64,000 bases of DNA from Pontederia crassipes (lineage: Eukaryota; Streptophyta; Magnoliopsida; Commelinales; Pontederiaceae): assembly GCA_030549335.1 (NCBI GenBank), contig JAUKPH010000023.1, positions 3,243,501 through 3,307,500 of the forward strand, in the 5' to 3' direction. This document shows, piece after piece, positions 1 to 64,000 of the stretch. Below the pieces are notes generated by a model, which was not told where the DNA came from, searched no databases, and worked only from the letters and a program-made list of their open reading frames with translations. Within the stretch, counting starts at the first letter, position 1. Each line of letters starts with the position of its first letter. Position numbers and translations under genes: made by a program.

Positions 1-12
1 TTCAATTTCGTG

Positions 13-1010
13 TTACCGTGCGTTTTCACATTTTTGCAGCACCTTGCAGTAGAATGCATGCGAAGTTGCCATCCTCTTCCTCCTTTCCGGATTCCGGCGA
101 CGGTAAACTATTGCTGTCATATTAAATGGAGTGGAGGCCATTGCCAGGCTTTCTAGTCCCTCCAAAAATTTAGGCAACTCTATGCACATGGAAGTGTTGT
201 TTGGACCACGACAATGAAACAACCGACGACAATAGAAGCTTTTGGAGCAGCATGTATTGAACGCAAGATTTAACTACAAAGAGGATAATTAACTACAATA
301 TATATAGGAGGCTAAGATGGTCTCCCAAGGATCCAATGCTTCCATGGGAGAGCCATTGAGGTTCGGCCAGCTAAGCACCAATCTGGCAGAGCAAATCATG
401 GAGGCCGCCAGGCAGGTGTCTCTGCATAGTTGTGTCGTTTTCCTTTCACAGGAGTAAGTCTTGGTTCAGTGCTGTGCCACCCGAATGAACAGACCATCAC
501 TTGTGTTTATGGAATGATAGTCCTTTAGCCACTCAACATCACTCTTTGTGGTGAAACAGGGTGTCCTTTCCCAGTAGGCACTCCAATACCAGTTCTTCTG
601 TTGGACCATCTCAGCTGTCTCTCCGATCCCCAACCAATTGGTTTCCAAGGGTGTGTTCTCTCCACTTCTTTTTCTTCTCAAAAAAAAAAAAAAATCATCT
701 GTTCAAAACTTCAAATCTTCTTTCGAGTGGACTGCAACATAAGGCAAGTGATGTAAAGGGTGTTAGCTTTAAGTATCAGATGGTGGAAGAAATTAAAATA
801 TAAATACCGAGGTCCACCAGCTTCTCTCAAAGACACGTGCCCACGCCTGTCGATGTCATATGGATCATCTGTTCGGTGGACATTGTGTTTGACCATTGCA
901 TCAGAAAAGCAGGCTCGAAAACCTTTTTTACTCAGTGGGCATTGCAGACACAACACCTGAGTAATATAGATCAAAGCAAACGCATGACACAGAGAAAGAA
1001 TGGCATCCAT
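13..1010 (-). pseudogene. Unrecognised minus-strand exon-like ORFs, copy 1
   Basis: Three minus-strand open segments look exon-like: 711-1010 (contains FRACFSDAMVKHNVHR), 466-681 (contains AYWERTPCFTTKSDVEWLKD and ends at a stop after LFIRVAQH) and 13-222 (contains NMTAIVYRRRNPERRKR). All three recur in copy 2 at 48363-48563, 48071-48286 and 47617-47826, with a mixture of silent and amino-acid changes. In the middle segment two indels compensate, so most of the frame survives. I do not recognise the protein. The segments lie downstream of the HGSNAT-like exons on the same strand, but nothing in them looks like that family's C-terminus. They may be remnants of another gene or chance ORFs. Confidence 0.3.
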
Positions 1011-1177
1011 AAGATAATACTAAATATCCTTAAAACAAAATGATAATGCCGAATACAAAGGCTTTACAAAATTGACTACTACCAAATTATAACAAAAAGG
1101 ATCACAACTGTGATTAGGTGCTATAGTAGGCCTAGACACGGGATCAAAGATTATACAAGACAGTTGCCAATGTTGGA

Positions 1178-1341
1178 CGACGACAACAACAACAACAACA
1201 AAGCCTTATCCCACTAGGTGGGGTCGGCTACATGAATCATACGACGTCATATTCGTTGATCCATGTTCATGAGATTCGACATGGTTTTACGCTGGCTGTC
1301 GGGGCCTAACACAACCCTCCTCTTTTATCCGAGCTTGGGAT
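1178..1341 (-). mobile_element. RTE-derived short non-autonomous element (copy 1 only)
   Basis: On the minus strand this reads as the 5' end of the RTE LINE at 39665 (ttgtgttaggccccgacagc and onward) joined directly to the last ~60 bases of the same LINE (gccgaccccacctagtggga, aaggctttg and a TTG-repeat tail). It is flanked by a 16-bp direct repeat, agttgccaatgttgga (1162-1177) and agttgccaatgctgga (1342-1357), with one mismatch. Copy 2 has the empty site near 48740. Compared with the member at 51701 it lacks the outermost 5' bases. It would depend on RTE enzymes for movement. Confidence 0.85.
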
Positions 1342-1357
1342 AGTTGCCAATGCTGGA

Positions 1358-3593
1358 CATGAAAGAGAATTCATATGCCAAGCCCAACATTTCTTCAATC
1401 ACAAATAATTTATAAGATTCACTTTGTGATTTTTTACTGGTCGAGGAAGAGAAGAAGAAACCGAAATCCTGCCAACAGCATTCTTTCAACAGAAATGATA
1501 CATTTTGTGTCTCTCAATTTTCAACTGATTGCACCAACTGTAGTTCAAGCTAAGCATATCAAAAGTGATCCCTCATAACATGCTGTAGCAATAATACTCT
1601 TAGACTACCGGTCATTATGGAAAATGCATTATGCATATGCTCATTTAGGCAAGTTCACGAAGCATACACCACTCATGATAGTCTTTATGTTTCTTCTTCT
1701 GAGCCAGTTTATGACAAAAATAAAACTTATAAACAAATAAGACAAAAATTACATTCAATTATAAAAGCCATTTGTCAATGCGAAAGCTAACTGAAGTTGT
1801 ACGCACCTCGATCCTATTTTCTTGACATAAAACCACTAGAAGTTTTTTTTTTTTATGAACAAAAGAGTAACCCCGAGCTGCAACCAACTGAACTCTGGGG
1901 TTATTCAATTTCAGAGAGGGCATACTTAATAACATGTTAGATAATGGATGCAACCATATACGAATTTGTTTTGGCATAATCCAACTGCATACCAAGTCGA
2001 GAACTGGTAGACAAATAAAAAATCTGTTAGACGTAATCTAGAAAATTCTTTATTTAATGAGAATTTCCCAGCACATTCACCTTTACAACATCTGAATCGC
2101 TTGCCAAATACATTTATATTTATTTACAGAATTACATGCTAATCACTTGACGTTCACTGTGAAGAATCAGTTTATGCGTGTTTTAATGATTGTTATGAGA
2201 AGGTGTGTATTCTATTTTCTCAGTTCCTTGTATAAAATGAGGAGACTAATCAATTTTTCTACATGATATTAAAAATATATAGTTTTTTGAGAAAAAAAAT
2301 GAAAAGATAGAGCATAACAAATAAGTTGGTTGGATCAGTTGATCTGTGAACAATAACCCTAAAAGAAACAATAGATAATGTCAGTTCCATGGCTATTCCA
2401 TTTTCGAATTTATTGGATGTTTCCTACAATAAAATCGATGATCTCGTCGGTAAATCTTCCAGTTTGAAGAATAGAGAGTTTTTTTATGGACATGTTGTTT
2501 TGAAACGTTTGAGGATTATCGCAAAATAAATGAACATAAATGTAAAATTAAGCACATTTCAATTCCATTGGAAAAGGAAAAAAAGGAAACAAACATCAAT
2601 GCTTAAAAATTAGCCCAAATCACATACACTATAACCAACTGTTGGATCCAGGATGTATTCCATGTTGGGTAAATAAAGATAACAAATTATCTAAGGAATA
2701 TGAAAATGAGGTATTGGGAAAAAAAATAAAAGCAATAACTCGTATTAATGAATTTACATAGAACCGGTAAGCTCTGAAAAAGATGAGCTTTCAGAAATAA
2801 TGGTTACCACAGTGATAAATGTGGTCCCAAGTAAATGTTAAATAATTATTGAAGAAGAGATATGATCAAATGAACCTGAAAATAAGACAATATAACACAG
2901 AATAAGGTTGTCGAATCATTAAGGTATGGCAGCTACAACTAGAATCTATTTAGACATGCAAAGCAAATTTTATGAAATCATAAAGTTCAGTGATGACCAT
3001 GATAATGGAATGAAGGGAAGAATTTTTAAAATGTGAATTGATAACACAACCAGAATATTGAGTTCATGATCATTTTCCAGCAATGGCACATTTGAAATTT
3101 TCAGCAGGTCAACCTGGAGTATCCTTTGTTTTCACTGCATAAATATAATAAATTGATCTGTTAAACAAAATGTAGTTTGAGATAGTCTTAGCTTTTGTTT
3201 AAGATTATTGAATAGGAAGAAAAGACTAATTAAAACTTAGAAACTATTAGGTTAACTTTTATCATAGATATCCCAGAATGATCACAATCCTTCAGAGCAG
3301 TTTTTTTATGTGATACTTCTTTGTGCCCTATTTACTCATCTTCATTACTTCCTCGAGTACACAAATGATGACTTATGTTTTTCTAATATGACAACTACAT
3401 AAAAAAAAGGCCTAATCTTATCTGACATTGAGTTGAAGTTAGCATATGGATGCAATTTGCAACTTGGGCATACTATTGTTGTAGATATGAAAATAAAATC
3501 ATTTGGCTTCCATGGCAGTTGCTGCATCCTTCATTGTACGAACATTTCATATAGTAATATTTCAAGCGACAGAATGAAAAGGGTATAGCTTAC
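1358..3593. other. AT-rich non-coding stretch, copy 1
   Basis: No convincing exon, RNA gene or transposon end was found. The stretch is AT-rich and collinear with 48755-52003 of copy 2, apart from two insertions present only there, at 49766 and 51701. It probably represents intron or 3' flank of the minus-strand HGSNAT-like gene. A short inverted repeat (aataacccc ... ggggttatt) lies near 1866-1906 in both copies. Confidence 0.5.
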
Positions 3594-3736
3594 AATGTTA
3601 TTTGAGGACTCTTCCAATAGAATCCTTGAATTACAATGATAGCAATGTTGAATGCTACAAGAACGAAGATGCTCAGAGAATGTTTTCCCATCCACTCCAG
3701 CACCATAGTAGGAAACCTATATTCATAAACATGAAC
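3594..3736 (-). pseudogene. HGSNAT-like acetyltransferase exon (membrane-helix exon), copy 1
   Basis: The minus strand reads FPTMVLEWMGKHSLSIFVL followed by IVIQGFYWKSPQ. This resembles the late transmembrane exon of plant relatives of heparan-alpha-glucosaminide N-acetyltransferase (typically PTxVLEWMGKHxLxIYVL...IQGFYWK). A 3' acceptor (cag before 3736) and a donor (GTAAGC after 3594) fit an exon. It is 143 nt, whereas copy 2 has 135 nt with intact phase. Relative to copy 2 it has nine extra bases near its start (in frame) and lacks one base near its end, which breaks the frame in SPQ. The enzyme family is a multi-pass membrane protein that transfers acetyl groups across a membrane; its plant role is unclear to me. 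I infer decay of copy 1. Confidence 0.7.
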
Positions 3737-4017
3737 CTGTACACAAAAAAAATTGTGTCAAATAAATTAAACACAGTACAAATACAAACAACATGCAAGT
3801 GCATTTATCATAAACTAACAACTTGAGTTAGTTCAGTAAAAAATATCCAAAACCATTTGCTTCCATGTTAGCAACATCAAAAGAAATCCAAACTGCGACA
3901 CCACCCTCCCGCTTCCTGTCCCGGCAGTCCCTGCCGGCAGCGCCACCCCCGTCTCCGGCGTCTCCCGCCGGCGGCGCCACACCCGTCTCCGGCGTCGCGA
4001 TATTGTGTTCGGTGAAT

Positions 4018-5064
4018 ATGCCAAGGAGAAAGTGGACCGTTGATAATGAGGGATGGACAACAAGAAACGTACAAAGACCAGGGACACGCCATCCAATGAT
4101 GATCGCCAAGCGACAAATGCAGTGCTACCGCTGCAGGAGCTGGGGACATATGCAACGCGAGTGTCGAGACCCGATCAAATATCTCGCTTGTGAGGGATAT
4201 GGTCATAGAAACGCTGCCTGTCCTACCAGGCAACATACGACTCCATGGACAACCCGACGAGAGGCGCCAATTGAAGCAGAGGTTCATCCTCAGGATCATA
4301 TAGTGATTGATGCTCCATGGGGACCAGCGATGCGATCAAACCTGGAGGTCCTGAGCAACTGCGGAGTTGGGTCTATCAGTGGTGGTTTCGTATCATTGGA
4401 AGATATCAGAGCAGCACTGAAAGCCCAAGTGGGGAACGGGGCTCTGGTTCGCGTCTCCTGGTTAACAGAGTCTAGCATCTTTCTTTGGACTGGGGATTTG
4501 GCGATAAGAGAGCAAATTACGAAGCAACCATTGGTTCTACAAGGCGGAGTCAAGATCGCATGGCAACCTTGGTTGCCGGCAATTGGGGCGAAGAGATCTC
4601 AACAGGGGCGACAACTAGTGTTAGAACTAAGTGGCATTCCTTTCCATCTATGGTACCCAGAAGCTGTGGCAGCGATGGTTTCCTTTGGGCGAATGAACGA
4701 GGTCTTCTTCCCTCCTCTTGATACTAACGCAATTCCTCCTGTAAAGGTGGGAGTTGAAATGAGATCGGATACGACAATTCCATCAGAGATAATTGTTAGA
4801 TCTGGGGGCTATGAGTATGTGATTAATGTCGCTGTAACTGCCGATCATGGAAGATACCCATCCTGGGCGGCGGTGCTGTCGGCGGTGAGTAGGTCGGCGC
4901 CGGAGAAGATTCAAACCTGGGAACCGAAAATCCAGCGACGAGATTTGGGTATCCTGCAGATCCCACGTGATCCTGATCCAATGGCAAAATCTGTTATGCT
5001 GTTGAAGGGAACAACAAATCAGGAGGCAAATCAGGTATCAGAAGTGAGACAAATCAGGAGCTGA
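4018..5064 (+). pseudogene. L1-type LINE ORF1 (nucleic-acid-binding protein), copy 1
   Basis: The open frame extends upstream to 3865, but that ATG lies in flanking DNA before the element. The first ATG inside the element is 4018 (MPRRKWTVDNEG), which I take as the start. About residues 35-70 hold two zinc-knuckle-like motifs: CYRCRSWGHMQREC, then a degenerate one, CEGYGHRNAAC, whose first CxxC is altered. The following conserved block (LRWTGDLAIRE-type) is usual in plant L1 ORF1. This protein coats the LINE RNA. Compared with copy 2 the frame is lost near 5040 by a small deletion, removing roughly the last 160 residues before the ORF2 junction. Confidence 0.8.
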
Positions 5065-5524
5065 AGAAGGATGGAGAATCCTCTACAGTGATGGGTGAAG
5101 CCCATCTAGAAACTCCAGAACGACTGGTCCTGAGCCCACCAATATGCAACCTCTAGTGGATCACAGGCCCAACGTGATGCAGCCCTAGGAAGCTACCTCT
5201 CCCGGGGTGCAGTAGCCTTTGGGAGAGTTCGAGCCCCATGCGATGGAACCAGAAGATGGCCACATCATGACTATTTGCTCACAACTTCAAATTGAAGATT
5301 GTCATAAAATAGATATAATGCTCTTGGAAGCTGATCTTCTTGAAGTGGCACTGCATCTTGACGAAGAGGGGAGTAGGCAGTAGCAGAACAATCAATGTGC
5401 GAAATAGAACTCGTGACTGCAGCTATGCCCGCATCAGGAAGACGGGGCCAAAAGCTTCCAACAGGCAAGGGGAACTACGTGTAACCACTAGGTCCATGAC
5501 GTCGGGATCGCAGACTCTTCACGG

Positions 5525-8500
5525 GTGAAAGTTCTTACGTGGAATGTAAGAGGTCTCTGCAATTCAAGTAGGAGAGTGACACTGAGGAGATATATTACCC
5601 AGTGGAGAGTGGATATTGTCCTGCTACAAGAAACAAAACTTGAAGCGTGTGATACAACTACATGGGGGCAGATTGGAGGCTCATGGTTACAAAAGTTCTC
5701 TGCTTTAGACTCTGTTGGCAGATCGGAGGGTGTTTGATCGGCTGGCGAGAAGACATATTTGATGTGAGAGATATTACAATGGAGATGCACTCAATCAACA
5801 TTATATTATCAAGACGAATGGATGACCGCCAATTCCTAATTTCATGCATTTATGCCCCTTCAAATAATGGTCGATTGCAATTATGGGATGAGCTAAGAAC
5901 ATTGCGGTCAGCACATGTGGGGGACTCCATGGTTATTGGGGGGTGACTTCAATGCTACCTTAAATATTGATGACAGGCCCATGATGAGACGGGGCAGAGA
6001 CACTGGTGTTGAGGCCTTCCGCGACATTATAATTGAGCAGGGATTGATCGACTATCCAGTCCCCAACTGCCAATTTACGTGGCGCAGCTCAGCATCCTCT
6101 TCATCCAAACCTCGCATTGATCGATTTGGGGATCCGTTGAATTGGCTGAAGCTTTCCAAACAACAGAAGTCTCAGCTCAGGACCGCCATTTCTCTGACCA
6201 CACACCTTTGGTATGGCAAGCAAATGACACAAGAGGATTAAGAACATATTTTAAATTTGAGAAAGCTTGGTTTCTCGAATTAAATTTCAGAGATCTGGTG
6301 AAGGACAAGTGGCAAATTCTGCCTAGTGGTTCATCGGTGATCAGGATCTTGGACAGTAAAATTAAAACAAATGCGCAAATTTCTAGTTGAATACAAAAGA
6401 CAACACCGGTTGGAAAAATGATCAGAGGAGGAGAGAAGCCTTAATTGACATTCGTAACTTAGATCGAGCGGAAGACACCAGATTTCTCTCTGAATCAGAG
6501 CTGAACGAAAGGATCCAATGGCAAGCAATAGTTGCTGAGGAGGATAAGGAGGAAATCATCTGGAGGCAATGATCTCGTCAACTTTTGCTATGCGAGGGTG
6601 ACTCCAATACCAGATTTTTCCACACTTTTTCTAGCCACCCACGATGTATCAACCACATTGATCGCCTTAAGATCAATGAGGTTGAATTGCATGGCCGGGA
6701 ACAGCTGGGGGAAGGGGCAGCAGCTTACTTTCGGAATTTCAGTAAAAGAAGACAACCGAGCGAGTGGCACTGGTGTGGTAGCGACATGGAGCACCTAACC
6801 TCGGATCAAGCTGCAACTTTGGTCGGAGAAGTCTCCGAAACAGAGGTTCTGACCACCATTCGAGACTCAAATCAGAAGCTGCACCAGGGCAGACGGGTTC
6901 TCTATCCTATTCTATAAAGAATTTTGGTCAATTGTTGGCTCTGATGTCATTGCAGTAATTCATGAATTTTGTTCTGGGAATCATGGATTTGAGCGCTTAA
7001 ACTGTTTCTATTTGCTCCTAATACTGAAGAAACAATCAACAGTGAATATAGACCCATCACCCTGTCAAATGCGATTTATCTGATTGTGACAAAAGTTATA
7101 GCCAACAGACTCAATGAGGCTTTGGCATCTCTAGTGCACCCTGTGCAATCTGCTTTTATTATAAGGCCGCTCTGTAACTGACAACTATAGTATGGCTTCG
7201 GAGATTATTTCCTTATGGCGGAGGACAAGCAAAAAGGGCTTCTTAGGAAGGTTAACTTCTCCAAGGCCTATGATTCAGTGAATTGGTCATTCCTCTGGTT
7301 CTCTCTTTGTAGATGTGGCTTTCTAGAGGTATGGATAAGTTGTATGAAAAGATGTGTATGCACTGTGTTCTTCTCTATCCTTATCAATGGTAACCCAATA
7401 GGAGGTTGGGTGCAGCCACAGCGTGGGGTGCGACAGGGCTATCCGCTTGCGCCAATGTTGTTTGTCCTTGCAGCAGATGCCCTTGCTAGATGCACATTCT
7501 CTGCATGTCAAGCTGGAATTTTTTCGGGGTTTAAATCAAAACCAGGTCAAGACACCCTCATCCAAATATTACAATATGCTGATGTTACAATGTTTTTTTA
7601 TTGAGGGATCAGTAGAGGCAGCAAGAAGACTTGCTACATTGCTGGACATATTTGGTGATTTCTCAGGATTGATGATTAATCATGTCAAATCATCTTTCAT
7701 CCCCTTTGGAAAGAATTTGGGAAGAATGAGGCTGAGATTTCAAACTGTGCGAACGCCCTCCAGACAGCAAGGTCATCTTTGCCACTAAAGTATCTTGGCT
7801 TCCATTGTCGGATAAGAAATTATCTGTGAGAGATTGGATGCGAATGGTCGAAAGAGTTGAGCGACGACTTGAAGGGTGGAAATCCAGGTTATTATCTAGA
7901 GGAGGGCAGTTAGTTCTTGTCAAATCTATACTCTCTGTCAGGCCCCTCTACTTTTTGTCAGTGCTCTGGATGCCTGAAAAAGTTGTCAAACGCATTGACC
8001 AACTCCAAAGACAATTTTTCTGGAAGCATTCAGAACTCACAAAGGAGATGTTGCTCTAGTTGCATGGGAGAATGTGTGTCATCTGATGAGTGCTGGTGGC
8101 ATGAGAATACGACATACTAGGCAGATGAATATTGTTTTATTGTCCAAATGGGTCTACAGGATTATGGGTGACAAAAAGGACTTATGGTGGACTGTTATTA
8201 CTGCTTGCCATGGTAGAACCCTCTACTAGGAATCAAGGGCTAATATTGTCCATGGATGTTAGTCATTATGGAGGGGTCTCAAAAAGACTCTATTCAAGAT
8301 CAAACCTTTTTTCTTAGCAGAGCTGAGTGGTGGTACTTATTTTCGATTCTGAGAGGATAATTGGACCAACCGAGTTACATTATGAGGCATGTATCCTCGC
8401 TTATATGCTTTAACAGGTGATCAAAGGACAATGATTTCTCATTGTTGGTGGGGTGATAGGAATAACACTGGGGAGTGGTCATGGATGCCTATGTTCAGAT

Positions 8501-8949
8501 CTCCACTATCTGACCAAAGGACTATGGATCCGTCAAGCCTTCTTGATTGTCTAAATGGGCTCAGAGTGATTCCAGGAAAAATGGATGAATGGGTTTGGGC
8601 TTCTGGATAGTTCAGCATGACAAGGGTGTACACACTGCTAGAGGGTTCGGACCAGCAGCCATATGATGCAGTAGTCATGGACTGTAGACTGATTTGGCGA
8701 CTGAGAGTCCCACTACGAATTCAGATATTTGCTTGGCTACTCCGAAGGCGTCGCTTGCTTACGAAGGCTCGTCGAATGTGTTGGACACCTGCTGAGGATT
8801 CATCATGTGTCTTCTGTTCACACGAAATTCAAGATTCTGGACATTTGTTCTTTGAATGTGTGTGGTCCAGACAAGTGTGGTCTGAAATGGGCGTGATGAC
8901 ATTGGACTCGACATCGGAAGACAGATTCTGGGCATCATTCAGGGGATAG
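5525..8949 (+). pseudogene. L1-type LINE ORF2 (endonuclease-RT), copy 1
   Basis: The endonuclease starts VLTWNVRGLCN and continues with LLQETKLEA, a GGDFNA-type motif near 5940 and SDHTP near 6195. The reverse transcriptase follows, with [10 protein letters not shown] near 7260, [14 protein letters not shown] near 7425 and a corrupted catalytic box (QYADVTMFF near 7575, where copy 2 has QYADDTIFY). The C-terminal domain 8617-8949 has the zinc-binding pattern CVFCSHEIQDSGHLFFECVW. Several frameshifts split it. The initiator corresponding to copy 2's ATG at 53939 is GTG here. Second catalytic aspartate replaced by valine: the enzyme is dead. Confidence 0.85.
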
Positions 8950-9402
8950 AAACAACGCAATGACAAATTGTTCAGTGGCGACAGGGTGTATGTGGAGAAT
9001 ACCCTGCGACATATTAAAGACCGGAGAGAATTATGATATGTGCTTGTGACTTTCCTTCTTGTAACCTATAACTAAAATTTTAATAAATAGATGATTGACT
9101 CAATGTCAACATCCTATTTTTCTTTCAAAAAAAAAAAGAAATCCAAACTAGCAACTTATTCTTGCGTATTATTTTCTTTCAAGCTCAGGACACAGAATAA
9201 ACCATTATGAAACAATGAAGATATGTTGAACTGGCACAAATCTACAGTGGTGACTCACAGGAATCTATGTAGTTATTTAATCGATATGGTATCATGACGA
9301 CTATTTTCTAAACTTACAATAGAGCAAAGTTCCACCCGCATGCATGAAGTTTATTGCATATACCAAGATAAAATATCAGTATTTCAAATATCAGGAACTA
9401 AC

Positions 9403-9686
9403 CAATATGTAAAGAATGCAAAATGTAAATCCTGCTGAACCTGTTGTTAGCAACATGTAACTGATTGTGTATAGTGATTTGTTGAGAGGAATTCCTACAA
9501 AGATTTGAATATGTTTCAGTCTCAAGCATCTTTGAGCGAACTGAGAGACCAACAAATCGTAATGAATAGGTACGATTCGGAAATAGGGATGATAGAACTG
9601 AATGTACCCATAAATTGGAGAATGCGCCAATAGCCATAATAGAAAGTGAAAACAACAACCAATTCATGAGGCGATCTTTATGATCC
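9403..9686 (-). pseudogene. HGSNAT-like acetyltransferase, two exons, copy 1
   Basis: Two minus-strand exons separated by a ~113-bp intron. Exon 9608-9686 reads DHKDRLMNWLLFSLSIMAIG; exon 9403-9494 reads GIPLNKSLYTISYMLLTTGS and then AGFTFCILYIL. Plant HGSNAT relatives have FKDHKDRLxxW, a hydrophobic helix, then xMxLNKxLYTxSYxxxTxGxAG in this order. Splice sites are plausible: acceptors ttgtttcag and ctttgtag, donors GTACATT and GTTAGT. The first exon lacks one base compared with copy 2 (60464-60542), so the two exons no longer join in frame. The L1 LINE sits in the intron downstream. Upstream exons (DVFRGL region) were not found in the window. Confidence 0.75.
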
Positions 9687-9988
9687 TGAAACAATTCATT
9701 CGAAGAAAGAACCAAGTCACTGTATGACTGAAGTTTATGAGCAAGCGATGCACTTCAATACCAGGGACAAGTAGAAAAATGTCATACATATCTCTATAGG
9801 TACATCCAAAAAGTCACATAGGCAGAGTAACAATGTTAACAATCATGACATTGAAATGATACTATTTTAAATAACTCAAAATTAACATGTACACATTAAG
9901 TGAGAGGTGGGTGATAAAGTAATTAGATAAAGCTTTTATTTCTAGATAATGTAATGCATGAGCAAAAGTTGTTAGGCTAGCACAAGAT
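9687..9988. other. Intron-like sequence without features
   Basis: AT-rich sequence upstream of the HGSNAT-like exons on the minus strand, collinear with 60543-60843. No further exon of the family was found by eye. Confidence 0.4.
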
Positions 9989-10629
9989 TATGTAATTTAT
10001 TATATTTTTATTTTATTTTTCAACGATTAGGAATGTCGATATTTCCGACGGATATCCATCCGTCGCAATTTCCGATGGATTTTTCGACGGTCACAACCGT
10101 CGAAAATAAAAATATTAAATTATGTAATTTGTTATATTATTATTTTATTTTTTGACGATTAGGAATGTCGATATTTTCGACGGATATCCATCCGTCGATA
10201 TTTCCGACGAATTTTTCGACGGTTACAACCGTCGGAAATGAAAATAATAAATTATGTAATTTGTTATATTATTATTTTATTTTTCGACGATTAGGAACGT
10301 CGATATTTCCGACGGATATCTATCCGCCGCAATTTCCGACGGTCATGACCGTCGGTAGATGTATAATAATATAATATGAGGAGTATTTTATTAATATAAT
10401 TAGTGACAGTCCGAACCATCACAATTTTTTACGGTTCCGATCGTCAAAATAAATATTATATGTAACTAAATATATTATTTTATTTTTATAATTGAATATT
10501 TTTTTACGGTCACAATCGTCGGTAACTTTAAAAATAATTAATAATTGCTTTTTTGTCGGTCAGAGCAGTCGGTAAGTAAAATTTCACTATCCCGCTTATT
10601 TTTCGTTTTCCCGCTTTCTCACCTTTCCA

Positions 10630-10689
<60 letters not shown>

Positions 10690-11151
10690 ATATAATCTTC
10701 CCAATCCACTTCTCTCTCCCTCTCTCCTCTCTCTCTCCCTCGACGACCTCCCAGCCGGCGACCCTCTCCCAACCGGACGACGATCGCTGGCGACCCTCTC
10801 CCTCCCGGACGACGATCACCGGCGACCCTCGCGCCCCCCCCCCCCCCCCCCCCTCTCTCTCCAGAATGTGGCCGCCAGGCAGCCGATCTTGCCACGGGCG
10901 GTTGGATCGGCCTCCTGGCAGCCGGATCGGCCGCTAGCGGCCGGATCTTGCCACGGGTGGCCGGATCTTGTCGCGGGAAGCCGGATGTGGTCGCGGGCAG
11001 CCGGATCCATCATTAAACGTTGATACTTTCGACGAATTTTCTCCGACCGTCGAAAAATGATTTGCGACGACTATTTTTTCGACGGATCGGTTCCATCGGG
11101 GCTGATTACAGATGGTCAAAACCGTTTGTAATCAATCTTTTTCTTGTAGTG
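9989..11151. mobile_element. CACTA (En/Spm) transposon remnant, copy 1 only
   Basis: The right end reads cttgtagtg, which on the minus strand is CACTACAAGAAAAA, the classic CACTA terminus. Inside are many copies of short motifs around gtcgaaa and palindromes such as cgacggat-at-ccatccgtcg, typical of CACTA subterminal repeats. At the left, three ~130-bp direct repeats start near 9989, 10124 and 10251 (each begins atgtaatttgttatatt, then cgacgattaggaa). No CACTA terminus is seen on the left: the junction replaces ~100 bases present in copy 2 (60844-60942), so the left end is lost. No transposase is encoded. It lies in copy 1 only, so it arrived after the duplication. Confidence 0.75.
10632..10694. 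repeat. (TA)n microsatellite
   Basis: About 60 bases of alternating TA inside the CACTA remnant, followed by a CT-rich stretch and, at about 10836-10853, a run of C. Such runs are prone to length errors. Confidence 0.95.
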
Positions 11152-11849
11152 AAGAGTCACCTCTTTTGCGGGCTGCCCCACTACAGCGGAGTTCCCGTGA
11201 CGAATGCAGTACTAGATCATAGATGCGTAACACAGTTTGGGGGTTCTCAATGGGCTATTTCCAGTGTAAACAGGTGACTACCAAAAACTAGTTGTCATCC
11301 AAAGTAGATCGAGTTTAAGCTAAAATCCAGAATAAGCCAATAGAGACTGTGCCAAACAGATTGCAACAAGAATGGAAAAGAGCATAATATATAGTGTAGG
11401 TTCACTACTAGCAGAAGGAATACGAGTTTTTTTTTCAAACAATTTAGAAATCATTTAGCTAACGTTTCAGATTACTGAAAATTAGGTTTCCACTAAAACA
11501 ATCACCATTTAAGTTACCAATAATGTATATTGCTTTCTTCACAAAGTTATTCACTTGTGTTTCACATTGTTTCCTTTAATAAACAAAAATATATATATTC
11601 TTATTTTAAAGTGATTTTGAAATTGTCAATTAGGTTGCAATCAAGATAGATGCTAGTCTCCTAAGGCAGTTCAAATTGCCAACAGTTTGGTGCATGTGAA
11701 TAAGGCAATGTGGTGAATCATGTAATTTTAGAACAGTGTCAGAAAATGGAGAATTTCATATATGTTACCTCAAAAAAGCACCCCTTTAGAGATGTTGAAT
11801 ACTTTCTGCTAAACAAGATATTTTTTTTTAGTTCACATTCAGATATGTA

Positions 11850-11882
<33 letters not shown>

Positions 11883-12894
11883 AACTCGTAAGACGGACAT
11901 GACATGGAAGGGCTGCAAAAACCTGTAATCGTGGATATGTAACATGGAACGGCTGATTTTACCAAATTATATTTTAATATATACATATATATTAATTTGT
12001 AAAAAAGCTATATAATTCTACAATTTAGGGTTGACATGAACTTACATTTCATGGCTCACATTTAGTGCAAACTTCTAAGTTTATATTGTAATTCATAGCA
12101 ATAATATCTATAATGATAGTCTGTGGAAACAATCTTTTCTTTTTTGAGAGAGAGAGAAAGTCTATTGAAACAATCTTGAGCTTTAAATTTGTAAGGAATT
12201 AATAAAACAAATCAAATTACCATAATAGTAAAGAATAAGATATAACAATAAAGTTAAGAAGTTTTTTTTTAAAATAATAACTTAACAATATAAATTTGAA
12301 AGGAATTAATACTAAAAAGTTATCAAATTATCATAATAGAAAGATAAAAATAAGGATTGCATTTTTTTCTAAAAAGACACCAATAATACCTAACAATTAA
12401 ATGTAGAACATAAAAGTTAACAATGTTCTACTCAAAGATGAAAAAAACTTCTCATGTCCACAAGCAGGGGAGGCAACTAGGCCTCTCTGCTCACGACACC
12501 CTCCTCGTAGGAGGCCCGGCCCCTATGGCTCTGCTTGCTAATGAGCAGGGAGAGGCGGACGTCAAGGGTGAGGGGGAGGGGGAGGAGAACCCTCTGTTCT
12601 TTCTCCCTTCTACTCATTGGTAGGAAGCGCTAGAGGCTCCATCTGCTCTCGAGCAAGAAGAGGTATGCATGGAGAGGGAGGGAGGGAGGGGGAAGAGAGG
12701 GGAACCTGAAGAGAGAGTGACGATAGCAAAAGCAGAGCAGGATGGCAACAGTTGGGTGGAGACAGCGTCAATGGCAACAACAGAATAGGAGAAAAACAAA
12801 AAGGGAGAAGCAATAACGGCATGCAGCAGTGTGATGTATAGAAATAACACCCAATCATGTCCAGGTAAAAAACTATGTTTTTTTTTTAAATATG
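11152..12894. other. AT-rich intergenic stretch, copy 1
   Basis: No gene seen. It contains (TA)n at about 11850-11877, the site where copy 2 carries a 1-kb TIR element. From 12460 to 12800 it is rich in GA-purine runs; the ORFs there are low complexity and not supported. Collinear with 60943-63660. Confidence 0.5.
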
Positions 12895-15118
12895 GAAGGA
12901 TCCTATCAAGGTGAAGGCATTGCCAGGCATCGCATAGTCAGGGAAACTCCACAGCATAATGGAGTTGCAGAAGAGTTGCAGAACGAATGAACAGAATACT
13001 TCTGGAGAGAGCAAGGTGCATGCTCTCTAATGCTGACATGAATAGGACGTTCTGGGTTGAAGCTGTTAATACAGCTCGCTACTTGTTGAATCAGAGCCCG
13101 ACGACTGTAATTGATCTGAAGACTCCAATTGAAGTATGATCAGGAAATCCTACTCTAAAGGTTTCTGGTTGTCCAACATACTATCATGGGATTTGGTGCA
13201 GGAGTGAAGGTCTACAGAATTGGTCCCCTTCAGAATACAAAGTTATCCACAGCAGAGGCGTGATCTTTAATGAAGCATCAATATTTCAGTTGAAGGTGGA
13301 GGCTGAAGAGAGTGTTAGTAAACAGGTGGAGGTTGAAGTCACTCCAGTTGCGAATGATGCTGAAAAATCACATTAAGAAGCAGAATCAAAACATGAAGAA
13401 TCTGATGAGAACCTGAAGAGGAGTCAATTACTGCTAGACATCCTCGTAAAGAAGTGGGTCCTCTTAAGTGATATGACTTCGAGGACATGATTGCTTATGC
13501 ATCGTATAGCTGAAGAAGTGGAGTCCCTAGAGCCGTCCTCTTATAGGGATGCATCACATGTGCCAAATTTGAACAGTGGATCACTGCTATGGGTGAGGAG
13601 ATGAAATCTTTCACAAGAATCAAACTTGAGAGCTGGTGAAGTTGCCTAAAGACAGAAAGGTCGTTGACTGTAAATGGATCTTCAAGAAGAAAGCTGGAAT
13701 TCCAAGAGTTCAAGGCACAAGATATAAAGCACGACTAATTGCTAAAGGTTATAGTTAGAAAGAATATGTTGATTACAATGAGATATTCTCACCTGTTGTC
13801 AACAGGGTGCTGCTTGCTCTTGTAACACATCAGAGAATCTAGATCTTGAGCAACTAGATGTGAAGACTACTTTCCTCCATGGAGAACTTGAAGAAAACAT
13901 TCTTATGAGCCAGCTAGAGGATTATCCATTTCAGGAAAGGAGGATCAAGTTTGAAGACCGAAGAAATCTTTGCATGACATGAAGTAGTTTCCCAAATAAT
14001 GGTAAAGAGGTTCGACAATTTCATGATCAGTAAGAAATTCAGCCGAAGTCCCTATGATTGTTGTGTTTATCATAAGAAGGTGAAGGATGGCTCCACCATT
14101 TATCAGCTCTTATATATTGATGACATGCTCATTGTTGTCAGGAAATGTCAGACATTCAGAATATAAAGAAACTTCTAAGTGCAGAATTCAACATCTTGGT
14201 GCAGCACAGAAAATTTTGAGGATGAAAATTCTAAGGGATCGCGTACAGAGTAAATTCTTCTTATCTCAAAAAAGTAATATTCAGAAGATTTTATCCAGGT
14301 TTGGAATGTCTGGAGCGAAGCCTTTGAATACTCCATCAGCTGCAAATGTTCGTCTCTCTCTTGCTTTTGCACCAAAATCAGAAGAAGAGAAGGAGTACAT
14401 GTCTTGGGTTCCATGCGCTAGTGCAGTTGGAAGCCTAATATATGCCATGGTGTACACAAGATCGGACATTGCTCATGCAGTCAGTGTTGTCAACAGGTTC
14501 ATGAGTGATCCAGGAAAAAAGCACTGACAAGCAATGAAGCGAATCTTTCGATATCTGAAAGAACATCTGATATTGGTCTCATCTACAAAAGTGATAAAGA
14601 TTGTTTAGTTGGTAGCTCTGTCATCAGTTGGAATGCTACACTCCAACCATCACTTACATTATCTACCACAGAGGCAGAGTATATGGCACTAACAAAAGCT
14701 GCTAAGGAAGGCATCTAGTTAAAAGGCTTATTTGGAGATCTCAAATTACATTAAAAGCAAGCTATAGTGCACTATGATAGTCTAAGTGCAATATGTTTAG
14801 CTAAAGATCAAGTGCATGATGAAAGAACCAAACACATATCACTTCATCCGCATTGAGAAGAGGATCAAGGTGAAGAAGATCGGCACTGAAGACAATTCGG
14901 CTGATATGTTCACTAAGTCTGTTCATCATTACAAGTTCCAACACCGTTTAGACTTCCTTAACATCAATACTTGGTAATAGCCCCAAAGTGGGGTTGACGG
15001 TGACGTGACATGACATTGAAGTTTTGTGCTCTGAAGATTATTCAAGTCAAGATGGAGATTTGTTGATAATGTCTTGAATCTGAATCCAATTGTAGCCCTA
15101 TGTGATTCCCTTATATAG
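12895..15118 (+). mobile_element. Broken Ty1/copia retrotransposon, 5' truncated
   Basis: Fossil copia element on the plus strand. In order: the C-terminal part of integrase (from about 12940), reverse transcriptase (about 13600-14520) and RNase H (about 14540-14870), then a purine-rich tract and the first ~60 bases of a 3' LTR beginning TGTTGA near 15061, cut at 15118 by the next element. The 5' LTR, gag and protease are absent. It is heavily broken, with roughly ten or more disruptions, and looks old. The integrase part is shared with copy 2 (63660-64000), so insertion predates the duplication. A Tork/Tnt1-type lineage is possible but not certain. Confidence 0.85.
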
Positions 15119-18100
15119 TTAGACGCGTCAGCAGATTTGGCTACTAAACGAGCTTTATAACGATCAACTGTCCCATCAGGAAGATACTTTAGGATGAATA
15201 CCCATCGACAACCAACTATTGTTGCATCAGTTGGGAGGTCTACAAGTTCCCAAGTCTCTCTAGATTGCAGAGCAGACATCTCCTCATCCATAGCAGTTTT
15301 CTAGCACAAATGGTGGAATGCCTAGGAATGGTTGCGGAGAATAAAATAACTATCAAGAGAAGCTGAAAAAACTTTGGCAGCAAGAGACAAGTGATCAAAA
15401 GTCATAAAATTAGATAGAGGATATTTCACACAAGACCTAGTGCCCTTGCGATGTGCAATAGGAACATCTAAATCATGAGTTACCTGAGGAGGATCCCCTT
15501 CCGACAAGTCAGGACTGTTTAGAGGATTACGTGATGGAATCGTTGAGAGTGATTCATCATCAAGGTCAGATGGAGGTTGTGGAGGTTGATGTGTATGTCG
15601 GCGGCTATAAACTTTCAGGGGCGATACAGACGATGGAGGAGGAGACTGTGGCTGTTGTGGCGGTAGATCCAGTGACGGGTCAGGAATTGGAATTAGATGA
15701 CTCTCGTGATTATCCGTAGGGTCCGAAAAGTAAGGTGTACCTTCGAAAAAGGTAACAGCACTAACATAGGACTTGCGAGAAGTAGGATCATAGCACCTGT
15801 AACCTTTTTGAGTTCGCGAGTATCCCAAAAAGATGCACTTGATTGCTCTAGGAGCTAACTTATTAGTGTGAAAGAGGTGAACAAAACATTGACATCCGAA
15901 AACACGATGAGGGACAGAAAACAAAGACTTTCCTGTGAAAAGGAGATGGAATGGAATTTGTCCATTGAGAACCGATGATGAAACTCGATTAATGAGATAA
16001 CTTACTGTGAGAACGGCATCTGGCCAATAGGTGGAGGGTACTTTCATATGGAAGAGGAGGTGCAAGCAACATCCAGCAAGTGGCGAAGTTTTCGTTCGAC
16101 AACGTCATTTTGCTGAGATGTCTTTACACAGGAAGTTTGATGAATTACACCAAAAGATTTAAAAAATGATGAAAGATCAAAATTTGCAAACTCAAGTCCA
16201 TTATCGTTATGAAAGATTTTAATAGAGGTAGAGAACTAGGTTTTTATTTCTGTAAAAAATTCTCACATAATTCGAGGAGTTTCTATCTTATTTTGTAACA
16301 TATAAACCCAAGTGACTCTAGAAAAATCATCTACTAAAACCAAGAAATATTTGAAATTCCTATTGTTGGAAACTCGACAAGGACCCCACAAATCAGCATG
16401 CACTAGTGAAAATGGACTTTTCTCTCGTTTGTCAAGACGAGGTGGAAAAACAGTACGATGATGCTTTCCTATTTGACAAGCCTCACACTCAAGAACCTCA
16501 ATATTTGAAATGTTAGAAAATTGTCAATGAAGAACAGTCAAACTGGGATGACCTAGGCGGCTATGGAGTTGTAGGGAAATGCTGGTAGTGTAGGCTGTGG
16601 GATTTTTGGTAGATGGCTAGAGATAATAGAGTCCATCACATTTAAATCCTCCACCAATCTACCTCATTGTTTGGAGATTCTGTAGAATGAAAAAAGAGTC
16701 ATAAAAAAGTGCTCGACATTTTAAGAACTTTGTTAGCTGGCTGATCGAAAGAAGGCTTAGAGCAAACTTTGGAGCATACATAACATTATTAAGGGAGAGG
16801 TCACGATTGACAAAAATTGTGCCAAGTCCAATGACCGGAGAGAAAGAACCATCAGCAACTTTGATATTAAGAGGATTCGATAAAGATTTAAGGGATGAGA
16901 AGAAAGAGGCATCACCTGTTATGTGTGAGGAGGCACCCGGCAATTCAATCAGATTGAGAACTAGTAGAGAGAGCAAGAGTACCTGAATGATGCATTACAA
17001 CAGCACCAGTTGACGAAGATGCAAATTCAGTGATAGACAGAGGACGAAGGTGATCATATTCTTCTTTTGATATTAGAATATCCGACTCATTAGTAGTGGC
17101 AGCATGAACCTTTGGATGATCAGCAGGATATCCAAATATTTCCCAGCAACGGTCAGAGGGATGATTGGGTCGATGATAGTGGTCACAAGAGTCGTTCCCT
17201 CGTCCACGTCCACGACCTTTGCCTTTGTTAGGGAAAAATCCTCTTCCTCTTCCACGTGTAGCAAGTGTAGATCCATCTGTATAAGGAGAGAAATCATCGA
17301 TACGTGAGAGTCGAGCATAGATTCCTTTAGGGGTTAGAATAGTTTCCTGTGTCATCAACTGATCCTTGACTGATTTATATTTAGGACCAAGACCAGAGAG
17401 AAACTGAACGGATCTAATTTGATCACGTTGTTCAGTCAATACTTTGATATCTGCAGAGAGAGACTGATAGATATCTTGCTCATTCTAGAGGTTAGTTAAT
17501 GTCGCAAAATAATTTGCTAATGGCTGATCATTTTTCTTGCATGATTGGATTTCTTCAAGAACCTTGTAAAGGCGAGATATATTGCTTTTATGAGAGTGAA
17601 GTTTTTGAAGTACCTCCCACATAGTCTTGGCTGACTTATAAACCATGACCTGTTTGGCAACAGATTTGGTCATCCTATTGAGCATGGCAGAGGCGACCGA
17701 ATCATTGTCAGCATCCCAATGTTCTGTACGTTCTTCAGATTTAGTAATGATATGCTTCTTCCTGTGGGACCCTACGTAACGCTCAAATGCCGTGGACCAG
17801 AGAAGATAATTGGTACCATCAAGTTTGATATTAATACCCAGTAGAGTGCTGAGGATGGATTTAACACCAGAGTTGCTAGATGAAGCTTTCTGATCGGCCA
17901 TGATTGAGCACGACGGATTCCACGAAGAAAAAGATCAAGCGTCGATCTTGAGAACTATGAATCTAGGTCGGAATTGACCTGACATCCATCTAGATTGAGG
18001 AGAGAAGAAGACTGAGGAGGAAAGGGAGAAGAATAACAATCAGATCAATACCATATTGAGAAACATGTTCTCTTATTATTGACCAAGCACTAGTGCCACC

Positions 18101-18292
18101 TATTTATAATCAAGGTAGACCATACAAGAAGGGAGAATATTACTTCAGAAAATCAAGATATTATTTCAAAATATCTGAGATACTATCCCAAGAAATCTGG
18201 AATACTAATCCTAACTAATACTAATCCTAACTAATATTACAAAGATATGCGAAGATATGAAAAAATATGAAGAGATATGCAAATCATATCTC
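15119..18292 (-). mobile_element. Broken Ty1/copia retrotransposon, 3' truncated
   Basis: Fossil copia element on the minus strand. A probable 5' LTR occupies about 18035-18292 (starts TG, with a TATA-like stretch near 18100). Gag runs from 17901 down, with a basic glycine/arginine-rich tail and a CCHC-type knuckle near 17165-17230. Protease (about 16650-16980), integrase (to about 15320) and the beginning of reverse transcriptase (to about 15120) follow. The remainder of the polymerase, RNase H and the 3' LTR are missing. There are several breaks, fewer than in the neighbouring plus-strand element, suggesting a younger age. Its 5' LTR abuts the first unit of the 1.9-kb tandem array. Confidence 0.88.
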
Positions 18293-19375
18293 AATAGAGA
18301 CAAGCTTTAGCATGCAGATTTAAATTGGCTTGCCTTGAACATTAGTAAATCAGGTAGCAATGTAGCAACATGGCAAAAAGCCAACTCTTTCTGTTTTACC
18401 AGAAATGGTTTTAGCTAGCAACCTTGTGAAAGAAATGGTTTTATCAGTTAACTCCTGACAAAAGAAAGAACGCATGATAGTAACCCAATACATATATTAA
18501 ACCAATGGATCCTAAACAGTAAAATAAATAAACCACAATGCATCAAGTTCTTTTGCATTTGAATATTGTTTTGCCCGTGTATATTCCAGACTTCCAGTGC
18601 ACTTCAACATAGACAACGAAAGTTAGACAAGCTCATGAATGAGGCAGAAGGAACCTCCTGACATAGGTGATTTTTAAGAATTTACAGAAAGAAATAGAGC
18701 AAGTTTCTAATACTCTTTTTTCCATACAAGGTCAACAACCCATTATGTAGAGCGAATCCGTTGTTGAAAAGAAAGCAGGATAGATAAAACCAAGGGTTAT
18801 TTCCTCTAACCTCCCCTGAACTATTGTGAAATACCACATCTAACTCCAAACTAGGAACTTCATTTTTTGGGTACCTAAACTATCGCGACTTTTCCAGTTT
18901 GATCCTTCCGTTCAATTCCGTAAAGTTTTCTGTTAATTTCAAAATTTTTGGACCATCGTACCCCTGCCCTAGACGACTTATATCCGTAAACTTACTTGGC
19001 TTCTATAGTAGGTAAAATATCGTGGTGTTTTTGAAGATGGGACTTTAGGGCTCCGACGATCTCTGCGATTCTTTGCCATCGTTCATCTTCGGCGTCCATC
19101 TCCGGCGTCCATCTTCGGCGTTCTTCTCCGGCCGAACACATGAGAAGTTTGTTTTCTGCTCTGGCATTTTTCTTGTACTCTGAAAATTCTCTAGCGTTTT
19201 GGTGAAATCTGTGGAGTCCGATTCGCAGCTTTCACGTTCTTTTCCGTGGATGTGCATTGGTATGTTGAAAGTATTACTCTTTTTTTGCCAATTTATTAGG
19301 GTTTCTTACACTTTGAATGTGTTTCCTATTGTCATAATTTTTCATTTCTTATTTGCACAGTAATAAACTGAAGAC

Positions 19376-19858
19376 ATGATTTCATCTGGATCAAATACAA
19401 AAAATACAAGTGACAGTAGTCATGTAGATGAAGATGAAGTAAAGTTTCACTGCGGTATCAACTCCCGAGCAAAGTATTCTTTTACTAAGGACAATCCTGA
19501 TTGACGATTCATCGGTTGTCACAATTACAAAGGGCAAAGTTCTGAATGCGGATTTTTCAAGTGGGGTGATCCACCGACCTTTCCGAGGGGCATGGTTTGG
19601 AGTAGTAGGGTTCTAGACAGAATATCGAAGCTTAAGGAAGAAAATGACGCAGTGAAAAGATGAATTATTGGACTACATAATGAACTTGAAGAAAATCAAA
19701 GGGGTCTCAAAATGTCGAATGATTTGTTGAGGACTACTTTGGTGGAAACAAGGGGCTTTGAAAGAAAATTGAAGAAACAAAGATGTTGCATTGTATTGTT
19801 GATCGTTATTGTAAATATAATTGCTAGGGGATGGCTCGTATGTTTCATGTCGATCTAA
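19376..19858 (+). pseudogene. GRF zinc-finger protein with C-terminal membrane segment, MULE passenger
   Basis: The frame from ATG 19376 to TAA 19858 (161 codons) stays in phase, with two internal stops: TGA 19502-19504 and TGA 19661-19663. About residues 24-65 form a GRF-type zinc finger: HCGINSRAKYSFTKDNP, then RFIGCHNYK, then CGFFKWGDPP, with the Cys/His ligands present. Residues ~75-130 are charged and helix-prone (RISKLKEENDAVK, IIGLHNELEEN), likely coiled coil. The end is a hydrophobic segment, CCIVLLIVIVNIIARG, that could be a tail anchor. GRF fingers bind single-stranded nucleic acid in other proteins; its role in a MULE is unknown. It points away from the transposase. The phase conservation apart from the stops suggests recent loss. 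Confidence 0.72.
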
Positions 19859-20354
19859 TGTAATGTACTAACTTGGAATCTATTTTCTTTAGTCCCATAT
19901 GTAATGTACTTTGAATGTTATCGAATGCTATGCCATTTTTTAAGGATATGTATTTTGAATGTGTGTTACATTCATCATATGACAATTCGAATTACATTTC
20001 ATATGAAAATGTATTTTGAATCCATTTGTTTGATCCTGCAAGTTACATTCATATATGTCAATGCAAGTTACATTCAACATATGTAATGCGATGACATTGT
20101 AATGAATAAAGTGACACAAAAATGGTAGGAACAAAAAAATGATAGAATCACTTTCATAACATGACATTGTAACACAACAGGTAGGAGTAGCTGAACGACA
20201 ATCCAAAATATAAATCCACCACACATGCTCTTTGCATGGTTACATAACAAGTACTCCTACTACATATGCCATACACATTGGCAATCGCATTGTATGATTA
20301 CAAAATAGTTTTCACATTAGACACTAAAGACATTTCCATACACATTGGCAATCC

Positions 20355-23177
20355 TCAAATATTAGCAGTTGTAGAAGTCTGGCTAAAAATGACATTGCCA
20401 TACACATTGGCATTCCTCAATATTTCAGTGGACACTTGGCTCACACCTCCTGCAGCAGCTTCTCTTTTAACTTCAGTTGTTCGACAGGAAGATGCCTGCA
20501 ATGTGAAATAAGTCAGTGAACAAAGCATTTATGTAGTTGCAATGTGATATAAGTCAGTGAACAGAAATATTACCTGGGTATCAGTATTAAAAGCATCATC
20601 CCTTTTTCTCTTGCCTTTTCCACTTGTGCTTGCATCCTAACAATAGCACATTAGAAGCATCAGTAGAAAAAGTTTGAATAACTCAAAGAACTAATCAGTA
20701 ATAACACCTTTCTTGATTGACTACTTTCCTTAGCCCTTCCACAAGTTCTAATATTGTGGCCCTTCTCCCCATAATTCCTATAACTCAAATTTTGAAGTGA
20801 CCTCTTCACTACTCCTGTGGTCCTCCTAGGTTCATCTGGACCTCTTTTCCTCAACTTCTTGAGTCGACCTGGTCTTTTTAAGATAATAGGAGGCTGCAAT
20901 TCCTCCTGTTCAATGTGATCCCATTGCTTCTCATCTGGAACAGGATGTATGATATTCGAATATGTCACCTTATACTTCTCAACAAAGTAACATGGATGCA
21001 CAAATTCTTCACACTTTCTCCTATCAGCAATAAGGCATGCACATGCATGTTCACATGGAATACCTGTGACATCCCATTTTCTACTAGAACAGGTTTTCAA
21101 ACCAATGTGCACAATATAGTGCCCTCTACCACCTATTACTTCAAACTGCCCATCACCAGCAATTAACACCTCATGTCGTATTCCTAACTTCTTGTTCATA
21201 TCAAGCAGCTTCAAAATTTTTGGACATATCAGAGTATTGAGAGTCTTGGCCCATTCTTTCTTCTCATTATGCCTTGTCAACAGTTGTCATCGTATAGTTT
21301 CTAACAACGAGAGTATAGGTTTTTCACGTGCTTCCTTCACGTATTGATTAAATGACTCAGAAATATTATTGGATATCAAATCACATTTTGAACTACTAGC
21401 AAAATGTGATCTAAACCAATTCTCAGCTGACTCCTTCACAAGGTAATCGTGAACTTCAGAATCTAGAGTTCTTATATTGGCCATTGCTTCTTTCCAATCC
21501 TCTTTAGTGTATGCTCCAGCATCTCGCCACAGCCACATCTCCAATTTTTTGCCCTTGAATTTTGTCTTGAAGTTAGCACACAAGTGTCTCACACAAACTC
21601 TATGTTCTGCATGAGGCATTAACTTGGCAAATGTTTGTAGAAGTCCCTGTGCATGAACATTAAATTTGAAGTTAAATTTGGAATAAGTTGTAATCTATAA
21701 GTGAACTATACAATTCATATCTTTTGTCAATCTGAGATAAAAACGGATCCCTTTTCTTCATGAGTTCCAATTGCCTCAATTAGATGCTCAAGAAACCATG
21801 TCCAAGATTCTCTACACTCAGCTTCTACCACTGCAATAGCTATATGAAACATTTGATCATTCCCATCTCTTGAGACAGCACTCATCAAATGACCAACAAA
21901 TGTTCCTTTAAGATGGCAAGCATCTAAACTAATAACTGGTCAGCAACCACCCACAAATCCTTTAATTTGAGCAGCAAAGCTAACAATCACCCTTTGAAAA
22001 TGTGGAGAATATTCTGGAGAAGTTCTAAACACACCAATCCTTGCCATGCTTCCAGGATTGTGTTTAACTACTTGTGCACAGTAGTCTCTAATTCTTTTAA
22101 ATTGTTGCTGATGATTTCCTTGTATCATTTCTACTGCCTTGTGTCTTGCTCTATACATTTGCATGTTTGTCATAAGCAACGGTTCTTCTTTTCTGATTGT
22201 TCTTCTCATAGAATTAACCTTCCATGAAGGGTCATCCATCAACCTATCTAAATATTGCTTAGCAACCCAAGTAGAATTGGCACTCCCAACACTGTACCTT
22301 CTTGGATGTAATACATGTTTTTTAAGACTCTTTATCTGAAATGTTGTGATTCTATGTAATAAAGAGGCATGAATTCTCCAAGGGCATTCATCTTCAGCAC
22401 AAATAGTTGTAACTCTACATTTTTCATTTTTCTTGTAAAAATATTCATAACTCATTTTCCTACTATTAGCCTTGAGTGCTTCTCTGGAGGTTTTTACATT
22501 TGTAAATAACATACCCAACTTCAATATGGGATTTGCCATATCAGTTGCTTCATTGAAGATGGGGAATGACTGACCATTTTCTTCAAATACATCTCCGTAG
22601 TTCTCATTGTCCTCATTGTCCTCATCATCTATCACATAAGCTTGCTCCATGTTCTCAGCTCTATTAGGACTTTCATCTCGATCATCACAATTAGTATAAT
22701 TTCTCTGTCGGAAGAATTTCGACCAACACCAATACCAGGATTTGCTTCAGATTCTCTAACACTAATATCAGGATCAGCTATCTTGGGCAATTCATCGTGT
22801 TGAGGTACACTTTGTTGTTGATTTTTTGCAAATTTCTCAAAACAAGTTGAGGAAATGTCACTTTGTAGTGGTAGAACATCAAGATCAGACTCAACATATA
22901 TTGGAATTGTTTTTCTACTAACACCACAAGTTGCAAATAAGTTCAGTACATCATTGTCAGTTTTAATTTGAATCCAATTGTCATAGTTTGGTTTACTGTG
23001 ATACATGCAGACATTTGTCGGTAAATCAAGAGTTCTTAGTAGGTCAAGAATCTCAAAGTAGGACATCAAATTTGGATCTACGTCATCAAACCATGCAACT
23101 TTTCCACTTATTTAAGAAGTTTTCGAGTCGTGAATAAAATGTCCACCATACTGCATCTCTATCGTGTAATATTTCAT
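20355..23177 (-). pseudogene. MuDR-type MULE transposase
   Basis: The proposed start is ATG at 23177 (MKYYTIEMQYGGHF), followed by VAWFDDVDPNLMSYFEI, the usual N-terminal MuDR region. Then come a DNA-binding WRKY/FLYWCH-like block (CRVTTICAEDECPWRIHA ... LKKHVLHPR) and a DDE catalytic block (SLDACHLKGTFVGHLMSAV, then FISDRQK). A SWIM zinc finger (CSSRKWDVTGIPCEHACACL) and a C-terminal zinc knuckle follow. The knuckle reads YRNYGEKGHNIRTC: both first cysteines are tyrosine. Breaks include TAA 23112-23114, a frameshift near 22650, a TGA just before PVISLDACH near 21937, and another frame change near 21285. Small 3' exons appear at 20579-20637 and 20355-20497. The enzyme would cut and paste the element; this copy is dead. 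Confidence 0.85.
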
Positions 23178-23942
23178 GTGTACTCTGCAACTGCATTAAA
23201 ATAGAACCCTAAAAATTTAAGGGGAGGTCTAAGAATAGAACCCTACAAAATTGCAGGAATCATAAACAATCGTAGAAACCCTAAAAAACGAGTTTGTGTG
23301 CTTCGATTGCAGTAAAGAAAAAATCAAAGATGCACGTGTAGTGGGGGACCATAGCATAGTAAACTATTTATGTGTTGAGTAAAGCGGAGTGGGGGACCAT
23401 AGAACAAGAATGTACATGTCGAAAGGGGTACCATATGGTTCAAAAATGTACATTGAGAAAGTAAAAACACTAAAGATGTTAGAACAACACCTTCAGGAAT
23501 CGCGAAGTTAGGTCAACTCCAGAAAATCAACTTCTCGGAGGAATCGACTATTGTAGGACAAAGTGGTCGGCCAGAGAAGAATACCAAAGATGGACGCCGG
23601 AGGTGAACGCCGGAGATGAATGCCTGAAATTAATGCCGCAGAAGAACCGCATAGATCGCCGGAGCCCTAGGATCCCGTCATCGGACATAGCACGAAATTT
23701 TACCTACTAAAGAAGCCAAGTAAGTTTACGAATATAAGTCGTCTAGGGCAAGGGTACGATGGTCCAAAAAATTTGAAATTAACAAAAAACTTCACGGAAT
23801 TGAACGGAAGGACCAAACTGGAAAAGTCGCGATAATTTAGGTACCCAAAAAATGAAGTTCGTAGTTTGAGGTTAGATGTGGTATTTCGCGATAGTTCAGA
23901 AGAAGTTAGAGGAAATAATCCAAACCAAATTGGGGACTTTAA

Positions 23943-24012
23943 GAAATGAATCCGAGAATACTAGCTCCCGTGACATGGACTTGGATGTGCTATCCACCTG
24001 AGCCAACCAATT
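23943..24012 (-). other. tRNA-like / SINE-head patch in the tandem unit
   Basis: On the minus strand each full unit has ggctcaggtggatagcac (box-A-like TGGCTCAGGTGG) and, about 40 bases on, ctcggattcgtttc (box-B-like but with an extra base). This resembles the D and T arms of a tRNA or the head of a tRNA-derived SINE. Full versions are at 23943-24012, 27834-27895 and 35495-35555. Units 3 and 5 (near 29790 and 33660) lack ~25 bases of it, and unit 4 is cut at 30704. No complete cloverleaf can be drawn, so I do not call a tRNA gene. Confidence 0.3.
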
Positions 24013-24419
24013 TGGTTTGGTAATGATCTTTAAAAGAGAGAAGGTTGCATTTTATCAAGTTTGCAAGGAAAATGTTTGATGACCAACTTAATTACAATAT
24101 AAGGAGTTCACTGAACTACATTTCTCTAAATTAAAAACTCGGTTTTTTAATAAGAAGAGGAGAACTACCAGATTTGTAGGCATTACAGTTTTATTAAAAA
24201 CTCGTTCAGTTTCCTTTATGCATTGATGGGATATAGACATCATTGAAGTCTGATGTTCATACCTCCAATTTGGTGGAAAATTATGTGCAGAGACTTCAAA
24301 TAGGTATATTCCATGTGTTAACACCATGTTTAACAACTAGCAGGCAGGTTTGGATATCTAGTATAATTTGAACATATTTATATAAAAACTTATTAAGGAG
24401 GTAAAGTTATTTAAAAGCC

Positions 24420-24840
24420 ACTCGACGTAGGAAGCAAAAACATCATACACAAAACAACAGTGAGTTAATATTGGGCAACTTTATCACTAAATGTCTCAAT
24501 CATCTTTAGAGGGTTTCTTAGTGGAATATCTTTCGGAACCATTTCTTTAACAATAGGAAAAATAAGAAAATATACATGTATCATTTAAGAATACGAAAAT
24601 GAGGAGCATATTTCAAAAGAATATTTTAGCAGGACAAGCATAGGTTAGGCTCATATAAAACACAGGGGCTAATCAAATAGTTTAGATGAATAACATTTGA
24701 AATTAAGATACTAGAGTACTTGGCACTGAAGTGCCATAGGAAAAGAAATTCAGGTTTCCAGCGGATGATATGGTATTGCCCTTGACGAGCACAAATATTT
24801 CGACCGCACACTGTAAATGAGAATCATGCATCCGAGATTT
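24420..24840 (-). other. Conserved coding-like minus-strand patches of the 1.9-kb unit
   Basis: Two minus-strand open segments recur in most units. One reads SESRMHDSHLQCAVEVFVLV followed by KGNTISSGG and FSYGTSVPS (units at about 24640-24840, 28561-28800, 32470-32661, 34323-34544). The other reads VKEMVPKDIPLINPLKMIET followed by FSDKVAQYYL (about 24430-24560, 28340-28470, 32190-32330, 34103-34240, 36955-37060). Changes between units include both silent and replacement differences and occasional frame breaks. I do not recognise either sequence. They could be exon remnants of a gene amplified in tandem, or part of an unclassified transposon. Confidence 0.35.
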
Positions 24841-25837
24841 AGAAAATGTCAGCAAATATATCACAACGTAGAGTTAAAGTTACCTCCTAAGAGTAAGATG
24901 AACAAAGGAGCACCTAAAACATTTGTAGAGATGAAGATGAGTAATAGCATGATTCTCTACCATTTTGGTGACATCTGGTTGATTGAACTTTATGCGGGAA
25001 ATGTGGTAGCATTATAACCTATAGATGTATTGAAAATAGCGTAGCTGCACGAAACCATAATAAACTTGTCAAACTAATGAATTAGAAAAGATGCTGACGA
25101 ATGACTAAGAAATAGTGAGTTAGCAACTTCACATGTAGTAAACAAACAATGAAAAAAATAAAATAAACCATAAAGCAAAATTTCAGCACCGAGGTTAGAT
25201 GCCATAAAAGATAACATGAAAATACTGATGGATCCTGTTATATATAAACTTGATTAGAGATTGGATGGCCAAGACCACTCACTTAACTACAGACAGCATT
25301 TGCAGTTGTGACTCCCACATTAGTGGCCAGATAGAGACAATCTTTAGCATGCAGATTTAAATTGGCTAGCCTTGAACATTACTAAATCAGGTAGCAATGT
25401 AGCAACATGGAAGAAAGCTAACTCTTTCTTTATTACTAGAAATAGTTTTAGGCTGCAAAAAATGGTTGTCAGTTAACTCTTGACGAAAGAAAGAATGCAT
25501 GACAGTAACCCAACACATATATTAAACCAAATGCATGCAGTTCTTTTGCATTTGAAAATTGTTTTGCCTGTGTATATTCCAGACTTCAGTGCACTGAAAC
25601 ATAGACAACGAAAGTTAGACAAGCTCATGAATGAGGTAGAAGGAACTTCCTGACATAGGTGATTTTAAGAATTTATAGAAATAAATAGAGCAAGTTTCCA
25701 ATGCTCTTTTTTTGAGACAAGGTCAGCAACCCATTATTTGGAGCCAATCCATTGTTGAAAAGAAAGCTGGATAGATAAAACCTAACCAAATTGAGGACTC
25801 TAAGAAATAAATCCGAGAGTACTTGTCACGGACATGC

Positions 25838-27833
25838 CCTAGGAATATCATTTGTGCATAATCATGCATTTAATTAATATACTTAGTTAGTTTGAATGTC
25901 CATTTAGTGATATTTGTATATAGTAATTAATATTTCGATTAGAGCATAATGATTACTTAATTATCCATAAACTTTACAAAGAAATTATATAGGGTTATTA
26001 GGAATAAATTTTAAATTTTCTAAATATTATAATATATATGTTAAAATAGGATTAATTAAGCTTAATTAGGGTTAAAACACTTAGTTATGACAAAAAAATG
26101 TGATTGGCCATCACTTAAATTCCAAGCAGCTAAAGCAGACAGGTGAGAGATGCTCAAAGGGATATTTTTCCAAACCGCCATACGACTTCAGAAAATTTTG
26201 AAAAAAATATACAAACCACTTAACATTATCTTTTCACCATGAAAAAATTACCAAAGGCCTAAGTCGAGCGAAACTACCTGGGAAAAATTGGGAACATCGG
26301 CTGTTCAAGGTGAGTTTTGATCCGAATATTGTTCCTCTGATTTAGAGAATCATTCTTTCGTGATCAACAAACCATAAATTATGAAATTTTGTATGGTAAA
26401 TCCATTCGAAGTTAGCTTTCCATGGTCCTAGACTCACGTAAAAAGAGCTTTATAGAGGAAGTTATAAACTTACCTTCGCAAATCACTCATCCTGTCCCGA
26501 GTCTGATATAGGTTCAATTTGTAAATTAAGGAACAGTTGGAATAGAGTGAATTAGGGTTTGAAATTTGGATATGCCTAATTACAGATTCTAAAGGTTCGG
26601 TGAGAGGTAGAATCATCCTATTTGAACTTGTATTTTGGGAGAAATGAATTTTTCATTTCATAGTGATGCTTTTGTCAGATTACAGGACATTGACAGATTG
26701 CGACTTGAATTAACTATTTTTATTATAAGTCTATACAGTGAGTTAAATTCTTTACTTTTTTATGACAAAATACTAATGAAGTCTAGTTTTCAGAAAAATT
26801 ATGAACTCGTTGAATGGAAAAGTATGAAGAAAAATATAAATCAATATTTCAGTGACACACAGTCTGTCAAAACACAAACTCTAGGTCAGATTGCCTTAGA
26901 TGTTATGACTTATTCATTTGGTTAATGATATTTGAGGATTGGAAATCTTAGTATGTCTAGCTTCGAATTAATCCAGAATCATAAGATTTGTCCATGTGGT
27001 TAAGAAGTTATGAATTATTTATTGGCAAATACTCAGTCTGAAATCTTAAGACGGCACCTAGTTAAGCTATAGAGGATTGAGAAGTTTCAATTGTGAAATA
27101 ACCTATGAACATAAATACTTGAAATTAGAAATTAGTATTAGAGATTATTATATGCATTTTAGGGTGCATAAGCATTCATACATTACGAGCATGCATTGCA
27201 TATTACTTTGTTGTAATTGGGAAGTAAAAAGACATTATTACTTGTAGGAAAATATCAAAGTACAAGTGAAAGGGAAGAAATCTAATAAACCTCCTTGAAG
27301 TGATAAAGTACAAGGTGAGTGGGTAAATTTACAACATAGCAAAATGATATATGTTACTTCTTTTATTTATGATATTATTTCAAGCAAAGATTATTATTAG
27401 TATTGTTATTGAAACATACCTTGAGTTAAGAATGGTATTTATGATATGCTACAAAATTTCATATGAGATGGAGTATTCTCTTGCATCAAAATATTTTCGG
27501 GGAACAATGCTTATGAAGTCAAAATAAGTTTTATTTGATAATGATATGAGATTATGACATGTGTATTTTGATATTGTTAAACTCCATGTGTTCATTAGCC
27601 TTTGAAAAAGGTCTTTGGGATCGCATTCGATATACATGAAGCATTTAGAGTGTATATCGGGTATCTTTACCCTTTGGGGGCTCCTCTGCGTGCACGTATT
27701 GACCCATGATATACTTTGCGTATCTGATAATCATAATTGGATGGCACACAATCATGATTGAGATACATATTGCTCCATGATTTGCTCTGCGTATTTGAGA
27801 CTCTTGATTTTAAATGTATAACACAAAATCAAG
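25838..27833 (-). mobile_element. Unclassified LTR-type repeat (solo-LTR-like), 2.0 kb
   Basis: An insertion in unit 2 of the array, bounded by a 9-bp direct repeat gagagtact (25829-25837 and 27834-27842). Its minus strand is similar over much of its length to 38100-39600 plus 42820-43077 (for example the block around ggtgagtgggtaaatttac). It ends, on that strand, in GTGACA. No protein domain was found. The TG...CA-like ends of the relative at 37746 suggest a long terminal repeat, but a 9-bp duplication is not what LTR integrases make, so the class stays open. It is degenerate and old. Confidence 0.5.
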
Positions 27834-30704
27834 AGAGTACTAGCTCCCGTGACTTGGACTCGGACGTGCTATCCGCCTGAGCCAACCAATTCGGTTTGTT
27901 AATACTCTTTAAGAGAGACAAGGTTGCGTTTTATCAAGTTTGCAAGGAAAATGTTTGATGACCAACTTAATTACGATACAAGGAGTTCACTGAACTACGT
28001 TTCTCTACATTGAAAACTCTGTTTTTTACTAAGAAGAGGAGACCTACCAGATTTGTAAGAATCACATTTTTATTAATGAAATTGCTATTTACATTGATAA
28101 GATCAACACATTGTATTTAAAACTCTTTTAGTTTCCTTTATGCGTTGATGGGGTATAGACATCATTTAAGCCTGATGTTCATACCCACAATTTGGTGGAA
28201 AATTATGTGCAGAGACTTAAAATTGGTACATCCCATGTGTTAACAACGAGCAGGCAGGTTTGGATATCTAGTATAATTTGAGCATATTACATAAAAACTT
28301 ATTAAGGAGGTAAATTTATTTAAAAGCCACTTGACGTAGGAAGCAAAAACATCATACACAAAGCCACTGTGAGATAATTATTGGGCAACTTTATCGCTAA
28401 ATGTCTCAATGATCTTTAGAGGGTTTATTAGTGGAATATCTTTCGGAACCATTTCTTTAACAACAGAAAATATAAGAACATATAAATGTATCATTTAAGC
28501 ATACAAAAATGGGGAGAATATTTCAAAAGAATATTTTCACTGGACAATCATAGGTTAGGCTTATACAAAACACAAGGGCGAATAATAAAATTTAGATGAA
28601 TAACATTTTAAATTACAGACTGTATGAGTGTACATAGGAACTGAGACGCGAGATACTAGAATACTTGGCGCTGAAGTACCATAGCAAAAGAAATTCAGGT
28701 TTTCATCGGATGATATGGTATTGCCCTTGACGATCACAAATACTTCTACCGCGAATTGTAAATGAGAATCATGCATCCGAGATTCAGAAAATGCTAGCAA
28801 AATATATCACTATGTAGAGTTAAAGTTGCCTTCTTAGAGTGAGATGAACAACGGAGCACCTGAAACATTTGTGTAGCATGATTCTCTGCCATTTTTGTAA
28901 CATCTGGTTGATTGAAATTTATGCAGGAAATCTGGTAGCATTATATCCTATAGATGTTGAAAACAGCTTAGCTGCACAAAACCATAATAAATTTGTCAAA
29001 CTAACGAATTAGAAAAGTTGTTGATGAATGACTAAAAAATAGTGAGTTAGCAAATTCACATGTAGTAAACAAAAATTAAAAAAAGTAAAATAGACAAAGA
29101 AGTAAAATTTCAGCACTGAGGTTAGATGCCATAACAGATAACATGAAATGGTACTGATGGATCCTGTTATATATAAATTCGATTAGAGATCGGATGCCAA
29201 GACCACTCACTTTACTACAGACAACATTTACAGTTGATTCCCACATTAGTGGCCAGATAGAAACAAGCTTTAGCATGCACATTTAAATTGAGTTGTCTTG
29301 AACATTAGTAAATCAGGGCGCAATGCAACAACATGGAAGAAAGCTAACTCTTTCTTTTTTACCAGAAATGGTTTTAGGCAGCAACGTTGTGCAAGAAATG
29401 GTTTTATCAGTTACTCCTGACTAAAGAAAGAATGCATGACAGTAACCCCATACATATAATAAACCAATGGATCTTAAACATCAAAATAAATAAACCACAA
29501 TGCACAAGTTCTTTTGCATTTGAAAATTGTTTTGCCTGTGTATATTCTAGACTTCCAGTGCACTGCAACATAGACATTAAAAGTTAGACAAGCTCATGAA
29601 TGCGGCAGAACGAACTTCCTGACATAGGTGATATTAAGAATTTACAGAAATAAATAGTGCAAGTTACCAATGCTCTTTTTTCGGACAAGGTCAATAACCC
29701 ATTATGTAGAGTCAATCCATTGTTCAAGAGAAGGCAGGATAGATAAAACCTAACCAAGTTGGGGACTCTAAGAAACGAATCCGAGAGTACTAGCTCCCCC
29801 ACCTGAGCCAACCAATTTGGTTTGGTGATGCACTTTAAAAGAGAGAAGGTTGCGTTTTATCAAGTTAGCTTTGATGACCAACTTAATTACGATACAAGGA
29901 GTTCACTGAGCTACATTTCTCCACATTAAAAACTCTATTTTTTTCCTAAGAAGAGGATACCTACCAGATTTGTAGGCATCACATTTTTATCAATGAAACT
30001 GATATTTACATTGACAAGATCAACATTGTACTTAAAACTCTTTTAGTTTCCTTTATGCATTGGTGTGGTATAGACATCATTGAAGTCTAATGTTCATACC
30101 CAATTTAGTGGAAAATTATGGCCAGATAGAAACATGCTTTAGCAAGCACATTTAAATTGAGTTGTCTTGAACATTAGTAAATCAGGTACCAATGTAGCAA
30201 CATGGAAGAAAGCTAACTCTTTCTTTTTTACCAGAAATAGTTTTAGGCAGCAAACTTGTGAAAGAAATGGTTTTGTCAGTTAACTCATGACAAAAGAAAG
30301 AATGCATGATAGTAACCCAATACATATATTAAACCAATGGATCTTAAACATTAAAATAAATAAACCACAATGCATCAAGTTCTTTTGCATTTGGTTGCCT
30401 GTGTATATTCCTGACTTCCAGTGCACTGCAACATAGACAAGGAAAGTTAGACAAGCTCATGAATGAGGAAGAAGGAATTTCCTGACATAGGTGGTTTTAA
30501 GAATTTACATAATTAAATAGAGCAAGTTTCCAATGCTATTTTTTTCAGACAAGGCCAACATCCCATTATGTAGAGCCAATCCATTGTTCAAGAGAAGACA
30601 GGATAAATAAAACCTAACCAAATTGGGGACTCTAAGAAACGAGTCCCAGAGTACTATCTCCCTTGACTTGGACTTGGATGTGCTATTCACCTGAGCCAAC
30701 CAAT

Positions 30705-31776
30705 TGTAGGATCCCAAAGGGCACCAAGAGGGGGGGGGAGGGGTGGGTGAATTGGTGTTTAACCAAAAATATTGATTTCAAGAAATTCGTCGCGGAAGCA
30801 CAAAACCGATTATTAAAACCTTTGCAATTCAAATTACAAACACAATATTAAAGGGAGAGAGAGTGAGAGAAACCAAACACAAATAGACACGGTGATTGTT
30901 GACGAGGTTCGGCCACACCTTGACCTACGTCTCCGCTCCGACTTCTCGACCTCAAGACCGTCGGAGATTCCACTAGCACTTCCTTTGTTCCAAATGGGGC
31001 AAGGAAGAAAGCCCTTTACACAACCACATTTTCTCCGCTTCAAGAGGCAAAGCAACCTCTCTTTTTTGGAAGCTAATCTATTTCTCTCGCTCAAGAGGTA
31101 AGATTTAGAACCTCTTTTACATAGGAGCTCTCTCTATCTTTCTGAACAAAATATTTTTCTCTCTTTACAATGCTAGGCTCACAAGAGTGGAAGAGAAAAA
31201 GACGAGCACAACTAAAATGATAACTTCAAGGAAAAAATCTTTTTTCTGATTTCTTGAAGTATTGCTTCAATGCTTGGATAGATGCTTTTGCTTCTGGCCT
31301 TGGCACACCTTTTATAAGCTCTGGTATGTGAAAAATTCGTCCAGAATTAATTCCATATTTTTCTCCTCGAAATATAGTCATTACTGTTCATTTCAGTAAT
31401 GGACCGGTCGACCGCATTTATGGACCGGTTGACCGGACTATATGACTGTTGCGCTGATTTCTCCAGTTACCGGTCGGTCGACCGAACCATCGACCGGTAC
31501 AGTCTCACAGTTTTAATTTGTAGCCGTCGAGCTGATCAGTCGACCTGTTCTTCGATCAGACTGTCGACCGGTATAGTCTCGACGTAAATTTGACAACTCA
31601 TGCATTGATCGGTCGACCGATATTTTAGATCGGTCAACCGGACTATCTCGACCGGCCTTCATAGCTTCGATCGGCAGATTGACCTCCCTGCACTATTTTG
31701 AACATAACTTTTTGCACAGTTATCCAAATTAGATGATCTTGGAGTCTATGGAAAGCTTACAGAATTCTCTATAAAG
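30705..31776. mobile_element. LTR-like fragment with CGGTCGACCG-type palindromes
   Basis: It replaces ~40 bases of unit 4. It starts TGTAGGATCC and ccaaagggcaccaagagggg, an opening I associate with LTRs of plant retrotransposons, and has a poly-G/GA tract at 30729-30745. The 31400-31680 part is crowded with variants of the palindrome cggtcgaccg. No coding domain. Both ends look truncated and no target duplication is visible. Treated as an old non-coding fossil of uncertain family. Confidence 0.4.
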
Positions 31777-34700
31777 TGTTTTATCAAATTTGCAAGGAAA
31801 ATGTTTGATGGCCAACTTAATTACGATACAAGGAATTTACTGAGCTACGTTTCTCTACATTGAAAACTCTATTTTTTTACTAAGAAGAGGAGACCTACCA
31901 CATTTGTAGGCATCACATTTTTCATTAATGAAATTGATATTTTCATTGATAAGATCAACATTGTATTTAAAAATCTTTTAGTTTCCTTTATGCGTTGATG
32001 GTGTATAGACATCATTGAAGTTTTATGTTCATACCCCCAATTTGCGCAAAATCATGTGTAGAGACTTAAAATAAGTACATTCCATGTGTTAACACCATGT
32101 TTTAACAACTAGCAGGCAGGTTTGGATATCTAGTATAAGTTGAGCATATTTCCATAAAAACATATTAAGGAGGTAAAGTTATTTAAAAGCCACTTGACGT
32201 AGGAAGCAAAAACATCATACATAAAACCACTGTGAGATAATATTGGGCAACTTTATCACTAAATCTCTCAATCATCTTTAGAGGGTTTATTAGTGGAATA
32301 TCTTTCGGAACCATTTCTTTAACAATAGGAAAAATAAGAAAATATGCATGTATCATTTAAGCATATGAAAATGGGGAGCATAATTCAAAAGAATATTTTC
32401 GCAGGACAATCATAGGTTAGGCTCATATAAAACACAGGGGCTAATCAAAGAATTTAGATGAATAACATTTTAAATTACAGGTTGTATGAGTGTACGCAAG
32501 AAGTGAGAAGCGAGATACAGAATAATTGGCACTGAAGTGCCATAGGAAAAGAAATTCAGGTTTCCACCGGATGATATGGTATTGCACTTGACGAGCACAA
32601 ATATTTCAACCGCACATTGTAAATGAGAATCATGCATCCGAGATTCAGAAAATAACATCAAAATATATAACTACGTAGAGTTAAAGTTACCTCCTACAAG
32701 TAAGATGAACAATGGGGCACCTGAAACATTTCTGGAGAGCATGATTCTCTCCTATTTTTGTGACATCCGATTGATTAAACTTTATGCGGGAAATGTGGTA
32801 GCATTATAACTATAGATGTATTGAAAATAGCTTAGCTGCACGAAACCAAAATAAACTTGTCAAACTAATGAATTAGAAAAGATGCTGGCGAATGACTAAA
32901 AAATAGTGAGTTAGAAAATTCACATGAAGTAAACGAACAGTGAAAAAAATAAAATAAACCATAAAGTAAAATTTCAGCACCGAGGTTAGATGCCATAAAA
33001 GATAACATGAAAATGGTACCGATGGTTCCTGTTATAGATAAACTTAATTAGAGATCGGATGGCCAAGACCACTCACTTAACTACAGACAACATTTGCAAT
33101 TGATTCCCACATTAGTAGCCAGATAGAGACAAGCTTTAGTATGCAGATTTAAATTGCCATGCCCTGAACATTAGTTAATCAGGTACTAATGTAGCAACAT
33201 GGAAGAAAGCTAACTCTTTCTTTTTTACCAGAAATGGTTTTAGGCAGCAACCTTGTGCAAGAAATGGTTTTGTCAGTTAACTCCTGACTAAACAAAGAAT
33301 GCATGACAGTAACCCCATACATGTATTAAACCAATGGATCTTAAACATCAAAGTAAATAAACCACAATGCATCAAGTTCTTTTGCATTTGAAAATTGCTT
33401 TGCCTGTGTATATTCTAGACTTCCAGTGCACTTCAACATAGACATTAAAAGTTAGACAAGCTCATGAATGAGGCAGAACGAACTTCCTGACATAGGTGAT
33501 ATTAAGAATTTATAGAAATAAATAGTGCAAGTTACCAATGCTCTTTTTTCGGACAAGGTCAACAACCCATTATCTAGAGTCAATCCACGTTCAAGAGAAC
33601 GCAGGATAGATAAAACCTAACCAAATTGGGGACTCTAAGAAACGAATCCGAGAGTACTTGCTCCCCCACCTGAGCCAACCAATTTGGTTTGGTGATGCCC
33701 TTTAAAAGAGAGAAGGTTGTGTTTTATCAAGTTAGCAAGGAAAATGTTTGATGACCAACTTAATTATGATACAAGGAGTTCACTGAAACTCTGTTTTTTT
33801 CCTAAGAAGAGGAGATCTACCATATTTGTAGGCATCACATTTTTATCAATGAAATTGATATTTACATTGACAAGATCAACATTGTATTTAAAACTCTTTT
33901 AGTTTCCTTTATGAGTTGATGGGGTATAGACATCATTGAAGTCTAATGTTCATACCCAATTTGGTGGTAAATTATGTGCATAGATTTAAAATAGGTACAC
34001 TCAATGTGTTAACACCATGTTTTAACAACTAGCAGGCAGGTTTGGATATTTAGTATAATTTGAGCATATTTACATAAAAACTTTTTAAGGAAGAAAAGTT
34101 ATTTAAAATCCACTTGACGTAGGAGGCAAAAACATCATACACAAAACCACTATGAGATAATATTGCTCAACTTTATCACAAAATGTCTCAATCATCCTTA
34201 GAGGGTTTATTAGTGGAATATCTTTTGGAACCATTTCTTTAACAATAGGAAAATGGGGAGCATATTTCAAAAGAATATTTTCGCTGGACAATCATAGGTT
34301 AGGCTCATATAAAATACAGGGGCTAAACAAATAATTTAGATGAATAACATTTTAAATTACAGGTCGTATGAGTGTACATACGAAGTGAGAAGCGAGATAC
34401 CACAATACTTGGCACTGAAGTGCCATAGTTAACGAAATTCAGTTTTCCACCGGATGAAATGGTATCGCCCTTGAGGAGCACAAATACTTCTACCGCACAT
34501 TGTAAATGAGAATCATGCATCCGAGATTCAGAAAATGCCAGCAAAATATATCATTATGTAGAGTTAAAGTTACCTCCTTAGAGTAAGATGAACAACGGAG
34601 CACATGAAACATTCGTGGAGATGAAGATGGGTAATAGCATGATTCTCTCCCATTTTTGTGTCATCTGGTTCATTGAACTTTATCCGGGAAATGTGGAAGC

Positions 34701-36068
34701 ATTATAACCTATAGATATATTGAAAACAGCTTAGCTGCACGAAACCATAATAAACTTGTCAAACTAATGAATTAGAAAAGATGCTGACGAATGACTAAGA
34801 AATAGTTAGTTAGCAAATTCACATGTAGTAAACAAACAATGAAAAAAATAAAATAAACCATAACGCAAAATTTCAGCACCGAGGTTAGATGCCATAAAAG
34901 ATAACATGAAAAATGGTCAAGATCACTCACTTAACTACAGGCAACATTTGCAGTTGACTCCCACATTAGTGGCCAGATAGAGACAAGCTTTAGCATGCAA
35001 ATTTAAATTGGTTTGCCTTGAACATTAGTAAATCAGGTAGCAATGTAACAACATGGAAGAAAGCCAACTCTTTCTTTTTTACAAGAAATGGTTTTAGGCT
35101 GCAAGAAATGGTTATGTCAGTTAACTCATGATGAAAGAAATAATGCATGATAGTAACCCAATACATATATTAAACCAATGGATCTTAAACATTAAAATAA
35201 GTAAACCACAATGCATGCAATTCTTTTGCATTTGAAAATTGTTTTGCCTGTGTATATTACAGACTTCAAGTGCACTGCAACATAGACAACGAAAGTTAGA
35301 CAAGCTCATGAATGAGGCAGAAGGAACTTCCTGACATAGGTAATTTTAAGAATTTACAGAAATAAATAGAGCAAGCTTCCAGTGCTGCTTTGTTTTTTCA
35401 GACAAGGTCAACAACCCGTAATGTAGAGCCAATCCATTGTTCAAGAGAAAGCAGGATAACAAAACCTAACCAAATTGGGGACTTTTAGAAACAAATTCAA
35501 GAGTACTAGCTCCCGTGACTTGGACTTGGACGTGCTATCCACCTGAGTGAACCACTTTGGTTTGGTAATGCTCTTTAAAAGAGAGAAGGTTGTGTTTGAT
35601 CAAGTTTGCAAGGAAAATGTTGATGACCAACTTAATTACGATACTAGGAGTTCCCTGAGCTACGCTTCTCTACATTGAAAACTCTATTTTTTTACTTAAA
35701 AAGAGGAGACCTACCAGATTTGTAGGCATCATATTTTTATTAATGAAATTGATATTTACGTTGACAAGGTCAACATTGTATTTAAAACTCTCTTAGTTTC
35801 CTTTATGCGTTGGCGAGGTATAGACATCATTGAAGTCTAATGTTCATACCCAATTTGGTGGAAAATTATGTGCAGAGACTTAAAATAGGTACTGTCCATG
35901 TTTTAACTTCATGTTTTGACAAGCAGCATGCCGGTTTGGATATTTAAAATAGGTACAGTCCATGTGTTAGCAAAATTTGAGCATATTTACGTAAAAACTT
36001 ATTAAGGAAGTAAAGTTATTTAAAAGCCACATGACATAGGAAGCAAAAAACATCATACACAAAACCAC

Positions 36069-36949
36069 GGGTAAATTACACGAATGGTCCATCAACTTTG
36101 ATTTTCAATTGGTCCTCCAACTTCAATTTATAACCAGAACGTCTTCCATCTTTCATTTTCTTGCACGCTTAGTCCTCCTGACCGATGATAGTGAATTTCC
36201 CGGTTGCCTTGCTTACGTGGCGAATTTTCTCTCTCCTCCACATCATTTTATGTCCTTCACATCATTATAAAAATAAAAAATAATAATAAAAAAGGATGAA
36301 GTTTTCACGTCATTAAAAAAAATTAAAAATAAAAAAAATCAAAAGCCCGCGGGAGAAAGAAGGAGGGGGGCGGTCACCCCCAGCTCGCCGGAGCTCGAGC
36401 TCGAGCTCTCCAGCCGAAAGAGAGGGGGGCGAGCGGGAGAGAGAGGGGAGCGGTCGCCGGAGCTCGAGCAGAGGGGGGGTCGTCGGAGCTCGAGCAGAGG
36501 GGGGTGAACGCCCCCCTCCTCTCTCCCGCGCTACGGGAGAGAGGAGGAGGGGGGCGGTCGCCCCCCTCTCTCTCGGCTAGAGAGCGGGAGAGAGAGGGAG
36601 GGGGGGCGGTAGAGAGCTCGAGCTCGAGCAGAGGGGGGCGATCGCCCCCCTCCTTTCTTCCGCGGGCTCCTGATTTTTTTATTTTTAAATTTTTTTTAAT
36701 GACATGGAAACTTCATCCTTTTTTATTATTATTTTTTTATTTTTATAATGATGTGGCGGACATAAAATAATGTGGAGGAGAGAGAAAATCTGCCACGTAA
36801 GCAAGGCAATCGGGAAATCCACTATCACCGGTCAAGAGGACTAAGCGTGCAAGAAAATGAAAGATGGAGGACGTTCTGGTTATAAATTGAAGTTGGGGGA
36901 CCAATTGAAAATCGACTCAAAGTTGGGGGACCATTCGTGTAATTTACCC
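36069..36949. mobile_element. Foldback Mutator-type MITE, 0.88 kb
   Basis: Arms of more than 200 bp are inverted copies of each other: the left begins gggtaaattacacgaatggt and the right ends with its complement. The 9-bp flanks are caaaaccac (36060-36068) and caaaactac (36950-36958), a 9-bp target duplication with one mismatch, as expected for Mutator elements. Other units of the array supply the empty site (cacaaaaccactgtgag). The arms continue through AT-rich sequence into a GC-rich core (36345-36670) that is itself full of ctcgagctcgag and cgatcgccccc-type inverted motifs. No gene; the ORF in the core is low complexity. Confidence 0.9.
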
Positions 36950-37158
36950 CAAAACTACTGTGAGATAATATCAGGCAACTTTATCACTAAATGTCTCAAT
37001 CATCTTTAGAGGGTTTATTAGTGAAATATCTTTCCGAATCATTTCTTTAACAACAGGAAAAAGAAGAAAAATATACATGTATCATTTGCCAAGCATACGA
37101 AAATGGGAAGCATATTTCAAGAGAATATTTTCCCTGAACAATCATAGGTTAGGCTCAT

Positions 37159-37745
37159 AGGAGACTGTTAAGAACCTTTATGATATTTCATAAAGGAGAT
37201 CTATCAAAAGAATCAAATAAATGATTTTGTGCCTGTTTTTTGATATGCTCCCTTGCTCAGGAACCAATGACATGTCAAAAAGAACATAAAATTTGAAAAA
37301 CTATAAGTTTTTCCTATGAATTAATTGAGAATTTGATCCCAAAAGTCATTGCAGCATATGATGGAAATAGGTTGTATGTAGTTCTTTGGGACATAACATG
37401 GAATCTGAACCAGAACTGATAGCAGATGATTACTCAATTTAATTAATCATCGATCCTGTTCATTAGAAAAAAGAAACACTCGGATCATTTTTAAGTCCTG
37501 CAAGAAATGAAGATCTAGAAAAGGAACAAAATGACAAAGCTAAACTAACCGTTTTCATCAATGAGCTCCAACAACTGCAACAAAATGGAAAAGAACAGTC
37601 TTCTCAAAAAATAAGAAAAGAAAAGAACACACAAAACGAATTAGGAAAAGGGCAAAAAGGCATAACGTTAGAACAGGAACAACATGAAGAAAGGTGAGGG
37701 CGACATCCAGAACCTTCAAGCACCTAAGCGAGAGACGGCACCTTG
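37159..37745. other. Unassigned stretch after the array
   Basis: The tandem unit breaks off at 37158. The following ~590 bases are AT-rich with no gene, repeat end or RNA gene that I can support. Confidence 0.4.
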
Positions 37746-39664
37746 TGTAACATCCGGTCTAATAAAAAAAAAAGAAAATAAAGCAAATGAAGCCCACCAG
37801 CCCGTACACCCTATTGTCCAATGTATAAAAGGGAGAGCCCTAACTTTTTCCCTTCCCCACCTACCAGCCGACAACCCCTCTCAAAAAGTCTCCATTTTCA
37901 TGCTATAGCAAACCCCTATCACCCATCTCACCTCTCTCCTAAGTTCTACTCGGCCAGCACACGAAAGGAGGCCATTTGAGAGCTACAGTAAGCTTCTTAA
38001 TCTCTCTCTTAGCACACTCACTCTCTCTCACCTCTCCCACTCTCTCTTATTTCTCCATTAGCACACGTGGACAGCAGCAAGGAAGGAGAAAGAGTGGATT
38101 GAAGCTAGAGGAAGAAGCTAAGATTTAGGACATTGTTATTAAGGTATGTTTGAGGGGATTCAAAACTCAAATCTCCCCTAATGATATTTTAATGTGTGGA
38201 TTAGGAATTAAAGAACAAACCTTTTGTTCTTAGCTGAATATTTGAGGAATGTGCATATAATGCTTCATGCTTCTCTAGATTACTATTCTATTGATATTCA
38301 TGATTAGAATGCCATGTGTTTCATAAATTCATGCTCTAGTTGCTCATTATGCTTAGTATTAAAATGTTCATTGTTGTTATGTGGCCTTATTATGAAAATG
38401 TTTAAAGCTCATGTACATTTATAATCTTGATTAGCATGCAAAATGTCTTCATGTGAAAATTTCATATAAATCATGATTAGAGTGTTAAGATTACTATAAA
38501 TAAAAGAAGCAACATATATCATTTTGATATATTGTAAATTTACCCACTCACCTTGCACTTTATTTTTTCAAGAATGTTTACTATATTTTCTCCCTCCCAC
38601 TTGTAACTTAAAGATTCCCTACAATGCCTTTTACTTTTCAATCACAAATAAAGTAATATGCAATGCATTCTCATGATGCATAAATGCGTATGCACCCTGA
38701 AATGCATCGTTTAAATATTCGTGATTAATTTCATATATTTATGTTCATATGCTATTGTATACTTGGAACTACTCAATCTTCTAAGACATGACTAGGTGTT
38801 GTCTTAGAATTCTAGACAGAGTGTCTATCCATTAATAATTCATAACTTATTGATTATAAGTTCAAATCCTATGATTCTGGATGAAATAAAAACTAGACTT
38901 ATTATGGTCTGCAATCTATGAATATCATCAATTGAACTATTTATAAGGGTCAAGAGAATTGGACATAGGTTTTATGTTCTAGCAGATTATTTTTCACTGA
39001 AATAATAATTATACCTTTCTCAATACTTTTTTATTTAACAATATTATAATTTTCCTAAAAGCTAGACTTCAGTAGTAGTTAGGCATAAAAATCATAAAAT
39101 TAAAATCCTTTTATACCCTTATAACAAAAATAGTTAATTCATCCTTTATTCCGTCAATGTTCTCAAACCTAACAAAAGAAGTCATATGGGTTGAAAAATT
39201 CATTTTTCCATATATACAAGTCCAAATAAGATTATTCTACTTTCCACCGAACCATTATAAAGTTCAATTTAACATATTTAAATTTCAAACCTAATTTAGT
39301 GTATCCTAATTGTGCCCTAATTTACAAGGTGGACTTGTATTTGATTCGAGACAAAATAAGTGGATGCTAAACTTATATCTTCCTGTATAAAACTCTTTTT
39401 AAGTGATTCTATCGGCCATGGAAAGCTAAATTCAAAATTTATAGAGGACGAATCACGAAGAAATGATCATCTCAATCAGAGGATTAATTTCAAATGAGGA
39501 AACTCACCTCAAACAACCGACCTTTTCGAATTTGTCCGGCAGTTCTGCTAGGGTTCGATCTCTGGTAATTTTTCGACTGTGAAAGGATAATTATTAGTAG
39601 CTTATATATATATTTTTCTATATTTTGTGAGGTCATATGGAGGTTCAAAAAAATGTCCCATTAA

Positions 39665-42600
39665 AGAAGGAGGGTTGTGTTAGGCCCCGACAGCCAGCGT
39701 AAAACCCTGTCGAATCTCATGAACATGGATCAACGAATATATTGTGTTAATGCTAGGTCGTTACCCGTAAGTAACGCGCTGTACAGCTCGGGTACAGTGA
39801 TAAGAGAGCAAGAGCCGCTGCATCCTCGCCTGAATGCAGTGTTAAATGAGCAAGGGCTACCACACTCTAATGGACGGAGGTGGTTAAAGAAGCTAGTTCA
39901 AGAGACTAAGGTCAGATTATGTTCTTGGAACATTGGGACGTTGAATGGAAAGCGCCTCGAAGTGGCATAAGTAATGGATCAGTGTAAGATTAGTATCTTA
40001 TGCTTGCAAGAAACTAGATGGGTAGGAGAGTGAAGTAAAAAGATTAGGTTAAATTATTCCAAACTTTGGTACACAGATAAGGTAAAGGGAATGAATGGTG
40101 TTGGTATTATCGCGGATGCAAAATGGAGGAAGAATGTTGTGGAAGTTAAAAGGATTGATGATCGAATCATATCCGTGAAAGTAATTATTGGAAAGGAGAC
40201 TATGAACATTATTAGTGCATATGCACCCCAAGTAGGAGCAGAATCACATCTCAAGGAGAAGTTTTGGGCAAATATGGAGGGTTTGATTGAAAGTATACCA
40301 ACAACCGAGAAAGTTTATATTGGGGGAGACCTTAATGGACATGTTGGTAAAGAGACAGGACCACATGCAAGGGTTCATGGTGATTTTAGTTTTGGAGAAT
40401 TGAATGTGGAAGGACAAACTATTATTGATTTTTCTTTAGCATACGACCTTAAGATTATCAACACTTATTTTAGGAAGAGAGGAGAATATTTAATCACATA
40501 CAAAAGTGGAACTCATAGGTCTCAAATCGATTTTTTCTTGACAAGAAATACTGATAAAAGACGTTGTACTAATTGTAAAGTAATTCATGGGCATGGGGTG
40601 ACCACACAACATAGATTGTTAGTTCTTGATATGCAAATGAAATGTATAAAACCAAAATCTCGAACAATTTTTTATCGAAAGATCAAGTGGTGGCAGTTAA
40701 AGGGGGAGAAGCGAGAGACTTTTAGAAGTAAGTTATTAGAGGAAAGTGTGTGGAAGTTAGAATGAGATGCTAGTATCATGTGGGAGAATGTGGCAAAAAA
40801 GGTTGAAATTGTTGCTAAAGCCATTTTAGGATAATCAAAAGGTTTTGGACCACGAGATAAGGAGACTTGGTGGTGGAATGAGGAGGCCCAAGAAAAGGTG
40901 CGTAATAAGAAGAATTGTTTCGAGGCGATACACTTGGACAATAGTTCTGACAATTGGGAAAAGTATCATTTGGCGAAAAGGGAGGCTAAGAAGACAGTTA
41001 GTGATGCTCGTGCTAAAGCATATGAGGGGTTTTATAAGGAGTTAGGGACAAAGGTTGGTGAACAAAGAATTTACAAGATTGCAAGGAATAAAGAGGAGGA
41101 GTCAAGAGATTTGGATCAAGTAAGATGCATAAAAAATAAAGTTGACAAGGTTTTAGTTACTGAGGGAGATATTAAGAACAGATGGGAAGAGTATTTCTAT
41201 AAGTTATTTAATGATGGATGTGAAGGTTCCCGTTGTGATTTGGAGGACTTGACAGTTAGCAAATGTGAGCTTAATAGGTCATTTTATCGTAGAATTAGAG
41301 TCTCGGAGGTTAGCGAAGCTCTTAAGAAAATGGAAAAGGGTAAAGCCGTTGACCGGATGGTATACCGATTGAAGTTTGGAAATGTTTAGGAGAAAAGGTG
41401 TGTTGTAGTTATGTAAACTATTTAATGAGATTTTACGATCGAAAAAGATGCCTGATGATTGGAGATTAAGTACATTAGTTCCTATTTACAAAAATAAAGG
41501 GGATATTCAGAATTATGCAAATTATAGAGGGATTAAACTTATGAGTCACACAATGAAATTATGGGAAAAAGTGATTGAGCATATATTAAGAATGGAGACT
41601 AATATTTCTAAGAGACAATTTGGGTTCATGCCAGGAAGATCCATTACAAAAGCGATTTATTTACTAAGAGGGGTGATGGAGAAGTATCGAAGTAGGAGAA
41701 GAGACTTACATATGATTTTCATTGACTTAGAGAAGGCGTATGATCGGATACCAAGGGATGTACTTTGGAAAGTCTTGCAAAAGAAGAGGGTGAGTGTTGC
41801 CTACATTAAAGTAATACAAGATATGTACGATGGGGCATTGACTAGGGTTAGGACATCCGGAGGCAAGACAAATGAATTTCCTATAGGAATTGGCCTACAT
41901 CAAGGATCAGCTTTAAGCCTGTATCTATTTAACTTAGTTATCGTTTTTATAACCGAGAGTATCACAGAAGAGGTACCTATGTGCATGCTATTTGCGGATG
42001 ATATAATACTTTTAGCGGATTCAAGAGAAGAGATTAATACAAAATTAGAAATATGAAGAAATACGTTGTAGTCAAAGGGTTTTCGTTTAAGTAGGAATAA
42101 AACAGAATATATGCATAGCAATTTCACAAATAAACAACTTAGAGACGATTTGGAAGTTAGGCTAGGGGAGGATATAATTTCTCAAGTGACAAAGTTTAAA
42201 TATTTAGGATCAATTGTAAGACAAGATGGTGAGATTGATGACGTTGTTAATCATAGAATTCAAGCTGGTTGGTATAAGTGGAGGAAAGCCACTGGAGTTC
42301 TTTGTGATAGAAAAGTACCCAATAAAGTTAAAGAAAAATTCTATCGTACTGCTATAAGACCGGCAGTGTTATATGGTAGTAAATGTTGGACTATGAAGGG
42401 ACAACATGAACGTAAAGTGGGGGTAATCGAAATGAGGATGTTGAGATGGATGTGTGGTCATACAAGATTAGATAAGATAAGGAATGACCATATACGTGAA
42501 CGAGTCGGAGTGGCTCCTATTAGTGAGAAAATGGTAGAAAATCGTTTGAGATGGTTTGATCATGTTCAGAGAAGACCATTAGATGCGCCAGTAAGAAGAG

Positions 42601-42792
42601 TAGATCAAATAATCTAGAGTCCGATTAAAAGAAGGAGAGGGAGGCCAAGGCGAACACTTGGCGAACTAATAGAGCAAGATCTATTGGTGAATAATATACC
42701 GAAAGGTTTGATTACTAATAGAGCGAAATGATGTCGTATGATCCATGTAGCCGACCCCACCTAGTGGGATAAGGCTTTGTTGTTGTTGTTGT
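39665..42792 (+). mobile_element. RTE-clade LINE, nearly full length (3.1 kb)
   Basis: The 5' end (aggagggttgtgttaggccc) is the same as in the short elements at 1178, 49766 and 51701, whose outer ~45 bases are missing here. The 3' end is gccgaccccacctagtggga, aaggctttg and a short TTG repeat ending at 42792. One long ORF encodes endonuclease and reverse transcriptase with no ORF1, as in RTE elements. It lies inside an LTR-type repeat. It is probably the family, though not necessarily the copy, that mobilised the short elements. A target duplication was not identified. Confidence 0.88.
39896..42731 (+). pseudogene. RTE endonuclease-reverse transcriptase
   Basis: The endonuclease begins VRLCSWNIGTLNGKRLEVA, then LCLQETRWVG, GVGIIAD, IISAYAPQVG, YIGGDLNGHVG and SQIDFFLTR near 40520. 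RT motifs: LVPIYKNKGDIQNYANYRGI (41480), QFGFMPGRSI (41620), MIFIDLEKAYDRIPRDVLW (41715), LHQGSALSLYLF (41900) and the catalytic box FADDIILLADS (41990), which is intact. The C-terminal part is FKYLGSIVRQDGEIDDVVNH ... GWYKWRKATGVLCD and a final basic RRRGRPRRTLGE. Frame is lost by stops and shifts at several points (for example near 39970, 40035, 40765, 41388 and 42055). It would nick DNA and copy its own RNA. Dead, but only moderately decayed. Confidence 0.87.
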
Positions 42793-43077
42793 AAGTAGCT
42801 ATTGTAGGTGCTTGAAATCTTAAATGATGATATCAATGGACAATCACCTTATTTATCATAATTAAGTATTTTAATCCCAATTAAACTTATTAATCATAGT
42901 TAAACAAATATATTATGTTATTTATAATTTTATAATATATTCCTAATAATCTAATATTAATAATAATATTCCTCAATTTGAATATAATTACTATATGCAA
43001 ACATGACAATATGGGGATCTAAACTAACTTAATATATTAATTGAATAATTGATTATGTAAAAATGATGTTTGTGACA

Positions 43078-43800
43078 ATATGGAAATATTAATTTTAAGG
43101 CATACTATGCACTTATTTTTAACTTCTTGAGCACAAAATATTTATGACAAGGGACATAAAATCGTTGCATAGTGAACGATGGATGATCAATTCATCTTTA
43201 TGTCTAAGACATTACATCTTTGTCATATCATATTACTTTTTTTTGCATTATCATCATTTTTTTATCTTTATCATAAGATCATTTATCATTTTGCTCGATT
43301 GTGGACTCAGATGAAATCATCGGAAGACTAGATAAGCCAGGAAATCTTTTTACCCTTCTTGAAAACTCAACATCATAGGTGAGGACTTAATTTAACAAAG
43401 TCTTGACACTACAAACAGCAAGTACTTAGTTAAGATTTGATAGTAATTATGATGCGCAAGTTGTCATGATGTCGATCTAAATCTTAAGATTTACGATTTT
43501 ATGATCTTATTATTCGTAATCGATATTGGTGAGAATTTTTTTAATATGGTTTTAATTCTAAATAGATGATCATGCGATTTTATCCAATCTTTTATAATAT
43601 CGTAGGACTAGGGCTTCATATTAATATTACCAAGGGGCTTGCATATGATCATTGGTCGCACTTCTCCTCGCTGTTTGTAGCATTAGTTAATTAATTACCC
43701 TTTTGTCCAACCAAAAGGATGGGACCATATTTAACGAAACACAATGCCTTTCTGTGCACTAGACTAGTCTACTTCCTTTGTCCTCTCTGTCTCTCTCCTG
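43078..43800. other. AT-rich 5' flank of the FD-like gene
   Basis: No coding feature. Very AT-rich up to about 43640, then a CT-rich leader (tcctctctgtctctctcctg, ~43775) immediately before the first ATGs. It may contain the promoter of the FD-like gene, but I cannot mark a specific TATA box. Confidence 0.35.
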
Positions 43801-44289
43801 CCTGACTTGCTAACGGTAAGGAGCTATGGCTAGTGGACTAGTCTCCTTTTTATCTTGGTCTTCTTCTACGACTACTTTGCTGCTGCTCTTTTGCGTTCTC
43901 CGAGAACCTAGAGAGGAGGAAGAGGATCACCATGGAAGATGTCGAAAGGGACATAATCGTGAACAATCTGCACCAGGACGTACCTTCCACTCCCTCCTTC
44001 TCAGCGCACAACAACAACCGCCGCCACCGCCGCCAACAGCGTGACAATAACTCCAACACTTCCAGCTCTTTCAGAGGCATAATCCTCCAAGATTTTGTTA
44101 TAACTCTTACAACTCAGTCCACTTCCCTCGAGCCCGTTCCAAGCCCAAGTTCACAGTAGTACTTGTTCTTTAACAATGTAAAATGATATGTCCTTTTTAA
44201 ACTCTCTGTTGGGAACCGAAATGTAATAACAAAATGTTAGGGTTTAGTCTTTAAAATGTTTGATTTCTTTTTCCCAACTTTGCAGATAT

Positions 44290-46200
44290 TTTCCACTGAA
44301 TCCATAGCTGCTAGACGAGATCTAAACCAGAAGGAAAGAAGAAAAGACAAACAACTAGAGTAAATGCTGAGAAATGGGATTTTTGAGCAACCCAAAAGCT
44401 CCTATAATCCAATACAATGAATATGTAGCATATTGGTTCAAAGAGCAGAAAAGATCCCCTTCATCCTTCCTTTCTTATATTTATATATAATTTCACGTAC
44501 ATTCAGTTATTTATCTCATATGGGCCAATTATTTGCCCATGAGTCAGTTATTCAAAGAGTATTCTGCCCATGGTAAAAATTTAGACCAAGTATGTGGGCT
44601 ATCCATAACAAAACTTCTCAAATATTGTTGCATGCATCTATTAAGAACCTCTGTTTGTCCATCTGTTTGGAGATGGTAATCTGAGCTCATGCAAAGTTTT
44701 GTATTATTGAGCTTAAAAAGCTCCTTCCATAATGAACTTAGAAATATTGAATCCCTGTCTGAAATAATAGTTCTAGGAAATCCATGTAATTTGACCACTA
44801 TGTCGATAAATAGTCAGGCAACTTTTGATGTAGAGTAGTCTGTAGGCAAAGGTCCTAAGTGACAATATTTAGACAATCGATCTACTACTACAAAGACGGC
44901 TGTAAATTCATTTGAAATTGGTAAAATAGTGACAAAGTCCATTGAGATATCTTCCCATACTCTATCTAGAATAGGAAGAGGCTGTAACAAACCGAGTACA
45001 GTATTTTATTTTTTGACATACGAGACATTTCCGCACAAAATTCTCAACTGTTGATTTTATTCCATCCCAAAAAAAATCAGCTGCTAATCTTTTGTACATC
45101 TTGAGAATCCCCAAGTGTCCCCAAGAGTACATCTTGTGATCTAAACCAAAAGGAAAGAAGAAAAGACAAACAACTAGAGTAAATACTGAGAAATGGGATT
45201 TTCGAGCAATCGAAAAGCTCCTGTAATCCAATACAATGAATATGTAGCAAATTGGTTCAAAGAGCAGAAGAGATCCCCCTTCATCCTTCCTTTCTTATAT
45301 TTATATATAATTTCACGTACATTCAGTTATTTATCTTATATGGGCCAGTTATTTGCCTCACATGAGTCAGTTATTCAAAGAGTATTCTGCCTATGGTAAA
45401 AATTTAGACCAAGTATGTGGGCTATCCATAACAAAACTTCTCAAATATTGTTGCATGCATCAATTAAGAACCTCTGTTTGTCCATCTGTTTGGGGATAGT
45501 AATTTGAGCTCATGCAAAGTTTTGTATTACTGAGCTTAAAAAGCTCCTTCCAGAATGAACTTAGAAATATAGCTGTCTGAAATAATAGTTCTAGGAAATC
45601 CATGAAATTTGACCACTATATCGATAAATAGTCAGGCAACTTTGTATGTAAGCAAAGGTCCTAAGTGACAATATTTAGACAATCGATCTACTACTACAAA
45701 GACTGCGGTAAATCCATTTGAAATTGGTAAATAAGTGACAAAGTCCATTGAGATATCTTCCCATACTCTATCTAGAATAGGAAGAGGCTGTAACAAACTG
45801 AGTACAGTATTTTATTTTTTGACATACGAGACATTTTCGCACAAAATTCTCAACTGTTGTTTTTATTCCATCCCAAAAAACATCAGCTGCTAATCTTTTG
45901 TACGTCTTGAGAATCCCCAAGTGTCCCCAAGAGTACGTCTTGAGATCTAAACCAAAAGGAAAGAAGAAAAGACAAACAACTAGAGTAAATGCTGAGAAAT
46001 GGGATTTTCGAGCAACCGAAAAGCTCCTATAATCCAATACAATGAATATGTAGCAGATTGGTTCAAAGAGCAGAAAGGATCCCCTTCATCCTTCCTTTCT
46101 TATATTTATATATAATTTCACGTACATTCAGTATTTATCTCATATGGGCCAATTATTTATCTCATATGGGCCCGTTATTTGCCTCACATGAGTCAATTAT
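44290..46200 (-). mobile_element. Tandemly repeated Ty3/gypsy fragments in the FD-like intron
   Basis: Fossil gypsy sequence on the minus strand. A segment of about 810 bp occurs two and a bit times, with starts near 44321, 45139 and 45946. Each full unit holds part of the integrase: the zinc-binding HHCC region (44962-45231, 45768-46037) and part of the catalytic core (best at 44544-44798). No LTR pair, gag, protease or reverse transcriptase is present. Broken, with several disruptions. The repeat units are similar to each other, so the tandem duplication is younger than the insertion. Confidence 0.85.
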
Positions 46201-46739
46201 TCAAACCACATTACATCTCATGCTACATTATATTATTAAATTACTGCTGAATTTCCTAAATATTGCTTTGTATTATATATTGTCTTGCTTCTTGTTCTTC
46301 AAATATATTTTTTTTAACTTGTGACAAAATTCTTCAAATATGATGGTTTCTTTCTCCTTCGTTTATCTCTTGGATTAATCTCTTCCACTCCATCTGTCAC
46401 AGTTTTCCTCTCGGGGACTCTGACGACGAGCGATGTTGTGCCCTCGCCGGACACCTCGCGATTACCAACGGGACTCGGCCATACTTTTGGGCACTTCTTG
46501 GGCTGCCACAGTAGCAGCAGCAACAGCTATGTTCCATTCTTCGCCGGCATCCACTCGGACGGTTTCGATGGTTTCCCGTCCTCTGCTGAACGGCTCACTG
46601 CTTGCCGGGCCGAGAGGCGACCTCAACAGCAGTCGAATGTCGGCATCGGCGACAGGGTTGACTGACGTAGGCAGCGAATGATGAAAAACCGGGAGGCGGC
46701 TGCTCGCTCTAGAGCCAGGAAACAGGCACTCAATCCATC

Positions 46740-46742
<3 letters not shown>

Positions 46743-46819
<77 letters not shown>
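46743..46819 (+). repeat. (CT)n(CA)n microsatellite in the FD-like bZIP intron
   Basis: About 29 CT repeats followed by about 10 AC repeats, located between the basic-region exon and the zipper exon. Length is likely variable. Confidence 0.97.
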
Positions 46820-47248
46820 TTCTAACCAAAGTTTGGAGTTCTAGACATCAGAGTAATCCAAGCTGCACTGCCTCAATAAACATCCACTAGATTTTCTTTT
46901 CTTTTCTTTGGCCACCCCCGTCTTCTCGCTGGATTTTGAAATCTCATGTTACATCATGCAACACGCTTACACATATGAACTAGAACTAGAAGTTGCTCAA
47001 CTTGTGAAGGAGAATAGAAAGCTGGAGAGGCAGTGCGGGCAAGTAATTACGTAAACAACAGGAAAACGAGAAGAAGAAAAAAAATCTTCCCTTGGGACTG
47101 ATTACTTATTTCTCTTCTATTTCGGGTAGCTGGAGAAATAAGGTTTTGATAGGTCTCTATTCTGTGGACACCTGCGTGCGGCAATGGCAGCTCAAGCGTC
47201 TGCCGCCACCAAGAACAAGCTGCAGAGGACATCATCAGCTACATTTTG

Positions 47249-47605
47249 GGCGAAGAGAGCGTTCCGCCTGAAGGTTCATCTATACCAGATGCCAATGCTT
47301 CACATCTCTCCCTCCCCTCGTTTCTTTCTTTCTTCTCGCCGCACAAAGAAAATTGTGTTTGTACAAATATGGCATGAGGGAGAACCCATTTAGCATAAGG
47401 ATAGGACAGCTTTATGTACTTGTTGCCTGATGCCTAATGTTTCTGCTGAAGAATCAGTAACCTGTTCCACCTTTGTTTGTAATATATGGACATATAGCTA
47501 GCCCTTGCAGCAGCATTCCTTGTGATATAATATCTCAATGTGCTTTGTTGACCCTTTCGTAACCAGTGCAGCAGGTTCCTCTCTAGTGCTTTCTTTTCTT
47601 CCATT
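47249..47605. other. 3' flank of the FD-like gene
   Basis: No coding feature. This AT-rich stretch separates the FD-like gene from copy 2 of the duplicated segment. Its counterpart upstream of copy 1 lies outside the window, so the left edge of the duplication is undefined. Confidence 0.4.
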
Positions 47606-47616
47606 TCAATTTCGTG

Positions 47617-48563
47617 TTATCGCGCGTTTTCACATTTTTGCAGCACCTTGCAGTAGAATGCGTGCGAAGTTGCCATCCTCTTCCTCCTTTCGGGATTTCG
47701 GCGACGGTAAACTATTGCTGTCATATTAAATGGAGTAGAGGCCATTGCCAGGCTTTTTAGTCGCGCCAAAATTTTAGGCAACTCTATGCACATGGAAGTG
47801 TTGTTTGGGCCACGACAATGAAACAACCGACGACTGTAGAAGCTTTTGGAGCATCATTTATTGAAGGCAAGATTTAACTACAAAGAGGATAATTAACTAC
47901 AATATATATAGGAGGCTAAGATGGTCTTCCAAAGGATCCAATGCTTCCATGGGAGAGCCATTGAGGTTCGGCCAGCTAAGCACCAATCTGGCAGAGCAAA
48001 TCATGGAGGCCGCCAGGCAGGTGACTCTGCATAGTTGTGTCGTTTTCCTTCCACAGGAGTATGTCTTGGTTCAGTGCTGTGCCACCTGAATGAACAGACC
48101 ATCACTTGTGTTTATGGAATGATAGTCCTGTAGCCACTCAACATCACTCTTTGTGGTGAAACAGGGTGTCCTTTCCCAGTAGGCACTCCGTACCAGTTCT
48201 TCTGTTTGGACCATCTCAGCTGTCTCTCCGATCCCCAACCAATTGGTTTCCAAGGGTGTGTTCTCTCCACTTCTTTTTCTTCTCAAAAAAAAAAAATCAT
48301 CTGTTCAAAACTTCAAATCTTCTTTCGAGTGGACTGCAACATAAGGCAAGTGATGTAAAGGCTTAAATACCCAGGTCCACCAGCTTCTTCAAGTGCCCAC
48401 GCCTGTCGAAGTCATATGGATCACCTGTTCGGTGGACATTGTCTTTGACCATTGCATCAAAAAAGCAGACTCGAAAACCTTTTTTACCCAGTGGGCGTTG
48501 CAGACACAACACCTGGGTTAGATCCAAAGCAAACGTATGACACATAGAAAACATGGCATCCAT
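47617..48563 (-). pseudogene. Unrecognised minus-strand exon-like ORFs, copy 2
   Basis: Counterparts of the copy-1 segments: 48363-48563 (contains LGKKGFRVCFFDAMVKDNVH), 48071-48286 (SAYWERTPCFTTKSDVEWLQ, ending LFIQVAQH) and 47617-47826. The middle segment differs from copy 1 at EMVQTEELVR versus EMVQQKNWYW through two compensating indels, which leaves the downstream frame intact. I do not recognise the gene. Preservation of the open frame in both copies is the only argument for coding capacity. Confidence 0.3.
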
Positions 48564-48754
48564 AAGATAATACTAAATATTCTTAAAACAAAATGATAAC
48601 GCCGAATACAAAGGTTTTACAAAATTGACTACTACCAAATTATAACAAAAAGGATCACAACTGTGATTAGGTGCTATAGTGGGCCTAGACACGGGACGCC
48701 TCTCTCCGGAGATGCACAAAAATAAAAGATTATACAAGAAGTTGCTAATGCTGG

Positions 48755-49765
48755 ACATGAAAGAGAATTCTTATGCCAAGCCCAACATTTCTTCAATCAC
48801 AAATAATTTATAAGATTCACTTTGTTTTTTTTACTGGTCGAGGAACAGAAGAAGAAACCGAAACCTGCCAACAGCATTCTTTCAACAGAAATGATACATT
48901 ATGTTTCTCAATTTTCAAGTAATTGCACCAACTGTAGTTCAAGCAAAGCATATCAAAAGTTTTTTTTTTTCTGAACAAAAGAGCTATGTGAATAACCCCG
49001 AGCTGCAACCAACTGAACTCTGGGGTTATTCAGTTTCAGAGAGGGCATACCACATACGAATTTGTTTTGGCATAATCCAACTGCATACCAAGTCGAGAAC
49101 TGGTAGACAAATAAAAAATCTTATAGACGTAATCTAGAAAATTCTTTATTTAATGAGAATTTCCCAGCACATTCACCTTTAAAACATCTGAATCGCTTGC
49201 CAAATACATTTATATTTATTTACAGAATTACATGCTAATCACTTGACGCTCACTGTGAAGAATCAGTTTATGCGTGTTTTAATGATTGTCATTGATATGA
49301 GGTGTGTATTCTATTTTCTCAGTTCCTTGTATAAAATGAGGAGACTAATCAATTTTTCTACATGATATTAAAAATATATATAGTTTTCTAGAAAAAAATG
49401 AAAAGATAGAGCATAACAGATAGGTTGGTTGGATCAGTTGAACTGTGAACAATAACCCTAAAAGAAACAATAAATAACGTCAGTTCCATGGCTATTCCAT
49501 TTTCGAATTTATCGGATGTTTCCTACAATAAAATCGATGTATCTCGTTGGTAAATCTTCCAGTTTGAAGAATAGAGAGTTCTTTTATGGACATGCTCGTT
49601 TGAAAAGATTGAGGATTATAGCAAAATAAATGAACATAAATGTAAAATTAAGCACATTTCAATTCCATTGGAAAAGGAAACAAACATCAATGCTTAAAAA
49701 TTAGCCCAAATCACATACATTATAACCAACTGTTGGATCCAGGATGTATTCCATGTTGGGTAAAT
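48755..49765. other. AT-rich non-coding stretch, copy 2
   Basis: Collinear with 1350-2676 of copy 1. No supported gene, RNA or transposon end. Confidence 0.4.
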
Positions 49766-49971
49766 ACAACAACAACAACAACAACAACAACAAAGCCTTA
49801 TCCCACTAGGTGGGGTCGGCTACATGGATCATACGACGTCATTCCGCTCTATTAGTATTCGTTGATCCATGTTCATAAGATTCGACAGGATTTTATGCTG
49901 GCTGTCGGGGCCTAACACAACCCTCCTCCTTTATCCGGGCTTGGGACCGGCTATAAAATATAGGCGGAGTT
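49766..49971 (-). mobile_element. RTE-derived short element (with full 5' end)
   Basis: The minus strand begins aactccgcctatattttata and gccggtcccaagcccggata, continues with the RTE 5' sequence (gttgtgttaggccccgacag), and ends with the RTE 3' sequence plus a long TTG repeat (about eight units). It differs from the member at 51701 by a few bases and retains a little more RTE 3' sequence (aatactaatagagcggaatg). It forms the 3' end of the chimeric insertion. Confidence 0.88.
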
Positions 49972-50089
49972 GAGATGTGTCAAAAACATGCAAATCAAAT
50001 TAACTGTGCAATATAGAGTGAAGATTTTGGAAATTTGTAAGGTAAACCTTTATAGAAGTGGAAATAACTAGAAAAACTGAAACCATTAC

Positions 50090-50221
50090 CTGTATTCGTC
50101 ACTGACACCATAAGCAAACAATATGTCAGGAAATTTCTTTAGTAAAGACACTGCACATGCATTCATCAAATTCAATGCATTCTTATCATTGGGCTTTTCA
50201 AACGAATGGATAGCAGAAAAT
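50090..50221 (-). pseudogene. THG1: THG1 exon 2 (tRNA-His guanylyltransferase fragment)
   Basis: The minus strand reads FSAIHSFEKPNDKNALNLMN, then ACAVSLLKKFPDILFAYGVS and DEY, matching the Thg1 family (FxKPND...ALxLMNxCA...FPDIVFAYGVSDEYS). The second metal-binding aspartate is in the SDEY motif. The acceptor tttttgcag precedes 50221 and the donor GTAATGG follows 50090; phase matches exon 1. Thg1 adds the extra G to the 5' end of tRNA-His. Later exons are absent: the segment passes into a short element and then into unrelated DNA, so it is a gene fragment. Confidence 0.85.
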
Positions 50222-50763
50222 CTGCAAAAAAACTAAAATTATCTTGGGAAACAGTGACAAGGACATTTCAACTAGTTTCCATTTTGCACCTCAACCCTGA
50301 TCAATAAATTGTCTAAGGTGGCACATTAAGATATATCATAGGTGGGTTCAAAAGAAGAACAGTTAGCGGAATATTTTTTCTTTTTCTTTTTTTTTTTTTG
50401 CCAAACACTAGCTACATGACCATTCTATCTCATATCCATTATCACGATGACATAGTAGTCCAACTATAAATAATTATCTATTGTCATGAATGACTTAACA
50501 CAAACTTTATCTCATTCTTCTTGAAATATTCACGATATACCATAGCTACTATTATAAGGTTTTATAGCCATGTGAAGGAACACAATTGAATAAACAAGTT
50601 CCATAGCTAATCTATTGGGTTGACTGTTTTTGTTCCGCCTGTTCGTATCACATTTCAAAGTAGTAGATAGATAACAATACTCCAACTGTAACTCATAGCA
50701 TTAAAGCCCCAAATGAAAAAGACATTTTTTTTCTTCTGCAATTGGCTGGATTAGTGCACTCAC

Positions 50764-50867
50764 TTGTGAAAATGACATCCATCAATCCTGACAACAATCC
50801 AATTGCAAGGGGGCAACCTATCATCAGCTTCAAAATTCTTTACATACTCATATTTGCTATTTGCCAT
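50764..50867 (-). pseudogene. THG1: THG1 exon 1 (tRNA-His guanylyltransferase fragment)
   Basis: ATG at 50867 starts MANSKYEYVKNFEADDRLPP, then CNWIVVRIDGCHFHK. MANSKYEYVK and VRIDG are hallmarks of eukaryotic Thg1; the RIDG aspartate binds catalytic metal. A donor GTGAGTG follows 50764. The coding frame is intact. Only 16 bases of the leader are present before the insertion boundary, so either the transcript start or a 5' truncation lies here. Intron 1 (50222-50763) is retained. Confidence 0.87.
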
Positions 50868-50883
50868 GCCGTCAAAAGAGTGT

Positions 50884-51700
50884 GGTAAATAAAGATAACA
50901 AATTATCTGAGGAATATGAAAATGAGGTATTGGGAAAAAAAATAAAAGCAATAACTCGTATTAGTGAATTTACATAGAACCGGTGAGCTCTGAAAAAGAT
51001 GAGCTTTCAGAAATAATGGTTACCACTGTGATAAATATGGTCCCAAGTAAATGTTAAATAATTATTGAAGCGATGTGATCAAATGAACCTGAAAATAAGG
51101 CGATATAACACAGAATAAGGTTGTCGAATCATTAAGGCATGGCAGCTACAACTAGAATCTATTTAGACATGCAAAGCAAATTTTATGAAATCATAAAGTT
51201 CAGTGATGACCATGATAATGGAATGAAGGGAAGAATTTTTAAAATGTGAATTGATAACACAACCAGAATATTGAGTTCATGATCATTTTCCAGCAATGGC
51301 ACATTTGAAATTTTCAGCAGGTCAACCTGGAGTATCCTTTGTTTTCACTGCATAAATATAATAAATTGATCTGTTGAATAAAATGCAGTTTGAGATAGTC
51401 TTAGCTTTTGTTTAAGATTATTGAATAGGAAGAAAAGACTAATTAACGCTTAGAAACTATTAGGTTAACTTTTATCATAGATATCCCAGAATGATCACAA
51501 TCCTTCAGAGCAGTTTTCTTATGTGATACTTTTTTGTGCCCTATTTACTCATCTTCATTGCTTCCTCGAGTCCACAAATGATGACTTATGTTTTTCTAAT
51601 ATGACAACTACATAAAAAAAAGGCCTAATCTTATCTGACATTGAGTTGCAGTTAGCATATGGATGCAATTTGCAACTTGGGCATACTATTGTTGTAGATA
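50884..51700. other. AT-rich non-coding stretch
   Basis: Collinear with about 2669-3490 of copy 1. No supported feature. Confidence 0.4.
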
Positions 51701-51879
51701 CAACAACAATAACAACAAAGCCTTATCCCACTAGGTGGGGTCGGCTACATGGATCATACGACGCCATCGTTGATCCATGTTCATGAGATTCGACAGGGTT
51801 TTACGCTGACTGTCGGGGCCTAACACAACCCTCCTCCTTTATCCGGGCTTGGGACCGGCTATAAAACATAGGCGGAGTT
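51701..51879 (-). mobile_element. RTE-derived short element with 18-bp target duplication (copy 2 only)
   Basis: The minus strand runs from aactccgcctatgttttata, through the RTE 5' sequence (gttgtgttaggccccgacag) and atggatcaacgatgg, directly into the RTE 3' end (cgtatgatccatgtagccga) and a TTG-repeat tail. The perfect 18-bp repeat atactattgttgtagata flanks it (51683-51700 and 51880-51897). Copy 1 shows the empty site with a single copy of that 18-mer near 3466-3483. About 179 bp, no coding capacity. Confidence 0.95.
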
Positions 51880-52003
51880 ATACTATTGTTGTAGATATGA
51901 AAATAAAATCCTTTGGCTTCCATGGCAGTTGCTACATCCTTCATTGTACGAACATTTCATATAGTAATATTTCAGGCGACAGAAAAAAAATGGTATAGCT
52001 TAC

Positions 52004-52138
52004 AATGTTATTTTGAGGACTCTTCCAATAGAATCCTTGAATTACAATGACAGCAATGTTGGATGCTACAAGAATGACGATGCTAAGAGAATGTTTTCCC
52101 ATCCACTCCAGCACCATAGTAGGAACATAAACATGAAC
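52004..52138 (-). CDS. HGSNAT-like acetyltransferase exon, copy 2 (frame intact)
   Basis: 135 nt, 45 codons, phase 0 at both ends. It reads VHVYVPTMVLEWMGKHSLSI, then VILVASNIAVIVIQGFYWKS and PQNNI. Acceptor ggacag, donor GTAAGC. This matches the late membrane-spanning exon of plant HGSNAT-type acetyltransferases. Three codons present in copy 1 (YEYRFPT versus YVPT) are missing, without loss of frame. Joining to the exon at 60259 spans an intron filled by the L1 LINE. The next exon, usually ending LGIYWKL, was not found downstream, so completeness is uncertain. Confidence 0.72.
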
Positions 52139-52411
52139 CTGTCCATAAAAAAATTTGTGTCAAATAAATTAAACACAGTACAAATACAAACAACATGCAA
52201 GTGCATTTATCATAAACTAACAACTTGAGTTAGTTCAGTAAAAAATCTCCAAAACCATTTGGCTCCATGTTAGCAACATCAAAAGAAATCCAAACTGCGC
52301 CACCACCCTCCCGCTTCCCATCCCCGGCAGTCCCTGCCGGCGGTGCCACCCCCGTCTCTGGCGTCCCCCGCCGGTGGCGCCACCCTAGATGCGATATTGT
52401 GTTCAGTGAAT

Positions 52412-53942
52412 ATGCCAAGGAGAAAATGGACTGTTGATAATGAGGGAAAGACAACAAGAAACGTACAAAGACCAGGGACATGCCATCCAATGATGATCAC
52501 CAAGCGACAAATTCAATACTACCGCTGCAGGAGCTGGGGACATATGCAACGCGAGTGTCGAGACCCGATCAAATGTCTTGCCTATGAGGGATATGGTCAT
52601 AAAAAAGCTGCCTGTCCTACCAGGCAACATACGACTCCATGGACAACCCGACAAGAGGCGCCAATTGAAGCAGAGGTTCATCCTCAGGATCATATAGTGA
52701 TTGATGCTCCATGGGGACCAGCGATGCGATCAAACCTGGAGGTCCTGCGCAACTGCGGAGTTGGGTCTAACAGTGGTGGTTTCATATCATTGGAAGATAT
52801 CAGAGCAGCACTGAAAGCCCAAGTGGGGAACGGGGCTCTGGTTCGCGTCTCCTGGTTAACAGAGTCTAGCATCTTTCTTTGGACTGGGGATTTTGGTGAT
52901 AAGAGAGCAAATCACGAGGCAACCATTGGTTCTACAAGGCAGAGTCAAGATCGCCTGGCAACCTTGGTCGCCGGCTATTGGGGCGAAGAGATCTCAACAG
53001 GGGCGAAAACTAGTGTTAGAACTAAGTGGCATTCCTTTCCATCTCTGGTACCCAGAAGTTGTTGCAGCGATGGTTTCCTTTGGGCGAATGAACGAGGTCT
53101 TCTTCCCTCTTGATACTAATGCAATGCCTCCTGTAAAGGTGGAAGTTGAAATGAGATCGGATACGACCGTTCCATCAGAGATAATTGTTAGATCTGGGGG
53201 CTATGAGTATGTGATTAAAGTTGCTGTAACTGCTGATCATGGAAGATACCCATCCTGGGCAGCGGTGCTGTCGGCGGCGAGTAGGTCGCCGCCGGAGAAG
53301 ATTCAAACCTGGAAACCGAAAATCCAGCGCCGAGATTTGGGGATCCTGCAGATCCCACGTGATCCTGATCCAATGGCAAAATTTGTTATGCGGTTGAAGG
53401 GAACAACAAATCAGGAGGCAAATCAGGTATCAGTTAGGAAAGAAGTTAATGAGACAAATCCGGAGCTAGAGGATGGAGAATCCTCTACAGTGATGGGTGG
53501 AGCCCATCTAGAAACTCCAGAAACGACTGGTCCTGAGCCCACCAATGTGCAACCTCTAGTGGATCACAGGCCCAACGTGATGCAGCCCCAGGAAGCTACC
53601 TCTCCCTGGGTGCAGCAGCCTTTGGGAGAGCTCAAGCCCCATGCGATGGAACCAGAAGATGGCCACATCATGACTATTCGCCCACAGCCTCAAATTGAAG
53701 ATTGCCATAAAATAGATATAATGCTCCTGGAAGCTGATCTTCCTGAAGTGGCACTGCATCTTGGCGAAGAGGGGAATAGGACATCTGCCGCAGTAGCAGA
53801 ACAATCAATGTGCGAAATAGAGCTCGTGGCTGCAGTTATGTCAGCATCACGAAGACAGGGGCCAAAAGCTTCCAGCAGGCAAGGGGATCTACGTGTAATC
53901 ACTAGGTCCATGACGTCGGGATCGCAGACTCTTCACGGATGA
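52412..53942 (+). pseudogene. L1-type LINE ORF1, copy 2
   Basis: First ATG inside the element is 52412 (MPRRKWTVDNEGKT). Zinc knuckle YYRCRSWGHMQREC (first Cys is Tyr here; Cys in copy 1), then a degenerate second knuckle. One extra T near 52890 shifts the frame, after which 52893-53942 is open to the end. The C-terminal part is acidic and proline-rich (EDGESSTVMGG...). The TGA stop overlaps the ORF2 ATG as ATGA at 53939-53942, a possible termination-reinitiation arrangement for ORF2. Confidence 0.8.
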
Positions 53943-56016
53943 AAGTTCTTACGTGGAATGTAAGAGGTCTCTGCAATCCAAGTAGGAGAGTGACACTAAG
54001 GAGATACATTACCCAGTGGAGAGTGGATATTGTCCTGCTACAAGAAACAAAACTTGAAGCGTGTGATACAACTACATGGGGGCAGATTGGAGGCTCATGG
54101 TTACAAAAGTTCTCTGCTTTAGACTCTGTTGGCAGATCCGGGGGTGTTTGATCGGCTGGCAAGAAGTCATATTTGATGTGAGAGATATTACAATGGGGAT
54201 GCACTCAATCAACATTATATTATCAAGACGAATGGATGACCGCCAATTCCTAATTTCATGCATTTATGCCCCTTCAAATAATGGTCGACTGCAGTATGGG
54301 ATGAGCTAAGAACACTGCGGACAGCACATGTGGGGACTCCATGGTTATTGGGGGTGACTTCAATGCTACCTTAAATATTGATGACAGGCCCATGATGAGA
54401 CAGGGCAGAGACACTGGTGCTGATGCCTTCCGCGACTTTATAATTGAGCAGGGATTGATCGACTATCCAGTCCCCAACTGCCGATTTACGTGGCGCAGCT
54501 CAGCATCCTCTTCAGCCAAATCTCGCATGATCGATTCCTGGGATCCGTTGAATTGGCTGAAGCTCTCCAAACAGCAGAAGTCTCAGCTCAGGACCGCCCT
54601 TTCTCTGACCACACACCTTTGGTATGGCAAGCAAATGACACAAGAGGGTTAAGAACATATTTTAAATTTGAGAAAGCCTGGTTTCTCGAATTAAATTTCA
54701 GAGATCTGGTGAAGGACAAGTGGCAAAGTCTGCCTAGTGATTCATCGGCGACCAGGACCTTGGACAGTAAATTAAAACAAATGCGCAAATTTCTAGTTGA
54801 ATACAAAAGACAACGCCGGTTGGAAAATGATCAGAGGAGAGAAGCCTTAATTGACATTCGTAACTTAGATCGAGGAGGATAAGGAGGAAATCATCTGGAG
54901 GCAACGATCTCGTCAACTTTGGCTATGCGAGGGCGACTCCAATACCAGATTTTTCCACACTTTTGCTAGCCACCGACGACGGATCAACCACATTGATCGC
55001 CTTAAGATCAATGAGATTGAATTGCATGGCCGGGAACAGCTGGAGGGAGGGGCAGCAGCTTACTTTCGGAATTTCAGTAAAGAAGACAACCGAGCGAGTG
55101 GCACTGGTGTGGTAGCGACATGGAGCGTCTAACCTCGGATCAAGCTGCAACTTTGGTCGGAGTAGTCTCCGAAACAGAGGTTCTGACCGCCATTCGAGGA
55201 CTCAAATCAGAAGCTGCACCAGGGCCAGACGGGTTCTCTATCCTATTCTATAAAAAATTCTGGTCAACTGTTGGCTCTGATGTCATGGCAGTAATTCATG
55301 AATTTTGTTCTGGGAATCATGGATTTGAGCGCTTAAACCATTTCTATTTGCTCCTAGTACCGAAGATACAATCAGTAGAAAGAATTGAGGAATATAGACC
55401 CATCGCCCTGTCAAATGCAATTTATCTGATTGTGGCAAAAGTTCTGGCCAACAGACTCAATGAGGTTTTGGCATCTCTAGTGCACCCTGTGCAATCTGCT
55501 TTTATTAAAGGCCGCTCTGTAACTGACAGCTATAGTAGGGCTTCAGAGATTATTTCGTTATGGCGGAGGACAGGCAAAAAGGGCTTCTTATGGAAGGTTG
55601 ACTTCTCCAAGGCATATGATTCAGTGAATTGGACATTCCTCTGGTTCTCTCTTCATAGGCGTGGCTTTCCAGAGGTATGGATAAGTTGGATGAAAAGATG
55701 TGTACGCACTGTGTCCTTCTCTATCCTTATCAATGGTAACCCAGCGGGAGGTTGGGTGCAGCCACAGTGTGGGGTGCGACAGGGCAGTCCGCTTGCGCCA
55801 GTGTTGTTTGTCCTTGCAGCAGATGCCCTTGCTAGATGCACATTCTCTGCATGTCAAACTGGAATTTTTTCGGGGTTTAAATCAGAACCAGGTCAAGACA
55901 CCCTCATCCCAATATTACAATATGCTGATGATACAATTTTTTATTTGATTGAGGGATCAGTAGAGGCAGCAAGAAGACTTGCTGCATTGCTGGACATATT
56001 TGGTGACTTCTCAGGA
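53939..56016 (+). pseudogene. L1-type LINE ORF2, copy 2, endonuclease and RT part
   Basis: The endonuclease starts at ATG 53939 (MKVLTWNVRGLCNPSRR), with LLQETKLEA, GGDFNATLN (54345) and SDHTP (about 54605); several frameshifts interrupt it. From 55120 the RT block is open: [69 protein letters not shown] and the catalytic box QYADDTIFYL. The frame ends where the nested LINE enters at 56017. The remainder resumes at 59052. Confidence 0.87.
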
Positions 56017-59000
56017 TTTTTTTTTTTTGAGGGAAAAAAGGATGACCGCCAGGTTAGGTGGTTGTCATCCGGTGTATATATAACTATGGGATGAAAATGA
56101 TATACAAGTGTAAGATCTCAAAGTGAGAGCAGAGCAAAAACAAAAGTATATCAACTATCCAAAACCCCAAAACGCCACTCTCGAAGAAGGAGATATGGTG
56201 TACAATACGCTCAATGTGATATCGCTCCCCACACAAAATCACCCAGTTACGCTGGAGGCTCAGGAACCAGCCAAAAAAGATGCTAGTGGCGCTCTTCATC
56301 TCTGTCTCTACCGTGTCAATGCTCGAAACGACTGCCATAGGGCCTGAGAATCTGAGGGGAACCGACCCCCAATGGCCATCCCCTGCCAAATGCCTCGTGT
56401 TGTTGGGCACTCAAAAAATAGATGGTCAGCGTCCTCCTCTGCCTCACCACACAAAATGCAAGTCGTGTCCGTGTGGGGCACCCAACGTGCCCTGTATGTC
56501 CTAGTGAGGAGCCGGCCCCGCTGCATAAGCCAAGCGAAGATCTTGACTTTCAGCGGTATCCGTGATCGCCAAATGAGCCTACAATCTGTCCAAAACTCCT
56601 CTGACGTCAAGTATGGAAGGAACCTGATGTATAAGCTGCGTGCCTCCGATAGCCATACCCATCCATCAAGTCTGGAATGGTCGGGACGGTAGGGGGCTAT
56701 CCTCCGATGGAGCTTCAGAAGCTCGGTGATGCGCTGGTCCGTGAGGGCTGATCTAAAAAGAGGGGTCCAGGATCCAGAGCCGACATCACCAGCCTCAGAC
56801 CATGTCTCCGTCACTGTCGCGTCAGGATGTGCTGCCAGAGCATATAGGCGGGGGAAAGCCTCTGCGTGGGGAATCCCGGGGAACCCACTGTGTCGCTAAA
56901 AAGAGAAAAGCTCTCCTGTGCTGAGTGATGGTGTCATGAGCAGGCGCACCCGTGGGAGCAGTGCTGCCACTCCCCTCCAAAAGGATAAAGCCCATCGATC
57001 TCGTCTCCCAAGATAGATCACGCCCGTAACATGTGAAGAAAACCAAGCGCCATAAGCTGTCCTTAGGACCCATGATCCGCCTGACCCATCGAGCAAGAAG
57101 AGCCCAGTTGGTGCAGCGGACATCTCGAATTCCCAGTCCTCCCTGAGAGGTGGGGCGACAGACACTGCTCCATGCAACAAAATGAACACCTCGTCTATCA
57201 GATCCGCACCCCTGCCAAAAAAGTCTACTCAAAGAGTCCATACGCCTGATAATCTAGGCCGGTGCATGAAGAACCGTCATATAGTATGTCGGGAGCGCCG
57301 AGAGAATGGAGCGTAGCAGGATGAGCCGGCCACCACGGGATAGTAGTCGCGAGCTCCTGCCCTCAAGCCTCCGCTCCATGCGCTCGAGGACTGGGGTCCA
57401 CCCCCGGGAGCCGATGTGACGATCGGAGAGAGGGAGGCCCAAGTATGTGATCGGCAAGGCCGATCGAAGTACGGAGCTCAGCTGCACATCGGGCTGCCTC
57501 CTCTGGGACCATGCCAAATGGGATGAAGGAGGATTTAGCATGGTTTATCTGGAGGCCAATCGTCGCACCAAAGAGCTCTACGAGGATGGCCACACGGCGA
57601 GCCTCCTGCTCAGAGCCCTTTATGAAGAACACCGTGTCGTCCGCATATTGTAGTATGCTGAAGAGGCCAGCCGTGCATGATGTCTGAGTACATCGGGCGA
57701 GTGCATCGGTAGCTAGGACGAAAAGCATGGTTGCCAGCGGGCTGCCCTGGCGAACCCCGCGCTGCGGCTGGACCCAGTCACCCGTCCTCGCCCCATTGAC
57801 CAGGACCGAGAAGGAAGCGGTAGTGATGCATCGCTTCATCCACGCAATCCAGGTCTCTGGGAAGCCTCTGACATCCAAGGAATGCCAAAGGAAAGGCCAT
57901 GAGATGGTATCATAAGCTCTGGAGAAGTCGACCTTCCATAGGAAGGCCTTGGCCCTCCTCCACTGTGCAATGATCTCCGATGCAATGATGTAACTGTCGA
58001 TGATGGCTCGGCCCTGGATGAAAGTTGATGTGCTGGGTGGATAAACTCAGGGAGCAGCTCTCGGAGCCGATTCACTAGTACCCTCGCCGCCAGAAGGTAG
58101 ATGGCATTGGACAAGGCGATCGGCCAATAGTCCTCCACTCGCTCCGCCAGGGTGCGCTTCGGGAGTAGGAATAGTAAGAACCGATTAAGGCGATCAAAAC
58201 CCCGATTCCCACTGATGAACTCTCGAATGACCGCCAACACGTCTTCACGCACAAGTGACCAGAACTCTCTGTAGAAGAAAATCGGAAAGCCGTCTAGGCC
58301 TGGAGCGGCCTCACTATTGAGATCCCGAAGGGCCTCAATAATCTTGTCCTCAGTAATAGCCTGCATTAACAAAGAGGACTGATCGTCAGTAAGTCGGAGA
58401 ATATCCCCTAGGGCCCAACGTCGTGGCCATGGAGTCTGTCGCCGAGTGGATGTATGAAAGTAGGATGTGATGGCTGCTCCAATGCTGTGGTGGCCAGAGA
58501 TCCGATGTCCCTGAACCTCTATCTATCTGACCGATCATGTTCGCTCCCCTACGAGAGCTCGCATACAGGTGAAATAATCGAGTGTTAGCATCCCCCTCCC
58601 GAAGCCAAGTCTACCGGGGGCGCTGCCTCCGCTGAATCTCCACTATCCTATCCTCTCGTTGGATGGTCTCCTGGGCTCGCCTGCGGCCATCCAACTCTGT
58701 GTTTGTGAGGTGACAGGAATCCTCCAGACGATCCATCTGAGCGATCACCTCTAAGGCATCCGTCCGACGTCACGCCCGGTCCTCACGAATCTGCCGCCTG
58801 TGCTGACTGAGAAAGGACCGCAGGCTGTCAAGGCGGGAAGCCAACGTCCTGGCTGCAGTGTCTGGGCTACAGTGTCCGACGCCGCCACGCTCTGCCAATG
58901 CTCTGTCACCAGTTGACGAAAACCATCCTCTAGTAACTAGGATCGCTCGAAACGAAAGAGTGAGCGCTATCTCTGATCATCATTGGACCGCTATATGATT

Positions 59001-59051
59001 GGAGTGTGGTCTGAGAACGGTCGGTCCAATGCCTGAACATCTGTCAAATGG
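56017..59051 (-). mobile_element. Nested 5'-truncated L1-type LINE
   Basis: Minus-strand LINE inserted in the L1 of copy 2. Its poly-A tail is the T run at 56017-56028. aggatt at 56013-56018 and 59052-59057 is a short target duplication; copy 1 has the empty site (ctcaggattgatgatt, near 7665). At the 5' end it is truncated in the endonuclease C-terminus (ALDRPFSDHTPI near 58990). It is GC-richer than its host and belongs to a related but distinct L1 lineage. Confidence 0.88.
56308..59035 (-). pseudogene. Nested LINE ORF2 fragment (RT and zinc-binding domain)
   Basis: The RT part at 57836-58372 reads AAPGLDGFPIFFYREFW and IALSNAIYLLAARVL. At 57363-57878 it has WIAWMKRCITTASFSVLVNG, RGVRQGSPLATMLF and the catalytic box LQYADDTVFFIKG. 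The C-terminal part at 56308-56814 contains DCRLIWRSRIPLKVKIFAWL and the zinc-binding pattern CILCGEAEEDADHLFFECP. The endonuclease is represented only by its last residues. Frameshifts separate the blocks, and the catalytic DD pair is intact. Confidence 0.85.
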
Positions 59052-59865
59052 AGGATTGATAATTAATCACGCCAAATCATCTTTCATCCCCTTTGGGATG
59101 AATGAGACTGAGATTTCAAACTGTGCGAATGCTCTCCAGACAAACCTGAGGTACTTTATCAGGCCTGTATCCTCGCTTATATGCTTTAGCAAGTGATCAA
59201 AGGACAATGGTTTCTCAGTGTTGGTGGGGTGATAGGAATAACACTGGGGAGGGGTCATGGATGCCTATGTTCAGACCTCCACTATCTGACCAAAGGACTA
59301 TGGATCTGTTGAGCCTTCTTGATTGTCTAAATGGGCTCAGAGTGATTCCAGGAAAAATGGATGGATGGGTTTGGGCTTCTGGATAGTTCAGCGTGACAAG
59401 GGTGTACACTCTGCTGGAGGGTTCGGACCAGCAGCCATATGATGCAATAGTCATGGATTGTAGACTGATTTGGCGACTGAGAGTCCCACTACAAATTCGG
59501 ATATTTGCTTGGCTAATCCGAAGGTGTCGCTTGCTTAAATGTGTTGGGCACATGCTGAGGATTCATCATGCGTCTTCAGCTCACACGAAATTGAAGATTC
59601 TGGACATTTGTTCTTTGGGTGTGTGTGGTCCAGACGAGTGTGGTCTGAGTTGGGCGTGATGACATTGGACTCAACATCGGAAGACAGATTCTGGACATCG
59701 TTCAGGGGTGTTGGTGATGTAGATCAGGATCTACATACGTATGTATCATCAAACAAAAGGGTGACATCTATAGCTGTATTATGGACCATTTGGAAACAAC
59801 GCAACGACAAATTGTTCAGTGGCGGTGGAGAATATGGTGCTGACAGCCCGGCGACATATTAAAGA
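59052..59865 (+). pseudogene. L1-type LINE ORF2, copy 2, C-terminal part
   Basis: Resumes the host LINE after the nested element (LIINHAKSSFIPFGM). A deletion relative to copy 1 falls at about 59144-59157. Then comes the C-terminal zinc-binding region (CRLIWRLRVPLQIRIFAWLI, CVFSSHEIEDSGHLFFGCVW; one Cys of the CxxC is Ser) and a tail (VTSIAVLWTIWKQRNDKLFS) that is deleted in copy 1 between about 8946 and 8950. Confidence 0.78.
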
Positions 59866-60258
59866 CTGGAGAGAATTATGATATGTGCTTGTGACTCTGT
59901 ACATTCCTTTTTGTAACCTATAACTAAAATTTTAATAAATGGATGATTGACTCAATGTCAACATCCTATTTTTCTTTCAAAAAAAAAAAAAGAAATCCAA
60001 ACTACCAACTTATTCTTGCGTATTATTTTCTTTCAAGCTCAGGACACAAAGAATAAACCATTATGAAACAATGAAGATATGTTGAACTGGCACAAATCTA
60101 CAGAGGTGACTCACAGGAATCTATGCAGTTATTTAATCGATGAGGTATCATGACGACTATTCTCTAAACTTACAATAGAGCAAAGTTCCACCCGCATGCA
60201 TGAAGTTTATTGCATATACCAAGATAAAATACCAGTATTTCAAATATCAGGAACTCAC

Positions 60259-60542
60259 CAATATGTATAGAACGCAAAATGTAAATCCTGCTGAACCTGT
60301 TGTTAGCAACATGTAACTGATTGTGTATAGTGATTTGTTGAGAGGAATTCCTATAAAGATTTGAATATGTTTCAGTCTCAAGCATCTTTGAGCGAACTGA
60401 GAGACCAACAAATCGTAATGAATAGATACGATTCGGAAATAGGGATGATAGAACTGAATGTACCCATAAAGTTGGAGAATGCGCCAATAGCCATAATAGA
60501 AAGTGAAAACAACAACCAATTCATGAGGCGATCTTTATGATC
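60259..60542 (-). CDS. HGSNAT-like acetyltransferase, two exons, copy 2 (frame intact)
   Basis: Exon 60464-60542 (79 nt) reads DHKDRLMNWLLFSLSIMAIG followed by AFSNFM. Exon 60259-60350 (92 nt) reads GIPLNKSLYTISYMLLTTGS followed by AGFTFCVLYIL. Joined at GTACAT and ctttatag they stay in frame and reproduce the family pattern FKDHKDRL ... helix ... MxLNKxLYTxSYxxxTxGxAG. The donor of the second exon is consensus GTGAGT. The downstream exon is 52004-52138 across the LINE-filled intron. The 5' exons (DVFRGL, catalytic histidine region) were not found up to 64000, so this is a partial gene, possibly transcribed or possibly a remnant. Confidence 0.75.
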
Positions 60543-60899
60543 CTGAAACAATTCATTCGAAGAAAGAACCAAGTCACTGTATGACTGAAGTTTATGAACA
60601 AGCGGTGCACTTCAATACCAGGGACAAGTAGAAAAATGTCATACATATCTATATAGGTACATCCAAAAAGTCACATAGGCAGAGTAACAATGTTAACAAC
60701 CATGACATTAAAATAATACTATTTTAAATAACTCAAAATTAACATGTACACATTAAGTGAGAGGTGGGTGATAAAGTAATTAGATAAAGCTTTTATTTCT
60801 AGATAATGTAATGCATGAGCAAAAGTTGTTAGGCTATCACAAGATCATAAACATTATACTACTTGCTAGATACAAAAACATGGTATCGGGTCCAAACAC
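60543..60899. other. Intron-like AT-rich sequence
   Basis: No supported feature. Collinear with copy 1 up to about 60843. The next ~100 bases were lost from copy 1 at the CACTA junction. Confidence 0.4.
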
Positions 60900-60981
60900 G
60901 AACACCACCTGCGGTCTATGAGAGTCCGTGGAGGAGGCCATCAGTCACCTCTTTTGCGGCTGCCCCACTGCAGCGGTCTGG
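60900..60981 (+). pseudogene. Small LINE zinc-binding-domain fossil
   Basis: The plus strand reads CGLYESVEEAISHLFCGCPT followed by AAVW, the pattern of the zinc-binding domain at the end of plant L1 ORF2 (CxLC...E...HLFFxCPxAxxVW). Only this ~80-bp piece is recognisable. In copy 1 its right half survives next to the CACTA end (about 11153-11190). Confidence 0.45.
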
Positions 60982-61646
60982 CGACGAATGCAGTACTTGA
61001 TCATAGATGTGTAACACAGTTTGGGGGTTCTCGATGGGCTATTTCCAGTGTAAACGGGTGACTACCAAAAACTAGTTGTCATCCAAAGTAGATCGAGTTT
61101 AAGCTAAAATCCGGAATAAGCCAATAGAGACTGTGCCAAACAGATTGCAACAAGCATGGAAAAGAGCATAATATATAGTGTAGGTTCACTACTAGCAGAA
61201 GGAATACGAGTTTTTTTTTCAAACAATTTAGAAATCATTTAGCTAACATTTCAGATTACTGAAAATTAGGTTTCCACTAAAACAATTGTCACCATTTAAG
61301 TTACCAATAATGTATATTGCTTTCTTCACAAAGTTATTCACTTGTGTTTCACATTGGTTCCTTTAATAAACAAAAATATATATATTCTTATTTTAAAGTG
61401 ATTTTGAAATTGTCAATTAGGTTGCAATCAAGATAGATGCTAGTCTCCTAAGGCAGTTCACATTGCCAACAGTTCGAATAAGGCAATGTGGTGGATCATG
61501 TAATTTTAGAACAGTGTCAGAAAATGGAGAAATTTCAGATATGTTACCTCAAAAAAGCACCCCTTTAGAGATGTTGAATACTTTCTGCTAAACAAGATTT
61601 TTTTTTTTAGTTCACATTCAGATATGTAATATATATATATATATAT
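60982..61646. other. AT-rich stretch without features
   Basis: Collinear with about 11200-11849 of copy 1. No supported gene or element. Confidence 0.4.
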
Positions 61647-62634
61647 GAGGAATCTTAATGTGCGCGCCCACACAAATTGGCGCACAGTGCGCCCGTGAAT
61701 CCAACGCCATCGGATCTTCGACAGACGGATGAGATGAAGGGCGCACGGTTTAGAGCGGTTTGAGTGCGCGGTTCAGGTCGTCCGGCTCGCGAGCTGAGTC
61801 TCCTTCCCTCTCTCCGTTCTCCGTTCTTCATTCTCACGCAGGGCGACGACTCCTCCCTCGTCGATGACATCTCCGATCTCCGATCTCCTCCCCTCTTTGC
61901 GTGAGATGCAGGCAACGTTTCATCCCCTCCACTCTCCATCTCCGATCTAGACAGGTGTGAGACGCGCAGATCGATCGACGCCAGCCTCCGCCCTCCCCCC
62001 TGCGAGTCGCGAGCCCTTCGCCCTCCGCTCGCCGTTCGCCGCCCTCCGTTCGACAATCGCCCTCTGAGAGCCAACGCCCCCCGCCCTCTATTCGTTGATC
62101 GCCCTATGTGACCGCGAGCCGCCACCCTTCATTCGCTGATCGTCGATCACCCTCGGTTCGTTCGTCGCTCTGCACTCGTGAATCAGGGAGGGATGACCGG
62201 AGACGTCGATCGCCCTCATTCTGCACTCGCGGATCAAGAGGGATGACCGGAGATGTCGATCGCCCCCTGTGAGCCGCCACCCTTCGTTCGCTGATCACCG
62301 ATCGCCCTCAGGTCATTCGTTGCTCTGCACTCGCGGATCAGGAGACTCGTTCTGCACTCGCGGATGAAGAGGGATCACCGGAGATGTCGATGGCCCACTG
62401 TGAGCCAGCGCCCTTCGTTCACTGTTCGTGCGCTTGCAAACCGCAAGTCGCCGCTCTACAGTCGCAAAGACATCATGGTCGTGACCGAGAGAACCGCCCT
62501 TTGCTCGCCAAACCGCCTCCACCCCATCTGAACCGGTGCGGATAAATCACATCCGTCCATCGTAGATCTAATGGTTTTAAATCTATGGACGCACAGTGCT
62601 ACCACAAAAGTGTGGTAGCACACTAATATTTCTC
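61647..62634. mobile_element. GC-rich ~1-kb TIR element inserted in (TA)n, copy 2 only
   Basis: Copy 1 has only (TA)n here (11850-11877). The left end gaggaatcttaatgtgcgcg and the complement of the right end, gagaaatattagtgtgctac, match at most positions over about 25 bp: an imperfect terminal inverted repeat. The interior is GC-rich with short tandem repeats built on tctgcactcgcggatca and gatgaccggagatgtcgatc (62160-62400). No transposase or recognisable gene. A target duplication cannot be read because the flanks are TA/CT repeats. Probably a non-autonomous DNA transposon, superfamily unknown. Confidence 0.65.
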
Positions 62635-63659
62635 TCTCCCTCTCTCTCTCTATATATATATAGTTGAACTCGTAAGACGGACATGACATGGAAGGGCTGC
62701 AAAAACCTGTAATCGAGAATATGTAACATGGAACGGCTGATTTTACCAAATTTTATTTTAATATATACATATATATTAATTTGTAAAAAAGCTATATAAT
62801 TCTACAATTTAGCGTTGACATGAACTTACATTTCATGACTCACATTTAGTGCAAACTTCTAAGTTGATATTATAATTCATAGCAATAATACCTATAATGA
62901 TAGTCTATTGAAACATTCTTTTCTTTTTTGAGAGAGAGAAAGTCTATTGAAACAATCTTGAGCTTTAAATTTGTAAGGAATTAATAAAACAAATCAAATT
63001 ACCATAATAGTAAAGAATAAGATATAATAATAAAGTTACGAATATTTTTTAAAAATAATAACTTAACAATATAAATTTAAAAGGAACTAATACAAAAAAG
63101 TTATCAAATTATCATAATAGAAAGATAAAAATAAGGATTGCATTTTTTTCTAAAAAGACACCAATAAAACCTAACAACTAAATGTGGAACATAAAAGTTA
63201 ACAATGTTCTACTCAAAAATGAAAAAAATTTCTCATGTCCACAAGCACACACGACACCCTCCTTCTCGTAGGAGGCCCGGCCCCTAGGGCTCTGCCTACT
63301 AATCAACAGGGAGAGGCAGACGTCAAGGGTGAGGGGGAGCAGGAGAAGGAGAGCCCTCTGTTCTTTCTCCCTCCTACTCATTGGTAGGAAACGTTGGTGG
63401 CTCCATCTGCTCTCGAGCAGGAAGAGGTATGCATGGAGAGGGGGGAGGGAGGGGGGAAGAGAGGGGAACCTAAAGATATAGTGACGACAGCAGGAGCAGA
63501 GCAGGATGGCAAGAGCTGGGTGGAGACAGCGGCAATGGCAACAACAGAACAGGAGAAAAACAAAAAGGGAGAAGAAATAACGGCATGCAGCAGTGTGATG
63601 TATAGAAATAACACCCAATCATGTCCGGGTAAAAAAATGTTTTTTTTTCAAATATGGAA
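62635..63659. other. Flank of the copia fossil, copy 2
   Basis: Collinear with about 11878-12894. AT-rich, then GA-rich near 63300-63580. No gene supported. Confidence 0.4.
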
Positions 63660-64000
63660 GGATCCAACCAAGGTGAAGGCATTGTCAGGCATCACATAGT
63701 CAGGGATACTCCACAGCAAAATGAAGTTGCAGAACGAATGAACAGAACACTTCTGGAAAGAGCAAGGTGCATGCTCTCTAATGCTGACCTGAACAAGACG
63801 TTCTGAGCTAAAGCAGTTAATACAGCTTGCTACTTGGTAAATCGGAGCCCGGCGACTACAATTGATCTGAAGACTCCAATTGAAGTATGATCAGGAAATC
63901 CTGCTCTAAAATTTTTTAGTTGTCCAGCATACTATCATGGGATTTGGTGCAGGAGTGAAAGGCTACAAAATCTGGTCCCCTTCAGAACACAAAATCATCC
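63660..64000 (+). mobile_element. Broken Ty1/copia fragment, copy 2
   Basis: The same fossil as at 12895, showing only the C-terminal part of the integrase before the window ends. Broken. Shared with copy 1, so older than the segmental duplication. Confidence 0.8.

Follow-up and report, generated by a model that had tools for sequence, protein, structure and literature searches.

A THG1 gene start and an RTE-type short element within one target-site duplication in Pontederia crassipes

The window, by which we mean the whole stretch of 64,000 nucleotides of Pontederia crassipes DNA that was analysed, contains a segmental duplication of about 13 kb. Comparison of the window with itself placed copy 1 at 1-13248 and copy 2 at 47605-64000; the copies differ by 4.9% substitutions (509/10455 sites in nine blocks, 2.4 to 7.6% per block). 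The same comparison revealed that copy 2 carries 1117 bases together with one 8-base target duplicate, both of which are missing from copy 1. Read on the minus strand, the additional segment begins with 16 nt of leader and continues through exon 1, intron 1 and exon 2 of a THG1 gene, 118 bases of intron 2 and a short element that closes with a (TTG)9 tail. The coordinates of these parts and of the related elements are collected in Table 1.

Table 1. Features of the composite insertion, its target site and related elements in the window
Feature	Positions	Strand	Remarks
Target-site duplicate GGTAAATA, TTG-tail side	49759..49766	.	copy 1 holds the repeat once, 2668-2675
Target-site duplicate GGTAAATA, THG1 5'-edge side	50884..50891	.	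repeat search and self-comparison
Empty target site, duplication copy 1	2668..2675	.	flank joining and alignment
16 bases upstream of THG1 start codon, 5' edge of insertion	50868..50883	-	
THG1 exon 1, 104 nt, ATG at 50867	50764..50867	-	domain and solved-sequence matches
THG1 intron 1, 542 bases, retained	50222..50763	-	GTGAGT...TTTTTTTGCAG (GT...AG)
THG1 exon 2, 132 nt, followed by donor GTAATG	50090..50221	-	domain and solved-sequence matches
Start of THG1 intron 2, 118 bases (putative)	49972..50089	-	from donor GTAATG after exon 2
Complete RTE-type short element, (TTG)9 tail to 49767	49767..49971	-	5' end AACTCCGCC at 49971
Complete short element, copy 2 only	51701..51879	-	perfect 18-base target-site duplication
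Short element only in copy 1, 5'-truncated	1175..1340	-	17-base target-site duplication with one mismatch; tail edge approximate
Broken LINE, apparently 5'-truncated, RVT_1 domain	39660..42792	+	two ends match the short element; 5' edge approximate

The two exons together provide 236 coding nucleotides without a stop or frame break. The product used as query comprised the 78 translated residues and a last Ser that we filled in (79 aa). It matches Thg1 (PF04446, E 7.3e-33) over profile positions 1-74 of 130 and four distinct solved THG1 sequences (E 6e-25 to 1.6e-23), and by these matches the encoded protein is the start of tRNA-His guanylyltransferase. An earlier note on this DNA had the gene piece starting 16 bases before the THG1 ATG and keeping intron 1 with good splice sites, and both statements agree with the minus-strand reading. 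Its suggestion of exon shuffling goes further than the sequence shows: the THG1 piece stops within intron 2, ending ...GACACATCTC directly before the short element. To look for downstream THG1 exons, four stretches were read in three frames on the minus strand and compared with Thg1, two at E up to 0.1 (45000-49766, 50884-55800) and two at E up to 0.01 (500-5500, 40000-45000); none gave a match. With the 79-aa product as query, tblastn of the entire window returned four rows, one for each exon and two more at E 1.6 and 6.8. As the piece covers no more than 74 of the 130 positions of the Thg1 profile and includes just 16 bases in front of the start codon, it is probably a gene fragment without function.

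The short element that follows the intron 2 piece ends in the longest pure TTG run of its family in the window (27 bases; 15, 18 and one interrupted run in the others). Its parts match both ends of the broken LINE, 78 bases of its upstream part matching LINE positions 39662-39739 at 95% and 83 bases of its last part (3' end and tail) matching 42710-42792 at 96%, so it appears to derive by internal deletion from the LINE at about 39660-42792. The first 38 bases of the short element are missing from this LINE copy, which is itself taken to be 5'-truncated. The LINE contains an RVT_1 domain (E 1.6e-26) and an Exo_endo_phos_2 match below the cut-off, and its best solved-structure matches include R2 and L1. 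In Table 3 of Ohshima, (TTG)n or (TTGATG)n is the terminal repeat of all seven RTE families of flowering plants, and 224 of 233 L1 families have poly(A) (PMC3747384). The TTG-type tail being typical of flowering-plant RTE families, the LINE and the short elements are provisionally called RTE-type here, a label given by the tail. When the LINE reverse transcriptase was compared by tblastn with viral_contigs, a viral collection, five stretches fitted a pattern and no relative was confirmed. The LINE begins approximately where one arm of an old inverted pair ends (26156-27370 and 38496-39662, about 1.2 kb, 72% identity); the region at 26060-26220 was considered as its empty site, with divergence too high for a firm target-site duplication.

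A family profile was built from the composite's element, the two other short copies and the two ends of the LINE, and it recovered these same sequences and nothing else in the window up to E 10, which gives a family of four members in 64 kb. Both sister short copies set the duplicated segments apart, the one at 51701-51879 being present only in copy 2 and the one at 1175-1340 only in copy 1; this distribution is most simply read as movement of the family after the duplication. Differing amounts of the LINE interior are missing from the three short elements, and ACTAATAGAGCGGA, beside the deletion point, is kept only in the composite's element, so at least two deletion forms exist. A tRNA-headed SINE was considered and rejected, as ARAGORN detected no tRNA in the window and Rfam gave no match at the gathering score. 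Literature searches with letter strings of the short element, and for plant RTE internal-deletion elements, returned no match. Among the pairs in Ohshima's Table 1, Bov-A2, RTESINE1, MAR4 and RTE1-N1_LA combine the 5' and 3' ends of an RTE LINE, a make-up that the short element would share; all four are mammalian, unlike the element described here, and the plant RTE pair of that table, tobacco TS SINE and RTE-1_STu, has a tRNA-type promoter (PMC3747384).

The boundaries of the insertion are defined by two alignment blocks, one of which stops at 2675/49766 while the next starts at 2668/50884, so that their copy 1 ranges share exactly 8 bases. When the flanks in copy 2 are joined without the insert, the site in copy 1 is restored with 2 differences in 124 aligned bases, none of them at the junction. 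Of 200,000 segments of 1117 bases drawn at random from the copy 2 region, none had a direct terminal repeat of at least 8 bases. Alignment, repeats and joined flanks all support the earlier statement that the segment is absent from copy 1 and flanked by an 8-bp repeat. Its edge at 49766 needs a small correction; the base A at this position may belong to either the repeat or the tail, and the insertion proper is taken here as 49767-50883. The empty site in copy 1 and the target-site duplication round the whole segment support its arrival as an insertion. Judged from the two copies only, this most likely took place after the segmental duplication.

The insert combines a target-site duplication round its whole length, an empty paralogous site and a 3' edge at the element's own (TTG)9 tail, and the tail meets the duplicate as expected from the earlier note. 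The short element alone has no anchored flank repeat of 3 bases or more (its longest common flank word is 4 nt). As the 8-base duplication belongs to the composite and the element has none of its own, either the gene piece and the element travelled together or the gene piece was attached in the course of the element's insertion; that they form one flanked unit had also been claimed before, and this claim holds. The 5' edge of the element (AACTCCGCC) lies at the same base as in the only other complete copy (51701-51879), and the intron 2 join therefore falls at the apparent true start of the element. The inferred nick sites of these two insertions, TATTTAC and TATCTAC, are alike in 6 of 7 bases, a degree reached by 0.2% of random pairs; this likeness was noticed post hoc and holds for one of the two sisters, the copy at 1175-1340 being without it. 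Speaking against every reading that involves target-primed reverse transcription (TPRT) is the length of the duplication, which at 8 bases is shorter than the 17-18 bases of the two sister insertions and the 10-20 bases quoted for LINEs (PMC2104539). On balance, we propose that RTE-type TPRT produced the segment as one composite insertion, most likely after the duplication, with a probability of roughly 0.85 by our own estimate. TPRT at the tail is well supported.

Other classes of mobile sequence were compared with the insert and rejected. Processed retrogenes have their introns removed and carry a poly(A) tail, and this class is ruled out by the retained intron 1 and the TTG tail. A hAT or other Pack-type DNA transposon has terminal inverted repeats, and the ends of the insert, ACACTCTT... 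and ...TTGTTGTTG, are by eye not inverted repeats. Helitrons have a 5' TC and a 3' CTRR end and make no target duplication; neither these ends nor the 8-base target-site duplication fit.

How the THG1 piece and the short element came to be joined is a separate question from how they were inserted. The earlier note had proposed TPRT of one unspliced transcript running from THG1 into the element. TPRT at the tail stands, while joining in one transcript is one of several joinings that fit. Our first choice is nevertheless of this kind, a 5'-transduction in which the RNA copied was an unspliced read-through product of a THG1 gene whose intron 2 held the element; we give it somewhat less than even odds. 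A THG1 gene elsewhere in the genome would carry the short element in sense orientation within intron 2, and nascent, unspliced RNA started at the THG1 promoter would run through it. An RTE-type enzyme would then recognise the 3' end of the element, prime at a nicked target and copy the element, followed by intron 2, exon 2, intron 1, exon 1 and the 16 nt leader.

The anatomy of the composite is consistent with such an event: the upstream DNA is in the element's sense, its outer edge lies at a gene start just before the ATG, and the element is complete. Shared sense and the gene-start edge favour both the 5'-transduction and a template switch (discussed below). Sense, gene start and completeness also match the human LINE-1 5'-transductions reported in PMC13174262, where 15 of 17 are in sense, 15 originate from the beginnings of transcripts and the elements are predominantly near full-length. 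The retained intron 1 is less surprising under this reading because a transcript that has kept the intronic element must also have kept intron 2. Several points count against it. The parental element in intron 2 is a postulate. The leader of 16 nt is short for a full-length transcript. Six 5' gene pieces of the human set end at splice donors (PMC13174262), a comparison in which the unspliced intron 1 counts against 5'-transduction. Private substitutions number 3/142 in the composite's element and 2/139 and 4/142 in its sisters (the row of the LINE ends, 6/136 with four at the ragged 5' edge, was left out of the comparison); the element thus has no more private changes than its sisters and gives no sign of an earlier residence in THG1, with counts too small to decide. 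An exact DNA pattern of the element's 3' end had no match in viral_contigs and genome_contigs, and a tblastn search with THG1 exons 1-2 confirmed no relative among 6 stretches of viral_contigs and 35 of genome_contigs; as these collections hold viruses and prokaryotes, both results are uninformative on the plant parent.

The retained intron 1 favours a repair mechanism, in which RNA of the element alone was inserted by TPRT and a break on the 5' side was filled from THG1 DNA by synthesis-dependent strand annealing. Such filler-DNA capture is known in plants with the same layout as here, an element and gene-bearing DNA between one pair of target duplicates in the order duplicate, element, gene-bearing DNA, duplicate (PMC3503983, PMC3445842). 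In the published model for Brachypodium Bradi3g10010, an inserting element caused a break, a fragment bearing the gene served as filler, and target duplicates of 10 bp border the element and one end of the gene (PMC3503983). Introns would survive in a DNA copy, and filler repair would explain why the intron is intact and why the piece ends arbitrarily in intron 2, with no need for an element resident in THG1; the private changes of the element, no more numerous than those of its sisters, also suit it. The sense orientation and the edge just before the start codon would then be coincidental, and we consider this origin unlikely.

Joining at the RNA level could alternatively have taken place between two molecules, the RTE-type enzyme completing a short-element RNA and then jumping to THG1 pre-mRNA. 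A fungus provides documented chimeras between LINE or SINE sequences and other RNAs, bounded by short direct repeats (PMC2104539), and such chimeras are discussed for mammals in PMC13174262. A jump of this type would explain why the element is complete at its 5' end, why both parts share one sense and why the edge falls at a gene start. It requires an unspliced THG1 RNA as acceptor with entry within intron 2, and no plant RTE case was found in the literature searched, for which reasons we rate it lower again, as a rather improbable route.

Joining purely at the DNA level fares worse. If a genomic stretch of THG1 already bearing the element had patched an unrelated break, introns would be retained and the 8-base repeat would be a duplicate of staggered ends, for which any short length is permitted; the edge would then have met the end of a TTG tail by chance, a rare position for a family of four members in 64 kb, and we regard this as very improbable. 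Least probable of all is an insertion older than the duplication followed by precise loss from copy 1 between the 8-base repeats, which would likewise leave a clean single repeat and which the earlier note had also disfavoured: the deletion would have to be exact, the neighbouring minus-strand frames searched above hold no Thg1 match, and arrival as a flanked unit would hold regardless.

Under the preferred 5'-transduction, the closest counterparts are the human LINE-1 cases, in which first exons (of MAP3K13, FHIT and RAP1GDS1) lie in sense upstream of a near-complete retroelement with a target-site duplication round the whole; the human cases involve L1, poly(A) and several splice-site joins, whereas the composite is unspliced, ends in (TTG)n and contains a non-autonomous short element of a plant (PMC13174262). 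The grass filler-DNA movements (Wicker 2010 via PMC3445842, PMC3503983) likewise place an element and a gene fragment within one pair of short duplicates. The elements described there are MuDR, Helitron and one unclassified (PMC3503983), in contrast to the TPRT-tail edge and the gene piece in the element's sense found here. Retroelements of plants are known to have moved host gene pieces in the cases of Bs1, Rider/sun and a TRIM, all of which are LTR elements, unlike the tailed non-LTR composite (PMC13317346). According to a 2026 review, 5'-transduction has not been reported in plants (PMC13317346). Among the matches listed in our searches none concerned transduction or capture by a plant LINE or SINE, as judged by title, the subscription literature being mostly outside the search. 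We tentatively suggest that the composite may be the first plant 5'-transduction, in which an RTE-type enzyme, acting on an intronic short element in a nascent unspliced transcript, moved first exons to a new place together with an intron and splice sites. Only the 5'-transduction reading would make it unprecedented in plants. If that reading is true, splice-ready gene-start exons could be supplied by any plant gene that bears an RTE-tailed element in sense within an early intron. Moved gene pieces that bear introns are readily attributed to DNA-level copying, and a TPRT-tailed, duplication-flanked composite with an empty paralogous site offers a clean test object. Joining at the RNA level would open the way to screening whole genomes for this capture route, by looking for host DNA that lies immediately upstream of RTE-tailed elements.

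Mobile sequences in the window include LINEs, a MuDR-type DNA-binding domain, remains of retroviral-type polymerases and TTG-tailed elements, a set that fits plant DNA. On the minus strand of 45000-49766 there are two separate integrase zinc-binding domain matches in different frames (PF17921, E 2.9e-11 and 1.2e-11), the remains of an LTR-type element. Two inverted arms of 334 bases (18794-19127 and 23588-23921) are 86% complementary and lie 4.46 kb apart; the ORFs between them contain the MuDR-type DNA-binding domain and a SWIM match just below threshold, and the whole looks like a Mutator-like element. Between 18200 and 37100, at least 14 families of 119-300-base repeats occur in parallel order, often with a spacing of about 1.9 or 3.9 kb, and form a decayed array of larger repeats. 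Two further segments are present only in copy 2. The first (56019-59051, 3033 bases) starts with a T-run, is inserted in another LINE and has minus-strand ORFs that resemble reverse transcriptase by eye, with AGGATT as a possible 6-base duplicate. The second (61647-62650, 1004 bases) lies within a run of AT repeats and contains tandem repeats of about 50 and 131 bases.
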